The notes under the pieces: generated by a model
The model's database searches: none
The model's input: the letters and a program-made list of their open reading frames with translations, nothing else
Told to the model about the DNA's origin: nothing
Origin: Anthracocystis setariae
Taxonomy: Eukaryota > Basidiomycota > Ustilaginomycetes > Ustilaginales > Ustilaginaceae
NCBI GenBank assembly: GCA_928724745.1
Contig: CAKMXJ010000019.1
Span: 310,001 to 374,000, forward strand
Length of the DNA stretch: 64,000 nucleotides
Direction of reading: 5' to 3'
Shown: positions 1-64,000 of the stretch, one piece after another
Layout: every line of letters starts with the position of its first letter
Numbering within the stretch: position 1 is the first letter of the stretch
Translations under genes and position numbers: made by a program

Positions 1-352
1 TTTTCGTATGTGTGCGGCTAAGGTTTGCAGCACGTATCGCACCGTACACCATCACACTCATGACTTGTAACTCAGTCATGAATGACTACCGTTGCCGCCG
101 TAGTACCGACGGTGCTACAAGGGAATGTGTTCAGACTTTGTTCCGCGATGATACTGCGTTTGCTCAGCTCTGAGTCCCGATATCGCTTTCACTGCATCCA
201 TGCTTTAACGTTATGCTCACAGTCATGATTGGGTCGATGCAGTCTGGGTGCAATGCCCGACGAAACTTGAGTGGCAGAGTTCTGAAGAGCAAGCACAGCT
301 GATTCGAGGGTGGGGGGGGGGAAGACGAGAGGGATGGTGGTATCATTGCGAA
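1..352. other. Left-edge intergenic stretch, no gene recognised
   Basis: No reading frame or RNA gene could be supported. The part nearest 352 is presumably the 3' untranslated region of the minus-strand DPH5 gene. A G-run sits at about 312-320. Confidence 0.4.
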
Positions 353-1348
353 CTATTCTTTACAAGCGTAGATGTCTTGTGCGACTTGAAGGAATTTGCT
401 TGCTGGACACGCGTAGCTTGCGGCATAGTCGCGCTCGAGTGGGTGAAGACGCTTGCCGATAATGACAAGACTGTGCAAAGGCTCTCCGAAGGCTCTCTTT
501 GCGCGCATCTCGGCTCTGGCAGCACGTCGCCTGTCGAGCTCGGCTTCGCTTGCGAACTCGTCAGCGTCATCCTCGGCTTCTTCAGCACGAGCCTCGTCCT
601 CGGATGGGTTTGCGAGATCGAGAAGTTCTTGCAGAGTACCCGATACGATGCGCTCTTGCTCGGAACCCATTCTGCAAAGAGCGATGGCGAGCGTGTGGTC
701 TGGATGAAGATAGTCGACGTTGTGTGCCTTGGATGCAGAGATGATCTGAGAAATGAGCTGAGGGATGAGCATGTAGCGGGGATCTTGATAGCGGAGGATG
801 CCTCTGCTCATGTCCTCAGCGCTCTGCTCGCGGACCTTGATGTCGGAAAGGGCTAGGGTATGAAGACCGATGCGAAGGTTTTCTCCGATGCGCTCGAGCC
901 AACTGTCTGGTTTCCAGTCTTCGGTCCAGAAGGGGACACTGACGGTCTGGCCAAAGTTGTAGCCAGCTAGACCGCTGGATCCAATCGCAGTCATGATGCT
1001 GGCATTGTGAATGATCTTGACGGGGATGGGCGGGGAGGATTGTTTGGCTCGCAAGATGAGATCGGTGTGAGTAGTAGCAGAGAGCGGGTCACCGACGACA
1101 AGAAAGGCAACATTTGAAGTAGCGGCACCTTGAAGGATGGATTCCGCTTCTAGTTCCACAGTCTCTCGATGTGCCAGAATGACGGGTTTCTGATAGAGGG
1201 TTTCGAGGCGCTGCTTGAAGCCGGGAACCATGAGGATGCTGGTGTAGCTCTCGAGATAGATGCGTTCGGACGACTTGACAGCCTCGAAACCTTTGAGCGT
1301 AATGTCGTTCTCATCAGCGAGACCGAGGCCAATGACGAAGAGCACCAT
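353..1348 (-). CDS. DPH5: Diphthine methyl ester synthase (diphthamide biosynthesis methyltransferase)
   Basis: This 331-residue protein is the SAM-dependent methyltransferase that methylates the modified histidine of elongation factor 2 on the way to diphthamide; it acts in the cytosol. It belongs to the tetrapyrrole-methylase fold family. Visible signatures are the N-terminal GLGL (residues 7-10), GDPLSATTHTD (86-96) and HNASI (114-118), all typical of DPH5. The ATG at 1346-1348 gives the expected N-terminus MVLFVIGLGL, and the stop is TAG at 353-355. It is divergent from the glucosidase II gene, with 432 bp between the two start codons. Residues about 248-285 are a very acidic then basic insertion (EDEARAEEAEDDADE, then RRRAARAEMRAKR) between the core and the conserved C-terminal end; the family core is otherwise complete. 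Single exon. Identity is judged by motif and overall length and is considered secure. Confidence 0.93.
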   Translation of the reverse strand: MVLFVIGLGLADENDITLKGFEAVKSSERIYLESYTSILMVPGFKQRLETLYQKPVILAHRETVELEAESILQGAATSNVAFLVVGDPLSATTHTDLILRAKQSSPPIPVKIIHNASIMTAIGSSGLAGYNFGQTVSVPFWTEDWKPDSWLERIGENLRIGLHTLALSDIKVREQSAEDMSRGILRYQDPRYMLIPQLISQIISASKAHNVDYLHPDHTLAIALCRMGSEQERIVSGTLQELLDLANPSEDEARAEEAEDDADEFASEAELDRRRAARAEMRAKRAFGEPLHSLVIIGKRLHPLERDYAASYACPASKFLQVAQDIYACKE

Positions 1349-1780
1349 TGCGGTGAAGCGTTAAAGAAGTGTGTGAGGCAAGAGCAAGAGATGCAAGAAG
1401 TTGGTGTGGAAGCGAAGAAAGTGACACTACAGTACTATTGGTCTGAGCAAGCGGTCAATGTTCTCGGTGGAGGCATAACGGTGCTGTCCAGTGTGAAATC
1501 TACAGTAATTCTGTTTCTTCTGTTTCTTCTTGAAATTTACTTTTTTTTTTTTTTGGAAGTGCCGACTTCCGATGTGGTCGAGGCAGGAGCGAGGCAGCGC
1601 TCGAGTCGTGCGAGAAAGGCGGGGAATGGGATATGCAAGCCGCAGACAGACGTGGCATGCTCGAGCCAACACTTTTGGTCATTCCATTCCAAACGCTTCT
1701 TGCCTGCTTCCGATTTGCATCATCGTACAAGCCCACAAGCGCTCGACACTATCGGCGTTCGCCAAGGTCGCTTCGTCAAC
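1349..1780. promoter_or_regulatory. Shared divergent promoter region of DPH5 and the glucosidase II alpha gene
   Basis: These 432 bp lie between the two ATGs. A 14-T run occurs at about 1541-1554. The plus frame happens to stay open upstream of 1781, but it encodes low-complexity sequence and no part of the GH31 protein. No clear TATA box was seen. Confidence 0.4.
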
Positions 1781-4700
1781 ATGCTCGTCAAGGCTCGCTG
1801 GACATGCACCTTGGTTTGTGCTTGTCTTTTGGTCGTTGGCGCTTTGCTCGTGGACCATGTAGACGCAGTCCGCGAGCACGACTTCAAGAAGTGCAAAGAC
1901 TCTTCGTTCTGTCGAAGAATCCGAAGACAATCAGATTACGTCGAACAATGGCAGACGGACAACAACCAACCGTTCACCTCTCCCTACTTCATTCCACGCC
2001 ACACTCCCAACTTTGTTCACAGCAACGCCAGCATCACGTTGCCTTTGTCGTCTGCACTTCATCCCGAGGTTCAGTTTGAGCTCTCTCTCACCTTCTTCAA
2101 GGATGGAACTGCGCGTGTTCGAGCCGATCAGGTAGGCAAACGCTATGCAGACTGGAAACGATACGACCAAGCTTCCACGTATGCCATCGAACACTTTCCT
2201 CAACTCGCCTCGGCACCGTCGGATACCCGAATCGAGACTCACGATAATGGCTTCGAGGTTCACTTCGGCCCCACACTCTCTCGTTCGGTCAAGCTCTCTT
2301 ATTCGCCTCTCAAGGTCGAGATTCTACGCGATGGAGAAGTCCAGGTCATCCTCAACGATCGCGGCCTCATGCACATGGAGCACTACCGTAAGAAACCAGA
2401 GCCCTTCCCCACCATCAAGCAAGAGGATCAGGAGGTTCATCAACTCGTCTTCCAGCGCAACAAGAGATCCATTCTCAACTCGGAGTCCGCCGCCGAATAT
2501 TCCGAGTCGCTCGTCTCGCAATGGGCCGGCTTTGAGCAGGAAGACGACGGCGAGTGGGAAGAAACCTGGGCCCAGCGCCGTGACAGCAAGCCAAAGGGTC
2601 CCGAGGCCCTGGCTTTAGACATGACCTTCCCCGGATACACGCATCTCTTTGGTTTGCCTGAACACGCTTCACCACTCTCGCTGCGCTCGACCAGGGCGCC
2701 CGCTGGTCGTTCCTCCGCAGAAGATGAGAAAGATCGCTTCACTGATCCGTATCGACTCATGAACACCGACGTCTTCGAGTATGATCACGATTCTCCCATG
2801 AGCCTTTACGGCAGTGTTCCCATCTTGCATGCACAGAGTAAGGGTCGTGCGGTCAGCGTCCTTTGGCTCAATGCTGCCGAGACATGGATCGATTTGCACA
2901 AATCAAAATCGTCTGCTGCCAAGTCCGCCACTACCACTTCCTACTCCCACTTCTTCTCCGAATCAGGTATCCTTGATCTCTTCATCTTTACATCGGCTGA
3001 CGCTCCGACCAATATGGCGCTCTTCACCAAGCTTGTCGGACGAACTGTGCTGCCACAGTACTTTGCCATTGGTTACCACCAGTGTCGATGGAACTACCTC
3101 ACCGACACCGACGTCAAGGATGTCAGTCAAAGGTTCGATGACGAGGATATCCCGATGGACGTCATGTGGCTTGACATCGAATACAGCAAGGACCACATGT
3201 ACGGTGTTTGGGACGAAAAGGCTTTCAAAGATCCCGAGGCCATGGTCAAGGCGCTCGATGACAAAGGTCGCAAGCTTGTCATCATCATAGATCCACACCT
3301 CAAGCGCACCCGAGACTATTGGCTCTACGCCGAGGCCCAGGATAAGAAGTTGCTTGTCAAAGACTCCGACCGCAAGGGCGAATACGAAGGCTGGTGCTGG
3401 AGTGGAAGCGCGAGCTGGCTCGATATGTTTGAGCCTGCTAGCTGGCAATGGTGGGCCGACCAATTCTCCCTAGCTGGCAGCAAGCTGACCGGCAAGATTC
3501 GTGCTAATGCTCGCAACGTCTTCGTCTGGAACGACATGAACGAGCCCGCCATTTTCAACGGTCCTGAGGTCACTTCGCCCAAGGATGTAATTCATGCTGG
3601 CGGATGGGAGCATCGCGACATCCACAACATCAACGGCGTGCTCTTCCACAATGCTACCGCGCGCGGCCTGCGCGATCGTGAGCTGTCCGTTCCTGCTTCG
3701 CTTGGCGGTGGCAAACCACGACGACCCTTTGTGCTTTCGCGCGCCTGGTGGATTGGTACACAGAAGTACGGCGCCATCTGGACTGGTGACAATCTGGGCA
3801 CTTGGGAACACCTCGCCGTGAGCGTTCCAATGATCTTGGCCAACAACATCGGAGGCATGAGCTTCTGCGGTGCTGACATCGGTGGATTCTTCGGCAATCC
3901 TCCTCCCGACATGCTGGTCCGTTGGTATCAAGCTGGTATCTTTGAGCCTTTCTTCCGCGCGCACGCCCACATCGACACCAAGAGACGAGAGCCGTACCTC
4001 TTGGACGAGCCTCTGCGCAGTGCGGTGAGGGATCTGATCAAATTGCGTTACAAGATGCTCCCAATGTGGTACACGGCTTTCAAAGAGAATGCTGTAACGG
4101 GCATGCCGGTCTTGCGTCCCCAGTATCTCATGTTTCCTGACGATTCAGAGGGATTTGACATTGATACGCAGTACTACATCGGTGATTCAGGTCTTCTCGT
4201 GCGCCCTGCCGTCGACAAAGATGTTGATTCTGTCAACGTGTACCTTGCCGATGACCGACCATACTACAACTACTTCACGCACGAAGTCTACCAAGGCGAG
4301 CGACGCGGACGCACTGTCGCCGTTCCCGCCCCTCTCACGTCGCAGCTGCCGCTCTTGCACCGTGGCGGCTCCATCCTTCCTCTGCGGGAGCGTGCTAGAC
4401 GAGCTGCCGAGCTGGGCCGCAAGGACCCTTTCACGCTGATCATCGCATTGGACAAGCAAGAAAGGACAGGCAAGAGTGGATCCAACAACGTGCTGGCAGA
4501 GGGCAGCCTGTACCTCGATGACGGTCAGACTTATGACTTTGAGCAAGGACAATTCGTTTGGCGTCGCTTTGAATGGACTCGAGATGGTGCGTCGGGCAAG
4601 CATTTCCTGCGAAGCAAAGATGAAGCCGCCATCAAGAAGGCGGACGGACAGCTCATCTTGGGCGACAGCAAGCAGCTGCAGCCATATTCGATCAGCAACG

Positions 4701-4966
4701 CATTTGCACAGTCGATCGAGGGCGTGCGCGTGTCCAAGCTGGTGGTGCTTGGCCTTGAGCGCGAGCCGAAAGCTGTTCACATCCGAGGCAAACGAATCAA
4801 TGGCCAAGATGAAAACTCATCGACCGAATGGAGCTGGAGGAGTGGAGTCAGCTCGTCGGGCAAGGGTTCGACGCTTGGACTTGGTTCCAAGACTGCCTCG
4901 GAACTGGTGATCAAGGATCCCGCCGTTGCAATTGTTTCGGATTGGACCATCGAGTTCGAGATGTGA
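1781..4966 (+). CDS. ROT2: Glucosidase II catalytic alpha subunit (GH31)
   Basis: This 1061-residue ER enzyme removes the two inner alpha-1,3-linked glucoses from N-glycans during glycoprotein quality control, normally with a beta subunit. The ATG at 1781 was chosen because it begins a clear signal peptide (MLVKARWTCTLVCACLLVVG, then a VDHVDA cleavage region) and the mature part starts with the family's KCKDSSFCRR segment. The GH31 N-terminal beta-sandwich is followed by the catalytic barrel. The nucleophile Asp585 lies in WNDMNEP (583-589), Asp670 in WTGDN is the likely acid/base, and GYHQCRWNY is the conserved substrate-pocket loop. No KDEL-type retention signal is present, as expected for an alpha subunit. 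Single exon. The reading frame is open upstream to about 1169 but that part overlaps DPH5 and has no homologous content. Confidence 0.95.
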   Translation: MLVKARWTCTLVCACLLVVGALLVDHVDAVREHDFKKCKDSSFCRRIRRQSDYVEQWQTDNNQPFTSPYFIPRHTPNFVHSNASITLPLSSALHPEVQFELSLTFFKDGTARVRADQVGKRYADWKRYDQASTYAIEHFPQLASAPSDTRIETHDNGFEVHFGPTLSRSVKLSYSPLKVEILRDGEVQVILNDRGLMHMEHYRKKPEPFPTIKQEDQEVHQLVFQRNKRSILNSESAAEYSESLVSQWAGFEQEDDGEWEETWAQRRDSKPKGPEALALDMTFPGYTHLFGLPEHASPLSLRSTRAPAGRSSAEDEKDRFTDPYRLMNTDVFEYDHDSPMSLYGSVPILHAQSKGRAVSVLWLNAAETWIDLHKSKSSAAKSATTTSYSHFFSESGILDLFIFTSADAPTNMALFTKLVGRTVLPQYFAIGYHQCRWNYLTDTDVKDVSQRFDDEDIPMDVMWLDIEYSKDHMYGVWDEKAFKDPEAMVKALDDKGRKLVIIIDPHLKRTRDYWLYAEAQDKKLLVKDSDRKGEYEGWCWSGSASWLDMFEPASWQWWADQFSLAGSKLTGKIRANARNVFVWNDMNEPAIFNGPEVTSPKDVIHAGGWEHRDIHNINGVLFHNATARGLRDRELSVPASLGGGKPRRPFVLSRAWWIGTQKYGAIWTGDNLGTWEHLAVSVPMILANNIGGMSFCGADIGGFFGNPPPDMLVRWYQAGIFEPFFRAHAHIDTKRREPYLLDEPLRSAVRDLIKLRYKMLPMWYTAFKENAVTGMPVLRPQYLMFPDDSEGFDIDTQYYIGDSGLLVRPAVDKDVDSVNVYLADDRPYYNYFTHEVYQGERRGRTVAVPAPLTSQLPLLHRGGSILPLRERARRAAELGRKDPFTLIIALDKQERTGKSGSNNVLAEGSLYLDDGQTYDFEQGQFVWRRFEWTRDGASGKHFLRSKDEAAIKKADGQLILGDSKQLQPYSISNAFAQSIEGVRVSKLVVLGLEREPKAVHIRGKRINGQDENSSTEWSWRSGVSSSGKGSTLGLGSKTASELVIKDPAVAIVSDWTIEFEM

Positions 4967-5476
4967 GCAGTCATGTCTCATCTGTATGCATGGATTCCAC
5001 AGCAAATGTACAGGTAGTACCCTAAATTCGCCATTCGAGTACGGCCATCAAGGAATGCATCTTGTTACCTACTCGCTCATCTCTGTACATCAGTCCCAAC
5101 GGTCTCTATCGGGAGCATCTCCTTCTCCTTGATGTACTGTACTGTACTGTACTGTACTGGTGAGGTTTTGTCGAAGCTGTCGAGAGTGAATCTGTGCGAC
5201 TGACTGGTATAATAAGTGCTTTTTGTGAATTTGGTATTAATAAAAACGCTGTAAGAAACAGTTGTGTCTGATTTTGTGTCCAAGTTGGAAGGACGCGGCG
5301 CGTGGGTTTCGCGTTTATTGGGGTGTGGAGGGCAGCCGAGTCCAATGACATCTGAGTTGGAAAAAACAAGACTGACTGCTTTCAGTCGCCATCGTTGATT
5401 CGGTCGTTCCACTCCATCATCTCTACTGCGACGATCTGACGGCTTTGATGGCCACGCCGCCTCAGGGTGTCATCGA
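4967..5476. other. Intergenic: 3' region of ROT2 and leader of the next gene
   Basis: This 510-bp stretch holds the (GTACT)5 repeat at 5134-5159 and no supportable gene. A short ATG frame at 5448 runs into a stop after 36 codons and could be a small upstream frame of the following gene. Confidence 0.4.
5134..5159. repeat. (GTACT)5 pentanucleotide microsatellite
   Basis: Five tandem GTACT units plus one base. The same pentamer recurs in many intergenic spots of this window. Confidence 0.95.
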
Positions 5477-7492
5477 ATGCAGGCTTGTGAGCCTGGTGGA
5501 TCTCGGCCGGCGCAGCATGCCTTGGCACCGATCTCGATCCAACATGCATGCCATCTAGAGCAGCCAGATGGCGCATCCTGGTTCGGCGCCCACGACAAGG
5601 AGACGAACCCTTTGCGCACACCCGGCGTAGAGATTGACACACGTCGACCGCTCCCCGATCGCTATGCGGAGACGCTCTGGCTTGGAGAATTCCACACGAG
5701 CCTGCGCCATTTTCTCGATTGCATTGAGCGATTGAAGCTCTCTTACGACCTCGACGAGATCGTATTGGGCCTTTGCTACTTGATCAAATCCAACACCGCC
5801 ATCTCTCGACGACACAAAGCTGCAGCTCGCAGATTGCTTCGCTCCACGGGGCAAGTCGGAAATGACCTTGCCGACGAAGCTTGCAATCTGTCCGGATACG
5901 AGAAGAGCCTCGTGCTGCAGGCCATCGAGAGGGCTGGCTACAGTTCGCGTTTCGCCCAGGCGGATAGTTCGGATCCAGATGTGTTGAGTGAGAGATGGGC
6001 ATCGTCCATGGAGAGCCGAGAGTAAGTTGGCGCATACCTTTTGCGAAGACGACCGTTGAGTGACGCTGACCAGCCCAAATTATGTTTTGCGCTTCACAGG
6101 ATTCAACTACAAATTTTAGTCACAATGTGTCTGCTGCAGATCATCTCACAAGAGCCAAGAGCGCTGGAGCTGGCACGTTCACGTCTAAGCATGGATTCCT
6201 CTGCCCTGTCGAACATTGAAAATGGAGCAGGCGTTGCATCAGCAGACTCGGCGGCGGACAATGAACGAGATCGGCCGCGGAAACGATCACGAAAGCTCGA
6301 GAAAGCCAAGCGATGGCGAGGCACACGACCGAATGCGGATGCAGGCGATGCATTCGCATGGAACCAAAGACGCAAGCGTCTTACAACCGATTCTTCTCAC
6401 GACGAAGGCGACCACGGTGAAGGCGAGGTGCTGGAAACCGAAGGCGGTGACGTTCTGGCGGTGGAGCATCTGAGCAAGAGGCTCGAGGCGCTGGTCGACA
6501 TCTTGTGCCTCCGACAAGTTGCGGCGGGTGTGAGTTCAGGGATCGCTGATCTCCTGTCGGATACCATCGCCGAAACAAGTGATGAACATAGCGGTGCGGG
6601 TCGAAATAATGTCAGAGGTGAATTGTTCGGATCATCGGTACGGAAGCTAGTCGAGGACGATGACATGGACGATGCGCAATGGCTCTGCTCACATGTGGTG
6701 GAGCCGCACTTTGAGTCGAGCTTGCCTCGACAATGCTCTCTGTTCAGAAGCAAATGCTTTGTGTCGCTGCAATCCCGGACGCCAGCACGGCCAAACAAAA
6801 GTGTGCGTATGGTTTCGTTGGGATCGCCACCAATGCGTGCTCCAAAGAGAAGTGCAAGCGGAGCCTCTGCAGGATCCTCTGCGCCGCTTGTTGGTGCTGG
6901 TCTGTCGGACGTTCTAGAAAAAGAGCAGGCTGGAAGGAGAGTCAAGCGAAACACTATGGCCGAACGAACGAGCATCCTCGGCCGTGGACGGGAAGTGGAT
7001 ATGGGACGAAGACTGTCTCGCAGCATCAGCGCCAATCTCGGAAACAGTCGAGAATCACAAGTGCCGATTGGAGTTTTTTCGCGGAGCAACAACACCATGG
7101 CCATATCGCAGCCCAAATTCGAGACCGACGGCAAGCAGGAGATCAAGGCGATCGGCAGTGCATTCAGGCGATCGGCTTCTCAACGAGTGGATATGACAAC
7201 AAGCCTGCGATCAAACGAATTCTCAGCAACGCCATCGTTTGCCGCATCGCCGCCGAACACATCGAAGCGGTTGCTGGTCATGTCGACGCCGCAGAAAGAC
7301 TCGGCGAGCAAGACACGTGATGTCAAACACTTCTCTGGGCTAGACAAGCCCAAATTGGTTTACCCAAGCTTGGTGATGGAATCGCCTACTCAGACGGATT
7401 CACGCATGCTCGGTCGACGAGGCAGAGCGAGAAGTTTTGGTCTGGATCGATCGCCATCACCAGTTGCCATTTACTCTGATGTAGAAGAATGA
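5477..7492 (+). CDS. Sld3-like DNA replication initiation protein (candidate), two exons
   Basis: Exons are 5477-6021 and 6100-7492, giving 645 residues. The 78-nt intron (6022-6099) begins GTAAGT, has a CTGAC branch site at 6066-6070 and ends CACAG; only this acceptor keeps the frame. Splicing creates the segment REIQLQIL (about residues 181-188). This is followed by a basic stretch, LEALVDILC (about 310-318) and VVEPHFESSLPRQC (about 381-394). That order resembles the conserved core of fungal Sld3, which with Sld7 and Cdc45 loads the replicative helicase and is activated by CDK phosphorylation. The C-terminal third is basic and Ser-rich, with several SP/TP sites (GSPPMR, STPQK, ESPTQ, RSPSP), as expected for a CDK target. 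The assignment rests on remembered motif order, not an alignment. The start is provisional: the first in-frame ATG was used and N-terminal residues 1-40 look poorly conserved. A 5' exon is possible. Confidence 0.6.
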
Positions 7493-7558
7493 TGGGCCGC
7501 CTAAAGCTGCATCTACCGAACTACTGAAGCCTATTGTCAATTAACTATCGATGGCACC

Positions 7559-7583
7559 AAAAAAAAAAAAAAAAAAAAAAAAG
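7559..7583. repeat. Poly(A) homopolymer run
   Basis: About 24 consecutive A, 67 bp after the stop of the preceding gene. Confidence 0.9.
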
Positions 7584-8421
7584 AAAAGAAAACAGGGTTG
7601 AGAAAAATGATGCGCTTCAGGCACGTGATGACATATCTGCGCCGACGCGTTAGCGTGATTGCTCTTCGTATAATCATTCACACGAAGCGAGGTGGACGAG
7701 ATCGTCTTCCATGCATCAACAAAGTGCGCAAACAGCTTTCTCAGCGATCGCGAGCAGTGCATGCAACAGAGAGGAAGAGAGCTTGCTGGCAAACGTTGTG
7801 ATTGTAGAGAAGGTAGGCTTGTGCTGAAAGCCAAGGAATTTCCCACGGTCGGATTCGGGTGACTGGTGGCAGAAGATCGGCATGTCTCGACACTACCAAC
7901 ACTGCAGGGGTTCATCAAGAGTCAGGCTAACGGGACGAGATTTCACAAGCAAGAACAAACTGCGTGGATGAATTGCGTAGTATGCTCTCCATCCAGAAAT
8001 GTCCTGGACTTGTTACGGAGCTGTAACGTATCTCATAGTACAGTATACAAAAGGCGGAGAGGGGCCAAGGAAGCGTGATGGGCGCAGGGTCGCATGCACA
8101 ATGAGTCGGCTTGCAGAACAGTGAGTGCTCTATAGTCCAGTCCAGGACAAAAGAGTAGAGCGGCAGTGCGATGTGCAACTTGCGAATGTGTCTGTTGCAG
8201 TGCGCAGGCGAGATTGCGGTCGAGTAGATGTTCAACTGCGCACCTGTCAAAATTGACTTGACAAAGAAAAAGAAGGCTTGACTGCTCCAATGCCGATTGT
8301 AACTCCACAGCGCAATGTGACAGCCGATGCCGCTACAGCCCAGCATAGGTTCCAAAACAACGCCAATTGCGCTCGCTGTACTGCAATGACACTGTCCTCT
8401 TGAGCGTTCTCAACTACCTTC

Positions 8422-8427
8422 TATATA
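8422..8427 (+). promoter_or_regulatory. TATA-like box upstream of the BUD4-like gene
   Basis: TATATA lies about 195 bp before the ATG and is followed by a CT-rich initiator-like region (about 8435-8475). This is a plausible core promoter with no experimental support. Confidence 0.4.
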
Positions 8428-8620
8428 CATCAGCTTTCCTCTTCTACCTCTCCGTCTTCCGTCCCCCCTCAACCATTCGGCACCAACTAGTAACGAGAGC
8501 CACATCTGCTCGTCACTGGCACTTGCCATCAACATAGCCGATCAACGAGGTATTCGAACCTCTACATCTTTGTTGCGCTCAGCTCGTTTCACAGACCAAG
8601 TTTGGTCGTCTGAAGTCGCC

Positions 8621-11600
8621 ATGAGCGAAATGGCTACACATCCAGGCTCATCCAGCAGCCCCACTGCCTCCACACTACCTAACACAACAGCAGCGATCCT
8701 GGGTGCCAGTTCCAATGGCTGGTCCCCGCTACGCACTTCGAAGCGCGGCGCCACGGTCTCATACGCTCAGTCTTCTCCAGAGAATGGCAACGAAGAGCAC
8801 CCATCCCTGCACAGTCCCAAAAAGCAAACTCAGAACTTCAAGTCGCTTCGCAATCATGGCCTTGTGTCCAACAGTATCTTCAAGCAGAATGACGGTGAGA
8901 GCCTGCCCTCTTCACTTGCCAACTCCCCTGCCAGCTCTGCAGCTCGCAGAAACATTCCCTCCCCATCGCTCGGTCTAGGAATTGCCCTGTCCAGCTCGCC
9001 CAGAACTGTCCAGCAAATCCTCAAGACAGAAGCATCTCAACCTATTGAGGACGCAGAGAATATCAACCCCTTCAGTCTACATGCTACCGAGCCGTCCCAG
9101 AAAAGCCCTCAGCGCAAGGTCCCCCGAAAGAGTCTCAGCAGACTTCACCAGTCCAACTGCGTCAGCAATTCGGTTTTCAGACACCAGCATGGTCAGCCAG
9201 ACAAGGTGGCTTCGCCCACTTCCTCGCCAAACGCTTCTCGCATCGCCACTTCTCTCACATCACAGCCAAGCCCCAAAGGGCTGCTCACATCAAACAGACT
9301 ACACGGTCCCCGCTTCATGCAAGCCTCATCATCCAGCGCCGGTGTCGTCCCGGGTACTCAGTCTGACCTTTCTAGTCCACTTCGCAAAGAGCGTCGCAAG
9401 ACCGTCACGTTTGACGAAATTCTCGACGTCCAAGAGTTTGACAAGGAGAGCAGCTTCGATGCCGAGAGTCTTAGCGATAGCGACGAACATCAGCTCGCAC
9501 CGCAAGACGCCGACTTCTGGATGCGGTCAAAACTCGCAAATCTCTCCCACAAGCAGACCGGCAGACTGCACGTGGTCAACCAAGATTTGGAGCCAGTCAC
9601 TTCAGATGATGCCGTCGAACCCTTGTCAGGTGAATCGGAGCCTGATCTCTCCCTTGACAGTCACGAAACTTCTTCCATCGAGGGTCCCGCCAGCCCGAGG
9701 ATCAATCATGCTGAGCTTCAATTGCAAGACCTCTCCGTTGACCGCGATGCTTGCGCAGATGAGCCAGCGCTTGCACCAGAGCGCGAGAACAGCTTTGCTC
9801 GACTCTCGGCTGCTGAACGCGTCGACAGCATGATGGAAGAGCTGCTACGCGACGACATTCTCAACAGTCCTACAGTGCGCACTCGAAGCATCGAGTCCAA
9901 CACACGAGAACTTCCTGAGCCTTTGTCGGCCCAAGTCGAGACTAGCGAGACCTCTTCTCATGCAACACAAGATGCGCTTCCTCAGCTTCCCGCTTGGAGT
10001 CCGATCACCTTGGATGTCGATGTCAACGCTCCAGATACCTTTATGGGCGACTTTGCTAGAAGCTTCACCCAGCCCGAGATCAAGCCGGCACTGGCGTCCA
10101 TCCCTCCACCCACGAGCAGGAATGGATCTGTCCGAGGAAGACCTCACATCTCACGCGATGCCATCCTTCAGCGTGTTGCAAAGGAAAGGCTTGAGCAGGA
10201 GCAAGCAAGGACTACCTCCGAAGCATCGCAGGACCCGTCTGGAGCGGATCACTTGGACGTAGTCAAGCGTGGTCTTTCTACGCAGAAAAGGCTCCCTCGC
10301 GGTAGCGAACCTGGCCCATCTACGGCAGCGGCTCGAGAGCCTGCTGGCATCAAGCAGAAATCCGCCCCAGTACCTCGCCCCAGTGTTCCGCTTCGTTTCA
10401 CGTCCACTGAGTCCGTGGCTACCGAAACCAAGCCACTCCCTCCTCCGAGCCCCGTCAAGCAACTCGAACATCTCGAGAGCCCTCTTGATCTGTTGGGCAC
10501 AGAGCTCAGGGAGACTGCGGACTGGAATAAGCCACTTTCTGTGTCTCACGAAAGTGATCAGCTCACTTCTCATGTTCCTGAACTCGTCACAACTGACGCC
10601 GAGCATAGCGAACGCCTGTTCTTCGAAAAGGTACAGGAACCTGACCATGGGCTTCGAGGTGATACCTTGGCAACAAAGCACCTGACACCTGCACAGCAGG
10701 CCGATCAGATCATCGCTCGCCGCCGCAGCAAAAACGGCAAGGCGCGTCGCAAAAGGAGTATGAGCACTGGTGATGCGCGATCCGTCTTCACTGCAGGCAC
10801 CCCAGACGCATCTGAGCTCGACAGCGCCAGCATCTCGCACACATCCGACGCAGACAGCGAGCCACCACAGGAGCAAGTAGAGCTACCCACTCGTACAAGC
10901 ATCAGTGCTGATCTTGCAAAGAGCAAAGCGATGCTTGATGTGAGCCTCCAACGTGCCATTGATGGGGGTTTCCAGACCAACATGGAGAAGGAACTTTCCA
11001 GAATCTATCAGAAGGGAGAGTCGGGCTACAACGTCAATGATCGCGGTGCTTTCCAGGGTATCGACGACAAAGTCGCCCATTCTGCGGCCGCAGGGGATGT
11101 GGATACCGGGAAAGCATGGAAGAAGCTGCGAAGACCCAGCGACATCAACGACTACAAGAAGGAGATGCGTGAGCTTAGCCAAGCCTCAAATGCTCGCAAA
11201 GCTACAGGCAAGGTCTATGTCATGGTAGATTCCTTCACACCCACAGATCTTCCCGTCCCATCTCGCCCCACAGCGTTCCACTGCATCCTGGACAACGGTC
11301 TCCACATGGTCAAGACTGCCACGGTACCACTCCGACCTGGTCGCGGTGCGATCAGCAAGATTGCTCAGGAGTTTGAGCTGATCCAACATGAGAACCTCGA
11401 GTTCACTTTGACGCTGGTGGTGAAGCGCGATGCTCATCTCGTGGAACCACAGCGTCCTTCGTCGCCGAACGGAAGACGCGAGCATGGCAGCCCAACGCTC
11501 AAGGGTCTCAGTCGACTGTTCACTAGTCCTAAGAAGCAGGCTGCCAAACGCGAGCAGCAGGAGCGTGAGGCTGCGGAACAGCAGGCAGCACAGGCTTCTC

Positions 11601-12850
11601 GTGCGGAGCCTATGCTGGCCTACATCAACAGCGAAGGTGCTTTTGGCCGAACCGGTGTGGTTTTCAAACAAGTCGCAAACCAATGCTATGCTAGATGCAA
11701 GGTTCTGGATCTTCCCGTCCCCGGCATCCCAAATCCGAGGGCAAGCTCGGGTCCATCGAGCGTGGCTTCGCGCTCGCAGGCATCCACGCTGTCCCAAGAC
11801 TTCCATCAGAAAGTGAGCAAGGTTCGCGGAATCCTTCGCCTCAAGCTCTTCTACCTTCCTCCATTGCCGAACATTCCGCGCGATGGGCTTCCGGAAAATC
11901 TGAACGACTGTATCCGTGGCATGGAGAATGCGGCCTGGCACAGGTCTGAGCCGAGACAGAAGGGCACGCTGACGCAGCTGGGAGGGGACTGCGCAAGCTG
12001 GCGACGTCGTCCTGTAGAGGCACAGGGGCAATACCTGATCTGCTTCAACGCTGTGACCAAGAAGGCAACTGTCAAGATCGACCTATCCAAGGCCGTCTGC
12101 GTAGAGGAATTGGGTAATCATGTCAATGTGGGCTCGATCATCTTGCCTTCGGCTGCCAGCCAGGCAATGGCGAGGTCCAGGACCATGGCTTCCTCTGCTA
12201 CAGCTGCCACCCTTGCAGAGGAAGAGGATGATGACGCCAACTACCATGTCGACCGATCCTTCCGCATCACATTCGCCGACGGTGAGCGCATCTCGTTTTT
12301 CGCAGATACCGAAAGTGAAAAGTCGCAGTGGGTCAAGGTGATCTCGGACGTCATCGGCACTCAGGTGCCACCCAATCCGCTGTGGGCTCAAGTGCTGCTG
12401 GAAGGTATCGCTTCTAAGCCGTCCAGCGGCGAGGAAAGCAGCTCTCGCAAGCCGAGCCTACAATCCATGCAAGCCCGCAGGCCTGTTGCAACGGTGATGG
12501 AAGAGGCGCCCCCTACACCTCCAAAAGCGCCAGTGCCCGCCGCTTCTTCAGTAGCGTCAAGGTCTCAGATTCAGACACCTGATCGAAGCAGTCGTATGTC
12601 TACATACACCAACTCAACGAGTAGAGGAACGCCAACTCGTCTGCCGGTGCGAGCTCCTCATAATGTCGCGGCTTCAGCGCCTACGTTTGAGCGGAGTCCG
12701 ATGCAAGGAACGCCATTACCACCGAGACCGGTCTCGATGATTCGCACGCCCGTTCGGGATCCAACGGACAGAGCCGCCTTCGACCGGCTAAGGCGTGCTG
12801 GCCATCTTCGCTCGCAGACGGAAGACCTGACTCCTCACAGGCGTCGTTAG
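8621..12850 (+). CDS. BUD4: Bud4/anillin-like septation protein with C-terminal PH domain
   Basis: This 1409-residue protein is probably a cortical scaffold that organises septins at the division site. The first 850 residues are Ser/Pro-rich and disordered-looking. From about 865 (KVYVMVDSF) comes the anillin-homology block with the characteristic LDNGLHMVKT and EFELIQHENLEFTLTL segments. A Lys/Glu-rich interruption follows, and a PH domain spans about 1110-1255 (KGTLTQLGG ... FRITFADGERISFFADTESEKSQWV). The tail is Ser/Thr/Pro-rich and ends in RRR. The ATG at 8621 was chosen because the frame upstream has no ATG. Single exon. Domain order and the LDNG/EFEL block match fungal Bud4; Mid1 or metazoan-type anillin are the alternatives. 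Repeated [K/H]xxxxNSxF motifs (GLVSNSIFK, NCVSNSVFR) occur in the N-terminal part. Confidence 0.8.
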   Translation: MSEMATHPGSSSSPTASTLPNTTAAILGASSNGWSPLRTSKRGATVSYAQSSPENGNEEHPSLHSPKKQTQNFKSLRNHGLVSNSIFKQNDGESLPSSLANSPASSAARRNIPSPSLGLGIALSSSPRTVQQILKTEASQPIEDAENINPFSLHATEPSQKSPQRKVPRKSLSRLHQSNCVSNSVFRHQHGQPDKVASPTSSPNASRIATSLTSQPSPKGLLTSNRLHGPRFMQASSSSAGVVPGTQSDLSSPLRKERRKTVTFDEILDVQEFDKESSFDAESLSDSDEHQLAPQDADFWMRSKLANLSHKQTGRLHVVNQDLEPVTSDDAVEPLSGESEPDLSLDSHETSSIEGPASPRINHAELQLQDLSVDRDACADEPALAPERENSFARLSAAERVDSMMEELLRDDILNSPTVRTRSIESNTRELPEPLSAQVETSETSSHATQDALPQLPAWSPITLDVDVNAPDTFMGDFARSFTQPEIKPALASIPPPTSRNGSVRGRPHISRDAILQRVAKERLEQEQARTTSEASQDPSGADHLDVVKRGLSTQKRLPRGSEPGPSTAAAREPAGIKQKSAPVPRPSVPLRFTSTESVATETKPLPPPSPVKQLEHLESPLDLLGTELRETADWNKPLSVSHESDQLTSHVPELVTTDAEHSERLFFEKVQEPDHGLRGDTLATKHLTPAQQADQIIARRRSKNGKARRKRSMSTGDARSVFTAGTPDASELDSASISHTSDADSEPPQEQVELPTRTSISADLAKSKAMLDVSLQRAIDGGFQTNMEKELSRIYQKGESGYNVNDRGAFQGIDDKVAHSAAAGDVDTGKAWKKLRRPSDINDYKKEMRELSQASNARKATGKVYVMVDSFTPTDLPVPSRPTAFHCILDNGLHMVKTATVPLRPGRGAISKIAQEFELIQHENLEFTLTLVVKRDAHLVEPQRPSSPNGRREHGSPTLKGLSRLFTSPKKQAAKREQQEREAAEQQAAQASRAEPMLAYINSEGAFGRTGVVFKQVANQCYARCKVLDLPVPGIPNPRASSGPSSVASRSQASTLSQDFHQKVSKVRGILRLKLFYLPPLPNIPRDGLPENLNDCIRGMENAAWHRSEPRQKGTLTQLGGDCASWRRRPVEAQGQYLICFNAVTKKATVKIDLSKAVCVEELGNHVNVGSIILPSAASQAMARSRTMASSATAATLAEEEDDDANYHVDRSFRITFADGERISFFADTESEKSQWVKVISDVIGTQVPPNPLWAQVLLEGIASKPSSGEESSSRKPSLQSMQARRPVATVMEEAPPTPPKAPVPAASSVASRSQIQTPDRSSRMSTYTNSTSRGTPTRLPVRAPHNVAASAPTFERSPMQGTPLPPRPVSMIRTPVRDPTDRAAFDRLRRAGHLRSQTEDLTPHRRR

Positions 12851-13348
12851 ACGGGTTTGCCACGAGCTGGACGCATCATCGCTAGAGCCAGCGGGTAAGC
12901 AGGCTGCACCGCTGTGTGCTCTTTCACTCTTTTCCTTCCTTCTCATTCGGATCTGTTCGCTTCGTTTTCCTTTTCGTTCTTCGCAAATTGCACCGATGTT
13001 TTCCTTGTTTTTTGCGGTGTGTATGCCGAACCCAAGTGTCGGTCGGCCATGATGGACAATGCAGTGTATTCGAGTCTCTTTGTATGTTGTGTGTGCGTAG
13101 GTTGAACCAGGATCTGAGTGTGAGCCAGGAATCCGTTGCGTCTTCGAGTCGGCAGCTGGGAAAATTACCGTAAGGAATAGGTCGGGTAAAAGTGGATAAA
13201 AAAGTGTGAAATTCCGAAGATCACCGAAGAACTTCTCAGGGTTCAAGATAATTTTTTTGGTGCAGCATGAAATGCGAAATCTTCTTGAGCTACCATCTTT
13301 GACCAATCTATTAGGTGGTGGGTGATTGGGTGTCGACGCAAGTAAAGC
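12851..13348. other. Intergenic, BUD4-like 3' end to MTO1
   Basis: No gene seen in these 498 bp. The first half is T-rich 3' untranslated-type sequence, and the second half is AT-rich and presumably holds the MTO1 promoter. Confidence 0.4.
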
Positions 13349-15484
13349 ATGCTGCGGAGTCGGTCCGGTCTTTCAGCCGCTACAGTTGCTGGTCACGGTC
13401 GTTGGGTGGCCCTCAATTCAAGCAGAAGCTTCGCCACCGCCTCGTCGTGCGAGGTTGCACTGGCCGGCCCGAGCCGGTCGGATCTACACTTCGATGTGGT
13501 GGTTGTCGGTGCAGGGCATGCCGGAGTCGAAGCCGCAGCTGGTTCAGCTCGTACTGGCGCTCGAACTCTGCTTGTCACTACAAATAAGAGCAGCATTGGC
13601 GAGCTCAGCTGCAATCCAAGTCTCGGTGGCGTTGGCAAAGGCACCTTGGTTCGCGAAGTGGATGCACTCGGAGGCTTATGTGGACTGGTAGGCGATAAGG
13701 CTGGGATTCAGTTCAAAATGTTGAACAGATCCAAAGGTCCCGCGGTACATGGTCCGAGAGCACAGATCGATCGAGCCCTCTATAGACGCCATATGCAGGA
13801 GGCGCTGAGGTTTTATCCAAACTTGACGATTCACGAGGCCAAAGTGCACGGTTTGCAGCTCGACTGGACCCATGACGGCGGTCTTGGCAATGGGGGGCAA
13901 AAGGGAGGAGAGGCTCCTAGAGCGATCGTGCGGGGGATCACAACGACGGACGGCGAACGCATCAGTTGCAGCCAAGTGGTGCTTGCAACTGGCACGTTTC
14001 TGTCGGCGCACATTCATCTAGGACTCGAATCACGACGTGCAGGACGCATGCTCCCTCTGCCTTCGATCAACGACGACCCAGCATGCGATGGGTTGAGTCA
14101 GAGTCTGGCTCGAGCCGGCTTCGAGCTAGGTCGTCTGAAGACGGGCACACCTGCGAGGATAGCCGCTTCTTCGGTGCGGCTTGGAAAGCCGTGGCAAGCT
14201 GAAGGAGAGGTGGATGCCAGGCTGGAAGTGATCCAAGGAGATGCAACGCCGTTCGCGTTCTCGTTCCTCAACGACGCTCCTGACATTGATCCAACCCGCC
14301 AAGTCGATTGTTGGAGCACGCAGACCACTTCATTAACGCACGAGATTGTGCGACAGAACCTAGACAAGTCGATCCACATCAAAGAAACGGTCAAAGGCCC
14401 ACGCTACTGCCCATCGATCGAGTCCAAAGTCATTCGCTTCAAGGAAAAGCAAAGCCACCCTGTATGGCTCGAGCCCGAAGGTCTACCCGGAACCGCGGAT
14501 GGATCGGTGCTCTACCCGAACGGTCTTTCTTGCACACTCCCGGCGAAGGAGCAGGAAGAGATGCTGCGCAGCATCCCAGGTCTGGAAAACATGTCGATGA
14601 TTCGACCCGGGTACGGTGTCGAGTACGATCACGTCGATGCGCGCGAGCTGCGCCACACGCTGGAAACCAAACGCATTAGAGGGCTCTGGATGGCTGGCCA
14701 GATCAATGGCACAACGGGCTACGAAGAAGCTGCGGCGCAAGGATGTGTTGCTGGACTCAACGCTGGACTGCAAGCGGTTGGGCTTGCTCCTTTGGACCTG
14801 GGCAGGTCGAGCGGGTATGTTGGCACCATGATCGACGACCTCGTGATGCAGGGTGTAGAGGAGCCTTATCGGATGTTCAGTTCGAGGAGTGAATATCGGA
14901 TGACGTTGCGTGCGGACAATGCGGATAAGCGTCTGACTGCGCTACTCCGAGCCTCTCACGCCGGCGCGGTAGGTGAAGATCGATGGCGGCGTTTTTGCTC
15001 TAGCCAAGCAGACATGGAGCAGGCGTTGAGCCTACTCGAATCGACACGCATGAGTCCGCATGGATGGATGAAGCACGGCTTTCACTGTTGCAGCGACTCG
15101 CAAGAGCGCAGTGGGCTGGACATGCTTCGACAGCCTCGTCTGGGCATCCGCGATCTGCTAGACGTGATCCCTGAACTGAAAGGACTCAGCGAAACCAGCC
15201 TGGACCGAGTCGAGATCGAGGCACGCTATATGCCGCACCTGGAGAGACAGGCTCAAGAGATCGAAGCGTTCAACAGGGAGACGCAGTTGCGTTTCCCGGA
15301 CGGGTTCGACTTTACAGTGGTGCAAGGATTGAATTCGCAGTTGAGGGAGAAGTTGGCGCTTTTGCGCCCAACGTCGCTGGCTGCGTTGAAGTCGATTCCA
15401 GGGTGCACGCCTTCGAACTATGCTACGCTGTGGAGATATGCCGTGCAACCTCAAGAAGCTTGCCAAACCCCAACATCGCTCTAG
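13349..15484 (+). CDS. MTO1: Mitochondrial tRNA uridine 5-carboxymethylaminomethyl modification enzyme (GidA/MnmG family)
   Basis: This 711-residue FAD protein works with the GTPase Mss1 to modify the wobble uridine of mitochondrial tRNAs. Residues 1-45 are rich in Arg and Ser without acidic residues until about 35, as in a mitochondrial targeting peptide. The FAD Rossmann motif GAGHAG lies at 54-59. The two GidA signatures are present: GPRYCPSIE (from about residue 350) and [17 protein letters not shown] (from about 449). The C-terminal helical domain is complete ([25 protein letters not shown]). The ATG at 13349 was chosen as the first in frame with a suitable presequence. Single exon. The MTO1 3' side is followed 400 bp later by the mariner element. 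Confidence 0.95.
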
Positions 15485-15884
15485 AGCATGAATTCTATCA
15501 GCAATTTAGCCATACTCAGCAGCAATTTAACCATACTCAGCAGACGTCCTCACCGCTCATGGTAGTGCGGTTGTGAAAAAGAGTTGCTCGAGAGTGAGAG
15601 ATGGATAGTAGGAGCGTTGCTCGAGGTGTGCGTTGGCTGACAACATGATATGTTACGTTGGTATATCAGACAATTGAGACGATTTTTTTTATTGATCGAA
15701 GGCGGAAGAAGAACGCGCGGTGTGTGAGTGTGCGGACAGTCACAGAGTAGAGAGGAATTTGGCCAAAGTGTTGGAAAGAGACAGACAGACTCCGAGAGAG
15801 AGAGAGAGACACTCTGTTCGCGGTGCGGGAATTAGGAAAAAGTTGGATTCGCGCGTATCAATTGGCATTGCGCTTTGGGCTGTA
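15485..15884. other. Intergenic between MTO1 and the mariner element
   Basis: No gene seen. The stretch contains a short direct repeat (AGCAATTTA.CCATACTCAGCAG, about 15500-15543) and a small GA tract near 15796. Confidence 0.4.
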
Positions 15885-15911
15885 CAGTACCTGTCCAAAA
15901 GTTTCCGCACG
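15885..15911 (+). repeat. Left terminal inverted repeat of the mariner element
   Basis: 27 bp, perfect inverted match to 17205-17231; starts CAGTACCTGTCC and ends CCGCACG. Confidence 0.95.
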
Positions 15912-15994
15912 GTCCAATAATTTAATTAAATTTTCGCTCCTCCTCCTCCTCGATAATGTGTTATAGCGTCTAGATGACATGGTAATGACATTAC

Positions 15995-17056
15995 ATGAAC
16001 AGCATGACAAGCATGGTCCGCAGCAAGGAACTATCGATCACTGAGAGATCCCAGGTGGTAGTACTCCATAATGAGGGGTATTCGCTTGGGAAAATCAGTG
16101 AGAGTTTAAGCATTCCAAAGAGCACAGTCTCTGACACCGTCCGGAAGTTCAGAGCACGTGGACATGTCAACACTGCTATGAGGTCAGGCCGGCCTCTGAA
16201 GTATAACGATCGCGACGAGCGGACTGTTATTCGTGAGGTGCTCAGAACACCGTTCTCGTCCTGGAAGCAGCTATCCTCGGCGATTGGAGGTGTATCTGTA
16301 ACACAGCTTCGCAGAATAGCTTACAAGCATGGAATCAACCGTTGCATTGCTCTAAAAAAACCATGGTTGTCAAGTAAGCACATGCGTGAACGTGTGCTAT
16401 GGGCGAGAGCAAACCATCATACGAACTGGAGGAAGGTGTTGTTTACGGACGAGAGTAACATCGAGCTTGGAGAGAGACCAGGCCGATCTTGGGTTTCCCG
16501 GCGGCTCGGCGAACGAACTGAGCTACGGCATTTGGTCCCGACGTTCCACAGTGGACGGCAATCGATCATGGTTTGGGCAGGCATTGCCTGTAACTTTAAA
16601 ACACCTCTTGTCGTCATCCCGCTGGAGCCGAGACATCATATTAATGGAGCATGGACCAAAGCAGAATCTCTAACCGGCCGGAAGTACGCTGAGCTCATTG
16701 TGGACGGACCGCTCAAGGACGCTGTTGCAGGAAAAGACATGTCAGTTGTCGAGGATGGAGCTCCAGTACACAAGTCAAGGATCGCGCAGAACAGTCGCCG
16801 TCGACATCACATTGTAACACAACACCATCCCAGCATGTCACCAGACCTTAATCCTATTGAAAACATATGGTGGATACTGAAGAACAAGCTCAGCAAGCGG
16901 AGACCGATGCCACGGACCCGACACCAGCTCGCAATCGCTGCTCAAGAGGTTTGGAACGAGGATGTCACCATGGATCACGTCAACGCTGTTATCTCCTCAA
17001 TGCCGGAACGGGTCAGGATGATCTTGCGCAAGAACGGAGGACCTCTCAAGTATTAG
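15995..17056 (+). CDS. Tc1/mariner transposase (DD34E)
   Basis: This 353-residue protein is the cut-and-paste transposase. The N-terminus has a paired helix-turn-helix DNA-binding region (about 12-55 and 75-125, including ERSQVVVLHNEGYSLGKISE and the GRP linker at 65-67). The catalytic triad is visible: Asp152 in FTDES, Asp254 in VVEDGAPVHKS and Glu289 in SPDLNPIENIW, with 34 residues between the last two. The usual WQQDNAPxH block is changed to VVEDGAPVH, but the Asp is retained. The frame has no stop or shift from ATG to TAG, so the protein may be active. Codon use is more AT-rich than in the flanking genes. Confidence 0.93.
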   Translation: MNSMTSMVRSKELSITERSQVVVLHNEGYSLGKISESLSIPKSTVSDTVRKFRARGHVNTAMRSGRPLKYNDRDERTVIREVLRTPFSSWKQLSSAIGGVSVTQLRRIAYKHGINRCIALKKPWLSSKHMRERVLWARANHHTNWRKVLFTDESNIELGERPGRSWVSRRLGERTELRHLVPTFHSGRQSIMVWAGIACNFKTPLVVIPLEPRHHINGAWTKAESLTGRKYAELIVDGPLKDAVAGKDMSVVEDGAPVHKSRIAQNSRRRHHIVTQHHPSMSPDLNPIENIWWILKNKLSKRRPMPRTRHQLAIAAQEVWNEDVTMDHVNAVISSMPERVRMILRKNGGPLKY

Positions 17057-17204
17057 TTAAGCTTGTCCTCACAATCAAATGTACTTAGCAGAAGCCACTA
17101 ACATCATATCAATCCAAGTTCTATGCAGCATTGTCATACCATTGCGAAGTATACACGATCACAAGAACATGTTACCGTACGTGTGTTATGTAATTAAAAA
17201 AAAT

Positions 17205-17231
17205 CGTGCGGAAACTTTTGGACAGGTACTG
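17205..17231 (-). repeat. Right terminal inverted repeat of the mariner element
   Basis: 27 bp, perfect inverted copy of 15885-15911, followed by the TA target dinucleotide. Confidence 0.95.
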
Positions 17232-17250
17232 TACTGTACTGCGCCTTTTT

Positions 17251-17273
17251 GTGTGTGTGTGTGTGTGTGTGTG
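17251..17273. repeat. (GT)n microsatellite in the CCT8 upstream region
   Basis: About 11 GT units, 20 bp right of the mariner element and 142 bp before the CCT8 ATG. Confidence 0.95.
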
Positions 17274-17414
17274 CTTTGCGCATCAACCCTTCTGTTTCTT
17301 CTCGAGCGCGCTCGAGTGTCTTTTGCAATACTATACTCGGCTCGGCTCTTCCACCACCACCACAACCACCACCATTCCGACAACTTCTTGAACGTACATA
17401 CACATTCGTCCAAG

Positions 17415-19082
17415 ATGTCATTGAAGGTTCCCCGCGCCGGCGGACCCAACCTGTTCAAAGAGGGTTACAAACATTTTCAGGGCATCGAAGAAGCCGTGCT
17501 TCGGAACATCCAAGCGGTCAATGAACTTTCCGAGATCGTTCGCACTTCCTTTGGCCCCAACGGCAGGAACAAGATGGTCATCAACCATCTCGAAAGGCTC
17601 TTTGTTACTTCCGATGCGGCCACCATCATCCGAGAGCTCGACGTCGTTCACCCAGCCGCAAAGTTGCTCGTCATGGCCTCGCAGCAGCAGGAGGCCGAGA
17701 TGGGAGACGCAACCAACCTCGTCCTCATCTTTGCAGGTGAACTCTTGAAAAAGGCCGAATACCTCATCACAATGGGTCTCCACCCATCCGAGATCCTCCA
17801 AGGTTACGAAATCGCTCGCGACAAGTGTCTGGCCGAACTCGAACAGCTCTCGGTTGCAACGCTCTCGACACCTCCCACCGTTCAGAGCCTTGCGCTGGCG
17901 CTTAAGCCGTGCTTGGCATCCAAGCAGTACGGTAGCGAGGATCTCCTGGCTCCGCTGGTTGCCGAGGCGGTCTCGATGGTGCTGCCGAGCAACTCCAAGT
18001 CCGGCCTGTCGGACTTTTCGGTGGACAACGTCCGCGTAGTCAAGATCATGGGCGGCTCTCTGTCGCAATCCAAGGTGGTGCGCGGTATGGTGTTTGGGCG
18101 TGAACCCGAAGGAGTCATCAAGAAAGCCAAGGCGGCCAAAGTCGGTGTCTACACATGCGGCATGGACATCACCCAGACCGAAACCAAGGGCACCGTGTTG
18201 CTCAAGAACGCCGACGAACTCTCGTCCTTCTCGCGCGGCGAGGAGCAACAGCTGGAAAAGTACTTTAAGGAGATCGCCGATTCGGGCGTCAAGGTGGTCG
18301 TCACCCAGTCGCAGGTTGGCGAACTCGCGCAGCACTACCTCAACCGATTTGGCATCTTGGTGATCAAGATCCTGTCCAAGTTTGAGCTGAGGCGACTGTG
18401 TCGATTGTTGGGAGCTACACCGTTGGCGCGATTGGGTGCACCGTTGCCGGAGGAAGCTGGGTGGATCGATAGTATTGAGACTACCGAGATTGGGGGTGAT
18501 CGCGTTACCGTGTTTAAGCAGGAGGAGGGGATGCCGGGGGGTAAGGCGAAGCCCAAGATGTGTACCATTGTTCTTCGTGGTGCTACGTCGAATTTGCTCG
18601 ATGATGTTGAGAGGGCGATTGATGATGGGGTGAATGTGATCAAGTCGTTGACGCGCGATGCGCGTTTGGTTCCAGGTGCAGGGGCCACCGAGCTGGAGCT
18701 CGCTAAACGCATTGCTGATCTTGGCGAGAAGACGGCGGGGTTGAACCAGCATAGCATCAAGAAGTTTGGCGAGGCGCTCGAAGTGATTCCACGAACTCTG
18801 GCTGAAAATGCAGGGCTTGATTCCACCGAGACGCTCTCGCGATTGTATGCCAAGCACGTCGATGCCGTCGGTGTCGATGTCGGCGTCGACATCGAAAACT
18901 CTTCCGATGGCACGTTGAAAACTCAACACGACGGCATCCTCGATGTTTTGTCCGCAAAGTCTTGGGCAATTCGATACGCAACAGGTGCAGCCATCTCAGT
19001 CCTCAGCGTAGATTCCATCATCATGTCCAAACCAGCAGGCATCAAAGCCCCAAAAGCAAATCCCAACTGGGACGACGATTAG
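17415..19082 (+). CDS. CCT8: T-complex chaperonin (TRiC/CCT) theta subunit
   Basis: This 555-residue protein is one of eight subunits of the cytosolic ATP-dependent chaperonin that folds actin and tubulin. The N-terminus (MSLKVPRAGGPNLFKEGYKHFQG) and the sequence GDATNLV at about 97-103, in place of the GDGTT of other subunits, point to theta. TSFGPNGRNKM (about 46-56) is the apical phosphate-binding loop. The frame is open 112 codons upstream into the mariner element, but the ATG at 17415 begins the conserved protein, and the upstream part is AT-rich or microsatellite sequence. Single exon. The right end of the transposon is 183 bp upstream, so the core promoter is short or partly replaced. 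Codon choice changes visibly around 18400-18670, towards G/T-ending codons, without breaking the frame. Confidence 0.95.
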   Translation: MSLKVPRAGGPNLFKEGYKHFQGIEEAVLRNIQAVNELSEIVRTSFGPNGRNKMVINHLERLFVTSDAATIIRELDVVHPAAKLLVMASQQQEAEMGDATNLVLIFAGELLKKAEYLITMGLHPSEILQGYEIARDKCLAELEQLSVATLSTPPTVQSLALALKPCLASKQYGSEDLLAPLVAEAVSMVLPSNSKSGLSDFSVDNVRVVKIMGGSLSQSKVVRGMVFGREPEGVIKKAKAAKVGVYTCGMDITQTETKGTVLLKNADELSSFSRGEEQQLEKYFKEIADSGVKVVVTQSQVGELAQHYLNRFGILVIKILSKFELRRLCRLLGATPLARLGAPLPEEAGWIDSIETTEIGGDRVTVFKQEEGMPGGKAKPKMCTIVLRGATSNLLDDVERAIDDGVNVIKSLTRDARLVPGAGATELELAKRIADLGEKTAGLNQHSIKKFGEALEVIPRTLAENAGLDSTETLSRLYAKHVDAVGVDVGVDIENSSDGTLKTQHDGILDVLSAKSWAIRYATGAAISVLSVDSIIMSKPAGIKAPKANPNWDDD

Positions 19083-19653
19083 CTTCCATCCCCCCTCTCC
19101 TCCAAACCAATCCCCCCTCCCGACCGACTTGTAAAAAAAAATTTCTACCACTTGCCTCGAATCCAAATATGCCAACCCTCAAAACCCCCCCACCACCACC
19201 ACCACCACAACCCTTTCAACCCCACCAAAACCAAAACCAAAATTCCAAACCAACACAGCCAGCAGCAAGAAACGCCATGAAAGCAGAGTAGATTGGGGCA
19301 CGCGATGAGAAAATACAACAGGACGAGCAAGGGCGTGGAGTTGGAGTTGGAGCGAGGGTGGTCACCAAAGCAAAGCGAACCAACCGTTTGCTTCTGGAAG
19401 CCCAGCTCCCGCCGATGTATCGAGCGCGAGAATAGTGTGATGAGTACCAGCGAGTGCAAAACAAAAAAAAAAGTAAAACGAGAAGATTGCGACAACGTAA
19501 GAGAAAGAGAAAACCAACTGGAGATCGAGGAACAACTGGGAAACCAACAAAAACACACATGTCATGCAGAAACGCACAACAGACGGAGGCAGCTACTATA
19601 GGTGTTCCATCCGTCTGTTGCGCTATCTAGGATGCTAATGCTCCTATCAACAT
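19083..19653. other. Convergent 3' intergenic region, CCT8 and subtilisin
   Basis: 571 bp of C/A-rich sequence with CCACCACC runs (about 19189-19210) and an A8-9 run near 19463. It holds the 3' ends of two convergent genes; no gene supported. Confidence 0.4.
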
Positions 19654-21267
19654 TTAGGCCGAGGTGGTTGCGTTGTTGAAGGCGAGCTTGTTGACAGTGT
19701 CCTGGTCCAGACCAGTCAAGACGCCAGGCGAAGCGAGCTTGACAAGTGCCTTCTTGAGCTCCGATGGAGTCAAGACACCGTCAATGTCAGCCTGGGCTGC
19801 AGCAGAGCCAGAGAAGAAGCCGGCAACGCTGCTAACCAAGTCAAGAGCCATGGCAGGGATGGGCATGACGCTCGAAAGCTTGGAGGCGAGCGAGTCCTCA
19901 ACATCGATAGCAGAGAGCTGCTGAGCACTCTCGAGCAGCTCGAAGTCGGCGGTGCCGTAGATCGAGAGAAGGTAGGCGAGCAGACCGACAATGTGTGGGC
20001 TGGCCATCGAGGTACCCGAGATGGTGTTGACCGAAGTGTTACCAGTGTTCCAAGTGGACAGAATGTTAAGACCAGGTGCAAAGATGTCGACACACTTGCC
20101 CTTGTTGGAGAAGTAGGCACGCTCGTCCGTGACGGTGGAGGCACCGACCGTAACGGGGTTGCCAGCGCCAGCGGGCGAGACGTTGCAGGCATCCTGGTTC
20201 TCGTTACCGGCAGCAACACCAAAGTGCATGCCAGCGTCCACGGCACCGTTGACAGCCTTGTCGAGCGTAGTCGACTTGCCACCGCCGAGCGACATGTTGG
20301 CGACAAAGCCCTTGTGCTTCTTGGCCGCAGCCGAGTGAGGGTTGGCACGGAACTCGGCAGTGAGCCTCTTGGCATCATCGACCGCCCAGAGGACACCACC
20401 AGTGACGTCCGACATGGAACCGGAACCACCGGATCCGAGGACCTTGACGGCAACGAGCTCAGCCTTCTTGGCAACACCGTACTTGCGCGAGCCAATGGTA
20501 CCGGCACAGTGGGTACCGTGGCCGTTGCCATCCTGGTCAACATCGTTCTGGGGCATGGTCTTACCCCAACGAGCACGGCCCTCAAACTCGACGTGGTTGA
20601 TGTTGATACCGGTGTCGATGACGTAGGCAGTGACACCTTCGCCTCCGTGGCCATCGTAGACGTACTTGTTGAAGGTGCTCAGGCCGAGACGCTTGCGGTG
20701 CGAGATACGAGCGAGACCCCAAGGCGCGCCCTTCTCGACATCGTGGTCATCGAGCTTGCCGACGCTCATGCCGGTGAGGGCAGCCTGGTCGAGGCTCTCG
20801 TCATACTGAACGTCCCAGACTTTGTCTTCGGTCTGGGGCATGACCTCGACGGAAACGATCGAGTCCATCTCAACGTATTGGACTTCAGGCTGAGCACGAA
20901 TATAGTCAAGCACATCGTCGGTGAACTTTCCGGCGTAGCCCTGGAGGTGGCCTTCGAGGTCGTAAACATGCCTGATACCGCCGGCGTTCTCGCCGTGGAA
21001 GCTGTTTGCAGACAGCTGGGCGGAAGAGATAAGGCTCTGGTGGGCAAAGAAGTCGGAGGAGCTGATGCCATCCTTGAGAACAATCATGTACTGACCAGGG
21101 ATGGTCTCGAGCTCGGGATTTGCGGTCAAGGGAGCAAATTCGGTGGAAGGCGAGTAGGCGTTGGCACTCGAGCCAGGAACGAAGGGCTGGCGAGCGGGAG
21201 CAGCCAGCGCAGCCAGGGGAAGGCTGAGGGCCAAAGCCAACAAGCTCAAGTATCGCTTCGGGTACAT
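19654..21267 (-). CDS. Cerevisin/proteinase K-like subtilisin serine protease (S8) precursor
   Basis: This 537-residue preproprotease starts at the ATG 21265-21267 with a signal peptide (MYPKRYLSLLALALSLPLAALA). An I9 inhibitor propeptide follows (about 58-140, GQYMIVLKDG ... YVEMDSIV). The mature catalytic domain starts near 180 (GAPWGLARISHR). Catalytic residues are Asp218 (VIDTG), His250 (GNGHGTHCAG) and Ser420 (SGTSMASPH). The oxyanion Asn is in AAGNENQDAC. About 80 residues continue after the catalytic domain, as in vacuolar protease B rather than a minimal secreted proteinase K. It may be vacuolar or secreted; the sequence does not decide. The frame is open 33 codons upstream of the chosen start without signal-like sequence. 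Single exon, convergent with CCT8. Confidence 0.9.
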   Translation of the reverse strand: MYPKRYLSLLALALSLPLAALAAPARQPFVPGSSANAYSPSTEFAPLTANPELETIPGQYMIVLKDGISSSDFFAHQSLISSAQLSANSFHGENAGGIRHVYDLEGHLQGYAGKFTDDVLDYIRAQPEVQYVEMDSIVSVEVMPQTEDKVWDVQYDESLDQAALTGMSVGKLDDHDVEKGAPWGLARISHRKRLGLSTFNKYVYDGHGGEGVTAYVIDTGININHVEFEGRARWGKTMPQNDVDQDGNGHGTHCAGTIGSRKYGVAKKAELVAVKVLGSGGSGSMSDVTGGVLWAVDDAKRLTAEFRANPHSAAAKKHKGFVANMSLGGGKSTTLDKAVNGAVDAGMHFGVAAGNENQDACNVSPAGAGNPVTVGASTVTDERAYFSNKGKCVDIFAPGLNILSTWNTGNTSVNTISGTSMASPHIVGLLAYLLSIYGTADFELLESAQQLSAIDVEDSLASKLSSVMPIPAMALDLVSSVAGFFSGSAAAQADIDGVLTPSELKKALVKLASPGVLTGLDQDTVNKLAFNNATTSA

Positions 21268-23517
21268 ATTGTAGATTGGAGATGTGTGTGTGAGAGAGTG
21301 AGTGGATGTGATGCGTGGTTTGAGGAGATGCAGCCTGAGGCGTGGATGCGGATGGGATGGATGCAAAAAGGGAGAGTGTGGAACGAGAAAGCGAGGAAGG
21401 GTGCGTGTGAAGGTTTACGAGGGAGAAGGTGTGAGCAAGAAAGCAGGTCGATACCACAACTGACAAGCGTCGTTGATGGCAGTGATGATGGACGATGAGG
21501 GAGAGAAAGAAAGATAGGATGGATGTGAGCTGACGAGTTGAAGTAAAGACGAGAGGCGACGTTGGGGATGGGCAGCAGCAGCAGCAGCAGCAGCGGCGAG
21601 ATACGAGTGGAGTGAGAGCAGCGCTCAGCAGCTGAGCCGTATCCGTCAGGGTCCTATTGGCCAAGCAGAGGGTCAGCCAAGATAGGCAAAGCAGAGTCAC
21701 GCAGTGCAGAGGTCGGCTGAGCAGAGACAGAGAGAGAGAGAGAGCGCGCGCAGAGAGAGCGGTCAAGTTGGCTCGAGCGAGACCAACAAGGAGCGAGAGA
21801 CTATGAATGAATTCAGTCGGGGCTTATCGCTGTAGTTGAGGGCCTGCACCAGTGACCTCCTCATGCGGAAATCCCTTTTTTTTAATCTTTGGTTTTTTGG
21901 TAGCATTTTCGGCGAGGTAGACTGGTGTGCTGCCTGCTGGGATGCGAGTTGGCTGAGTTTGGGATCGGCAAAGCTCAACTCCACACGGATCATCGCGCAT
22001 CCATTTTTGTAATTCACACTGCATTCATTTCAAGTTTGAGGTTACATTCTGTTGTGCGCTGCACTGTTGTTGAACCCTAACAAGCTAGCCGCTCTGCGCT
22101 TTCCGCTTTCGGCTGGTGACGAGTTTGCTGTCTGCAATGAGAAAGGTCACGCAACCTCTACGCCGAACTTTGTCGAGAAGCTCAGGCGTCACCTTGGAAA
22201 GCTCAGGCGTCACTGAATGCAGTACGCTTAATCATTGATATGCTGTCAGAGTGAGCGAGTCAATCAAACATTAATAATAATATTATGCTGTTCAGGGTCG
22301 AGTCCGGGGATCGCTGCTTGTCGATTCATTATGCTGCTCGATCATCCAGTTAGGGGCGCCAATTTCAAGCCAAGCTGCATCTACAGTACTACAGCAATAC
22401 AGTATCAGCTTGCTGCCTGCCTCTATTCTGTACTGTATTTGCGGGTTGCAGTCTATGCGACCAGCTGACGCGGCGATCCCAATCACTTTGCTCCACATTG
22501 GATTCGCTTCGCTCATAACAGAGGAACCCTGAGATCGACAATCGATTCCTCGATCGTTCTCCTCCTCCTCCTCCTCCTCCACAATGAGAGATCTGCTTTC
22601 TACCAACTCGAGTGATACAAATATACTTTTTGGCGGCCTGATTAGCCTTATCTGCAAACAGAAATCCCATCTTGGCTCACAGTCGATCGACAGTCAAGCC
22701 CGTGATGAAGATGAGCACTGTAGATGGAGCTCCAAGATTCGTGATTTCAAGCTCAGATGCGCCACTTGGCTTACAGTTCTACAGTTGACAATGCTGCGCG
22801 CCTTGGTGATCCACTCGATTGCTTGGCAGGACCCATCCACACGGAGACTACAGAAGTCAACTTCCAGGCCGGTCTGCTTCCATAACAAGAACTTTAATTC
22901 CCAACTGTTTGGTGGATGCAGTCCAGTACACTGCAGCAATAGAGTTTTTACATCGTGCGAAAGGGCAGGTCTGACTGAGCGGTTGGATCGAGACCGATGT
23001 GGTAAGATCGGGCTTTGTCTAGCCTGATCGAGCTGGTCAAAAATCTTAGCCGGTCAGAATTGGGCAGAGACCATTGGAAAGCCGGACGAAGCGGGCCAAA
23101 TCCAAGTGGCACTCACACTCTCGAGCGGCTTTCCGGACCAAACACAGTCATTGCCCAGCTCGAGTTCGGTTCGACGGCTCTTTCCAGGTCGGCGATCCTC
23201 TGTTGTTGCATCCGGTCGTGATTCTTGGCTTCTCAACGTTGTCGACGACAGCAGCCCGCAACAAGTTGGTCAAAATGCACCCAGATGGAGTCGAGTCATG
23301 CTTGACTTTGGTAGCTGCTACAGTATAGCGTGCGGTGTTGAGCAGCCCCCGGAGATCCGACTAGATTCACTCAAAGTCTCCAGGACGGGGGTCAAAATGT
23401 CACACAGAGTACAGTGCTCAAGAGAGATTGACTCCTTGGCGTACAATAAGATAGCCAGCGTTGCGGTTGCTTGTAGGATGTGGGGACTGGAGCATCACTT
23501 CGTGCGTCACTTGGCGG

Positions 23518-23522
<5 letters not shown>

Positions 23523-23585
<63 letters not shown>
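23523..23585. repeat. (GA)n microsatellite, about 31 units
   Basis: An uninterrupted purine/pyrimidine strand-asymmetric dinucleotide array, the longest dinucleotide repeat in the window. Confidence 0.97.
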
Positions 23586-23589
<4 letters not shown>

Positions 23590-24598
23590 AGACACCCAGA
23601 CACCGTCAAATGCGGGGGACGAAGGATTCAACGAGCAGCGTGTGAAAGCTCGCAATGCCTGTGACAGGTGGTGGATCGGGAATGGCCATAACGCGTTTTG
23701 CTACCGCCCAGAAAAGAAGCAAAGTTGCCCGATCTTGAGAGTGTGTGGGGGGGGGGGTTGCAATTTCGAAAGCTTCTTACCTTGCGAAACCGAGGCCCCG
23801 AGATACGACGAAGACACTACTGCTGAGATGGGTCCAAAACCCAACTCTCAGATCCACCAGATGGTTCGATATCAGGCTATGAGGTAGCAATTTGACTTTG
23901 ACATCCGAGGCGGGCCTGGGTCAAAGAGACAGCCTCATTCTCAGCGCAGCGTTACGGAGAAGCACAAAAGGCTTTCAGACTCGATCGTAGAAGAAGCTCC
24001 TCATTCCAAACGATGGACACAAAGCCAAGCTGGCGATGATGATGATGATGATGATGGTAAGGATGATGCAGTGATGCAGTGATGCAGTGACGAAGGTTCG
24101 GTTCGATCAAGGTGAGAGTAGAGACGTTGATCCGATCCGAGACCAAGGCGTAGGCACAGGCGTATGTTGGAGTGAGCAAATCATCAGCGCCGCCTTTCAG
24201 CGCTCTCGCCGGTTCCATGGTGAACACTTTTACCGAACCAGCCAAACAACAAACCAATTTGAATTGCAATGCGTTACACGGCCAATTGACTCGTTCTTTT
24301 GAACTGTAGAGGGCCTTGAAATCAACGAGTGTGAGACAGTGAAAAACAGAACAGTACAGTACAGTTCTGTAATGACGCTCTCGTCGGGGCCCCTCTGCGG
24401 TGCAAGGAGAAGTAATTCTCAAAAGAGCGGGGCCGACCAACGAGGAAGTGCCTGCAGCACAGGAAAGAGAGGCGAGAAAGTGAGAGAACCGAGAGGAGGG
24501 GAGAGGAGAGGAGAGGAGAGACGGTGCACTGTCGCCCCCCTTCTCTCTTGTTTTTTTTTCGGACTGTCATCTCTGTGTGGGCTCCGCGTCGCTCCACC

Positions 24599-24620
24599 TT
24601 TTTTTTTTTTTTTTTTTTTT
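24599..24620. repeat. Poly(T) run
   Basis: 22 consecutive T, followed by further T-runs to about 24640; upstream of the carrier gene. Confidence 0.9.
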
Positions 24621-25100
24621 GGTTTTTTTTTTGGTTTTTGGCAGGCAGCCGAATTCATCCGGTACAGGCACTGATTCCTTCCGTAGACCGAATTTGAGAG
24701 CCAGGGAGCGCTCTACTCTGCCGGACTCACGCTCGCCTTTGCAACGCTTCAACCGGCTATTCCTCCCAAACCCCCGCTCCCATGCAGCTTCAGCATCAGT
24801 CGAACCGCTTGCCAGCGTCTGCCTGCACGTTTTGCTCTTAAAGATCGACCGACCCCTTCTCCGCGCTCAACTTCCGGTCGCACGATCATTCCCGTCTGTT
24901 TCTTTTCCTCCTCTCTCTCTCTCTCACTCGCCTCCATCTCTCTTCACTCGCCTGCATCTTGTTGGAACACGCACGGATTCAAGCATAGACTGTCTCATCA
25001 ACCACCGCTCACCGCCAACCGATTCAACGCAGGAAACAAGCATTCAACTCGCCTCTTCGATCCCAAACCGTAACAGCGTCAGACGTACATTTCGAAAACG

Positions 25101-26186
25101 ATGGCCAAGAACTCGAACGACAAGACCAAGGTGGCTCCGTCCACCCACCTGATTGCCGGTGGTATTGCAGGTTTTGCCGAAGCATGTACCTGTCACCGTA
25201 AGTATCCACAGGTATGGTGACCAAGCACATGTGCCAGTTTGTGTGGCCATGCATGGAATAGGCAGCTAACGCGTTGTGTTACCCTTGTCACCCTTGTCAT
25301 GTTGTTGTACGAAACAGCTCTGGACACGATCAAGGTGCGAATGCAACTTTCGCGCCGAGGAAGAGGAAATGCCGAGAAGCCGCGCGGATTTATCGCTACA
25401 GGTGCACACATCATTAAGCGTGAGACGCCTCTTGGTCTGTACAAGGGTCTCGGTGCGGTGGTGGCAGGTATCGTGCCCAAGATGGCGATCCGCTTCATGA
25501 GTTTCGAGCAGTACAAGGCGCTGCTGGCCGACAAGGATACGGGCAAGACGTCGTCACGCGGTATCTTCCTAGCCGGTCTTGGAGCGGGTACTACCGAGGC
25601 CGTGGCCGTGGTCAACCCGATGGAGGTGGTCAAGATCCGTCTGCAAGCACAGCAGCATTCTCTCGCTGATCCTCTGGAAGTACCGCGCTACAGGAATGCC
25701 GCACATGCTCTGTACACCATCATTCGCGAGGAAGGATTCATGACACTTTACCGTGGTGTTGCGCTCACGGCTGCGCGACAGGCGACCAACCAGGCTGCCA
25801 ATTTCACCGCATACCAGGAGCTCAAGGGTGCTGCGCAAAGGTACCACGGTACAACCGAGCTTCCGTCGTACGAGACTGCCGTGATTGGATTGATCTCGGG
25901 TGCACTGGGACCTTTCTCGAACGCGCCCATCGACACGATCAAGACGCGCATCCAGCGAGCTTCCAAGATCGAAGGCGAGACGGCCATCAGCCGTGTGGTC
26001 AAGGTTGCCAAGGACATGTTTGCACAGGAAGGTGCAAGTGCTTTCTGGAAGGGTATCACACCTCGTGTCGCTCGTGTTGCACCCGGTCAGGCTGTGGTGT
26101 TCACCATCTACGAAAAGGTCAAGGGTTACATTGAGGCTGCCAAGAGCGGAGACTTCCAACTGACCGACACTCGCTCTGACGAGTAA
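25101..26186 (+). CDS. SFC1: Mitochondrial succinate-fumarate carrier, two exons
   Basis: Exons are 25101-25197 and 25318-26186, giving 321 residues. The 120-nt intron (25198-25317) begins GTAAGT, contains CTAAC at 25266-25270 and ends ACAG. Splicing completes the first carrier signature, PLDTIKVR. Three mitochondrial carrier repeats follow, with signatures PLDTIK, PMEVVKIR and PIDTIKTR. The segments YKGLGAVVAGIVPKMAIRF and LTAARQATNQAANF are specific to the Acr1/Sfc1 branch. The inner-membrane protein exchanges cytosolic succinate for mitochondrial fumarate, linking the glyoxylate cycle and gluconeogenesis on C2 compounds. Exon 1 encodes the first transmembrane helix (HLIAGGIAGFAEACTC). The alternative would be another C4-dicarboxylate carrier, which is less likely. 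Confidence 0.92.
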
Positions 26187-26755
26187 AAGTGTTGTGCAAG
26201 CGAGAAGCCAAATCCAGCCATTCATCGCGTCACTCGATGCCGTCGGTACTCGGGCAATGCGGCTAGGCCTGGAAGTCGGACTGTTTCGTAGGCAGTGGAC
26301 GCTGCCATACGTGAACCATTCTAATCTTATCGTATCTATCTATCGCAATGGAGCGTGTTCCAAGAGATCTGATTCATGGCATGGCGTGGTCATGGATCGT
26401 GTTTCGGTTTGCATTCGCGGCAATCACATGCATGTTGCAGCGCGGGGCAAGGCTGCGATCGGATCGAAGAATTTCTTGTGAAGATCGGGGAATCGATCGA
26501 TGGGGGTTCAGATCTCGAAGAATTGGCTCCGATTGAGCGGTACGGTACAGCCTTAGTAGTAGTGCGCACATACTGTAGTCTGCGAACAAGAGCGTCAACT
26601 CGACAGGTCTGCTGTATCCTCCTACTCAAGTTGGGTGCAAGGGGCGTGCATCAAGCATTCCATCATGGTGATTGAACATTCGAAAAGACAGTTGACAACT
26701 GCAAAACGAAACTCGCGGCGCGCGTCTGCTATGTGCCGTTCATTTCGGCTCACAC

Positions 26756-26800
26756 TGCACGCTGGTGCACGCTGGTGCACGCTGTACACGCTGGTGCACG
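26756..26800. repeat. Short tandem repeat, unit TGCACGCTGG
   Basis: About four imperfect copies of a 10-bp unit. Confidence 0.8.
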
Positions 26801-26818
26801 AACCCCCTCTTTTTTTGT

Positions 26819-26820
26819 CG

Positions 26821-26851
<31 letters not shown>
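26819..26851. repeat. (GCTT)8 microsatellite
   Basis: About eight tandem GCTT units in the region upstream of the RRM protein gene. Confidence 0.95.
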
Positions 26852-27506
26852 GCGCCTCTGTGCTGGCTTTTGGCTTTTGGCTGTCGAGCTGTTGCGCGCC
26901 GGTGCCACACCTCGGACAGTGCACTGCTACGCGCTGCAACCCCAATGTCCGCTATCAAACCCTCCCTTTCTTCCTCCGTCCTTCTATCCCTCTCTCTCTT
27001 CTCTCTCTCACACACACACACGCTCTTCCTTTCCTTTGACACTTTTCTTGTTCTTTCATATCATCGTCGTTTCTCACTTTCTACCTTCCGGACATCTTCT
27101 CTCTTCCTCTTCCTTGCTTTCTTGGCCAGTCGTGTCACTGCTTCTGCTTTGCTTTTCGAGTTGCTCAGCTTGTCTGCAGCGCATCTTATTCCAGGCTCAG
27201 CGGCGCCATTTGGACCAATCCTTTCGCGAGACGGCTTTTCTTCATTCTTGCTCCGTCACTTTCTTCGGCCTTTCGATTGTATCCGTATACCGTCCGTTTT
27301 CCGTTTCGAGATCGCCAACTCATTGGAGGATACTCTGCTTAGCCTTCCCACCTTCCGCGGCTTGCTCAGCATTGCTTCCGTATACGGTTCACGCTCTCTG
27401 AAGCAACAGTACTTGACAGTGCAGCTCGAACAGGCGTCAGACATAGTTTGCGCTCGGGTCATCAACTACTTTCGCACCAACCTTGCTCTCTTCCTCTTCC
27501 ACCACC

Positions 27507-29684
27507 ATGCAGCAAGACAACTCTCTTTCTGCACCCAATACTTTTGCCTCCAACGGGTTTCCCGCTCCCACACAACCCAGCGCTACTGCTACTGCTTCTG
27601 CTTCTGCTTCCGGCTTCCCGATTGACTCGCTCCAGATGATGAAGCGCGCCCCTTCCCAATCGTACGACGCACACGCTTCTCTCGGTCACCTCTCCTCCAA
27701 CATCCCCAACCCACACATGTCGGACGCTGGCACCAAAAAGGCGCGCTTCGTCTCCGAGGGCAACCTACCCAGCCTCGCTCACCACAATTTTGCTAATGCT
27801 GCCTCCGCCTCCGCCTCTGCTTCGGGCTCTGCCTCCGCTTCCGGTTCTGGCTCCGGTGTCCTTGGCGGCTTTCCTGCAACTGTAAGCGCTTCTCAACTGG
27901 GTCAAGCCCCCTTCCTGCCAAACGGTGCCCCACCTCAGCCCCAGCCATTCGCTGGCGTAGGCGGTCTGCAGCCTCCAGGCAACGGTACCAACGGAACCCG
28001 CTCCTTCTCGGCCAACCTCGGCCATGCTAATCTCCTCGGCGCTCAAAACGCTCCCAACTTTGATGTGGCAGCAGCTTCTCCCGCCTTCATCATGCCGAAT
28101 GCTGCAGCGCTCAACTCGGCAACCGCCATGTTCCCCAACTTTCCCGCCAACTTTGCCAATTCGGGCGGCTTTGTACCCAACATGGGCGTCATGCCCGCCA
28201 TGCCCCGTCATGTCAACCCCAGCAACCGAACCGTCTACGTCGGCAACTTGCCCGCCGAGGCCTCTGTCGATGAACTGCTCAATCTCGTCAAGTTTGGTCC
28301 CATCGACAATGTGCGCATCCTGCCCGAAAGGAACTGCGCCTTCATCTCTTTCCTCGACGGCGCCACGGCAACCGCTTTCCACGCCGATGCCTGCGTTAAA
28401 AAGGTGTCTCTTCACAACCAGGAGCTCAAGATCGGCTGGGGTAAGCCCTCGCAGCCTCATCCGGGCGTCTTGATGGCGGTGCAGCAAAACCAAGCTTCTC
28501 GCAATGTCTACGTTGGACAGCTGGACGAAAGTGCATCGGAGCAGTCTCTGCGTGATGACCTTTCGCGCTTCGGACCCATCGATCAGGTCAAGATTGTTCG
28601 CGACAAGAACATCGGTTTCATCCACTTTCTGTCGATCCAGACCGCCATGAAGGTGGTGGCGACGTTGCCCACCGAGCCAGCATGGGCGGGCAAGCGTGTG
28701 AGCTATGGCAAGGATCGATGTGCTTACGTGCCCAAGAGCCAACAGCAGAACCAGGCGCACAACAACCAGGCTGCTGCCATGGGGTTGGCAGCGGCGGCTT
28801 CGCTTGGATATCCTACGACCGCTTTTGCTGGAACCAACAACTTTGGTGCGCAAGCCGCGCCGAATGCACCAGAGAACGGCCGTTCGCCGGGTAGCTCGGT
28901 GTTTGGCGCTACGGCTGCCATGATGGGCGCCAACGTGGCGGCACTGGAGCAGCTGGGCAATCGAACCGTCTACCTTGGAAACATCCACCCTGAAACGACG
29001 ACGGCCGAGATCTGCAACCACATTCGTGGCGGCATCTTGCAAAACATCCGATTCATCCCAGAAAAGCATATTGCGTTTGTCACCTTTGTGGATCCGAACG
29101 CAGCGCTGGCGTTCTACCACTTGGCGTCGTACTCTGGAATCATGATCCACAACCGCAGGCTCAAGATTGGATGGGGCAAGCACTCGGGACCGTTGAGTCC
29201 TGCGATTCAATTTGCAGTGCAGGCGGGTGGGTCGCGCAACGTGTACATTGGCAACATTGACGATCCGGACGTGTTGACGGAAGAAAAGATCCGCTCCGAC
29301 TTTTCGCAGTACGGAGAGATCGAGACGGTGAACAGCCTGCGCGAAAAGAACTGCGCGTTTGCCAACTTTACCAACATCCAGTCGGCGATCAAGTGCATCG
29401 AAGGGATGAAGAGTCACCCTGACTACCAGAACGTCAAAATCTCGTACGGCAAGGATCGATGCGGTAATCCACCGCGCAGTCTGGCCAACGCAGGCAGTGG
29501 CGGCGAAAGCAAGTTGAGCGGATCGGTGTCTCCGAATGCATCAGGTATGCTGAACCAGGGTGACGATACCATGGTAACGGCAAGCGAGTCGGTGCAGGAG
29601 TTGAGCACGATTGGAGGTGATGCGAGCACAAGCACGCCAGCAGCAGCAGCGACGGGAGCATCAGACGACAAAGCGATGGAATAG
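27507..29684 (+). CDS. MRN1: Four-RRM RNA-binding protein, Mrn1/Nrd1 type
   Basis: This 725-residue protein has an Ala/Ser/Gly-rich N-terminal 235 residues, including an AS-repeat tract near 95-115. Four RNA recognition motifs follow, at about 241-310 (RTVYVGNLP), 332-400 (RNVYVGQLD), 486-555 (RTVYLGNIH) and 577-650 (RNVYIGNID). Each RRM ends with a conserved KIGWGK or SYGKDRC segment, a pattern typical of yeast Mrn1 and fission yeast Nrd1, which bind mRNAs and repress differentiation genes. The ATG at 27507 is the first in frame after a pyrimidine-rich leader. The long leader suggests translational or transcriptional regulation, but nothing specific was identified. Single exon. The tail is Ser/Thr/Ala-rich. 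Confidence 0.85.
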   Translation: MQQDNSLSAPNTFASNGFPAPTQPSATATASASASGFPIDSLQMMKRAPSQSYDAHASLGHLSSNIPNPHMSDAGTKKARFVSEGNLPSLAHHNFANAASASASASGSASASGSGSGVLGGFPATVSASQLGQAPFLPNGAPPQPQPFAGVGGLQPPGNGTNGTRSFSANLGHANLLGAQNAPNFDVAAASPAFIMPNAAALNSATAMFPNFPANFANSGGFVPNMGVMPAMPRHVNPSNRTVYVGNLPAEASVDELLNLVKFGPIDNVRILPERNCAFISFLDGATATAFHADACVKKVSLHNQELKIGWGKPSQPHPGVLMAVQQNQASRNVYVGQLDESASEQSLRDDLSRFGPIDQVKIVRDKNIGFIHFLSIQTAMKVVATLPTEPAWAGKRVSYGKDRCAYVPKSQQQNQAHNNQAAAMGLAAAASLGYPTTAFAGTNNFGAQAAPNAPENGRSPGSSVFGATAAMMGANVAALEQLGNRTVYLGNIHPETTTAEICNHIRGGILQNIRFIPEKHIAFVTFVDPNAALAFYHLASYSGIMIHNRRLKIGWGKHSGPLSPAIQFAVQAGGSRNVYIGNIDDPDVLTEEKIRSDFSQYGEIETVNSLREKNCAFANFTNIQSAIKCIEGMKSHPDYQNVKISYGKDRCGNPPRSLANAGSGGESKLSGSVSPNASGMLNQGDDTMVTASESVQELSTIGGDASTSTPAAAATGASDDKAME

Positions 29685-30396
29685 AGGGAGGAGGAGAATC
29701 AGTCTCGTATCATCAGCGATAGACGCACGAGTGGCTGACGAGTCGGAAGCGGAGCTTGGGTGTCACGATCCCTTTTCCAGACGGTCTGGAGGACTCTAGA
29801 GTCCAAAAAACTAAGTGAGCTGGCCCTTTTCAACGATACCTTGTGCTAGACAACTAGCAAATCTGGCCAACCTGTTTTCTATATCTTTCGAACTCATTCA
29901 TATTCGTATTCATGCCGATGCAACGCTACCTCGACCACCCGGTTGGAAGATGCGGAGCGAGTCTGTGATTGTGAGGAGAGGGGGAGGAGGGGGGGCGGAA
30001 ATATAGAATGGCTTTTGTACAAGTCAAGTTGGAGCTCTGTATGGATGCGCGATTGAGGGTAGTGAGTGAGGTGAGAGAGGATGGTGCTACGTGGCCCAAC
30101 GGGATCAGGAATATGAGAGAATACAAACCAAATTGAATACTTTGATGATAGCGATTTCAAGCCTAATCTTGAATTGAGAAATACATACGAATGAGTGGCC
30201 CCTTTCACTTTGTTTGTATTGGTGGCTTGTTTGCACGCTAGGTACTGTACTGTAATGGCAAGGAGATGAATCCAGTCCAAGTGGATTAACAATAATTTGA
30301 ATTCAGCATTTTCTCCAGATCTAGAAGAAATCAATCACAACACTACAGTAATTGTTGACTCTGTGAAAACCAAAAAAGCGACCCTCTTTTCTCGTA

Positions 30397-30427
<31 letters not shown>

Positions 30428-31518
30428 CTTTTCTTTTGGTTTTGGTTGCGGTGGACTGTATGTAGCCCGATTGGCTGGCTTGTAGTAAAGCACAGCACAG
30501 CACACGCCAGAGAGGAAGAAGAAAAAGAAGAAGAATGTGGAATGCACCCACAGAAGGCGTTCGGAAAAATTCCACGGAAAGCGCAGCTTGGCAGCGGCCA
30601 GCGACATTTTGACACACGCAGCACGCGCCCGCTCTCACACATTCGTTTGGCAACTCAGACTCAGACTCAGACTCGGTCGATATGTGCGTGTGGGTCAGAG
30701 TGGCTGTCGTCGTGGGAATGCGAATGGGTGTGAGTAGGAAGATGTGGCTCGGTTGCTCGCAAGAAGACACACTACACTACACTACACTTTTTTTATTTTT
30801 TTTTTTTTTGGCAGCAATCGTGGATTTGTTGCGATTCGCCAAATAATAATAAAATAATAATAATTGTGATTGTGACGAATGGATGCCATCGTTCTTCTCA
30901 TTGTTCATCCTCATCCTCAACTATTCCGTTTGCCCTTTTCCTTTTCTTCATCCCTCACCATCATCATCATCATCATCATCATCATCACTCTCGTATAGGG
31001 CTGTTTTCTCTCCCCCCTATCTTCTCTCTCCATCGCCGCCCATTTGCCACGCTTCCATCCCACTCGACAAATCGCCTCTCGAACGTCCACTTTGTTGCAG
31101 GCTCAGCGTGCGATCAAGCTGACCCCGACATCTTCATCGTATCGATCGCCCTCCGACATTCCCAGCTGCAACAGCCAGCCACCAACGTTTGCTAAGCTCC
31201 ACTCGCTACGACAAAGTATCTCTTGGCAAACTCTCAACCCATCCTCTCATACCATCGTCGAGTCGACATCATCCCCCTCCTCCTCCTCCTCGTGGTAGAT
31301 TGATATACACGACGTGACGCCTCCTGCCTCTCTGCACCTTTTCCAAGCGCTCTGAATCGCATTGCATTGCATTGCATCGCATCGCATCGTCTCGCTCTCT
31401 CTTGTCCGCTCCCTAGACACGAGATCAGTGCCCATCGACGATCGACTGCACGCTCTCTCTGCCTTTCCGCTCTCTTCTCCTGGCTTCACTGACACACACA
31501 CACCGCATACACCCAATC
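29685..31518. other. Intergenic and leader region before KAP104
   Basis: 1834 bp with no supportable gene. It holds a GTACTGTACTG repeat (30242-30252), a run of about 28 T with one C-rich end (30399-30427), CAT repeats (about 30960-30985), and a CT-rich leader with ATTGC repeats (about 31360-31385) before the ATG at 31519. Confidence 0.4.
30399..30427. repeat. Poly(T) run
   Basis: About 29 consecutive T. Confidence 0.9.
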
Positions 31519-34381
31519 ATGGCTTCAAATTGGCAACCCTCGCAAGAGGGTCTTACCGAGCTTGTCCAGCTCTTTCGTGACTCTCAAAGTCCTCAGATGG
31601 AGGTCCAGGACAGAATCGCAAAGGTTCGTACCACCCCATCTACCCACGCCCAACCGATTCATCCTAGCATCTCTCGTATTGACCCTTGTCTCTCTCCATT
31701 TTCAAAAACAGCGTCTCGACACCGTCAGCAAGATTCCAGATTATGCTAATTACTGTGTCTTCACCTTGACATCGCTCACCACCGAAGACCTCGCGACCAG
31801 GTCGGTCGCCGGTCTTATCCTCAAAAATCACATTCTCTTCCACAACGACCTCATCTCGCCCGAGTCTTTCGAGTACGTCAAGCAAGCCATCATCCCCGCG
31901 CTCAGCTTGCCCGAAGATATGCTCCGTCGCACAGCCACTCAAGTCGTCTCCATGCTCATGACCATCCTCACCCCTCAAGGCTGGCCAGAAGGTCTCTCGA
32001 AACTTGGCGAGCTCATGGCCTCTCAGAACGCAGACCAGGCCGAAGGCGCCTTCAGCTCGCTAGCAAAGATCTGCGAAGACATCCCGCGCGAACTCGAAAT
32101 GTGCCAGCTCAACGGCGTCAGACCCATCGACATCCTCATCCCCAAATTCATCGAGGCCACCCAGCACACCGACTCGCGCATCCGCATGCACGCCCTCAAT
32201 TGTCTCAACCAGTTTGTTCAGATCGGCTCCGCCGCATTGCAAAACCACATCGACGCCTTCCTCGCCGCGCTCTTCAAGCGTGCCAGCGACGAGAGCCCCA
32301 ACGTGCGCAGATACGTTTGCCAGGCGCTCGTCTTGATCCTCGGCGTCAGACCCGACAAACTCATCCCCGAAATGGACAACGTCGTCGAATACATGCTCTA
32401 CTCCACCCAGGACAAGGACGACGACGTCTCGTTGGAGGCGTGCGAGTTCTGGCTCCAATTCGCCGAAGAGCCTTCGCTCAAGGACAAGTTGCGACCTTAC
32501 CTTTCCAAAGTCGCCCCTGTCTTGCTCAAAGGCATGGTGTACAACGAACTCGACTTGTTGATGTTGGGCGGTGACGACGACGATGCCGCGGTCCCCGATC
32601 GCGCCGAGGACATCAAGCCTAGACATTACGGCGGTGGTGCACACAGAAACGAGCATCTCGAAGATGCTGCCAATGGTGGTGCCGCAGGCACTGGCAAGTC
32701 TCGAGCCGCCATCGAAGCGCAGGACGATGACGAAGACGACTACGACGATGACGACGAAGATGACGAGGACGACGATGGAATTTCAGATTGGAACCTACGC
32801 AAGTGTTCGGCAGCCGCGCTCGACGTCATGGCCGTCAACTTTGGCGACGAGCTTCTCGAGATCCTCCTTCCTTACCTCAAGGAGAGGTTGTTCAGCCAAG
32901 ATTGGTTACAACGAGAGTGCGGAATCCTTGCGCTTGGTGCTATTGCCGAGGGTTGCATCGCTGGTATTCAACAACACCTCCCCACCCTGGTTCCCTTTCT
33001 GATCAACAGTCTCAAGGACACCAAGCCGCTTGTTCGGTCCATCACGTGTTGGACTCTGGGTCGATACTCGAGTTGGTGCGTCGCCGCCGAAACGCCCGAA
33101 CATCAGCAGCAATTCTTTGTGCCCGCCATGGAGGGTCTGCTCAACATGGTGCTCGACAACAACAAGCGCGTCCAGGAGGCCGGTTGCAGCGCCTTTGCCA
33201 CGCTGGAAGAAGAAGCGGGTCGCAACCTCGAACCGTTCCTCGAACCCGTTCTCAAGACGCTCGTGTTTGCATTCGAGAAATACCAACAAAAGAACCTGCT
33301 CATCTTGTACGACGCGCTCGGCACTCTGGCCGACTCGGTGGGTTCGGCGCTGAACCGGCCCGAATACGTCGAGATCGTTATGCCGCCATTGATCGCCAAA
33401 TGGCAGGGATTGCACGATACCGATCCGGACCTGATTCCCTTGTTGGAATGCATGTCGTCCGTGACGATTGCGGTAGGGCCGGGCTTTTTGGCGTACTCGC
33501 CTCCGGTGTTTCAGCGGTGTGTGGGCATCGTACACGACAACTTGGCAGCTGCCGAGGCGGAAGCGCAGAAACCGGCGATGGATCAGGACGTGCCGGACCG
33601 CACTTTTATCATTGTCGCGCTCGATCTACTGTCGGGCCTCACGCAGGGACTCAACACGGCGGTGCGAGAGTTGGTGGCTGGGTCGCAGCCATCGCTGCTG
33701 CCTCTGCTTGTGCATTGCATTACGAATGTCGAGGCGCCCGTGAGGCAGTCGGCGTACGCCTTGTTGGGAGATTTGGCGATTTCGTGTTTCGACCTTCTCA
33801 AGCCGTATTTGCCGAGTCTGATGCCCGAGTTGATAAGGCAGATCGAGCCGGAGCCCAAGATGGAAAATGTGTCGGTGTGCAACAACGCGGCGTGGGCGGC
33901 GGGCGAGATTGCGCTGCAATACGGCTCGGACCCGGAACTTACGCAATGGGTTGACGAGTTGATCAAGCGTCTCGTGCCCGTGCTGCTGTCGACCAAGTCG
34001 GTCAAGTCGCTCAGCGAAAACGCGGCGGTGACCATCGGGCGACTGGGATTGGTGCAGCCGCAACTGGTCGCGCCGCATCTCGAGGTGTTTATCGAATCGT
34101 GGTGCCAGGCATTGTGGGATATCAAGGACAACGACGAGAAGGACTCGGCGTTCCGTGGATTGTGCGAGATGATCCAGGTGAACCCCAACGGTGCGGCCAA
34201 AGGGTTTGTGTACTTCTGCAACGCCGTTGTGAGGTGGAGCACGCCGAGTGCCGAGCTGAACGAGATGTTTAGCAAGATCCTCACTGGGTTTAGGGAGATG
34301 AGTGGACCACAGTGGGACGTGCAGAAGGCTCAATTCCCACCTGTCATCGTTCAGAGATTGGCCGATCGTTATGGGCTCTAA
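31519..34381 (+). CDS. KAP104: Transportin-1 / karyopherin beta-2 nuclear import receptor, two exons
   Basis: Exons are 31519-31623 and 31712-34381, giving 924 residues. The 88-nt intron (31624-31711) starts GTTCGT and ends AACAG, phase 0; without it the conserved N-terminus MASNWQPSQEGLTELVQLFRD would be lost. The protein is an all-helical HEAT-repeat solenoid that carries PY-NLS cargoes such as hnRNP-type proteins into the nucleus and is released by RanGTP. The HEAT 8 acidic loop, which mediates cargo release, is visible at about 373-395 (DDDEDDYDDDDEDDEDDDG). SDWNLRKCSAAALD follows the loop, as in transportins. Full length for the family. The donor GTTCGT is weaker than the GTAAGT used elsewhere in the window. 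Confidence 0.95.
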
Positions 34382-34757
34382 ACCCGCTGCCTCGCAGAGT
34401 TGTTCGTTAGCATACATTCCTTCCCCACGTCTTGCAATTTTTCATAAAGACAACAAATCAGATCAAGAGTCGAATAGTGTGTGTTGGGGATGTTTTGGAT
34501 GTGTGCGAGATCGGCGGCGAGGTTTGCGCCGGTCCCGTGGTAATTAAAGAAGGAGTCAAGTGGCGTGTACCGGACCGTACACAGCCGCCACAAGCGAGCG
34601 CTAAACACAGCCGCTGAATGAATATATAATATGGCATCATCATCCACAGGGTCGCCAGTCGCAGCAACCACGCCAAGGAACACTGCAAGCAATGCCCGAT
34701 TTCTTTGGTTCCGCAAAGAATTTACTCGACACAGCACACAGCACCGCCATTTTCCCA

Positions 34758-34784
34758 CTCGGCTCGGCTCGGCTCGGCTCGGCT
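34758..34784. repeat. (GGCTC)5 pentanucleotide microsatellite
   Basis: Five tandem copies, the last imperfect (GGCTT). Confidence 0.93.
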
Positions 34785-34871
34785 TGAATTTGACATCGAA
34801 ATGAATTAATTTCCGCTGCCAAACCCCGCATGTCTTGCTTGGTCTTGGCACACAGAATTACATTTCATCAT

Positions 34872-34899
34872 AGTCCAGTCCAGTCCAGTCCAGTCCAGT
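34872..34899. repeat. (AGTCC)5 pentanucleotide microsatellite
   Basis: Five AGTCC units ending in AGTACAG, so it grades into the GTACT-type motif. Confidence 0.93.
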
Positions 34900-34962
34900 A
34901 CAGCATTCCAAGCGAGTTGGTCAATCCACCGACAAAGCAAGGTCTGATAGGAAACAGATGGA

Positions 34963-34969
34963 TATATAG
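34963..34969 (+). promoter_or_regulatory. TATA box of the vWA gene
   Basis: TATATAG lies 84 bp before the ATG at 35053, a normal distance for a fungal core promoter. Confidence 0.5.
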
Positions 34970-35052
34970 CAAGCACCTGTAGAAAACCTTTAATTCACCA
35001 CCCCCCCCAACCCGGCCTCATCTTGATCGATCCAAGTCTCTACGCCAGGGGA

Positions 35053-36786
35053 ATGGGCTTCAACAAAAAACTCATCGTTGCCGGCCTTGCTGTTGGCGTC
35101 ACCGCCTACATGCTGTATCGCAAGAGCAAGAAGAATCAAGTTACCAACACCACAGTGGCTGTTGCCGCATCCAACGCTCATGCTACTATGGGTGCACCAC
35201 CCTCCTCGCAATCATCGCACTGGGAGGGAGCCGCATTGGCCGGCGCTGGAGTCGCTGCGGCCGGTGCTGCATATGCCACCCACCATCACCACCACCACCA
35301 ACAACAACAACAATATGCGGGAGTGCCGTCTGCAAACGACCCCAACCTCTCCTGGGATGCCCTGCGCAACCCAACGCACATCGCCAATCTGCTCGCAACC
35401 TGCGTTATGGACCAGTACCTGTACGCCTTCTACACGTTTAGCGACGTTGTCCGCATTGCCAACCACGTCGCCTCATCCGGTGCGCTCGTCCAGTGTGCCG
35501 ACGCATGGCAACTTCCCCCCTACCTGGCGCAGGACTTGGTCAAGCTCGCGCTATTCGATGTCATGTTCCTCCTCGACGATTCGGCATCGATGCGAAGCCA
35601 GGGCACTCTTCGTCGCGATGGCCTTGCTGGAATCCTCAAACGCAGTGCCGATGCAGCGGCGAGGTTCGATCCGGACGGCATCGAAGTTGCATGGATGAAC
35701 TCTGCCACACAGGCTCGCATCCACAATGTGGCCGAGGTGGACCAGTTGGTTTCGAAATGTGCATACGATGGTCGTGCAACACCCATGGGCGACTCGCTCG
35801 AGACCAAGATCCTCGAGCCACTCGTACTCACCCGCGCACGACAGAACCGACTCGCCAAACCTGCGCTCATCATCATCATCACCGACGGTCGTCCCACCGG
35901 CTCCTCCGAACACAACAATCGAATCGTTCGCGTCCTCACCAACGCCAAGAACATGCTTGCTGCGACGAGGTACGGCGAGGATGCGGTGTCGTTCCAGATC
36001 GCTGCGGTGGGCAATGATCGCGAGGCGCAGGATTGGCTCGATTCGATCGATAACGATGCTGCCGTGGGTGACCTGGTGGATGTGTGTTCCGACATTGCGG
36101 TCGAGTCGGCTCAGGTCAAGACGTCAACCGGCGTCGAGTTGACGCCAGAGCTGTACTGTCTCAAGCTGTTGCTCGGTGCGATTGATTCCAGCTACGATGC
36201 CAGTGATGAGAATCACTCGAGTGGATGGAACTCAGCAGCGAAGCGAAGAAGGGAGAAGAGGGAGAAGGGCAGGAGGCAGAAGGAGAAGCGATTTGCGAGC
36301 GAGATGGACGAGTTCAAACGCGCAATGAATGGTGCAGCTCCCATTCCAAGTGCAGGTGGTGTGCTCCCCCCTCAGGCGATCGAGAGCGGGTATTCACATC
36401 AACCGAGTTATCCCTACCCCCAACAACAACCACCACCACCACAGTCGTCGTACTCTCAACAGGGAGCTTACCCGCCGCAGCAAGATGGTCATACTTCCAT
36501 TCCTCCCCAACCGCAATCCTGGGGCTATCCGCAGCAACAACAACAGTATGCTGCTGCACCTCCCCAATACGCTCCACCTTCACCTTTCGCCTCGACATAT
36601 GGACAGAGAGACATACAAAGTCAGCCGCCCAGCAACTACCCACCCGCCTTCAGCGGCGGATTCGCAATGCCAACCCCACAACCAGCATATCCCAACCATC
36701 AACAAGCTTCTTCTCCCAACCCATCTCATCCACCACCGGGTGCATCGCCTTTTGCGTTCCCCCAACCCAACCCCACAGGCTTGTAA
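35053..36786 (+). CDS. Membrane-anchored von Willebrand factor A-domain protein
   Basis: This 577-residue protein starts with a short hydrophobic helix (LIVAGLAVGVTAYMLY, about 6-21) followed by KSKK, like a signal anchor. A low-complexity linker includes HHHHHHQQQQQ (about 80-90). The vWA domain spans about 175-380. Its metal-binding site is present: DDSASM (DxSxS), the Thr of GRATPMGDS, and the Asp of IIITDGRPTG. A Lys/Arg/Glu-rich helix follows, and the last 120 residues are Pro/Gln-rich (PYPQQQPPPPQ and similar). Such proteins are common in basidiomycetes but have no agreed function. The ATG at 35053 is the first in frame. The 3' end lies 51 bp from the stop of the convergent pinin gene. 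Confidence 0.75.
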   Translation: MGFNKKLIVAGLAVGVTAYMLYRKSKKNQVTNTTVAVAASNAHATMGAPPSSQSSHWEGAALAGAGVAAAGAAYATHHHHHHQQQQQYAGVPSANDPNLSWDALRNPTHIANLLATCVMDQYLYAFYTFSDVVRIANHVASSGALVQCADAWQLPPYLAQDLVKLALFDVMFLLDDSASMRSQGTLRRDGLAGILKRSADAAARFDPDGIEVAWMNSATQARIHNVAEVDQLVSKCAYDGRATPMGDSLETKILEPLVLTRARQNRLAKPALIIIITDGRPTGSSEHNNRIVRVLTNAKNMLAATRYGEDAVSFQIAAVGNDREAQDWLDSIDNDAAVGDLVDVCSDIAVESAQVKTSTGVELTPELYCLKLLLGAIDSSYDASDENHSSGWNSAAKRRREKREKGRRQKEKRFASEMDEFKRAMNGAAPIPSAGGVLPPQAIESGYSHQPSYPYPQQQPPPPQSSYSQQGAYPPQQDGHTSIPPQPQSWGYPQQQQQYAAAPPQYAPPSPFASTYGQRDIQSQPPSNYPPAFSGGFAMPTPQPAYPNHQQASSPNPSHPPPGASPFAFPQPNPTGL

Positions 36787-36837
36787 CCGTATTGTACTGT
36801 ACAGAATGCATGCAAATCAACAAAAGAACAAGAGGTT

Positions 36838-37614
36838 TCAGAGGGCTCGGATTGAGTGTTTGAGTTGATCGAGTTTAGCCACGAGCCGTTTTCGAGCATC
36901 GTCCCAATCGTCATCGCACGCATCTATCTGCTCATCCACGTCGTCCTCCTGTTCGTTCAACCTATCTTCCTGCTGCGGCAGCGTCTTTGCGGGCAGAAAA
37001 TAAACTGCACTCGCCTCGGTGCGCTTCCTGGTGCGTTCACTCATTGGAATGCCCGGTGCCAACCTAGCGGCACTCGTTCGCTTCTGATCGATGGGTGTGA
37101 AGAGAAAGCTCGCCATCCTACGCTTCATGCGCCTGACGATTCGTGTCTGCACGTCATTAGTGGCGATTTGCTCCGCGAGCGTTCTTGCTTGCCATATCAA
37201 CTCGCGTTTCTGCTCGTCCCTCTCGGTGGATTTAAGCTTACGTTCGAGTCTCGCTTGCACCTGTGCTCTGCTCTGTTGCGTTTTGGTGGCGACGTCGCTT
37301 TCGGATTGCTTCTGGAACCGCGTCAGGGTTGAGTTGAGCACGCCGAGCATTCGACGTCCGCGTTTCTTTTCGGGATCAGAGCCCAGCAGGCGTGGGCGTT
37401 TGGATGAGCTCGAAATCTCGGCGTCTGTTCGTTCAGTGGTGGTGGTGGTGGTGGGTGGGGGGAGAGGGGACTCTTCGGGTACGGGCGAGAAGGTGGACGC
37501 TCTTTTGGGTGGTCGAGAGGATGTGCGCGAGGTGGTGGGACTGTCAGAGTTATCACGGGAGGGTGGAGTGGGCGATCGAGCGCGTGAAGAGGATGCGGGG
37601 TGTTCGAATTGCAT
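36838..37614 (-). CDS. Pinin/SDK/memA-domain protein
   Basis: This 258-residue protein has a Ser/Pro/Thr-rich N-terminus (about 1-75) with the run PTTTTTTE. The pinin-type core follows at about 80-180: RGRRMLGVLNSTLTRFQKQS, then a charged coiled coil (ARLERKLKSTERDEQKRE), and FLFTPIDQKRTS. Pinin-domain proteins associate with the exon-junction complex and splicing machinery in the nucleus, so a role in mRNA processing is inferred. The C-terminal end is acidic then basic (EQEDDVDEQIDACDDDWDDARKR). The first ATG is at 37612-37614. Single exon; convergent with the vWA gene. Confidence 0.75.
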   Translation of the reverse strand: MQFEHPASSSRARSPTPPSRDNSDSPTTSRTSSRPPKRASTFSPVPEESPLPPPTTTTTTERTDAEISSSSKRPRLLGSDPEKKRGRRMLGVLNSTLTRFQKQSESDVATKTQQSRAQVQARLERKLKSTERDEQKRELIWQARTLAEQIATNDVQTRIVRRMKRRMASFLFTPIDQKRTSAARLAPGIPMSERTRKRTEASAVYFLPAKTLPQQEDRLNEQEDDVDEQIDACDDDWDDARKRLVAKLDQLKHSIRAL

Positions 37615-38062
37615 CGTGTGTCGTCGGCAGCCCAGCAAGTAGCGAGGGTGTGTGTGGTGCAGGTATGAGAGGGAGCGAGCGAAGCTTCGAGGTGGAGCAG
37701 AGGCTCATTAAACAAGGGTCCATGCGCTCTTTTCCGATTTCCGCTTTCTTTTTTCACATTGTCGAGGCATGAAGGAAGGAAGGGAGGGAGGGAGATTTAA
37801 CAAAATGTATGCTGCGATTTCTCGACGCGACACAGCCTTTGACCGTCGCTGTGTCACGCTGACTGGTTTGGCCAGAATATAATAAGAAGGGAGGGAGGGA
37901 CCCTTTTGTGAAATGACAGCGCGGGCTTGATCCTTCTTGTTGGCCTCCATCCCACAATCGCTACTTCATCATCATCATCATCATCATTATCCCCAACAAC
38001 TACAAGCTAGCACGTATACCCCCATCACAGACTCATGCCACAATAGCTGCCGCTTCTCTACC
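37615..38062. other. Divergent promoter region of the pinin gene and DRS2
   Basis: 448 bp with GGGA repeats (about 37781-37795 and 37889-37900) and CAT repeats (37966-37985). No gene supported. Confidence 0.4.
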
Positions 38063-41000
38063 ATGGACGACTTTGACGACTTTGTCACTCCCGCCTCTAG
38101 AGCGCACCAAGCTCAGAATGCCTCGTCAACTCGCATTGCTGCTCCACAAGACCCGTTCGCCGACTTTGATCAGTCGCATACATCATTTGGTTCGACTCAC
38201 CACTCGCAACCATCACACGTCCTAGTCGATGCCGACGATCCCGATCTTACGGGCGATGACTTTGACGACTTTCACCAAACCGCTGCCGCTTCTAGCAAAC
38301 CCACCCACCCTCTCTCGGTAGACCCGTTTACCGCTTCAACCGTATCGTTCGATCACCATGATACCGCCATGGGTTTGGATGCTCCTGCACACGGGTTCGG
38401 CTCTCATAGGCAAGCAAGCATGGAATCCGGCCTACCACTAGCTGCCGGTGCCCAGACGCCTGCAGGTCACGACTACACCGGCTCCTATCACACCGAGGGT
38501 CCGTTTTCAGATTCGTATGCTGCTCGACATAGCTTCAAGAGTATCGAGGCCGACGACGAAGATTCACCCATGGAGGATGGCAGGTACCTTGCCTATGGTT
38601 CGGGGCCTTCGGCTGCAGCAACGCGCGGCGCTGCAGGTGCTTCCAGGCGTTCCGGCATGGGCGCAGGGCTCACGTCGGGTACCAGTCGCAAACCGCCTAG
38701 AGATGGCATCCTGGATGGTGTCAAGAGGAGCATGAGGACGGTCAAGGCCGATATCGACACTGTGCTCCGTCGACGCAGGCAGCAAGAGAAACGCCAAGGC
38801 GAGCGTGTCATCCAACTCAACGATCCTGTCACCAACGACAAGTCCGATTTCCTCGACAATTACGTTTCCACATCCAAGTACAACATCCTCTCCTTTGTGC
38901 CCAAGTTCCTGGTCGAGCAGTTTAGCAAGTACGCCAACGTCTTTTTCTTGTTCACCGCTTGCATTCAGCAGATCCCCGGTGTGTCCCCGACGAACCGTTG
39001 GACCACCATTGTCCCGCTCGCGTTGGTGCTGTTGGCGTCGGCGTTCAAGGAGATCAAAGAGGATATCAAGAGGCACCAGTCCGATTCCGAACTGAATGCC
39101 AGGATCTCGCATGCGCTCGATCCAGGCTCCGGCTCCTTTGAGCCGAGGAGGTGGAGGCATATCCGCGTCGGAGACATTGTCAGAGTGGAGAACAACGAAT
39201 TCTTCCCTGCCGACTTGGTGTTGATCTCGAGCTCCGAGCCCGAAGGTCTTTGCTACATCGAGACCGCCAATCTCGACGGAGAGACCAACCTCAAGATCAA
39301 GCAGGCTTCGCCCGATACCGCCAAGCTCACGTCTTCCAGTGCCGCCTCGACGCTCCGGGGCAATCTTACCTCGGAACAGCCCAACAACAGTCTCTACACG
39401 TTTGACGCTACGCTCAATATCCAGCTTAGCTCTACGCCAGGCTTCAGTGGCGCGCCCATGAGGAAGGCGCCTCTGAGTCCGGAACAGTTGCTCTTGCGAG
39501 GTGCGCAGTTGAGAAACACGCCCTGGGTGTATGGTATTGTCGTGTTCACTGGTCACGAGACTAAGCTGATGCGCAACGCTACTGCTGCGCCAATCAAACG
39601 TACGGCGGTGGAGAAGCAGGTCAACGTGCAGATCTTGCTGCTCTTTATCCTGCTTCTGGCACTGTCGGTGGCGTCGTCGATCGGTGCGATTGTGCGCAAC
39701 ACCGCTTACGCCTCCGAGATGCAGTATCTGCTGCTCAACGACAACTCCAACTCCAAGGCAAGGCAGTTTATCGAAGACATCCTCACGTTTGTCATCGCCT
39801 ACAACAACCTCATCCCCATCTCGCTCATCGTCACCGTCGAAGTGGTCAAGTATCAACAGGCCATGCTCATCAATTCGGATCTGGACATGTACTATGCGCC
39901 CACCGACACGCCCGCGCTCTGTCGAACCAGCAGCTTGGTCGAAGAGCTCGGCCAGATCGATTACATCTTTTCCGACAAGACGGGTACGCTGACGCGCAAC
40001 GAGATGGAGTTTAAGCAGGCGTCGATCGGCGGCATCAGCTGGACGGATGTGATCGATGAGTCCAAGCAGGGCACGGGGGAGATCGGTCCCGATGGCAGGG
40101 AGATCGGTGGGCAGAGGACTTGGCATGAACTTAAAGCCATCATGGATCGACGCACGCCCGACGATGGAAGCAGCGCCATGATCGACGAGTTCCTGACGCT
40201 GCTGGCTGTCTGCCATACGGTTATCCCCGAACGAAAGGGCGACAAGGTGATTTTCCAAGCGTCTTCGCCCGATGAAGCTGCGCTCGTGGCAGGCGCCGAG
40301 TCGCTCGGTTACCAATTTACAACGCGCAAGCCGCGCTCGGTGTTTGTCAACATCCGCGGCCAGGAGAAGGAATGGGAGATCCTCAACGTTTGCGAATTCA
40401 ACTCGACCAGGAAGAGGATGAGCACGGTTGTGCGCGGCCCCGACGGAAAGATCAAGCTGTACTGCAAGGGCGCCGACACGGTGATCTTGGCACGGTTGAG
40501 CGAGAACCAACCGTTCACCGAACAGACTATGATCCACCTCGAGGACTACGCTACCGAAGGGCTTAGGACGCTGTGCATCGCCATGCGCGAAGTGAGCGAG
40601 CAGGAGTACAAGCAGTGGAGCAAGATCTACGACCAGGCCGCCGCTACCATCCAGAACCGAAGCGAGGCGCTCGACAAGGCGGCCGAGATGATCGAGCAGA
40701 ACATGTTTTTGCTCGGTGCCACCGCGATCGAAGACAAGTTGCAGGATGGCGTGCCGGACACGATCCATACGCTGCAGAGCGCCGGGATCAAGATCTGGGT
40801 GCTGACGGGCGACAGGCAGGAGACGGCGATCAACATTGGTCTCTCGTGCCGGCTGATCTCGGAGAGCATGAATTTGGTCATTGTCAACGAGGAGAATCTG
40901 CATGATACCGCCGAGGTGCTCAACAAACGTCTGCAGGCGGTCAAGAATCAGCGCAACACGGCGGGCATGGAACAGGAGGAGATGGCGCTCGTGATCGACG

Positions 41001-42193
41001 GCAAGAGTCTGACGTTTGCGCTGGATAAGGAGCTGAGCAAGGTTTTCCTCGAGTTGGCGGTGCTGTGCAAGGCGGTGATTTGCTGCCGAGTGTCGCCGTT
41101 GCAGAAGGCGTTGGTGGTGAAACTGGTCAAGAAGAACATGTCGTCGCTGCTGCTGGCGATCGGAGATGGTGCCAACGACGTGTCGATGATTCAAGCGGCT
41201 CATGTTGGTGTAGGTATCAGCGGTGTAGAGGGTCTGCAAGCGGCGAGGTCGGCGGATGTGGCGATTTCGCAGTTCCGCTACCTGCGCAAACTGCTGCTGG
41301 TGCACGGCAGCTGGTCGTACGCGCGACTGAGCAAGATGATCCTTTACAGTTTCTACAAGAACATCACGCTGTATATGACGCTGTTCTGGTATTCGTTCCA
41401 GAACTCGTTCTCGGGTCAGGTGGCGTTCGAGTCGTGGACGCTGTCGTTCTACAATGTGCTGTTCACGGTGCTGCCGCCTTTGGTGATTGGGATTTTCGAC
41501 CAGTTCCTGTCGGCGCGCATGCTGGACCGATATCCGCAGCTGTACGGCCAAGTGTACTTTGACAAGAGGAGGTTCTGGGGCTGGACGGCCAATGCGTTCT
41601 TCCACTCGCTGATCACGTATCTGTTTGTCACGATCGTCTTTTGGGGATCGCCGCAGCTGTCGGACGGGTATGCGAGTTACGCATGGATCTGGGGCACGAC
41701 GCTGTTCATGGTGGTGCTCGTCACGGTGCTCGGCAAAGCTGCGCTGATCTCGGACGTGTGGACCAAGTACACGTTTGCTGCGATCCCGGGATCGCTGCTG
41801 TTTACGATTGTGTTTGTGGCGATCTATGCGATCGTTGCGCCGAGGCTAGGGTTTTCCAAGGAGTACTCGCACATCCTTGGACCGCTGTATGGATTCAGTG
41901 GGTTCTGGTTCTCGATGCTGGTGGTGCCGGTGGTATGTCTGATGAGGGACTTTTGCTGGAAGTATTGGAAGCGAACGTACCGGCCCGAGAGTTACCATGT
42001 GGTGCAGGAGGTGCAAAAGTACAATCTGCAGGATTACAGGCCGAGGATGGACCAGTTCCAGAAGGCGATTCGAAAGGTCAGGGCGGTGCAGAGGATGAGG
42101 AGGACGAGGGGATTTGCGTTTAGTCAGACAGAGGGCAGTGCAGATCTGATCAGGAAGTACGACACCACCATCGCAAAGGCTTCCGGTCAGTAA
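38063..42193 (+). CDS. DRS2: P4-type ATPase, aminophospholipid flippase of the Drs2 group
   Basis: This 1376-residue membrane ATPase moves phosphatidylserine and phosphatidylethanolamine to the cytosolic leaflet of trans-Golgi and endosomal membranes, normally with a Cdc50 partner. Visible are DGETN (405-409, the P4 form of the actuator motif), NLIPISLIVTVE (the P4 helix 4), the phosphorylated Asp638 in DKTGTLTRNEMEF, GDRQETAINIG, and the hinge GDGANDVSMIQAAHVGVGISG. The C-terminus has about six further membrane segments and a basic tail containing RKVRAVQRMRRTRGFAFSQ, which resembles the Drs2 regulatory tail. The N-terminal tail carries three DDFDDF/DPFADF-like motifs (2-7, 30-36 and about 68-73). 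The ATG at 38063 was chosen because upstream codons are CAT-repeat sequence. Single exon. Confidence 0.93.
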   Translation: MDDFDDFVTPASRAHQAQNASSTRIAAPQDPFADFDQSHTSFGSTHHSQPSHVLVDADDPDLTGDDFDDFHQTAAASSKPTHPLSVDPFTASTVSFDHHDTAMGLDAPAHGFGSHRQASMESGLPLAAGAQTPAGHDYTGSYHTEGPFSDSYAARHSFKSIEADDEDSPMEDGRYLAYGSGPSAAATRGAAGASRRSGMGAGLTSGTSRKPPRDGILDGVKRSMRTVKADIDTVLRRRRQQEKRQGERVIQLNDPVTNDKSDFLDNYVSTSKYNILSFVPKFLVEQFSKYANVFFLFTACIQQIPGVSPTNRWTTIVPLALVLLASAFKEIKEDIKRHQSDSELNARISHALDPGSGSFEPRRWRHIRVGDIVRVENNEFFPADLVLISSSEPEGLCYIETANLDGETNLKIKQASPDTAKLTSSSAASTLRGNLTSEQPNNSLYTFDATLNIQLSSTPGFSGAPMRKAPLSPEQLLLRGAQLRNTPWVYGIVVFTGHETKLMRNATAAPIKRTAVEKQVNVQILLLFILLLALSVASSIGAIVRNTAYASEMQYLLLNDNSNSKARQFIEDILTFVIAYNNLIPISLIVTVEVVKYQQAMLINSDLDMYYAPTDTPALCRTSSLVEELGQIDYIFSDKTGTLTRNEMEFKQASIGGISWTDVIDESKQGTGEIGPDGREIGGQRTWHELKAIMDRRTPDDGSSAMIDEFLTLLAVCHTVIPERKGDKVIFQASSPDEAALVAGAESLGYQFTTRKPRSVFVNIRGQEKEWEILNVCEFNSTRKRMSTVVRGPDGKIKLYCKGADTVILARLSENQPFTEQTMIHLEDYATEGLRTLCIAMREVSEQEYKQWSKIYDQAAATIQNRSEALDKAAEMIEQNMFLLGATAIEDKLQDGVPDTIHTLQSAGIKIWVLTGDRQETAINIGLSCRLISESMNLVIVNEENLHDTAEVLNKRLQAVKNQRNTAGMEQEEMALVIDGKSLTFALDKELSKVFLELAVLCKAVICCRVSPLQKALVVKLVKKNMSSLLLAIGDGANDVSMIQAAHVGVGISGVEGLQAARSADVAISQFRYLRKLLLVHGSWSYARLSKMILYSFYKNITLYMTLFWYSFQNSFSGQVAFESWTLSFYNVLFTVLPPLVIGIFDQFLSARMLDRYPQLYGQVYFDKRRFWGWTANAFFHSLITYLFVTIVFWGSPQLSDGYASYAWIWGTTLFMVVLVTVLGKAALISDVWTKYTFAAIPGSLLFTIVFVAIYAIVAPRLGFSKEYSHILGPLYGFSGFWFSMLVVPVVCLMRDFCWKYWKRTYRPESYHVVQEVQKYNLQDYRPRMDQFQKAIRKVRAVQRMRRTRGFAFSQTEGSADLIRKYDTTIAKASGQ

Positions 42194-42546
42194 AAGTAGT
42201 ACAGGTCAAGGCGTAATGAACAATTCGATCCCATTTTATATTACCGATTTTATATTGATGTGATGGTGGATGTGTACGATGCTGTAGAATGCAGATTCGA
42301 AGCATTGATGTGTGTTAGATTTCCGAGGAGGGGGGGGGGGGGCACGTGGTGGGTAATCTCGCGCTGTTGTTGCTGCTGTTCGCGAGGGTTTTGTGTTGTT
42401 TGTGATTTTGAGGTTGGCCTCCACCTTTTTTTTTTTTTTTCTTTTTTGAGGCCATACACTCCATGTCGAGCTGTCACGTTTTGCATGCCAACTCATGTTG
42501 CATTGCAACCGTCATCTGTCTTGCTCCTACTCTTGCTCTCGTCGCC
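42194..42546. other. Intergenic, DRS2 to the coiled-coil gene
   Basis: 353 bp with a G11 run (about 42331-42341), a T14 run (about 42427-42440) and an in-frame upstream ATG at 42463. Confidence 0.4.
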
Positions 42547-45510
42547 ATGTCGTCCCAAGACGCACTACGTAAGCTCGAGCTCGAAAACTTGGCACTTACA
42601 GAGGAACTTGCCCGCAGTGACCATGTCAACCATCAGCTTCTCGCCCAACTCAACCATCTGCACAACCATGACGACGCTCACAGTGCGGCAGAGAACAAAG
42701 CGACAAGGAGGTTGGTGCATAGAATGATCGCACGTTTTGCATCCGTGGCGCAAGCAGATGAGGAGGATGCGGATGCGGATGCGGATGCGCTGTTCAATTT
42801 GGATGAAAGTATGGTGGTGGATCCGGAACGTAGTATTGTCACCACGTCGAATCTGATCCTGTCCACACCAAATGGCAAAGGGCGAGTCAAGAGAAAGTTC
42901 GAGAGCGATTTAATCGATGATATCAGGGCGCTCCATACGTGTTTGAAGGAACACTGCACTCGGGCTGCGTTTCAGAGCGTCGAGCATAGAGCAAGTCTCA
43001 GCACAGCAAACGACAAGATCGTCCAGTTGCAGCAAGAGTTGGAAGCCTCGAAAGCATTGGCGCAAACCAGCATACCCAACAACGACGAGCAACTTGCACG
43101 CCAAATTCAGCACCTCCAGCACGAACTCACACAAAGCACAGACAGAGTGGCAAAGTTGGAGGCACAGTTGGATCAGATGACAGCAGAGCAGGAATTGACC
43201 ATCGCCGCATCAGCCAACAAGTTCAAGGCGAGAATCCAGGCTTTGGAAGAGGAGGTCGACGAATTACGCTCTTCCTCCTCATCGGATGAGCGCCCTGCCT
43301 CCTCACCCGAAACCGAGGCTACCATCACTCAACTCCAAGAAAAGCTCGCCGAATCCACCCAACTCAACCACCAGCTACAAACCAAGCTCCAAGCCATCCA
43401 GCAACATCAAGCAACCAAAGCGGCCGACCTACACCACCTCGTTCAACAGCTCAGCGAAAAGAGGCAGAAGTTGCAAACGATCCAGGCGAACCATGCACGC
43501 GTCGACGCACTTGAGTCGCTCGTGGGTAAGCAGCAGAAGATCGTCTCGTTGCTCGACCGCACACACGCCGAGCGCGAGCAGGTGCACTGCGCATGGTCTA
43601 ATTTCGTCGAACCCGTTCCAGTCACCACAATGTCGAAAAACGATGTGGCAAGCCAAACCCGCGAGAGCTCTACTGCCTCTCCCTCTCAAGACGAGAGCAT
43701 GCTGCGCGCTGAGATCGGCGAGCTCGAAGCGCGCATCTTGCGAAGAAACGAACAGATAGGTCACCTTCAGATCCAGCTGAGAGAGGCGCACAACGATCTG
43801 GCGCGAACACGAACCAACCAGGCGCTCGCCGAGCAAACCGTGCAAGACCTCGAGTCCGAGAAAGAGCAACTCGTCCAGCAAATCGCCCAGTTGCAAGCTA
43901 TCGAGTCGCATGCACTCTCATCCCACCTTTCCGAAGCACATGACCGCATTTCGTCACTCGAATCCCAACTCGACGCAAGCACTGCACAGCTCGAGCAGGC
44001 TGAATCGCAACTCACCCACGTCGGCGCCAATTTGGAAAAGTCACAGACCCGTGTGCAGATCCTCACAGAGCAATTGGAAGAAGTGAAGTTGGCACTCGCC
44101 GAACAACGCGAAGCTGGCTCGGCGCATGCTGATATGCTGGAATCGCTCGAATCGCAGCTCTCCACCAATCGCGATGCCCACCTTTCGCAGATCGCAACGC
44201 TCGAACAAAGAAACGGCGAGCTCGAAGCTCGGCTCAGCCCGCTAGAGTCTCAACTGTCCATGCTCCAGTCCGACCGCGATGCCCATCTCGCGCAGATCAG
44301 TAGACTGGAGCAGTGCAAGAGTGAGCTCGAAGCGAAACTCGGTCAGCTGGAAAACGTGCTCTTGCAACGCGACGAGGCGATGCAGCTACGCAACCAGGAA
44401 TTTTGGGAGCTGAAAGAAGAGCTTGCCGAATTGCAAGAGGAGGCTGAAGCGACCGAGATTTGCCATGGCGATTTCGGCGTGGTTCAGGCTGAGTTGCAGG
44501 TTGCATTGGCGGATCGGGCTCGGTTCGAGGAGCGTGTATCTGCACAGGAGGCGGTGTTGATTCGCATGAAATCGGATCTAGCCATCGCACGTGGAACGGA
44601 AGAGATGCTAAACCAACAGTATGCTGCCGCCCAACGACGAGCGAGGGAATTGGAATCGCAAACACCATCGAACCAGACCGAAATGCAGCAAAGGCTCGAG
44701 GCTGCAGAGGAGGAGGTGGAGTATCTTAAGACCAGGATTCAAGAGCTCGAGATGGAGCTCGGTAGTAAGGCGGATGAGATCGAGGAGGCGGATTCCAAGA
44801 TTTTGGATGCGTTGAAGGAGAGTAAGAGGTATGTGACCAGGTATACCAAGTTGCATGCCAAGTATGAGGCGGTACAGCGCGAGTTGGGGGTAGAGCAGGA
44901 TAAGGTTAAGGCGGTGAGCGACGAGTTGGTCAAGCTCAAGGTGACGCTTACGAGTAGTACTTGCAATGGCAGTGTTGTTGGGAGGAAACGCACTAAGGAA
45001 GACCAGAATCTCGACGAACCTCAACTTGCCCAATCTCCCATAGCGAGGGTCAAGGCGGTTTACCTTCCCAGCCCCACCCCTACCGGCGCTAACTCTTTCA
45101 CCCCACGTCGCAAACCTCTCCTCCCCATCACCACTCCGAACCCACCATCAGGCATGGTTCGTAGCACCTCGAACCCTTCCGAACTCATCGCTGCTCGCCT
45201 CAACACTCCCTCGTCTTCACAAATGCTCACCGATAAAACCAACCTCACCACCACCACCACCACCACTCCTGCGGCTGCATCAGCATCAGGCACGTCCAGA
45301 CTCTCCTCCAAAACCACCACCACCACCACCACCACCCTCACCAAACCGCTCAAACCAAAAACAAATCTGCTTCCATCATCCAACCCGCCCCACATCAAAA
45401 GTTCAACCGCACTCCTTACATCAACCCGGAAAACCGCATCAGCTGCGGGAGGCGGAGCCGCTGACTTCCTAGCCAAGATCAAAGCACAACGTGAAGCCTC
45501 TCGTTCATAA
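42547..45510 (+). CDS. Large coiled-coil protein of unknown function
   Basis: This 987-residue protein is almost entirely coiled coil from about residue 10 to 800, rich in Glu, Gln and Leu. Residues of about 510-610 contain two copies of a repeat with the pattern ESQLS....DRDAHL.QI..LEQ...ELEA.L. The C-terminal 180 residues are basic and Thr/Ser/Pro-rich, with poly-Thr tracts (TTTTTT and TTTTTTTT) and several SP/TP sites (SPIARVK, SPTPTG, TPRRKP). Coiled coil plus a basic phosphorylatable tail suggests a cytoskeletal, centrosomal or kinetochore component, but no family was recognised. An ATG 28 codons upstream (42463) is in frame. The internal one was preferred because the extra residues are hydrophobic and cysteine-rich and unlike the coiled coil, but the longer form is possible. 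Confidence 0.7.
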   Translation: MSSQDALRKLELENLALTEELARSDHVNHQLLAQLNHLHNHDDAHSAAENKATRRLVHRMIARFASVAQADEEDADADADALFNLDESMVVDPERSIVTTSNLILSTPNGKGRVKRKFESDLIDDIRALHTCLKEHCTRAAFQSVEHRASLSTANDKIVQLQQELEASKALAQTSIPNNDEQLARQIQHLQHELTQSTDRVAKLEAQLDQMTAEQELTIAASANKFKARIQALEEEVDELRSSSSSDERPASSPETEATITQLQEKLAESTQLNHQLQTKLQAIQQHQATKAADLHHLVQQLSEKRQKLQTIQANHARVDALESLVGKQQKIVSLLDRTHAEREQVHCAWSNFVEPVPVTTMSKNDVASQTRESSTASPSQDESMLRAEIGELEARILRRNEQIGHLQIQLREAHNDLARTRTNQALAEQTVQDLESEKEQLVQQIAQLQAIESHALSSHLSEAHDRISSLESQLDASTAQLEQAESQLTHVGANLEKSQTRVQILTEQLEEVKLALAEQREAGSAHADMLESLESQLSTNRDAHLSQIATLEQRNGELEARLSPLESQLSMLQSDRDAHLAQISRLEQCKSELEAKLGQLENVLLQRDEAMQLRNQEFWELKEELAELQEEAEATEICHGDFGVVQAELQVALADRARFEERVSAQEAVLIRMKSDLAIARGTEEMLNQQYAAAQRRARELESQTPSNQTEMQQRLEAAEEEVEYLKTRIQELEMELGSKADEIEEADSKILDALKESKRYVTRYTKLHAKYEAVQRELGVEQDKVKAVSDELVKLKVTLTSSTCNGSVVGRKRTKEDQNLDEPQLAQSPIARVKAVYLPSPTPTGANSFTPRRKPLLPITTPNPPSGMVRSTSNPSELIAARLNTPSSSQMLTDKTNLTTTTTTTPAAASASGTSRLSSKTTTTTTTTLTKPLKPKTNLLPSSNPPHIKSSTALLTSTRKTASAAGGGAADFLAKIKAQREASRS

Positions 45511-45612
45511 TCCTTCCTCCCTCACACACACACACAGATATGTTGTCTCGCACTGGTTAAAATCCGATCACAATTTTGTTAACTTTACGTTGTTCGCGCC
45601 GGGCGGGGCGCA

Positions 45613-47415
45613 TCAATAGTAAGCGCCTTGACCAGCATACGCATGTTGGTTTGCATGTTGCTCATTCGCCGCATCGTGCATACCAACGAGATTCGTCCTG
45701 GCCGGATGATCATCGCGCAACAAGCTGAGCTGCTCCCTATCGAGCCTCTCGCCACCCTTGCCGTGATAACCGGCACTTCCCGGACCAAAACTGGGCTCCG
45801 GTAGAACAAACGGCTTGATCAACAACGCGGCTCTACCAACGGGCACTTTTCTCTGAACCTCGGCCAACGCGGGCACCGGTTGAAACGTGACTGTATCGTT
45901 GAGTTTGCGATAACTCGTCAACCAATGCTTGATGGTGGTCAATTCCGCTTCCACCACGCCTGCGCGCTGTTTTTTGCAAGACGCAGAGGTGACACCCGAT
46001 GACGACGAGATCGAGATGTTGACCAACGTGGATGTGAGGTCTTTGAGCGAGGTGGAAGAGAGAAGGTTGGAGGAGAGGGTGAGTAGGGAGATGGCTTGGC
46101 CGATGTGGTTGGACGATTCGCCCGCGTCGATGGCGAGCCATTTGTACGCCATGCTTCGATGGAAAGTCGTCGAGAAGGCAAGGTATTTGAACAGTGAGTT
46201 TGAAATTTCCAGATCGCTCGATGTGCCAGATGCAGACAAAGCAGGACGAGGCGCAGGAGGCGCACCCGAACCTACAACACCGCCTGCTTGCTTCTTGGTC
46301 ATCGAGTCTGGTCTATCGTTCTTGCCGAACCGTAACTTGCCAAACAATTTCTTCTTGCCCGTACTTGCGCCCTGGCGCTGTTCATCGTCATCGTCATCGT
46401 TATTGTCGTCATCGTCGACGACGAGCGCGTTGTCGTTGGTGGCTGAAAGTCGCCGCGCTAGCTCGTGCTCATGATTCGCACTCAATCCCTCCCTCTGCCT
46501 ACCGCTCCCACCACAACCGCCCTTCACCTTGGCCTTATCACCCGCCGTCCGAAGCAATCCCGTCGCTGACTCCAACCCCTCGACCACATTCAAATGCAAC
46601 TTGGCCAACAAACTCGCACTCGGATGTCCCTTGTCCAACGGCGGACCTGGCGTCAACGTATCCACCGCCAACGCCACACTTGGCGAGACCAACTTGCGGA
46701 TGGCCAACGCCTGTGCTTCGGCCAAACACATCTTGCTCAACGCCAACGTCACCTCGGTGGTTAGATCCGGAGGTAAGCCATCTACGCGGCCTGCATGGTG
46801 CGTCCACTTGGGCAGCAATTCTTGCGACAGGTACATTAAGATTCCGGATGCACGACATAGGGTGTCTGCGGCGTGACGCAATTGATCGTCTTTGATCTTG
46901 CGTTGGTCTGGTGAGATGGAACGGTTGCGTTCGTAGGCGCCTAGTGATGCGACTGTGGCGTTGGCAAAGTTGCTCAACGTCAACGCATAGGTGAGCAGCG
47001 TCGATGCGAGTTCGTAATACAATCCTGGCAAATCCACCCTCTGCGCACCACGAAAACGAGCGGTGGAAACACTGGTTCTCCAACTGAACACAGGCTCATA
47101 GCGTAGGATTAGATCGTCGGTCTGTACGCAATTGAACACCGCCAGAAGATGCGGTAGATACTCTTGAAGCGTCTTGACGATCACCAACCAATCCTTAGTC
47201 GTCATCCCACTCGCCTCATCCACATGAAGCATGTCATCGCTCTTGACCTTTGCAGTCGCGATTGTCGAAGAGGTACCGGCACGGTTGTCTTTGAGCACAG
47301 CGCGCACGCGCGAACGCACCTGCGTCGTCACCGCCACCTGCGAATGCAGATCCGTCGTAATCACAAAATCACCATACGATATCGTCCCCGTCGTCGCCAA
47401 CTCAAACGTATACAT
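45613..47415 (-). CDS. palC: pH-response regulator PalC (BRO1-domain protein)
   Basis: This 600-residue protein is recognised as the fungal PalC/Rim23 component of the ambient-pH (Pal/Rim) pathway, which links the plasma-membrane sensor to ESCRT-III through its BRO1 domain. The BRO1-like helical region covers roughly residues 1-320 and continues after an insertion. Visible family segments include SWRTSVSTARFRGAQRVDLPGLYYELASTLLTYALTLSN and the helical ITH-type block KPFVLPEP near the C-terminus. A poly-Asp/Asn insertion (DDDDNNDDDDDEQ) lies at about 340-352, with Gly-rich and basic linkers around it. The ATG at 47413-47415 gives the expected N-terminus. Single exon. It is followed on the same strand, 383 bp upstream, by the arrestin-like gene. 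Confidence 0.82.
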   Translation of the reverse strand: MYTFELATTGTISYGDFVITTDLHSQVAVTTQVRSRVRAVLKDNRAGTSSTIATAKVKSDDMLHVDEASGMTTKDWLVIVKTLQEYLPHLLAVFNCVQTDDLILRYEPVFSWRTSVSTARFRGAQRVDLPGLYYELASTLLTYALTLSNFANATVASLGAYERNRSISPDQRKIKDDQLRHAADTLCRASGILMYLSQELLPKWTHHAGRVDGLPPDLTTEVTLALSKMCLAEAQALAIRKLVSPSVALAVDTLTPGPPLDKGHPSASLLAKLHLNVVEGLESATGLLRTAGDKAKVKGGCGGSGRQREGLSANHEHELARRLSATNDNALVVDDDDNNDDDDDEQRQGASTGKKKLFGKLRFGKNDRPDSMTKKQAGGVVGSGAPPAPRPALSASGTSSDLEISNSLFKYLAFSTTFHRSMAYKWLAIDAGESSNHIGQAISLLTLSSNLLSSTSLKDLTSTLVNISISSSSGVTSASCKKQRAGVVEAELTTIKHWLTSYRKLNDTVTFQPVPALAEVQRKVPVGRAALLIKPFVLPEPSFGPGSAGYHGKGGERLDREQLSLLRDDHPARTNLVGMHDAANEQHANQHAYAGQGAYY

Positions 47416-47798
47416 CGTGCTTTGCTTTGACCTGTACTTGACGCCACCCCCAACAACGACGCTTCCGAGGTGACAAGTGCAGAGGTGAAAGTGTCAAGGT
47501 TTATCGAAGCGAACAAATAAGGTGCGATAATTGATTATATATTATTGCCATCATCCCCCCGCATTCCAAATTTTGATTCCGAGCGACGGCGCACACAACT
47601 CACCCAAAAAAACCGCGCTTGGACCATGCATCCGCGCACCAACCCGCTCCCTCTCGTTCACCCTTCTTTTCATCATTCAAATCCACCCCTCGCAACACAC
47701 ATATCGCTTGCACGGGTATCGACAATGACATGGCTAACTACGATTGCACGACGGAAACATGAGTGAATCGTAAGCTTGATCCACATCCGCCTTTTTTT
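47416..47798. other. Intergenic, upstream of palC
   Basis: 383 bp holding the palC promoter and the 3' end of the arrestin-like gene; no gene supported. Confidence 0.4.
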
Positions 47799-50700
47799 TT
47801 ATAACGCCCTTCCGAACTCAACCACCCCTTCCTCCTCCTCTTCCTCATCTTGATTCCCGGTGAGCCGCGTTCCGGCCTGCGAAAACATCCGCACCGTAGT
47901 ATCACCCACCTCGCTCTCATCCCCAGGACTATTCAACTCGCCCATCATCTCGACATCGTCATCGTCCTCATCCTCACCCATCATCTCATCTGCCACATTT
48001 TCATCCTCGTCATCATCCTGACCCGATCCATCCAACTCGCGCTGCGACCCGCCATTGAGACTATCAAGCGTATGCGACGGCCGCAGCATCTCCATGCGGT
48101 CCTCTTCATCATCCATTGCACCCGTCACCAGCGCCTCGTCCACCACCTCGGCTGGTGTGATGCGGCTAAATGTCAACGACACCGACGTCGCAGAGCGTTG
48201 TCGCATTCCCGGGCGTGTTGGCAGTGGATCAAACGCCGAAGAGCCGATGCGCGGCATCGTCGTACCCGTGTTGAAGCCCTTCTCTGCAGCAGATATCGAT
48301 GACACGCCAACGGTCGAACCCGGCATGGCATGCGGCGCCAATGTTGGACGCAGCCCGTAATCGCCCCAAGAGGCGGTGCGCGACAGCAGACGATGACCGG
48401 GCAAGCTGGTGGTACGGTCCATCGATGTCGGCAGTGAAGGCAGACTAGCAAGCCGAGCCAACGTCGATGCGCGAGTCTGCATCTCTGTGGCTCCGTCGCT
48501 AGCACCAGCCATCGCAGCAGATGCTTCAGCCAGCTCGCGAGAGCCTGTCGCACCTTCCTCGTCTACCGTTGGCAGCGCGTTGGAAGCCTCAACATCCGAG
48601 GTGATCTGTTCCCCTTGGCCATGGTCCGGTGCTGAAGCATCGCCAACTAGATCCTCGTCGATCTCGCCAACAACCGACATCCTCCCCGGGTATCTCGGCA
48701 AGTCTTCACCTTCGTCCGCCAGTCTCGAGCCATCCTCGCGAAACAGCTGAGCATATGCAGGCAGCAACGGCTCCCTGAAAGTGCCGGGCGAGCTGATGCC
48801 TGCTGACTGACCGTCGGCAGCACGTGCGATGGCCGTGGCCCCGTTCAAAGCACCGTCAGCACTTGCCGGTAGGCTTGCATCGTGTGGTGCGACAGATCCT
48901 GCGCTCGTAGCCACGACGTCGACTGGACCAAACTGCTCCTGCACCTCCTTAGGCGGTGCCTCGGTGAAACGCACTGGCACACACATGACCAGCGCTTGAG
49001 CCCACTCCTCGCCGTCCTCGCCGTTGGCCAGATTGGATTTGAGCCCCAAGCCTAGCTTCACTTTGAGCTTGTGACGCACCCGCACGTACGGGCTTTCAAA
49101 GTCAGAGATCAATTGAGCACTGTTCGCCTTGCGCGCCATGTCAAGATCGCTCGACACCAACGGCAAGTTGATGGTCATGCGGACGCGACCCTTGTTCAAG
49201 TCCACTCCTTGGCCATCGTCGCCGGCAAACGCGTACGTGGCACCGATGCTGGCCGATTGGGGTCCACTGCTGGAGTGCGCAATCGAGCTCGTGCCACGCA
49301 CGTCCTGATTGCGACCACCACTAGGAGAACCCTCAGTTTGCTGTTCCAGCATCGAGCTGGCAAACGTCGAGAGTCGACTGATCGCAGTCTCGAACCGACT
49401 TCGTCTAGAGGCTGCAGGCACTGATGGTCGTGTAGATACGCTGGAGGTCACACCCAACCTCGGCGCAGGCATTGCTGCAGCCGCAGATCCTGCCGTCCGA
49501 GCCTCGGGCGTGCTGCGGCGTTGCGCTTCTCTGCCTGAAGCGGCCTCATCACCGTGGCTAGTTCGGCTCATCATCCGAGACTCATTTGGCACTGGCATCG
49601 TTGAAGTGATTGGCAGAGCAGCGTCAGCCGGCTCTCCTGCTTCAGCCTCGGCATTGCCAGCTTCAGCGTCACGTGCCGCATCGTTGCTGCTGCTATCCAC
49701 GGCCGTGGCAGTAGGGTCGCTTAAGTCGAATGGGATGGGCCTTCTGCCTCGGCTGAGCGCGTTGGGCGACGAGCTCGTTGCCAATGGGGAAGCCGTCCGG
49801 CTCGGTTGCATGGCCGCGCATCCGTCAGAGCTTTGGAAAGCTTGCCTCAGCGACGAGCTGCTCGAATGGTTGGATCGGGCCAGCGCGCGAGGTGCGGGCT
49901 GCATCACGCTTGTTCGTGAACCCGAACCGAGCTGGGCAGCGGGTGCAAAGGCCGCTCGCAGGCTGCTTAGACCGGCACTGTGCGGGGTGCCATCAGGTGT
50001 ATTGGCGCCCGAGCTCGCAGGACTACCCCTCCAAGGGCTTCCCGAAGGTCCGCCCGGCCGATCAGCAACATTGGTATTGACTCTGATCTTTGCTTTCGCC
50101 TTGGTCTCAGGCTCAGCTTGCTCTTTGGCAGGTTCAGGTACACGCTTCTTGAGCGCAAACGGAGGTGGACCGACAATCGTGGTGCGGACGCGTTCGACAT
50201 TGTGCTCGAAAGGATCAGGCGCTTGACCCTTGTTCACCAAGGTGATGTGATCCAGAACGAGGCTGCGGTCGTAGCCCTGTCGGAGCCGCCGTTCAAGAGC
50301 CGCCTTGGCATTATCGGGCTCGGCAGATATCTTGCGCGTCGAAGTTACGACAGGCAAGTCGGCCGCGTACACTGCATCGTCGGGTTGCGACACGACCGGG
50401 AAAGCGCGCAGAAACGTACGCGAGGGCATCGAGCTGTGCCTCTCCGTTTGCAAGCAGACGAGCTCCATATCCTTGAGTCGAATACCACCATACTTTCGAA
50501 GTGCTTCCCACCCTTCTGTACGTCCAACCTCGATCTGGACGCCAAAGCTGAGCACGTCGCTCTTTGGTCCATTGACTTGAACGTGCGAAGGCAGCGATAG
50601 GGTGAGCGAAAAGTTGAGACCGCCACCCGCATCCTTGTCCGGCGTCACACCAAGCTCAGGTGGCAGATGCAGTGTGGGCCGATGAACAAAGTGTCGCAAA

Positions 50701-53700
50701 GGAACCGATGAGCCTCCGATAGTTACCGACCTCGACGAAGTGCGTGGGGGCGAGCTGGCATTTCCGATCCGTGGATCGAGCAGCGACGAGCCGCGGCTCA
50801 TCGAAGATGGCAGATTGGGAAGCGTAGCTGAAGGTGTCAGCATCGATGCTGCTGCAGCTAGCTTGGCCGGATCACGAGGTGCATCAAAGGCACTAGGTGC
50901 CCTCGGCATGACGGAGCTCGGTTGTCTCTCCGGCTCTGCCGCCATCGACGGAGGAGCTGCTCCCCATTCTCTCGGGCTCGAGTCGATTCTGGGTGATGGT
51001 GCAAGCGTCGGTCGAGACTGTGCTGCGACCTCAGCTTCGCCTTCAGGAGCTGCTGATACACTAAAGTCATTTGACAACGGAGTTGATGCATCTTGGGTCA
51101 TGCCGTGCTGTGCAATCCGTTCGTCCTGGACATTGAGCAGCGTTGGCGCAGAAACCGAGGTAGCAAGCCGAGATCGGGGAGTGTCTGCCGAGTCTGCACA
51201 TGGATCTGTTTCTGAGCTCACCACAGCAGGCAGAGGCTCCTGCAGATTGGCAAGGTCCAGCATACTCTGTGACAGAGAAGTGGTTGCGGCGTCTGCCCTC
51301 AAGACCTGGCTGACCGTTGCGAGTCGAGCCAGTCTGGCGACAGGGACAGGAACGACATCTCTGCAACGACCAATGAGAATGCTGAGGCATTCACTCTTGA
51401 TAGAATGCTGTCCATTCGGTAAGCGTTGATTGTGAGCTTCGGTAGTCTTGGTGAAGAGAGGATCCGGCTCGCCCAGTGTCTTGACGGCATCTTTGGACCC
51501 GAGTCCTCGGCGAGCGTTGGAGCTCGAGCTGGCACGGTCCGCGTCGGCACTGTTGGACTTCTTGCTTGATCTCAATTGCAGCTGCTTGGCCGTCTTGTTG
51601 AGCCACGTCGTCTTGGTCTTGTGCTTGATACTTGCCGATGCAAGCTGCGATCCTTCTTTGCGGTCTGTTGGACTTTGCACCGGGCTTGACTCAAGCAGCT
51701 CGGACTCGAGCGACCTGGCGGCACCGGGAGTCGACGACTGAGCCTGCGAGCCATCACCACCAAAGGCGTCGAAGCCTGACAATGCCGAAAGAACAACTTG
51801 GCCTTCGACTACGGCGACCGCCTGTACGCAGTAGAATGTCGCACCGAAACGGGATCGTTGAGATGCCGGTAGCCATCCGGGGATGGAAAGATCGAATTCG
51901 GTCTCGTATTTGAGCAATTGCTGGTTCACGTCGCAATGAGCTTTGGTCTCAGAGTCGGGTGAAGCAGCTCGGTCTCCCGTCTGAACCAGTTCAGCTGGAC
52001 AGTTGAAGCCTTGCGGTTGCAACAGATCTTGAGCAACTTCGGTCAACTTGGTGGCATTGAACCTGCCGGTAGCATCGACATAGACCGAGTACCCGACGAA
52101 ACGCACCGAAAGGGACTCGACATGCACCGAAGGCACGTGCGTGGTGGTGCCGGTACGGTCGACTGATGCAGCCGAAGACAAGCGCGGAACATTGATCTTG
52201 GGGACTTCGACGACCACGGTGCCGGCCAAAGAATAGTTGGAGCTGGACTGCATGGATCCGAACATGGTGAGACGATCGACGAGTGGTTCAACATGGACGC
52301 GAACATGGTCGCAAAGATCAATTTTGCGAGTTTGCAGAGCCTTGCTGCGAGCTGCGGCGCTTTCCAGACGAAGTTGACGACTGGCTTCGATCAAAGGTAC
52401 CGAGGGAGGTGCCAGTGTGGAGCTCCTTGGACCGGCGCGAGAAGGTTGCTGCAAAGATCGAGGTAGATCCTCGGCGGAAGCGCTAGCGTGGGTGAGCTGA
52501 GAGCTGAGAGCAGCAACATTTTCGGCCGTCAAAAAGTCGAGCATGCTCATTCGACGGTCTGTCCGCGCACCAACATCTTGATCGACGGTGGATGTGTGGG
52601 CGACTGCATCGGATTGTGTAGAGGCTGAGCCTGGCGTACTGCGTTCCAAGGCGAGCGGGGCAGCCGACCTTCGCCCGAGGCTAGAGAAGCGCTGTGGAGA
52701 GATTACGAAGCTGGACGAGGAAAGGGGAAGGTCTGCTGGACTGTCGCAGAAATGGTTGGCATCGACGTTTGACTCGTGTCCGGTAGCGTTGTGTGGCATC
52801 GCTTGCGGTGACAGAGATGTTTCGTTCTGTGGGCCTGTCGATCTGGGATGTACATTATGATCATTGAGGACTTGCCACGGAGAAGCTGTGTGAGTGATGA
52901 TCGGGTAGGGTGAGCGTGCATTCTGGATATCCCTCGAAGCTGCGGCTTGGACGTTCGGCTCGGCAGGGTCAGGCGAAGGTGGCACGGACTCGTTGGGATG
53001 CTGCGTGTTGGTTTGCTCTTGCGTGACTGGGGACGCAGTTGGATGACCAGGCCAAGGTGAATTAGTCTCTAACAAAGAGAGGCTCGATCGCTCTCGACTT
53101 GCAGCTGGATGAAGAAGCTGACTGTGTATCGGGTTAAGGGTTGCACCGGTGGAAGCAAAGTCAAAGCTCTTGACATGGGCCGAAGAAGAGAATGTGGAAG
53201 AGGATCCTTGGGTCAACTCCATGGCGGAAGGGGATGGGGCGATTAGAGGCGATCCAGATGAAGTGAGCAGCTCCGGTGTGGATTCGTGACTCGGAAAAAG
53301 GTTAGGTTGGGAAGCAGAGTGCGTTCGAGGCTTGGATGATGTCGCTGGGTTGCTGGTGTGTGATGGGGTTGGATGAGAGGGTGAAGGTTCGTTGACGAGA
53401 GAGGTGGCATCGGAGGGGCGTGGCTTTGGCGGTGTGGCTACGGATGAAGGGCGAGTGGGCGGCGTGATGGGTTTGTGGGTATCATGTTTGGACTTGGGCT
53501 TGAGCATGGAGCTCAAGAGGGAAGAGCGACGTGACTTGAAGCTTGGATTGGACTTGAGCTTTGAATCGTTTGGATTGTGCGCTCGGTGGTGATTGGGCAT
53601 GAAGATGGAAGCGTGGTGTGTCGAGGCGACGTCTAGACTAGTGGAAGTGGGTGAAATGTTGGCTGTGCTGGGCGTGGATGATGAAGGCACCATTAGGGAA

Positions 53701-53735
53701 GCACCGGTGCGTTCGGTAGATGTAGCAGCTTGCAT
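47799..53735 (-). CDS. Giant arrestin-like protein
   Basis: This 1978-residue single-exon protein is mostly Ser/Thr/Pro-rich and disordered-looking, with three structured blocks. Block one, about 468-650 (RKIDLCDHVRVHVEPLVDRL ... SYSLAGTVVVEVPKI ... LSVRFVGYSVYVD), looks like an arrestin N-domain. Block two, about 1015-1180 (FVHRPTLHLPPELG ... NFSLTLSLPSHVQVNGPKSDVLSFGVQIEV), and block three, about 1515-1620 (RVRMTINLPLVSSDLD ... YVRVRHKLKVKLGLGL), look like arrestin C-domain parts separated by long insertions. LPAY (about 1657) and LPRY (about 1678) are L/PPxY-like motifs of the kind used by alpha-arrestins to bind Rsp5-type ubiquitin ligases. The C-terminus is very acidic. The role is therefore inferred as an arrestin-type trafficking adaptor. 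The arrestin reading comes from pattern recognition and is not certain. Confidence 0.65.
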   Translation of the reverse strand: MQAATSTERTGASLMVPSSSTPSTANISPTSTSLDVASTHHASIFMPNHHRAHNPNDSKLKSNPSFKSRRSSLLSSMLKPKSKHDTHKPITPPTRPSSVATPPKPRPSDATSLVNEPSPSHPTPSHTSNPATSSKPRTHSASQPNLFPSHESTPELLTSSGSPLIAPSPSAMELTQGSSSTFSSSAHVKSFDFASTGATLNPIHSQLLHPAASRERSSLSLLETNSPWPGHPTASPVTQEQTNTQHPNESVPPSPDPAEPNVQAAASRDIQNARSPYPIITHTASPWQVLNDHNVHPRSTGPQNETSLSPQAMPHNATGHESNVDANHFCDSPADLPLSSSSFVISPQRFSSLGRRSAAPLALERSTPGSASTQSDAVAHTSTVDQDVGARTDRRMSMLDFLTAENVAALSSQLTHASASAEDLPRSLQQPSRAGPRSSTLAPPSVPLIEASRQLRLESAAARSKALQTRKIDLCDHVRVHVEPLVDRLTMFGSMQSSSNYSLAGTVVVEVPKINVPRLSSAASVDRTGTTTHVPSVHVESLSVRFVGYSVYVDATGRFNATKLTEVAQDLLQPQGFNCPAELVQTGDRAASPDSETKAHCDVNQQLLKYETEFDLSIPGWLPASQRSRFGATFYCVQAVAVVEGQVVLSALSGFDAFGGDGSQAQSSTPGAARSLESELLESSPVQSPTDRKEGSQLASASIKHKTKTTWLNKTAKQLQLRSSKKSNSADADRASSSSNARRGLGSKDAVKTLGEPDPLFTKTTEAHNQRLPNGQHSIKSECLSILIGRCRDVVPVPVARLARLATVSQVLRADAATTSLSQSMLDLANLQEPLPAVVSSETDPCADSADTPRSRLATSVSAPTLLNVQDERIAQHGMTQDASTPLSNDFSVSAAPEGEAEVAAQSRPTLAPSPRIDSSPREWGAAPPSMAAEPERQPSSVMPRAPSAFDAPRDPAKLAAAASMLTPSATLPNLPSSMSRGSSLLDPRIGNASSPPRTSSRSVTIGGSSVPLRHFVHRPTLHLPPELGVTPDKDAGGGLNFSLTLSLPSHVQVNGPKSDVLSFGVQIEVGRTEGWEALRKYGGIRLKDMELVCLQTERHSSMPSRTFLRAFPVVSQPDDAVYAADLPVVTSTRKISAEPDNAKAALERRLRQGYDRSLVLDHITLVNKGQAPDPFEHNVERVRTTIVGPPPFALKKRVPEPAKEQAEPETKAKAKIRVNTNVADRPGGPSGSPWRGSPASSGANTPDGTPHSAGLSSLRAAFAPAAQLGSGSRTSVMQPAPRALARSNHSSSSSLRQAFQSSDGCAAMQPSRTASPLATSSSPNALSRGRRPIPFDLSDPTATAVDSSSNDAARDAEAGNAEAEAGEPADAALPITSTMPVPNESRMMSRTSHGDEAASGREAQRRSTPEARTAGSAAAAMPAPRLGVTSSVSTRPSVPAASRRSRFETAISRLSTFASSMLEQQTEGSPSGGRNQDVRGTSSIAHSSSGPQSASIGATYAFAGDDGQGVDLNKGRVRMTINLPLVSSDLDMARKANSAQLISDFESPYVRVRHKLKVKLGLGLKSNLANGEDGEEWAQALVMCVPVRFTEAPPKEVQEQFGPVDVVATSAGSVAPHDASLPASADGALNGATAIARAADGQSAGISSPGTFREPLLPAYAQLFREDGSRLADEGEDLPRYPGRMSVVGEIDEDLVGDASAPDHGQGEQITSDVEASNALPTVDEEGATGSRELAEASAAMAGASDGATEMQTRASTLARLASLPSLPTSMDRTTSLPGHRLLSRTASWGDYGLRPTLAPHAMPGSTVGVSSISAAEKGFNTGTTMPRIGSSAFDPLPTRPGMRQRSATSVSLTFSRITPAEVVDEALVTGAMDDEEDRMEMLRPSHTLDSLNGGSQRELDGSGQDDDEDENVADEMMGEDEDDDDVEMMGELNSPGDESEVGDTTVRMFSQAGTRLTGNQDEEEEEEGVVEFGRAL

Positions 53736-56020
53736 GGTGCATACGTCCCACCTCGGGTAATCTTGAGGGCTTTACTTCATGTGTGGGCGTGCCGCGGTCG
53801 GGACGAAGAGGCGGCAACGGCGATGGGTTGTGGAGATGTGGGACCACAGTCAAGAGACGTTAGAAGTGGCTGGACCAGTTCGAGAGACAGGCTGGTGATG
53901 ATGTCGATTTTCAAGAGCGTCTGGGCGTGGGCGTGTCAACTGAAGTGCGCCGATGAAGAGAGCAAAGCGAATGACAAGATCGAAGCAGCGTTCGGCGTTG
54001 TTCGTTGCTGTGAAATTAATAGAATAGGATGAGGGGTGCGTGACCGCAACGATGAGCCCAGGGACTATGGTGGCGAGGTCGACGTCGATGTGAGAAAACG
54101 AGATATCCAAGAGGAAAGCAGCGTCAAGTGATAGCCCGAGCGTTTCGGTGTGTGGTTGTACAGTACAGTACAGTACTGTAGCACCGCCTCGAGCGGATCG
54201 CAAGCCTACTGAACCGTAAGATGGATGTCGAACGGTGTGTGCGTGATGACAAGTGTTGCGGAACGACCGATGGCGAGCAAAGTTGGCGAGGGCGTACAGC
54301 GAAGTGCAGTGCAGTGCAGTGCACACTACAGTAAACTGTACTGTACTGTACAATATATAAGTATTCGGTGGTGTTCCGGACTGAGTCAACAGACAAGTGG
54401 AGCCGACAGCACTGCATTCAGAGTCAGCCGTAAATCACAGAATGTGAATCATCGCGCAACAAAGGGCATCCATCTCTATCGCGGCGGCCGACGAGCAAGC
54501 GGCGGAGGAGGCAGAGGAGGCGGCGGCGGCGCGTGCATCAGGGTTGGCCAATTTCAGAAGCAGAAGCGTCGGTCGGTCGGGGTTTGGCGTGAGTCGGGGT
54601 GGGCGCCAAATTTCAACAACAAAAATCGCATTTAGAATAATAATATACAGTCCAGTGCAGTGCAGTACTGTAGCCCCAAACGTGGCAAGTGTGCTTTGCT
54701 GTTGCTGCTGTTGCTGTTGCTGCTTGATGCCATGCATGCACCATGCATGTCCTGTACTGTACTGTAATTTCGACCGAGCCGAGGTGGTTGACAGCCTTTC
54801 GTTGCCATCGAGTTCAGTGCAAGGTGCATTTGAGCCTGCACATCTCACGCTGCTGGCCTCCTTCTTTTTTTTTGCGCTGTCTTCTGGTCTGTTTTCGTTG
54901 GGTACAGTACTGCTTTGCTGTGATTGACTAGACTCTGCTTTGGCGCATCTGTGATTCTGTTCAGTACGAGTACAGTGTGCAAGTCTGTTGAGCTCAAGTC
55001 CTGATGGACGCTTGCGTTTCAATCTGCAGTCGCATGTTGCCAAGCTCTGATATGTTTTGCAAGCTAAAAACTCGACCCTCTGCCTGTTAGCCGCCGCTGC
55101 TTGCGCCAACCCGGACCAGACAAGCCAGCATATGGCGAGAAAGGATCAAAGAACAGTCGATCAGCATCGAATACAGTATCAGAGGAAAAGCAAGCAAGCA
55201 ACCAACCAACCCGAACCAGCGGGCAACAGTCAGCAGGCAGAGGCAGGCTGCAAAAGGGAAAGCCCCGGTCGAGCGATAAGGCGGCTTTGCTCTGGCCATT
55301 TTTTTGATTAATTGATATTAAATTTGGCTGATTTTGGCTTGGATTTCTCCATCGGATGCACAGCGAGCCACATTGCCTGCGCCATCATCCTCTTATTTGT
55401 ACTTTGGAAGTGGTGCGTGTGCTGTGTGATTTTTTTTCGGTAGCTTCTCTTGTTAGATTCGACTCGTCGCATCGCATCGCATCGGCTCGTCAAGACGCAG
55501 ATGCAGACAGCCAAGCAAAGCAAAGCAAAGCAAAGCAAAGCAAAGCAAAGCAAAGCAAAGCAAAGCAAAGCAAAGCAAAGCAAAGCAAACAACTGAGTAT
55601 TACTCCATTTTCCGCATCAGATAGATATCCAGCCGATTCGTTCGTAATTGGGCTCTGTTCGTAACACCTCGCTATACGTCATCAGACACTGTAACGTAGA
55701 ACACATCGTAATCAAGAAAACTACATAGTAATGCATAAGATCATGACATCGTTATCATTAGTAGTGATCGTAACGATCAATTGTGGAGGTTGAGATCAAG
55801 TGAGCTGAGCGATCTGAGCTGTCTTGGTCCATCTCGTCGCCGTCGCCGTCCTCCGCTACGGGTACCTGTACAGTACACACATGTTCATGGTGCTCACGTC
55901 TTACTATTGCAATGCTATCGAGTCTAAGCTACTGTACTACATCATTGATAAAGGCGTCGATCTGATCGTCGATGTCTGGAGACGAGCGATTGACATCAGG
56001 AACCGCCTCCTCCTCCTCCT
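53736..56020. other. Intergenic region between the arrestin-like gene and the LTR element
   Basis: 2285 bp with no supportable gene. It is rich in GTACTGTACTG-type motifs (54158-54180, 54336-54351, about 54753-54766, 54902-54911, 55867-55876), GTGCA repeats (54303-54322) and a 77-bp pentanucleotide array. It ends in a CTC repeat (about 56005-56020) that was the insertion site of the retrotransposon. Confidence 0.45.
55513..55589. repeat. (CAAAG)15 pentanucleotide array
   Basis: About 15 nearly perfect units over 77 bp, 430 bp left of the retrotransposon. Confidence 0.97.
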
Positions 56021-56379
56021 TGTTATGATTGGGATATCGGGAGAGTTAGTGTTTGGTTTCAGTATTAACATTGACGGGGGTAGTTCCCCCCGATGAAGTC
56101 CCGGATCGAGGATCGGGACAGACTGCGGCATCTTCCGGGGGATATCCGGGTGGCCACATAATCTCACGAAATGATCCCGCCACACTCACGACAGGACGTC
56201 GATTGTATTTTAGCTTACTCACTATAGTAGGTGGAAATATCAGACCTTCTCCCGATCTCCCGCTCACCCGCTCCGCTATCTAGGCAACGATCCCGGGAAC
56301 AACACCCGGTACCACGCCCCTGGCCTCGATACAGACGCACCGCCACGTTCCGAGGTTCCCAGACCCCAGGAGCATAACA
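56021..56379 (+). repeat. 5' long terminal repeat
   Basis: The left boundary is set by the repeat shared with 63864-64000. The right boundary is inferred from the terminal inverted repeat TGTTATG...CATAACA, which closes at 56373-56379. The likely transcript start is near 56198, giving U3 of about 177 bp; CATAAT at 56156-56161 is a weak TATA candidate. Confidence 0.85.
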
Positions 56380-56390
56380 TTACAATCGAC
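56380..56390 (+). promoter_or_regulatory. Putative self-primer binding site
   Basis: TACAATCGAC (56381-56390), one base after the LTR, is the exact reverse complement of GTCGATTGTA inside the LTR (56198-56207). No match to a tRNA 3' end (TGG...) is seen at this place. The arrangement is as in Tf1-type elements, which prime reverse transcription with the 5' end of their own mRNA. Confidence 0.6.
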
Positions 56391-56426
56391 CTCCCCGTTG
56401 CCGTCAACGCGGAAACTCCAGCTACC

Positions 56427-59400
56427 ATGCAAACCCGTAGCCAGCATCGTCCCGGCTCCCCGGACTCTGTTACGGGTTCGGGCAGCCCTACCCCCGCTTC
56501 GGGAGTCGACCCCGTCCAGGGACTAGTTGCCGCCGTGCAGAACCTAACCGCCCTGGTCGGAGGACTCGCCGACCAGATCCGGCTGCTCAACAGCGGCCGA
56601 GCCCCCGACCCCGCCGTCCCGACCCCGGCAGAACCGGGCCTCCCGCCCATGGAGCACCCGGGAGACCCTTCTCCGGAACGCGAGACCTTGGAGGAAAGGT
56701 ACGCCCGCGCTACTCGCCTGATGGGCGAGCGCGGGGCCAATCCCCAGCCGGTGCCCCCGGGAGCTCCCGTCGTGGCTCCCAACTGGGACCTTACGGAGGA
56801 CTATTCCTCCCGGGTCAAGACCCCGGAAGTTAGCGTTGCCGCCCCCTCCTGGGACGGTAAGCGCGACGAGCTGGAGGCTTTCATCGAACAATGCGCCCTC
56901 CATTTCGATCTTAACCCGGCGCGCTTCCCCTCCGACCCCCGCCGTGTCTTATGGGCCCTAGCCCATATCTCGGGTGTACCCCGGGAGCGGCTCCGCAACC
57001 TGCGCCAGGCCCGCCCGGAAATCAACCTGTTCCACAAATGGGACACGTTCTGCGCCGATCTTCGCCGCACCTACGGGGATCCTAACCCGGGACACACCGC
57101 CCGGGTCAAGCTCCAGCGGCTGCGTCAATCGGGAAGCGTTAGCGCTCACGCTGCCGAGTTCTTGGCCCTAGCCACTAAGGCTAACGCTACCGACAATCAG
57201 CAATTGCTGACGACCTTCCAGCTTAGCCTCCGGGAGAGCCTCCGGCAGAAGCTCCTCCACGTGGAGACCTACGACCTGCACGAGTACATTGACACCGCTA
57301 TCCGAACAGAGCAGCGAATGTACGAAATCGGCTTGGTGACCCCGGGTCACTCGGACACCCCGGGTCGCCCGGAACGCCGCCCCGAACTTCGGGGCGGTCG
57401 CCCACCCAATCCGACGGTACCCCGTCGGGAGACCCCCAACAAGCGGGGTGATCCGCCCCGCCCCGGGCTGGCCAGCCGGGAGCTTCCCGACGAGGTCCGC
57501 AAGTACCGTCGGGAAAACAACCTCTGCTACGGGTGCGGGGGCCCTCACGCAGTCCGGGACTGCCCAAAGGCCGCCCAGACTCGGCCCCTCCGGGCCAACG
57601 TGGCTATCCTAGACCCCGCCAACGGCGAGCTTTTGGTCCAACCCCTGGTCCCGGACGTCCCGGAGACCCGGTGGTCCGGGGAGGACGAAGCCACACCTAT
57701 CAACGGCGAGGATGACCTACCCGATGACCGCTCCGTCCTTTCCTATGACCCGGAGTGGGACCCCGAGTCCACCGACCACCCTCAGTCCCTCCCGGTGAGG
57801 GCCAACATCGCCCAACTTCGCCAGGACCCGGGACTCGTGGATCTCAGGAGCCATGTAGCGGCCCTCATCCCTCCCGCCGAGCCGGTGATCAGCGGGGACA
57901 CCATCCGAGTACACCGACACCCCAGCATCCCGGTGTATGAGTGCTGGGTCACGCTGGCCGGGTGCCGTGCCCGGGCCCTCATTGACGGGGGCGCCACCGC
58001 GTCTTTTGTGGACAGGGCCATGCTGGATCGGGAGGTGGGCGTCCCGGAGGCCCTCCGGGCCCCGGTGCGCACGGCAACCTTCGATTCCCATTCAGAGGAC
58101 ATCACCCACACCCTCCGGGCAACGGTCAGCCTCGCGGGAGTCCCGGTTACCCCGAATCATCCATTCTATGTCGCACCCCGCATCTCCGATTATGATATCA
58201 TCCTAGGAATGGATTGGATTGAGAAGACCGAACCGGTACTCAATTATCAAACCCAAACCATGCACTTCCCGCTCCCGGGAGGAGGGGGTTACGCCACCAC
58301 CTCTGTTCAGCCTACCGGCCCTCCGCTGCTTACCAATAGCCAGGAACCCGCCCCGGGGGAGGATTGTTTCGCTATCCACCCCAGCTCTTTGGGGCCACCC
58401 CGGGCCCCAGGCCTCCCGGAAGAGTACCGGGACTTCTCGGACGTGTTCAATGAGGTTAACGCCGACGTGCTCCCGCCTCGCCGGCCTCACGACCACCAGA
58501 TTAACCTCCTCCCCGGAGCCCAGATCCCACATGGCGCACTATACTCCCTCTCCGGGAGAGAAATGGAGGAACTTAAGACCTATCTTGATAAGATGCTTGA
58601 GATAGGGTTCATCCGGCCGTCCAAGAGCCCGGCAGCCGCCCCTATCATCTTCGTCCCGAAGAAAGATGGCAAACTCCGCCTTTGCGTCGACTACCGGGCC
58701 CTCAACAGCATCACCGTCAAGGACAAGTATCCGATTCCCCTGATCTCCGAGCACCTGGACTGCCTCTCCCGGGCTAAGATTTACACAAAATTGGATCTTA
58801 AGGGGGCCTACAATCTTGTCCGCATCGCGGAGGGCGACGAATGGAAAACAGCCTTCCGGACCAGGTACGGGAGCTACGAATACTTAGTTATGCCCTTTGG
58901 ACTATGTAACGCCCCGTCCACTTTCCAGCGTCTCATGAACCACGTTCTCCACGACCTCTTGGATGTCACCGTAATAGTGTATTTGGATGATATCCTCATA
59001 TTCTCGGTTGACCCCGCAGAACACACCTCTCACGTCCGGGAGGTGTTGAGACGCCTCCGAGACCACAAGCTGTACTGTGCCCCGGAAAAATGTGACTTCG
59101 GGACCTCGTCTGTCGAGTTCCTCGGGTACCGGGTCAGTCCCGGGGGGATCAGCATGGACCCCGGTAAGGTGGACGCGGTGACGTCCTGGCCAGAACCAGT
59201 CACCATCCGGGACATCCAGGTCTTCTTAGGGTTTGCCAACTTCTATCGCCGCTTCATCCGGCACTACTCCCGGGTGGCGTCCCCGCTCACCGATCGGCTC
59301 AAGAACAAGGCCTCCGGTAAGATCAACCTGGAGCCCCAGGAGCGGGAGGCTTTCATCCGACTCAAAGAAGCCTTCACTACCGCCCCAATCCTACAACACT

Positions 59401-61238
59401 TCGACCCCTCCCGGCTCACAGTGATCGAAACAGACGCTAGCGATTACGTCGTGGCTGCCGTACTCTCACAGTGGTACGCCGCCCCGGGGACCGACCCCGA
59501 GGCTGTACCCCGGCCCTCGACCCACCGGCTCCATCCGGTAGCCTATTGGTCGCGAAAGATGCAACCCGCAGAGCGTAATTACGAAATCCACGATAAAGAA
59601 CTCCTAGCGATTGTAGACGCGTTGCAAGAATGGAGACATTACCTCCACGGGCTCCAGGAGCCGTTTGAGGTGCTCACCGACCACCAGGCCCTCCAATATT
59701 TCCAAACGAAACGGCAACTTAACAGGCGGCAGGCCCGGTGGAGCATGGCTCTCGGGGAGTTCACGTTTACCATTACGTACCGACCCGGGACCCAGGCAAC
59801 CCGCCCAGACGCTCTGTCCCGGCGCTCCGATGGTCATCCCAACACCACCACCACCAATCATCAGCATGACCCCTCTAACGTCGCGGTCCTCCTACCCCCT
59901 TACCTGTTCCAAGATCTCGGGCTGGCGGAACAACGAACACCGGCTGCGCACCGGATATCGGACGTAGTCCCGGGCCCCGACCCTCTCCCGACCAGTCCCG
60001 CGTCCCCCGCCGAAGTGAAACGAATCCTAGAGCGCTACCACGACCACCCGACGGCGGGACACCCGGGAGTGGCCGCTACCCTGGAACTGGTCCGCCGCCA
60101 CCACTCCTGGCCCAATTTCAAGCACGATGTCACGGAGTACGTTCGGACCTGTGGAGCCTGTAAGCGCGCTAAAGCGCCCCGGCATAAGCCTTACGGACTG
60201 CTGCTCCCGCTCGACGCCCCGACCCGGCCGTTCGGGACCATCACCATGGACCATATTGAGGGTCTCCCGGTTTCCCGGGTCGGTGGCCTCACGTTCGACT
60301 CCATCCTCGTCGTCGTCGATCGTCTCACCAAGTACTCCCTTTTCCTCCCGGCCCGGAAGTCCGATACGGCCAAAGATCTCGCCCACATGCTGTTCTCCCG
60401 CGTCTTTGCCTATTTTGGACTCCCGGACACCATCGTGTCAGACCGGGGGCGCACGTTTGTAGCGTCCCTGTGGAAGGATATCCTAACAGCCCTCGGGACC
60501 ACTCCGGCCCTCTCCACAGCCTATCACCCGCAAACAGATGGCCAAACCGAGCGTGTTAATCAAAATCTAGAGGTTTTCCTCCGATTCTATGTCAACTACC
60601 AGCAGGACGACTGGGCGTCCTGGCTACCGTACGCCCAACTTACGCTAAACAATAGAGTGTCAGCTACAACCGGGCTACCGGCCACCCTACCCCTGTTTGG
60701 ATTCACCCCGAAAACCCTCCCCGGGTCACCAGCCCTTTCCCCGGGCGGTATACCGCCCTCCGATTCGGCTTTCCGGGGACTCCTCCAACACTGCCGGGCC
60801 AACATTAACCACGCTGCCACCCTGATGTCCAAATACGCAAACCGCTCCAGGATGGACCGGTCTTTTTCCGGGGGTGACATGGTGCTACTCCGCACCCGAC
60901 ATCTCCGTCAAGATCGACCGTCCCGGAAGTTAGGGAACCCGTTAGCGGGGCCGTTCCGGGTTCTCAAGGCGGTGGGCCCCCCGGGCCTACAAGTTGGACC
61001 TCCCGCCCGCCTGGAAAATCCACCCGGTGTTTCACGTCAGCCTCCTGGAACCGCACTCCCCGGACACCCGACCCTCCGAGCACGCCCCGACGTCCCGGCG
61101 CCTGGAGGACGACCGACAGGACTTCGAAGTGGAAGATATTTTGGCTTCCCGAGAGACACGTCGGGGGCGGCAGTACCGGGTGAAGTGGGCAGGCTACACC
61201 CAACCTACGTGGGAGCCAGCGGCTCACTTAGAGAATAG
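56427..61238 (+). CDS. Gag-Pol polyprotein of the LTR retrotransposon (C-terminal chromodomain out of frame)
   Basis: This 1603-residue frame from ATG 56427 encodes all retrotransposition functions in one frame. Gag capsid-like region, about 125-300. CCHC zinc knuckle Cys367-Cys379, with the spacing CX2CX3HX4C (one residue shorter than usual). Protease active site Asp520 in LIDGGAT, where the usual DSG/DTG is DGG. Reverse transcriptase with YLDD at 852-855. RNase H (IETDASDYV ... NYEIHDKELLAI ... TDHQAL). Integrase with an HHCC zinc domain and DD35E triad Asp1275, Asp1339 and Glu1375, then the GPF module (about residue 1510). After a run of six C (60977-60982) the frame turns into non-homologous Pro/Gly/Arg-rich sequence and stops at 61236-61238, while the chromodomain continues in the +1 frame. 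Codon use is far more GC-rich than in the host genes. Confidence 0.93.
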   Translation: MQTRSQHRPGSPDSVTGSGSPTPASGVDPVQGLVAAVQNLTALVGGLADQIRLLNSGRAPDPAVPTPAEPGLPPMEHPGDPSPERETLEERYARATRLMGERGANPQPVPPGAPVVAPNWDLTEDYSSRVKTPEVSVAAPSWDGKRDELEAFIEQCALHFDLNPARFPSDPRRVLWALAHISGVPRERLRNLRQARPEINLFHKWDTFCADLRRTYGDPNPGHTARVKLQRLRQSGSVSAHAAEFLALATKANATDNQQLLTTFQLSLRESLRQKLLHVETYDLHEYIDTAIRTEQRMYEIGLVTPGHSDTPGRPERRPELRGGRPPNPTVPRRETPNKRGDPPRPGLASRELPDEVRKYRRENNLCYGCGGPHAVRDCPKAAQTRPLRANVAILDPANGELLVQPLVPDVPETRWSGEDEATPINGEDDLPDDRSVLSYDPEWDPESTDHPQSLPVRANIAQLRQDPGLVDLRSHVAALIPPAEPVISGDTIRVHRHPSIPVYECWVTLAGCRARALIDGGATASFVDRAMLDREVGVPEALRAPVRTATFDSHSEDITHTLRATVSLAGVPVTPNHPFYVAPRISDYDIILGMDWIEKTEPVLNYQTQTMHFPLPGGGGYATTSVQPTGPPLLTNSQEPAPGEDCFAIHPSSLGPPRAPGLPEEYRDFSDVFNEVNADVLPPRRPHDHQINLLPGAQIPHGALYSLSGREMEELKTYLDKMLEIGFIRPSKSPAAAPIIFVPKKDGKLRLCVDYRALNSITVKDKYPIPLISEHLDCLSRAKIYTKLDLKGAYNLVRIAEGDEWKTAFRTRYGSYEYLVMPFGLCNAPSTFQRLMNHVLHDLLDVTVIVYLDDILIFSVDPAEHTSHVREVLRRLRDHKLYCAPEKCDFGTSSVEFLGYRVSPGGISMDPGKVDAVTSWPEPVTIRDIQVFLGFANFYRRFIRHYSRVASPLTDRLKNKASGKINLEPQEREAFIRLKEAFTTAPILQHFDPSRLTVIETDASDYVVAAVLSQWYAAPGTDPEAVPRPSTHRLHPVAYWSRKMQPAERNYEIHDKELLAIVDALQEWRHYLHGLQEPFEVLTDHQALQYFQTKRQLNRRQARWSMALGEFTFTITYRPGTQATRPDALSRRSDGHPNTTTTNHQHDPSNVAVLLPPYLFQDLGLAEQRTPAAHRISDVVPGPDPLPTSPASPAEVKRILERYHDHPTAGHPGVAATLELVRRHHSWPNFKHDVTEYVRTCGACKRAKAPRHKPYGLLLPLDAPTRPFGTITMDHIEGLPVSRVGGLTFDSILVVVDRLTKYSLFLPARKSDTAKDLAHMLFSRVFAYFGLPDTIVSDRGRTFVASLWKDILTALGTTPALSTAYHPQTDGQTERVNQNLEVFLRFYVNYQQDDWASWLPYAQLTLNNRVSATTGLPATLPLFGFTPKTLPGSPALSPGGIPPSDSAFRGLLQHCRANINHAATLMSKYANRSRMDRSFSGGDMVLLRTRHLRQDRPSRKLGNPLAGPFRVLKAVGPPGLQVGPPARLENPPGVSRQPPGTALPGHPTLRARPDVPAPGGRPTGLRSGRYFGFPRDTSGAAVPGEVGRLHPTYVGASGSLRE

Positions 61239-61305
61239 CCAGGAGTTGCTCCAGGAATTCCATCAGCGGCAGTCCGGGAGCCAAGCTAGCTCCCGGGACT
61301 GCTGA
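60983..61305 (+). pseudogene. Chromodomain and integrase tail in the +1 frame, separated from Gag-Pol by a frameshift
   Basis: The +1 frame from just after the C6 run encodes the integrase C-terminal end (WKIHPVFHVSLLEPH) and a chromodomain (FEVEDILASRETRRGRQYRVKWAGY, about 61123-61197, with the aromatic residues of YRVKWAGY and the following WEPAAHL). It ends with a stop at 61303-61305. Such chromodomains direct integration to marked chromatin in chromoviruses. In this copy it would not be made as part of Gag-Pol unless the ribosome shifts frame, or unless the C-run length is a sequencing error. Confidence 0.85.
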
Positions 61306-61510
61306 CTCCCGATTGCCCCCGCCCCTCGGACTCTAGCGCGGGAGCGGCCGGCGCGGTCACCTTGGGAAGCAGCAGCCAGGGAACGGAGGACGCACCAGCC
61401 CAATCCGGGACGCGGGACAGTTGTCGGGAGTCAGGCGTCCCGCCAAACTCAGTGTGCTCCGGGTGCCCCCTCGACCCGGTCACCACGCCCAGGGGACAGA
61501 AGGCTCATCG

Positions 61511-61566
61511 ACGCACGCACACACACACCCACACTCTCATCCTCACTCACACACACACACACACAC
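61511..61566. repeat. (CA)n microsatellite inside the retrotransposon
   Basis: Two CA tracts (about 61511-61527 and 61544-61566) separated by a CT-rich spacer. They lie between the end of pol and the 3' end of the antisense gene. Confidence 0.9.
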
Positions 61567-61599
61567 CCTCAACACGCGGGAATTCACGGCAAACACAAT

Positions 61600-61605
61600 T
61601 TTATT
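61600..61605 (-). terminator. Poly(A) signal of the antisense gene
   Basis: AATAAA on the minus strand, 52 nt after the antisense stop codon (61657-61659). Confidence 0.6.
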
Positions 61606-61656
61606 CCCGGGATCCTAATGATCCCGGACACACGACATGACACAGTTCCCGGGGGC

Positions 61657-63573
61657 CTATCGATGCCCCCGACGTGGAGGGGTGCGGGGACGGGACTCGT
61701 ATACGTCCGAGTCCACCATCACCACATCCTCGTCGGAGTCCTCCCCGGACTCCCGGCTTCGGTCCTCCGCCCCCGAGGACTCCTCGTCGCGGGACTCACC
61801 CCGGGAGTCTTCCCGGGAGCTCTCCCGACGGCGGGCACGGATCGGGGCCCGCATGTCCCGCACCACCGCCTGAGCTCGGCGGCGCTGGGCACGCCTCTCC
61901 GGTTCGGGAGAGGGAGGGCGAAGTCCGCCCACCGGGAGACGCTTCCCGCCCGTTTGGAAGCTCCCCGGGAGGCGCTTACCCCCCGTCTGAGGAGGGCGCT
62001 TTCCTCCCGTTTGGGAACGGGAGCCACTCGCACGGGAAGTTCGCTCCCGCGTAGGCGTCCCGGGGCGCTGCCTCTTAGCACGCGCCACCTCCGGGGTCGC
62101 CGGGGCATATCCCGGGGAGGGGGGTCCCCGGATCCGGGACGGCCCAGCTTCGGCGTTGCGCCTCGGGGGCGCCGCCGCGCGAGTGGGGGCGGGAGCGGGA
62201 GCAGGGACGGGGGCGGGAGCAGCGGGAGGCACTACCGGGGGCGGGGGAGGAGGCGGGACGCCAAGCTCCTGAGTGATGCCTCCGAAGGCATGACTCACCC
62301 CCTCCACGTAGCGGAGGATATTCTCGTCCCGGTACGACCAGGAGAGACGTCGCTCCGCCCCCACGGCAGCGGTCCGGCGAAGGACCTGTACCAGCGCGGC
62401 GATCACTCCCGCCGCGTGGGATGCCGCCTCCCGGGCCCCGGCCATATGTTGGTCCCCCGGAGCATCGAAGGGACAAACTTGGCGCAGGGCCAAGGGAGCA
62501 TCGGGGATGAGGGTGGTTTGCTTCCACCCCCTTTGACCCCGAGGGGGCCGGGAACCCGGGGCACTGCCGCCAGCACTGGAAGACGCCCCAGCGGGAGACT
62601 CGGGAGCCCGGGGACGACTCCCCGCCTTGGCCTGCCGACGGGCCTCGTACCGAGCACGCGCAGGGGCGTACTCGGCCGCCAGGTACTCCGGGAGGTCCGC
62701 CGCGGAGAACGACGTGAAGGGCATCCCGGGGTTAGGACGTTGACCCCGGGCCCGGAGGACAAGATAGGCTTCCATAAGGAAGCCGCCCTCCTGGCGTCCC
62801 GTGATGTCCGGGACGCGCCCCTGCCAGTCGCAGGGATACCCCGCGGCGTGGCAACGCTCACACGCGGCATGCTGACCGTCCCGGGGGTCCTCCGGACCCC
62901 CGACGTCCCGGTGCGCATAGCCCAGGGAGCACTGCGGGTGGGGTTTCTTTTTGCTGTTGGCGCAAGACCAACAATGCCCGTACCCCTCGGAAGCGGGAGG
63001 GGTACCCCGTGCTCGAACCTCCCGGACAAGCGCCGCCAGCCTACCAGGGTCCCCGATCGGTACACCTGCCCCGGGAGCCGGGGTGGCCGCGACCAAAGAC
63101 CCGGGGGTGGTCCCGCTGGAGGGAACCACCACGCCGCTGGCTTCGCTGCCCGGGAGCCCGGGAGCCTGCTGCCCATCATCCCGGCACGAGGCCGAAGCCT
63201 GTACCGGGGACTCGTCCACACCACTGGCACCCGGGACCAATTCGGGGCCAGCTTCCCCGCGCGGGAGCACGGGGGACTCATCCACGTACAGGGAGACTAC
63301 GTCTCCCTCTTGGGCCACATAGTGGCCCGACTCATCCACACCCTCCGGGGCACTCACGCCCCGGGACTCGTCCACAACCTCCGGGGCATTAGCACCCCGG
63401 GACTCGTCCACAGCCAGTTGTTCGGGGGCGGGGGCAGAACCTCCCGCTACCCCACCGTCGGGGCCACCTCGCCGGGTGGAGGATCGTGTTGCTGTATTAA
63501 ACGGGAAGGCAAAGATGTCAGTCACCGGCCTCACTCTCGTAGTCCGGGTCCCGGAACTATACTTACTACGCAT
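61657..63573 (-). CDS. Antisense accessory gene of the retrotransposon: Zn2Cys6-like cysteine-cluster protein, two exons
   Basis: On the strand opposite to gag-pol, exons 63573-63567 and 63491-61657 give 613 residues. The 75-nt intron keeps the frame open, so the unspliced form (638 residues) is also readable. A TATATAAG box lies 83 bp upstream of the ATG and AATAAA 52 bp after the stop. The protein has an acidic N-terminal region with five VDES repeats (encoded at about 63205-63412). A cysteine cluster follows (codons 62973-62830) with spacing CX2CX10CX21CX2CX6C; its second half, CERCHAAGYPCDW, is very like the second half of a fungal Zn2Cys6 cluster, and the first loop is longer. Next come a probable helical domain (about 62270-62720), Pro/Ala-rich sequence, three QTGGKR repeats (about 61945-62020), and an RS/RE/DS-rich tail. 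A DNA-binding or regulatory role is inferred; no exact family was recognised. Confidence 0.75.
   Translation of the reverse strand: MRSKYSSGTRTTRVRPVTDIFAFPFNTATRSSTRRGGPDGGVAGGSAPAPEQLAVDESRGANAPEVVDESRGVSAPEGVDESGHYVAQEGDVVSLYVDESPVLPRGEAGPELVPGASGVDESPVQASASCRDDGQQAPGLPGSEASGVVVPSSGTTPGSLVAATPAPGAGVPIGDPGRLAALVREVRARGTPPASEGYGHCWSCANSKKKPHPQCSLGYAHRDVGGPEDPRDGQHAACERCHAAGYPCDWQGRVPDITGRQEGGFLMEAYLVLRARGQRPNPGMPFTSFSAADLPEYLAAEYAPARARYEARRQAKAGSRPRAPESPAGASSSAGGSAPGSRPPRGQRGWKQTTLIPDAPLALRQVCPFDAPGDQHMAGAREAASHAAGVIAALVQVLRRTAAVGAERRLSWSYRDENILRYVEGVSHAFGGITQELGVPPPPPPPVVPPAAPAPVPAPAPAPTRAAAPPRRNAEAGPSRIRGPPSPGYAPATPEVARAKRQRPGTPTRERTSRASGSRSQTGGKRPPQTGGKRLPGSFQTGGKRLPVGGLRPPSPEPERRAQRRRAQAVVRDMRAPIRARRRESSREDSRGESRDEESSGAEDRSRESGEDSDEDVVMVDSDVYESRPRTPPRRGHR
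63492..63566 (-). other. Intron of the antisense gene
   Basis: 75 nt read on the minus strand: GTAAGT donor after the seventh coding base, CTGAC branch site, TCTTTGCCTTCCC pyrimidine tract and TTTAATACAG acceptor. Length and signals match the host introns of this window (75-120 nt). The signals exist only in the antisense direction. Confidence 0.75.
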
Positions 63574-63655
63574 GTTGCCAAAAGAATATGTTCCGAGTTG
63601 CAGAACGAGGGGTTGTGGGAGGAAAGAAGGAACCAGGAACGGGAGCGAGACGAGT

Positions 63656-63663
63656 CTTATATA
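63656..63663 (-). promoter_or_regulatory. TATA box of the antisense gene
   Basis: TATATAAG on the minus strand, 83 bp upstream of the antisense ATG. It lies between the gene and the 3' LTR, so the antisense promoter is internal to the element and not in the LTR. Confidence 0.65.
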
Positions 63664-63842
63664 CAAAAGAAAAGTTAGCGCTCAGCCCGCTGCGCACGCT
63701 CCGCCGCGCACGCCCCGCCAGGCACACAAAGCGTCCGTTCCTGACTCCTTTGTTCTCAGCGCGGACCGCGCGTGGTGGGTCCGGGAACCTCCCGGGTGGA
63801 GCTTACGACCCGGGAGAACCAAATAGGCCACGAGGACGTCGG

Positions 63843-63863
63843 CCTTCCCGGGGGGGGGGGTAA
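63843..63863 (+). promoter_or_regulatory. Polypurine tract for plus-strand DNA synthesis
   Basis: A run of G (about 63850-63860) followed by TAA directly precedes the 3' LTR, where the plus-strand primer of an LTR element is expected. Confidence 0.6.
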
Positions 63864-64000
63864 TGTTATGATTGGGATATCGGGAGAGTTAGTGTTTGGT
63901 TTCAGTATTAACATTGACGGGGGTAGTTCCCCCCGATGAAGTCCCGGATCGAGGATCGGGACAGACTGCGGCATCTTCCGGGGGATATCCGGGTGGCCAC
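63864..64000 (+). repeat. 3' long terminal repeat, cut by the window end
   Basis: 137 bp, identical base for base to 56021-56157 of the 5' LTR. About 222 further bases are expected beyond the window. Confidence 0.95.

Follow-up and report, generated by a model that had tools for sequence, protein, structure and literature searches.

Antisense Genes of LTR Retrotransposons

Extra open reading frames (ORFs) running antisense between pol and the 3' LTR are described in maize Grande, rice RIRE2, Silene Retand, bean PvRetro13 and Botrytis Boty (PMC7264820). The antisense gene23 of maize Grande (an aORF-3R) is transcribed from its own upstream promoter and encodes a nuclear protein, the function of which is described as unknown (PMC7264820). 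In Retand, antisense ORFs for TRP28 (PF04195), which has predicted DNA binding, are present between pol and the 3' LTR in 97% of clusters (PMC11963269). In Boty-like elements of Botrytis cinerea, gag-pol with a chromodomain is accompanied by the antisense gene brtn (PMC8365987; PMC4227169; PMC7264820). HBZ of the retroelement HTLV-1 is an antisense gene for a nuclear protein (PMC11963269), and the HTLV antisense promoter sits in the 3' LTR (PMC7264820).

The window, i.e., the whole 64,000-nucleotide stretch of Anthracocystis setariae DNA analyzed here, contains a comparable gene. As judged from the DNA, this is very probably a genuine accessory gene of a fungal chromovirus lineage, read antisense, spliced and coding for a protein, because its splice signals are conserved, its minus-strand frame is under purifying selection, such genes occur in three element families and a TATA core is kept in the window element's own family. 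The proposal of a separate antisense protein-coding accessory gene, made in an initial annotation of this DNA, is thus upheld by conserved introns, by selection on the minus frame and by the recurrence of the gene in the three families. As antisense genes of LTR elements are already known as a kind from Grande, Retand and Boty, the window gene is a variant of that kind.

Like gene23 of Grande, the window gene is antisense and located between pol and the 3' LTR; Grande is a plant element with reported transcription, whereas transcription of the window gene is something we infer. Boty shares more than position with the window element, both being fungal gypsy elements whose gag-pol includes a chromodomain and which carry an antisense gene besides, although the host of Boty is Botrytis, and the likeness of brtn to the window gene is known by description, not by sequence. 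The brtn gene of Boty-like retrotransposons was reportedly described by Zhao et al. in 2011. Retand also has its antisense ORFs in the region from pol to the 3' LTR, but belongs to a non-chromovirus plant lineage and carries PF04195, a domain that has no match in the window protein or in 14 relatives of it. HBZ is likewise an antisense gene in a retroelement and its product is nuclear, but the HTLV promoter is inside the 3' LTR, whereas the window TATA box is internal to the element, about 200 bp inside the LTR boundary; in these features the window gene differs from HBZ-like genes. HBZ mRNA is spliced and HBZ is a bZIP protein; the window protein has no Pfam match to bZIP.

The word antisense is absent from the main text of a fungal LTR-element survey (PMC3248453) and from that of a study of smut LTR elements (PMC9603552). 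Also, among the matches listed from the open-licence literature, titles and abstract openings mention no such gene in basidiomycete elements. Antisense genes of unknown function in LTR elements have so far been described mostly from plants, and the present fungal case adds a system in a compact genome of 21.5 Mb (36 contigs). Repeat annotation restricted to the sense strand will miss such genes.

The Host Chromovirus

The window element is a Ty3/gypsy chromovirus at 56021 to 64222 with 359-bp LTRs, classified as such because matches to gag, protease, reverse transcriptase (RT), RNase H and integrase follow in this order between the LTRs and are accompanied by a C-terminal chromodomain match. 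The 5' LTR (56021..56379, plus strand; TGTTATG...CATAACA) has the same sequence as the 3' LTR (63864..64222, plus strand), of which the window contains 63864..64000, the rest, beyond the window end, being read from locus L001. The identity of the two LTRs indicates a recent insertion. CTCCTCCT borders the element at both outer ends.

The gag-pol frame extends over 56427..61238 on the plus strand, with Pfam matches to its domains in the order just given, and the 3' end of pol with the chromodomain (PF00385, E 9.5e-14) is at 61000..61305 on the same strand. In this copy, a frameshift near 60980 displaces the chromodomain to a frame other than that of gag-pol. In copy L002, the antisense region of which is 99% identical, a single frame contains both the integrase and the chromodomain match. 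The frame change near 60980 falls in a C/G run just 5' of the chromodomain and is a mutation or an assembly error. Shortly upstream of the element, the five-base unit GCAAA forms a tandem array at 55509-55590. Rfam and tRNA scans of the window are empty.

Structure of the Antisense Gene

The antisense gene lies on the strand opposite to gag-pol, between pol and the 3' LTR, which is the location of an aORF-3R. The TATA box TATATAAG (63656-63663), the ATG (63573), the stop codon (61657) and an AATAAA (61600-61605) are all present on the minus strand at the positions given in the initial annotation, which also noted a frame of more than 600 codons. That frame is indeed open for 638 codons from the ATG at 63573 to the stop at 61657, but a predicted 75-nt intron had been overlooked. 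The coding part of exon 1 (63567..63573, minus strand) comprises the ATG and 4 nt and ends in phase 1; the predicted intron (63492..63566, minus strand) has a GTAAGT donor, a CTGAC branch point at 63521-63517 and a TACAG acceptor; and exon 2 (61657..63491, minus strand) includes the stop codon at 61657-61659. As the 638-aa frame contains the 75-nt intron, the spliced product of 613 aa is the likelier one.

The predicted 613-aa protein begins with an acidic N-terminus that bears repeats, continues with a core of six cysteines and ends in a long C-terminal part that is basic and rich in proline. The core is encoded at 62830..62973 (minus strand), where CX2CX10C...CX2CX6C is followed by DWxGRxP, and is related to the family-2 protein and to the database protein P0001 (see below). 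On the plus strand, a sense ORF of 686 aa (61618..63678) faces the antisense gene.

Conservation of Splice and Promoter Signals in Family 1

Searching the genome of the window with the 638-aa frame yields 75 matches: 30 long ones with 71-100% identity, fragments, and 15 at 32-39% identity, which mostly cover residues 171-345. The 30 long matches (L001-L030) constitute family 1. In 29 of these 30 loci the antisense frame adjoins an opposing chromodomain, and some LTR sequence is nearby in 29, although in one of these it amounts to only 26 bases. As in an aORF-3R, many copies of the family carry the frame and it is conserved as protein.

The intron can be followed in 28 of the 30 loci, the other two having no 5' part in the alignment. 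In all 28 copies the ATG, the GT donor, a CTRAC branch point (CTGAC or CTAAC) and the CAG acceptor are kept; the donor is GTAAGT in 22, GTGAGT in five and GTAGGT in one. The intron is 75 to 82 nt long, and its lengths do not step by three. The unspliced frame stops at 5-62 codons in 17 of the 28 copies. In 11 of these 17, splicing gives a frame of 602-614 aa where the unspliced reading is dead within 16-62 codons; in the remaining six, the spliced frame breaks farther downstream, at 84-492 aa. Both readings are long in ten copies, and one copy runs off the end of the alignment. An apparent internal TGA in L017 is no obstacle to a spliced product of 614 aa.

Regional identities, calculated as mean pairwise values for ten hand-chosen family-1 representatives, are high at the splice signals (donor 93%, branch point 96%, acceptor 100%) and in exon 2 (87%), as against 62% in the proximal 5' UTR, 75% in mid-intron and 58% in the pyrimidine tract. 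A TATAA core is located 85-88 nt 5' of the ATG in 28 of 28 copies, and the exact TATATAAG is found in 21. The TATA box, at 95% identity, stands out only mildly because the surrounding DNA is itself 89-91% identical. The idea that the gene has a promoter of its own is therefore sustained by the core in family 1, but does not extend to the stretches of families 2 and 3 that were checked. The AATAAA, put forward as a poly(A) signal, is present in the window copy but not conserved: AWTAAA occurs within 120 nt of the stop codon in 4 of 28 family-1 copies, no conserved poly(A) signal being found, and the hexamer was dropped as a functional signal.

A Homologous Gene in Family 2

The 15 distant matches (L031-L045) constitute family 2. 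These loci adjoin a chromovirus pol with RT 78-82% identical to that of the window, and the gene is antisense to and downstream of pol in 14 of the 15. In the remaining locus, L037, the family-2 antisense gene comes with about 3 kb of element sequence (3303-6286). Because L037 has no pol match in 9.5 kb and ceases to resemble L032 about 370 bases beyond the gene, this locus is, on sequence grounds, either truncated or a carrier of the gene that lacks pol.

In all 15 loci the gene has three exons and two predicted introns. With 13 coding nt in exon 1, the first intron (89-90 nt, phase 1) again follows closely behind the start codon; the second intron is 81-82 nt. Read without splicing, every locus gives 19-25 aa. 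Splicing gives 563-568 aa in ten loci, and in the other five the frame breaks at 62-387 aa. None of the 15 loci has a TATA box in the 200 nt 5' of its start codon.

Alignment of the family-1 and family-2 proteins by hhalign gives a probability of 98.4% (E 8e-15, 158 columns), and the two proteins are, by this comparison, homologous through the cysteine-rich core. Protein identity between the families is about 28%, and RT identity 78-82%. Invariant in 14 aligned family-1 and family-2 sequences are, among others, the six cysteines and DWxGRxP...EGxxLMEAYLxxRxxGxRPNP. For the last exon of family 2, dN/dS is 0.15, as determined from 8 of the 10 long last exons with 27 of 28 pairs kept, pairs with dS up to 0.02 being dropped. 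The initial annotation would lead one to expect the minus-strand frame to be conserved in related elements, and the family-2 protein, with its low dN/dS, bears this out.

Purifying Selection on the Minus Frame

In family 1, dN/dS was determined for 16 of the 28 aligned copies, excluding incomplete and frame-broken ones and some near-duplicate intact ones, over 596 gap-free codons and without pairs whose proportion of synonymous differences is up to 0.02. The median is 0.21 for the minus frame (112 of 120 pairs) and 1.40 for the open plus frame (110 pairs), so the comparison of Ka/Ks between the two overlapping frames, which the initial annotation had named as a check, reveals purifying selection on the minus frame. 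Variable sites in the 16 copies number 133, 109 and 322 at minus-frame codon positions 1, 2 and 3, respectively. For the integrase part of pol, dN/dS is 0.10 (14 copies, 87 of 91 pairs, those with dS up to 0.02 dropped). By dN/dS (0.21 and 0.10), the constraint on the antisense protein is about half that on pol. One other sense frame has a dN/dS of 0.35, yet carries 5-15 stops per copy; its value is explained by the coincidence of its third positions with those of the antisense frame.

The length of the frame is weak evidence in itself, because the 686-aa sense ORF lies opposite and long shadow ORFs face other genes of the window as well: the phospholipid-translocating ATPase gene (38063-42190, plus strand), for example, is faced by a shadow ORF of 879 aa (38567-41203, minus strand). 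Such shadow ORFs opposite ordinary genes call for caution with any antisense-ORF claim. The minus frame could itself be a shadow ORF, kept open merely by GC-rich codon composition opposite the sense frame or by chance, and the 686-aa sense ORF is open in 16 of the 16 compared copies, as this reading would have it. However, selection acts the other way (dN/dS 0.21 for the minus and 1.40 for the sense frame, with variable sites distributed 133, 109, 322), an open frame requires conserved antisense splice signals in 11 family-1 copies and 15 family-2 loci, and the protein has a homologue in another family. On these three grounds, splicing, dN/dS and cross-family homology, the shadow-ORF reading is rejected as extremely improbable. 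Also, with a dN/dS of 1.40 in its own frame, the 686-aa sense ORF is rejected as a real gene and judged to be the shadow.

Family 3 and the Common Position of the Genes

A third class of chromovirus, with RT 59-62% identical to the window RT, carries an antisense gene after pol and is termed family 3. In L047 (777-2413, minus strand), the frame starts with MAPKQK..., contains a predicted 68-nt intron (GTAAGT...CTGAC...CAG) and encodes 522 aa when spliced; L048 has a predicted intron of 70 nt at the matching place and encodes 516 aa when spliced; and L046 contains a piece of the second exon. A genome search gives 33 matches for exon 1 and 27 for exon 2. For the single pair L047 and L048, dN/dS is 0.20. 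No TATA box is found in the 200 nt (L047) and 101 nt (L048) 5' of the start codons. As none is present in the family-2 stretches checked either, the TATA box was dropped as a common trait of the three families.

The family-3 protein has six cysteines in two CX2CX6C triads and resembles the proteins of families 1 and 2 in this layout alone, with no significant sequence similarity to them (hhalign probability about 2%). Given that value, we do not claim that family 3 is homologous to families 1 and 2; the shared cysteine layout may reflect homology or convergence.

Of the 74 longer antisense copies counted across the three families, 62 are oriented opposite to an RT of their own class and placed 1.8-2.9 kb downstream of it (25 of 30, 16 of 19 and 21 of 25 in families 1, 2 and 3, respectively); the other 12 have no RT match so placed. 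The copies counted are the 30 family-1 loci, 19 family-2 places hand-picked from 77 search matches, many of which are family-1 loci or fragments, and the first 25 of the 33 family-3 matches.

This common position bears on the idea that the element picked up a host gene and carries it as cargo, of no use to itself. Introns are as expected of a piece of genomic DNA, and no homologue of known function was found. However, family 1 includes no free-standing copy, with a chromodomain in 29 and some LTR sequence in 29 of its 30 loci, and the place and orientation shared by three families, together with purifying selection, point to a benefit to the element; the cargo explanation is very unlikely. The contrary proposal, that the gene serves the element, can be widened: a whole clade of fungal chromoviruses might have possessed, since before the split of the three families, an antisense gene that is spliced and encodes a fast-evolving nuclear protein with six cysteines. 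This protein would regulate the element or counter host silencing, in parallel to retroviral antisense regulators such as HBZ, and family 3 would have diverged past recognition. We regard this broader scenario as possible if rather doubtful.

The Predicted Protein

The cysteines of the core are spaced CX2CX10C-X22-CX2CX6C, and the core is probably zinc-binding. Zn(II)2Cys6 proteins have a short, fixed cysteine spacing. The window protein does not match the Pfam Zn2Cys6 profile, which sets it outside the fungal Zn(II)2Cys6 proteins; it has no match of any kind in Pfam and none to PDB sequences, and among the 14 relatives the only Pfam match is SOG2, in two of them, with a best E of 0.31. The layout of the protein, with repeats in the acidic N-terminus, cysteines at the core and a C-terminal half that is basic and rich in proline, suggests that it binds nucleic acids in the nucleus.

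Only one relative, P0001, came to light in a collection of about 5.8 billion proteins, and only when the two-family alignment served as query. P0001 has 654 aa, is encoded on an ENA contig of 3,800 bases, and is 36% identical over 53% of the query and 51% identical over the core stretch. Queries with the full single sequence or with the core only found no relative in this protein collection, the fungal share of which is unstated, so that absence from it says little. No relative was found in viral contigs or in bacterial and archaeal genome contigs. The predicted structure of the core is poor (mean pLDDT 58.5, under 50 over the cysteine region), the better-scored parts being helices at residues 97-111 and 132-154 of the modeled stretch. 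A PDB fold search with this model returned two matches at E 9.2, neither a usable fold match.

Expression and Possible Roles

RNA polymerase II would initiate shortly downstream of TATATAAG, about 200 bp inside the 3' LTR boundary, and transcribe antisense to gag-pol, so that a second transcription unit would occupy the region between pol and the 3' LTR. The spliceosome would then excise the 75-nt intron just after the start codon, and the resultant mRNA would encode the 613-aa protein with its presumed zinc-binding core. The intron would survive retrotransposition, as its signals are read in the antisense RNA alone and not in the RNA genome that is reverse transcribed. This suggests that introns of antisense genes can persist through retrotransposition by lying on the strand other than that of the RNA genome.

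If the protein is made, it may act as a nuclear nucleic-acid or chromatin-binding regulator of the sense transcription of the element itself or of the pre-integration complex, a role that is plausible from the domain layout but that we hold with slightly less than even confidence. As the window insertion is recent, and dozens of intact antisense frames over three families are under clear protein selection, function is directly testable.

Alternatively, the protein could act on the host, e.g., as a suppressor of silencing or of heterochromatin directed at the element. The genome has one match to the Piwi domain above the Pfam cut-off (G000:C11:421877-422797), and host RNA silencing may therefore be present; the constraint on the protein is laxer than that on pol (0.21 versus 0.10), and its identity of about 28% between families 1 and 2, compared with 78-82% for RT, suggests fast change as in a conflict. 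As fast change may, however, just reflect low-complexity flanks, a host-directed action is unlikely.

The antisense RNA, rather than the protein, could also be the active product, pairing with the sense RNA to yield dsRNA and small RNAs by which the element is silenced or tuned, with the protein secondary. The whole antisense gene is contained in the presumed sense transcript, the Piwi-domain match fits here as well, and dsRNA roles are proposed for antisense ORFs of plants (PMC7264820). This explanation is nevertheless less probable still than action on the host: amino-acid selection in the minus frame would be left unexplained by a role of the RNA only.
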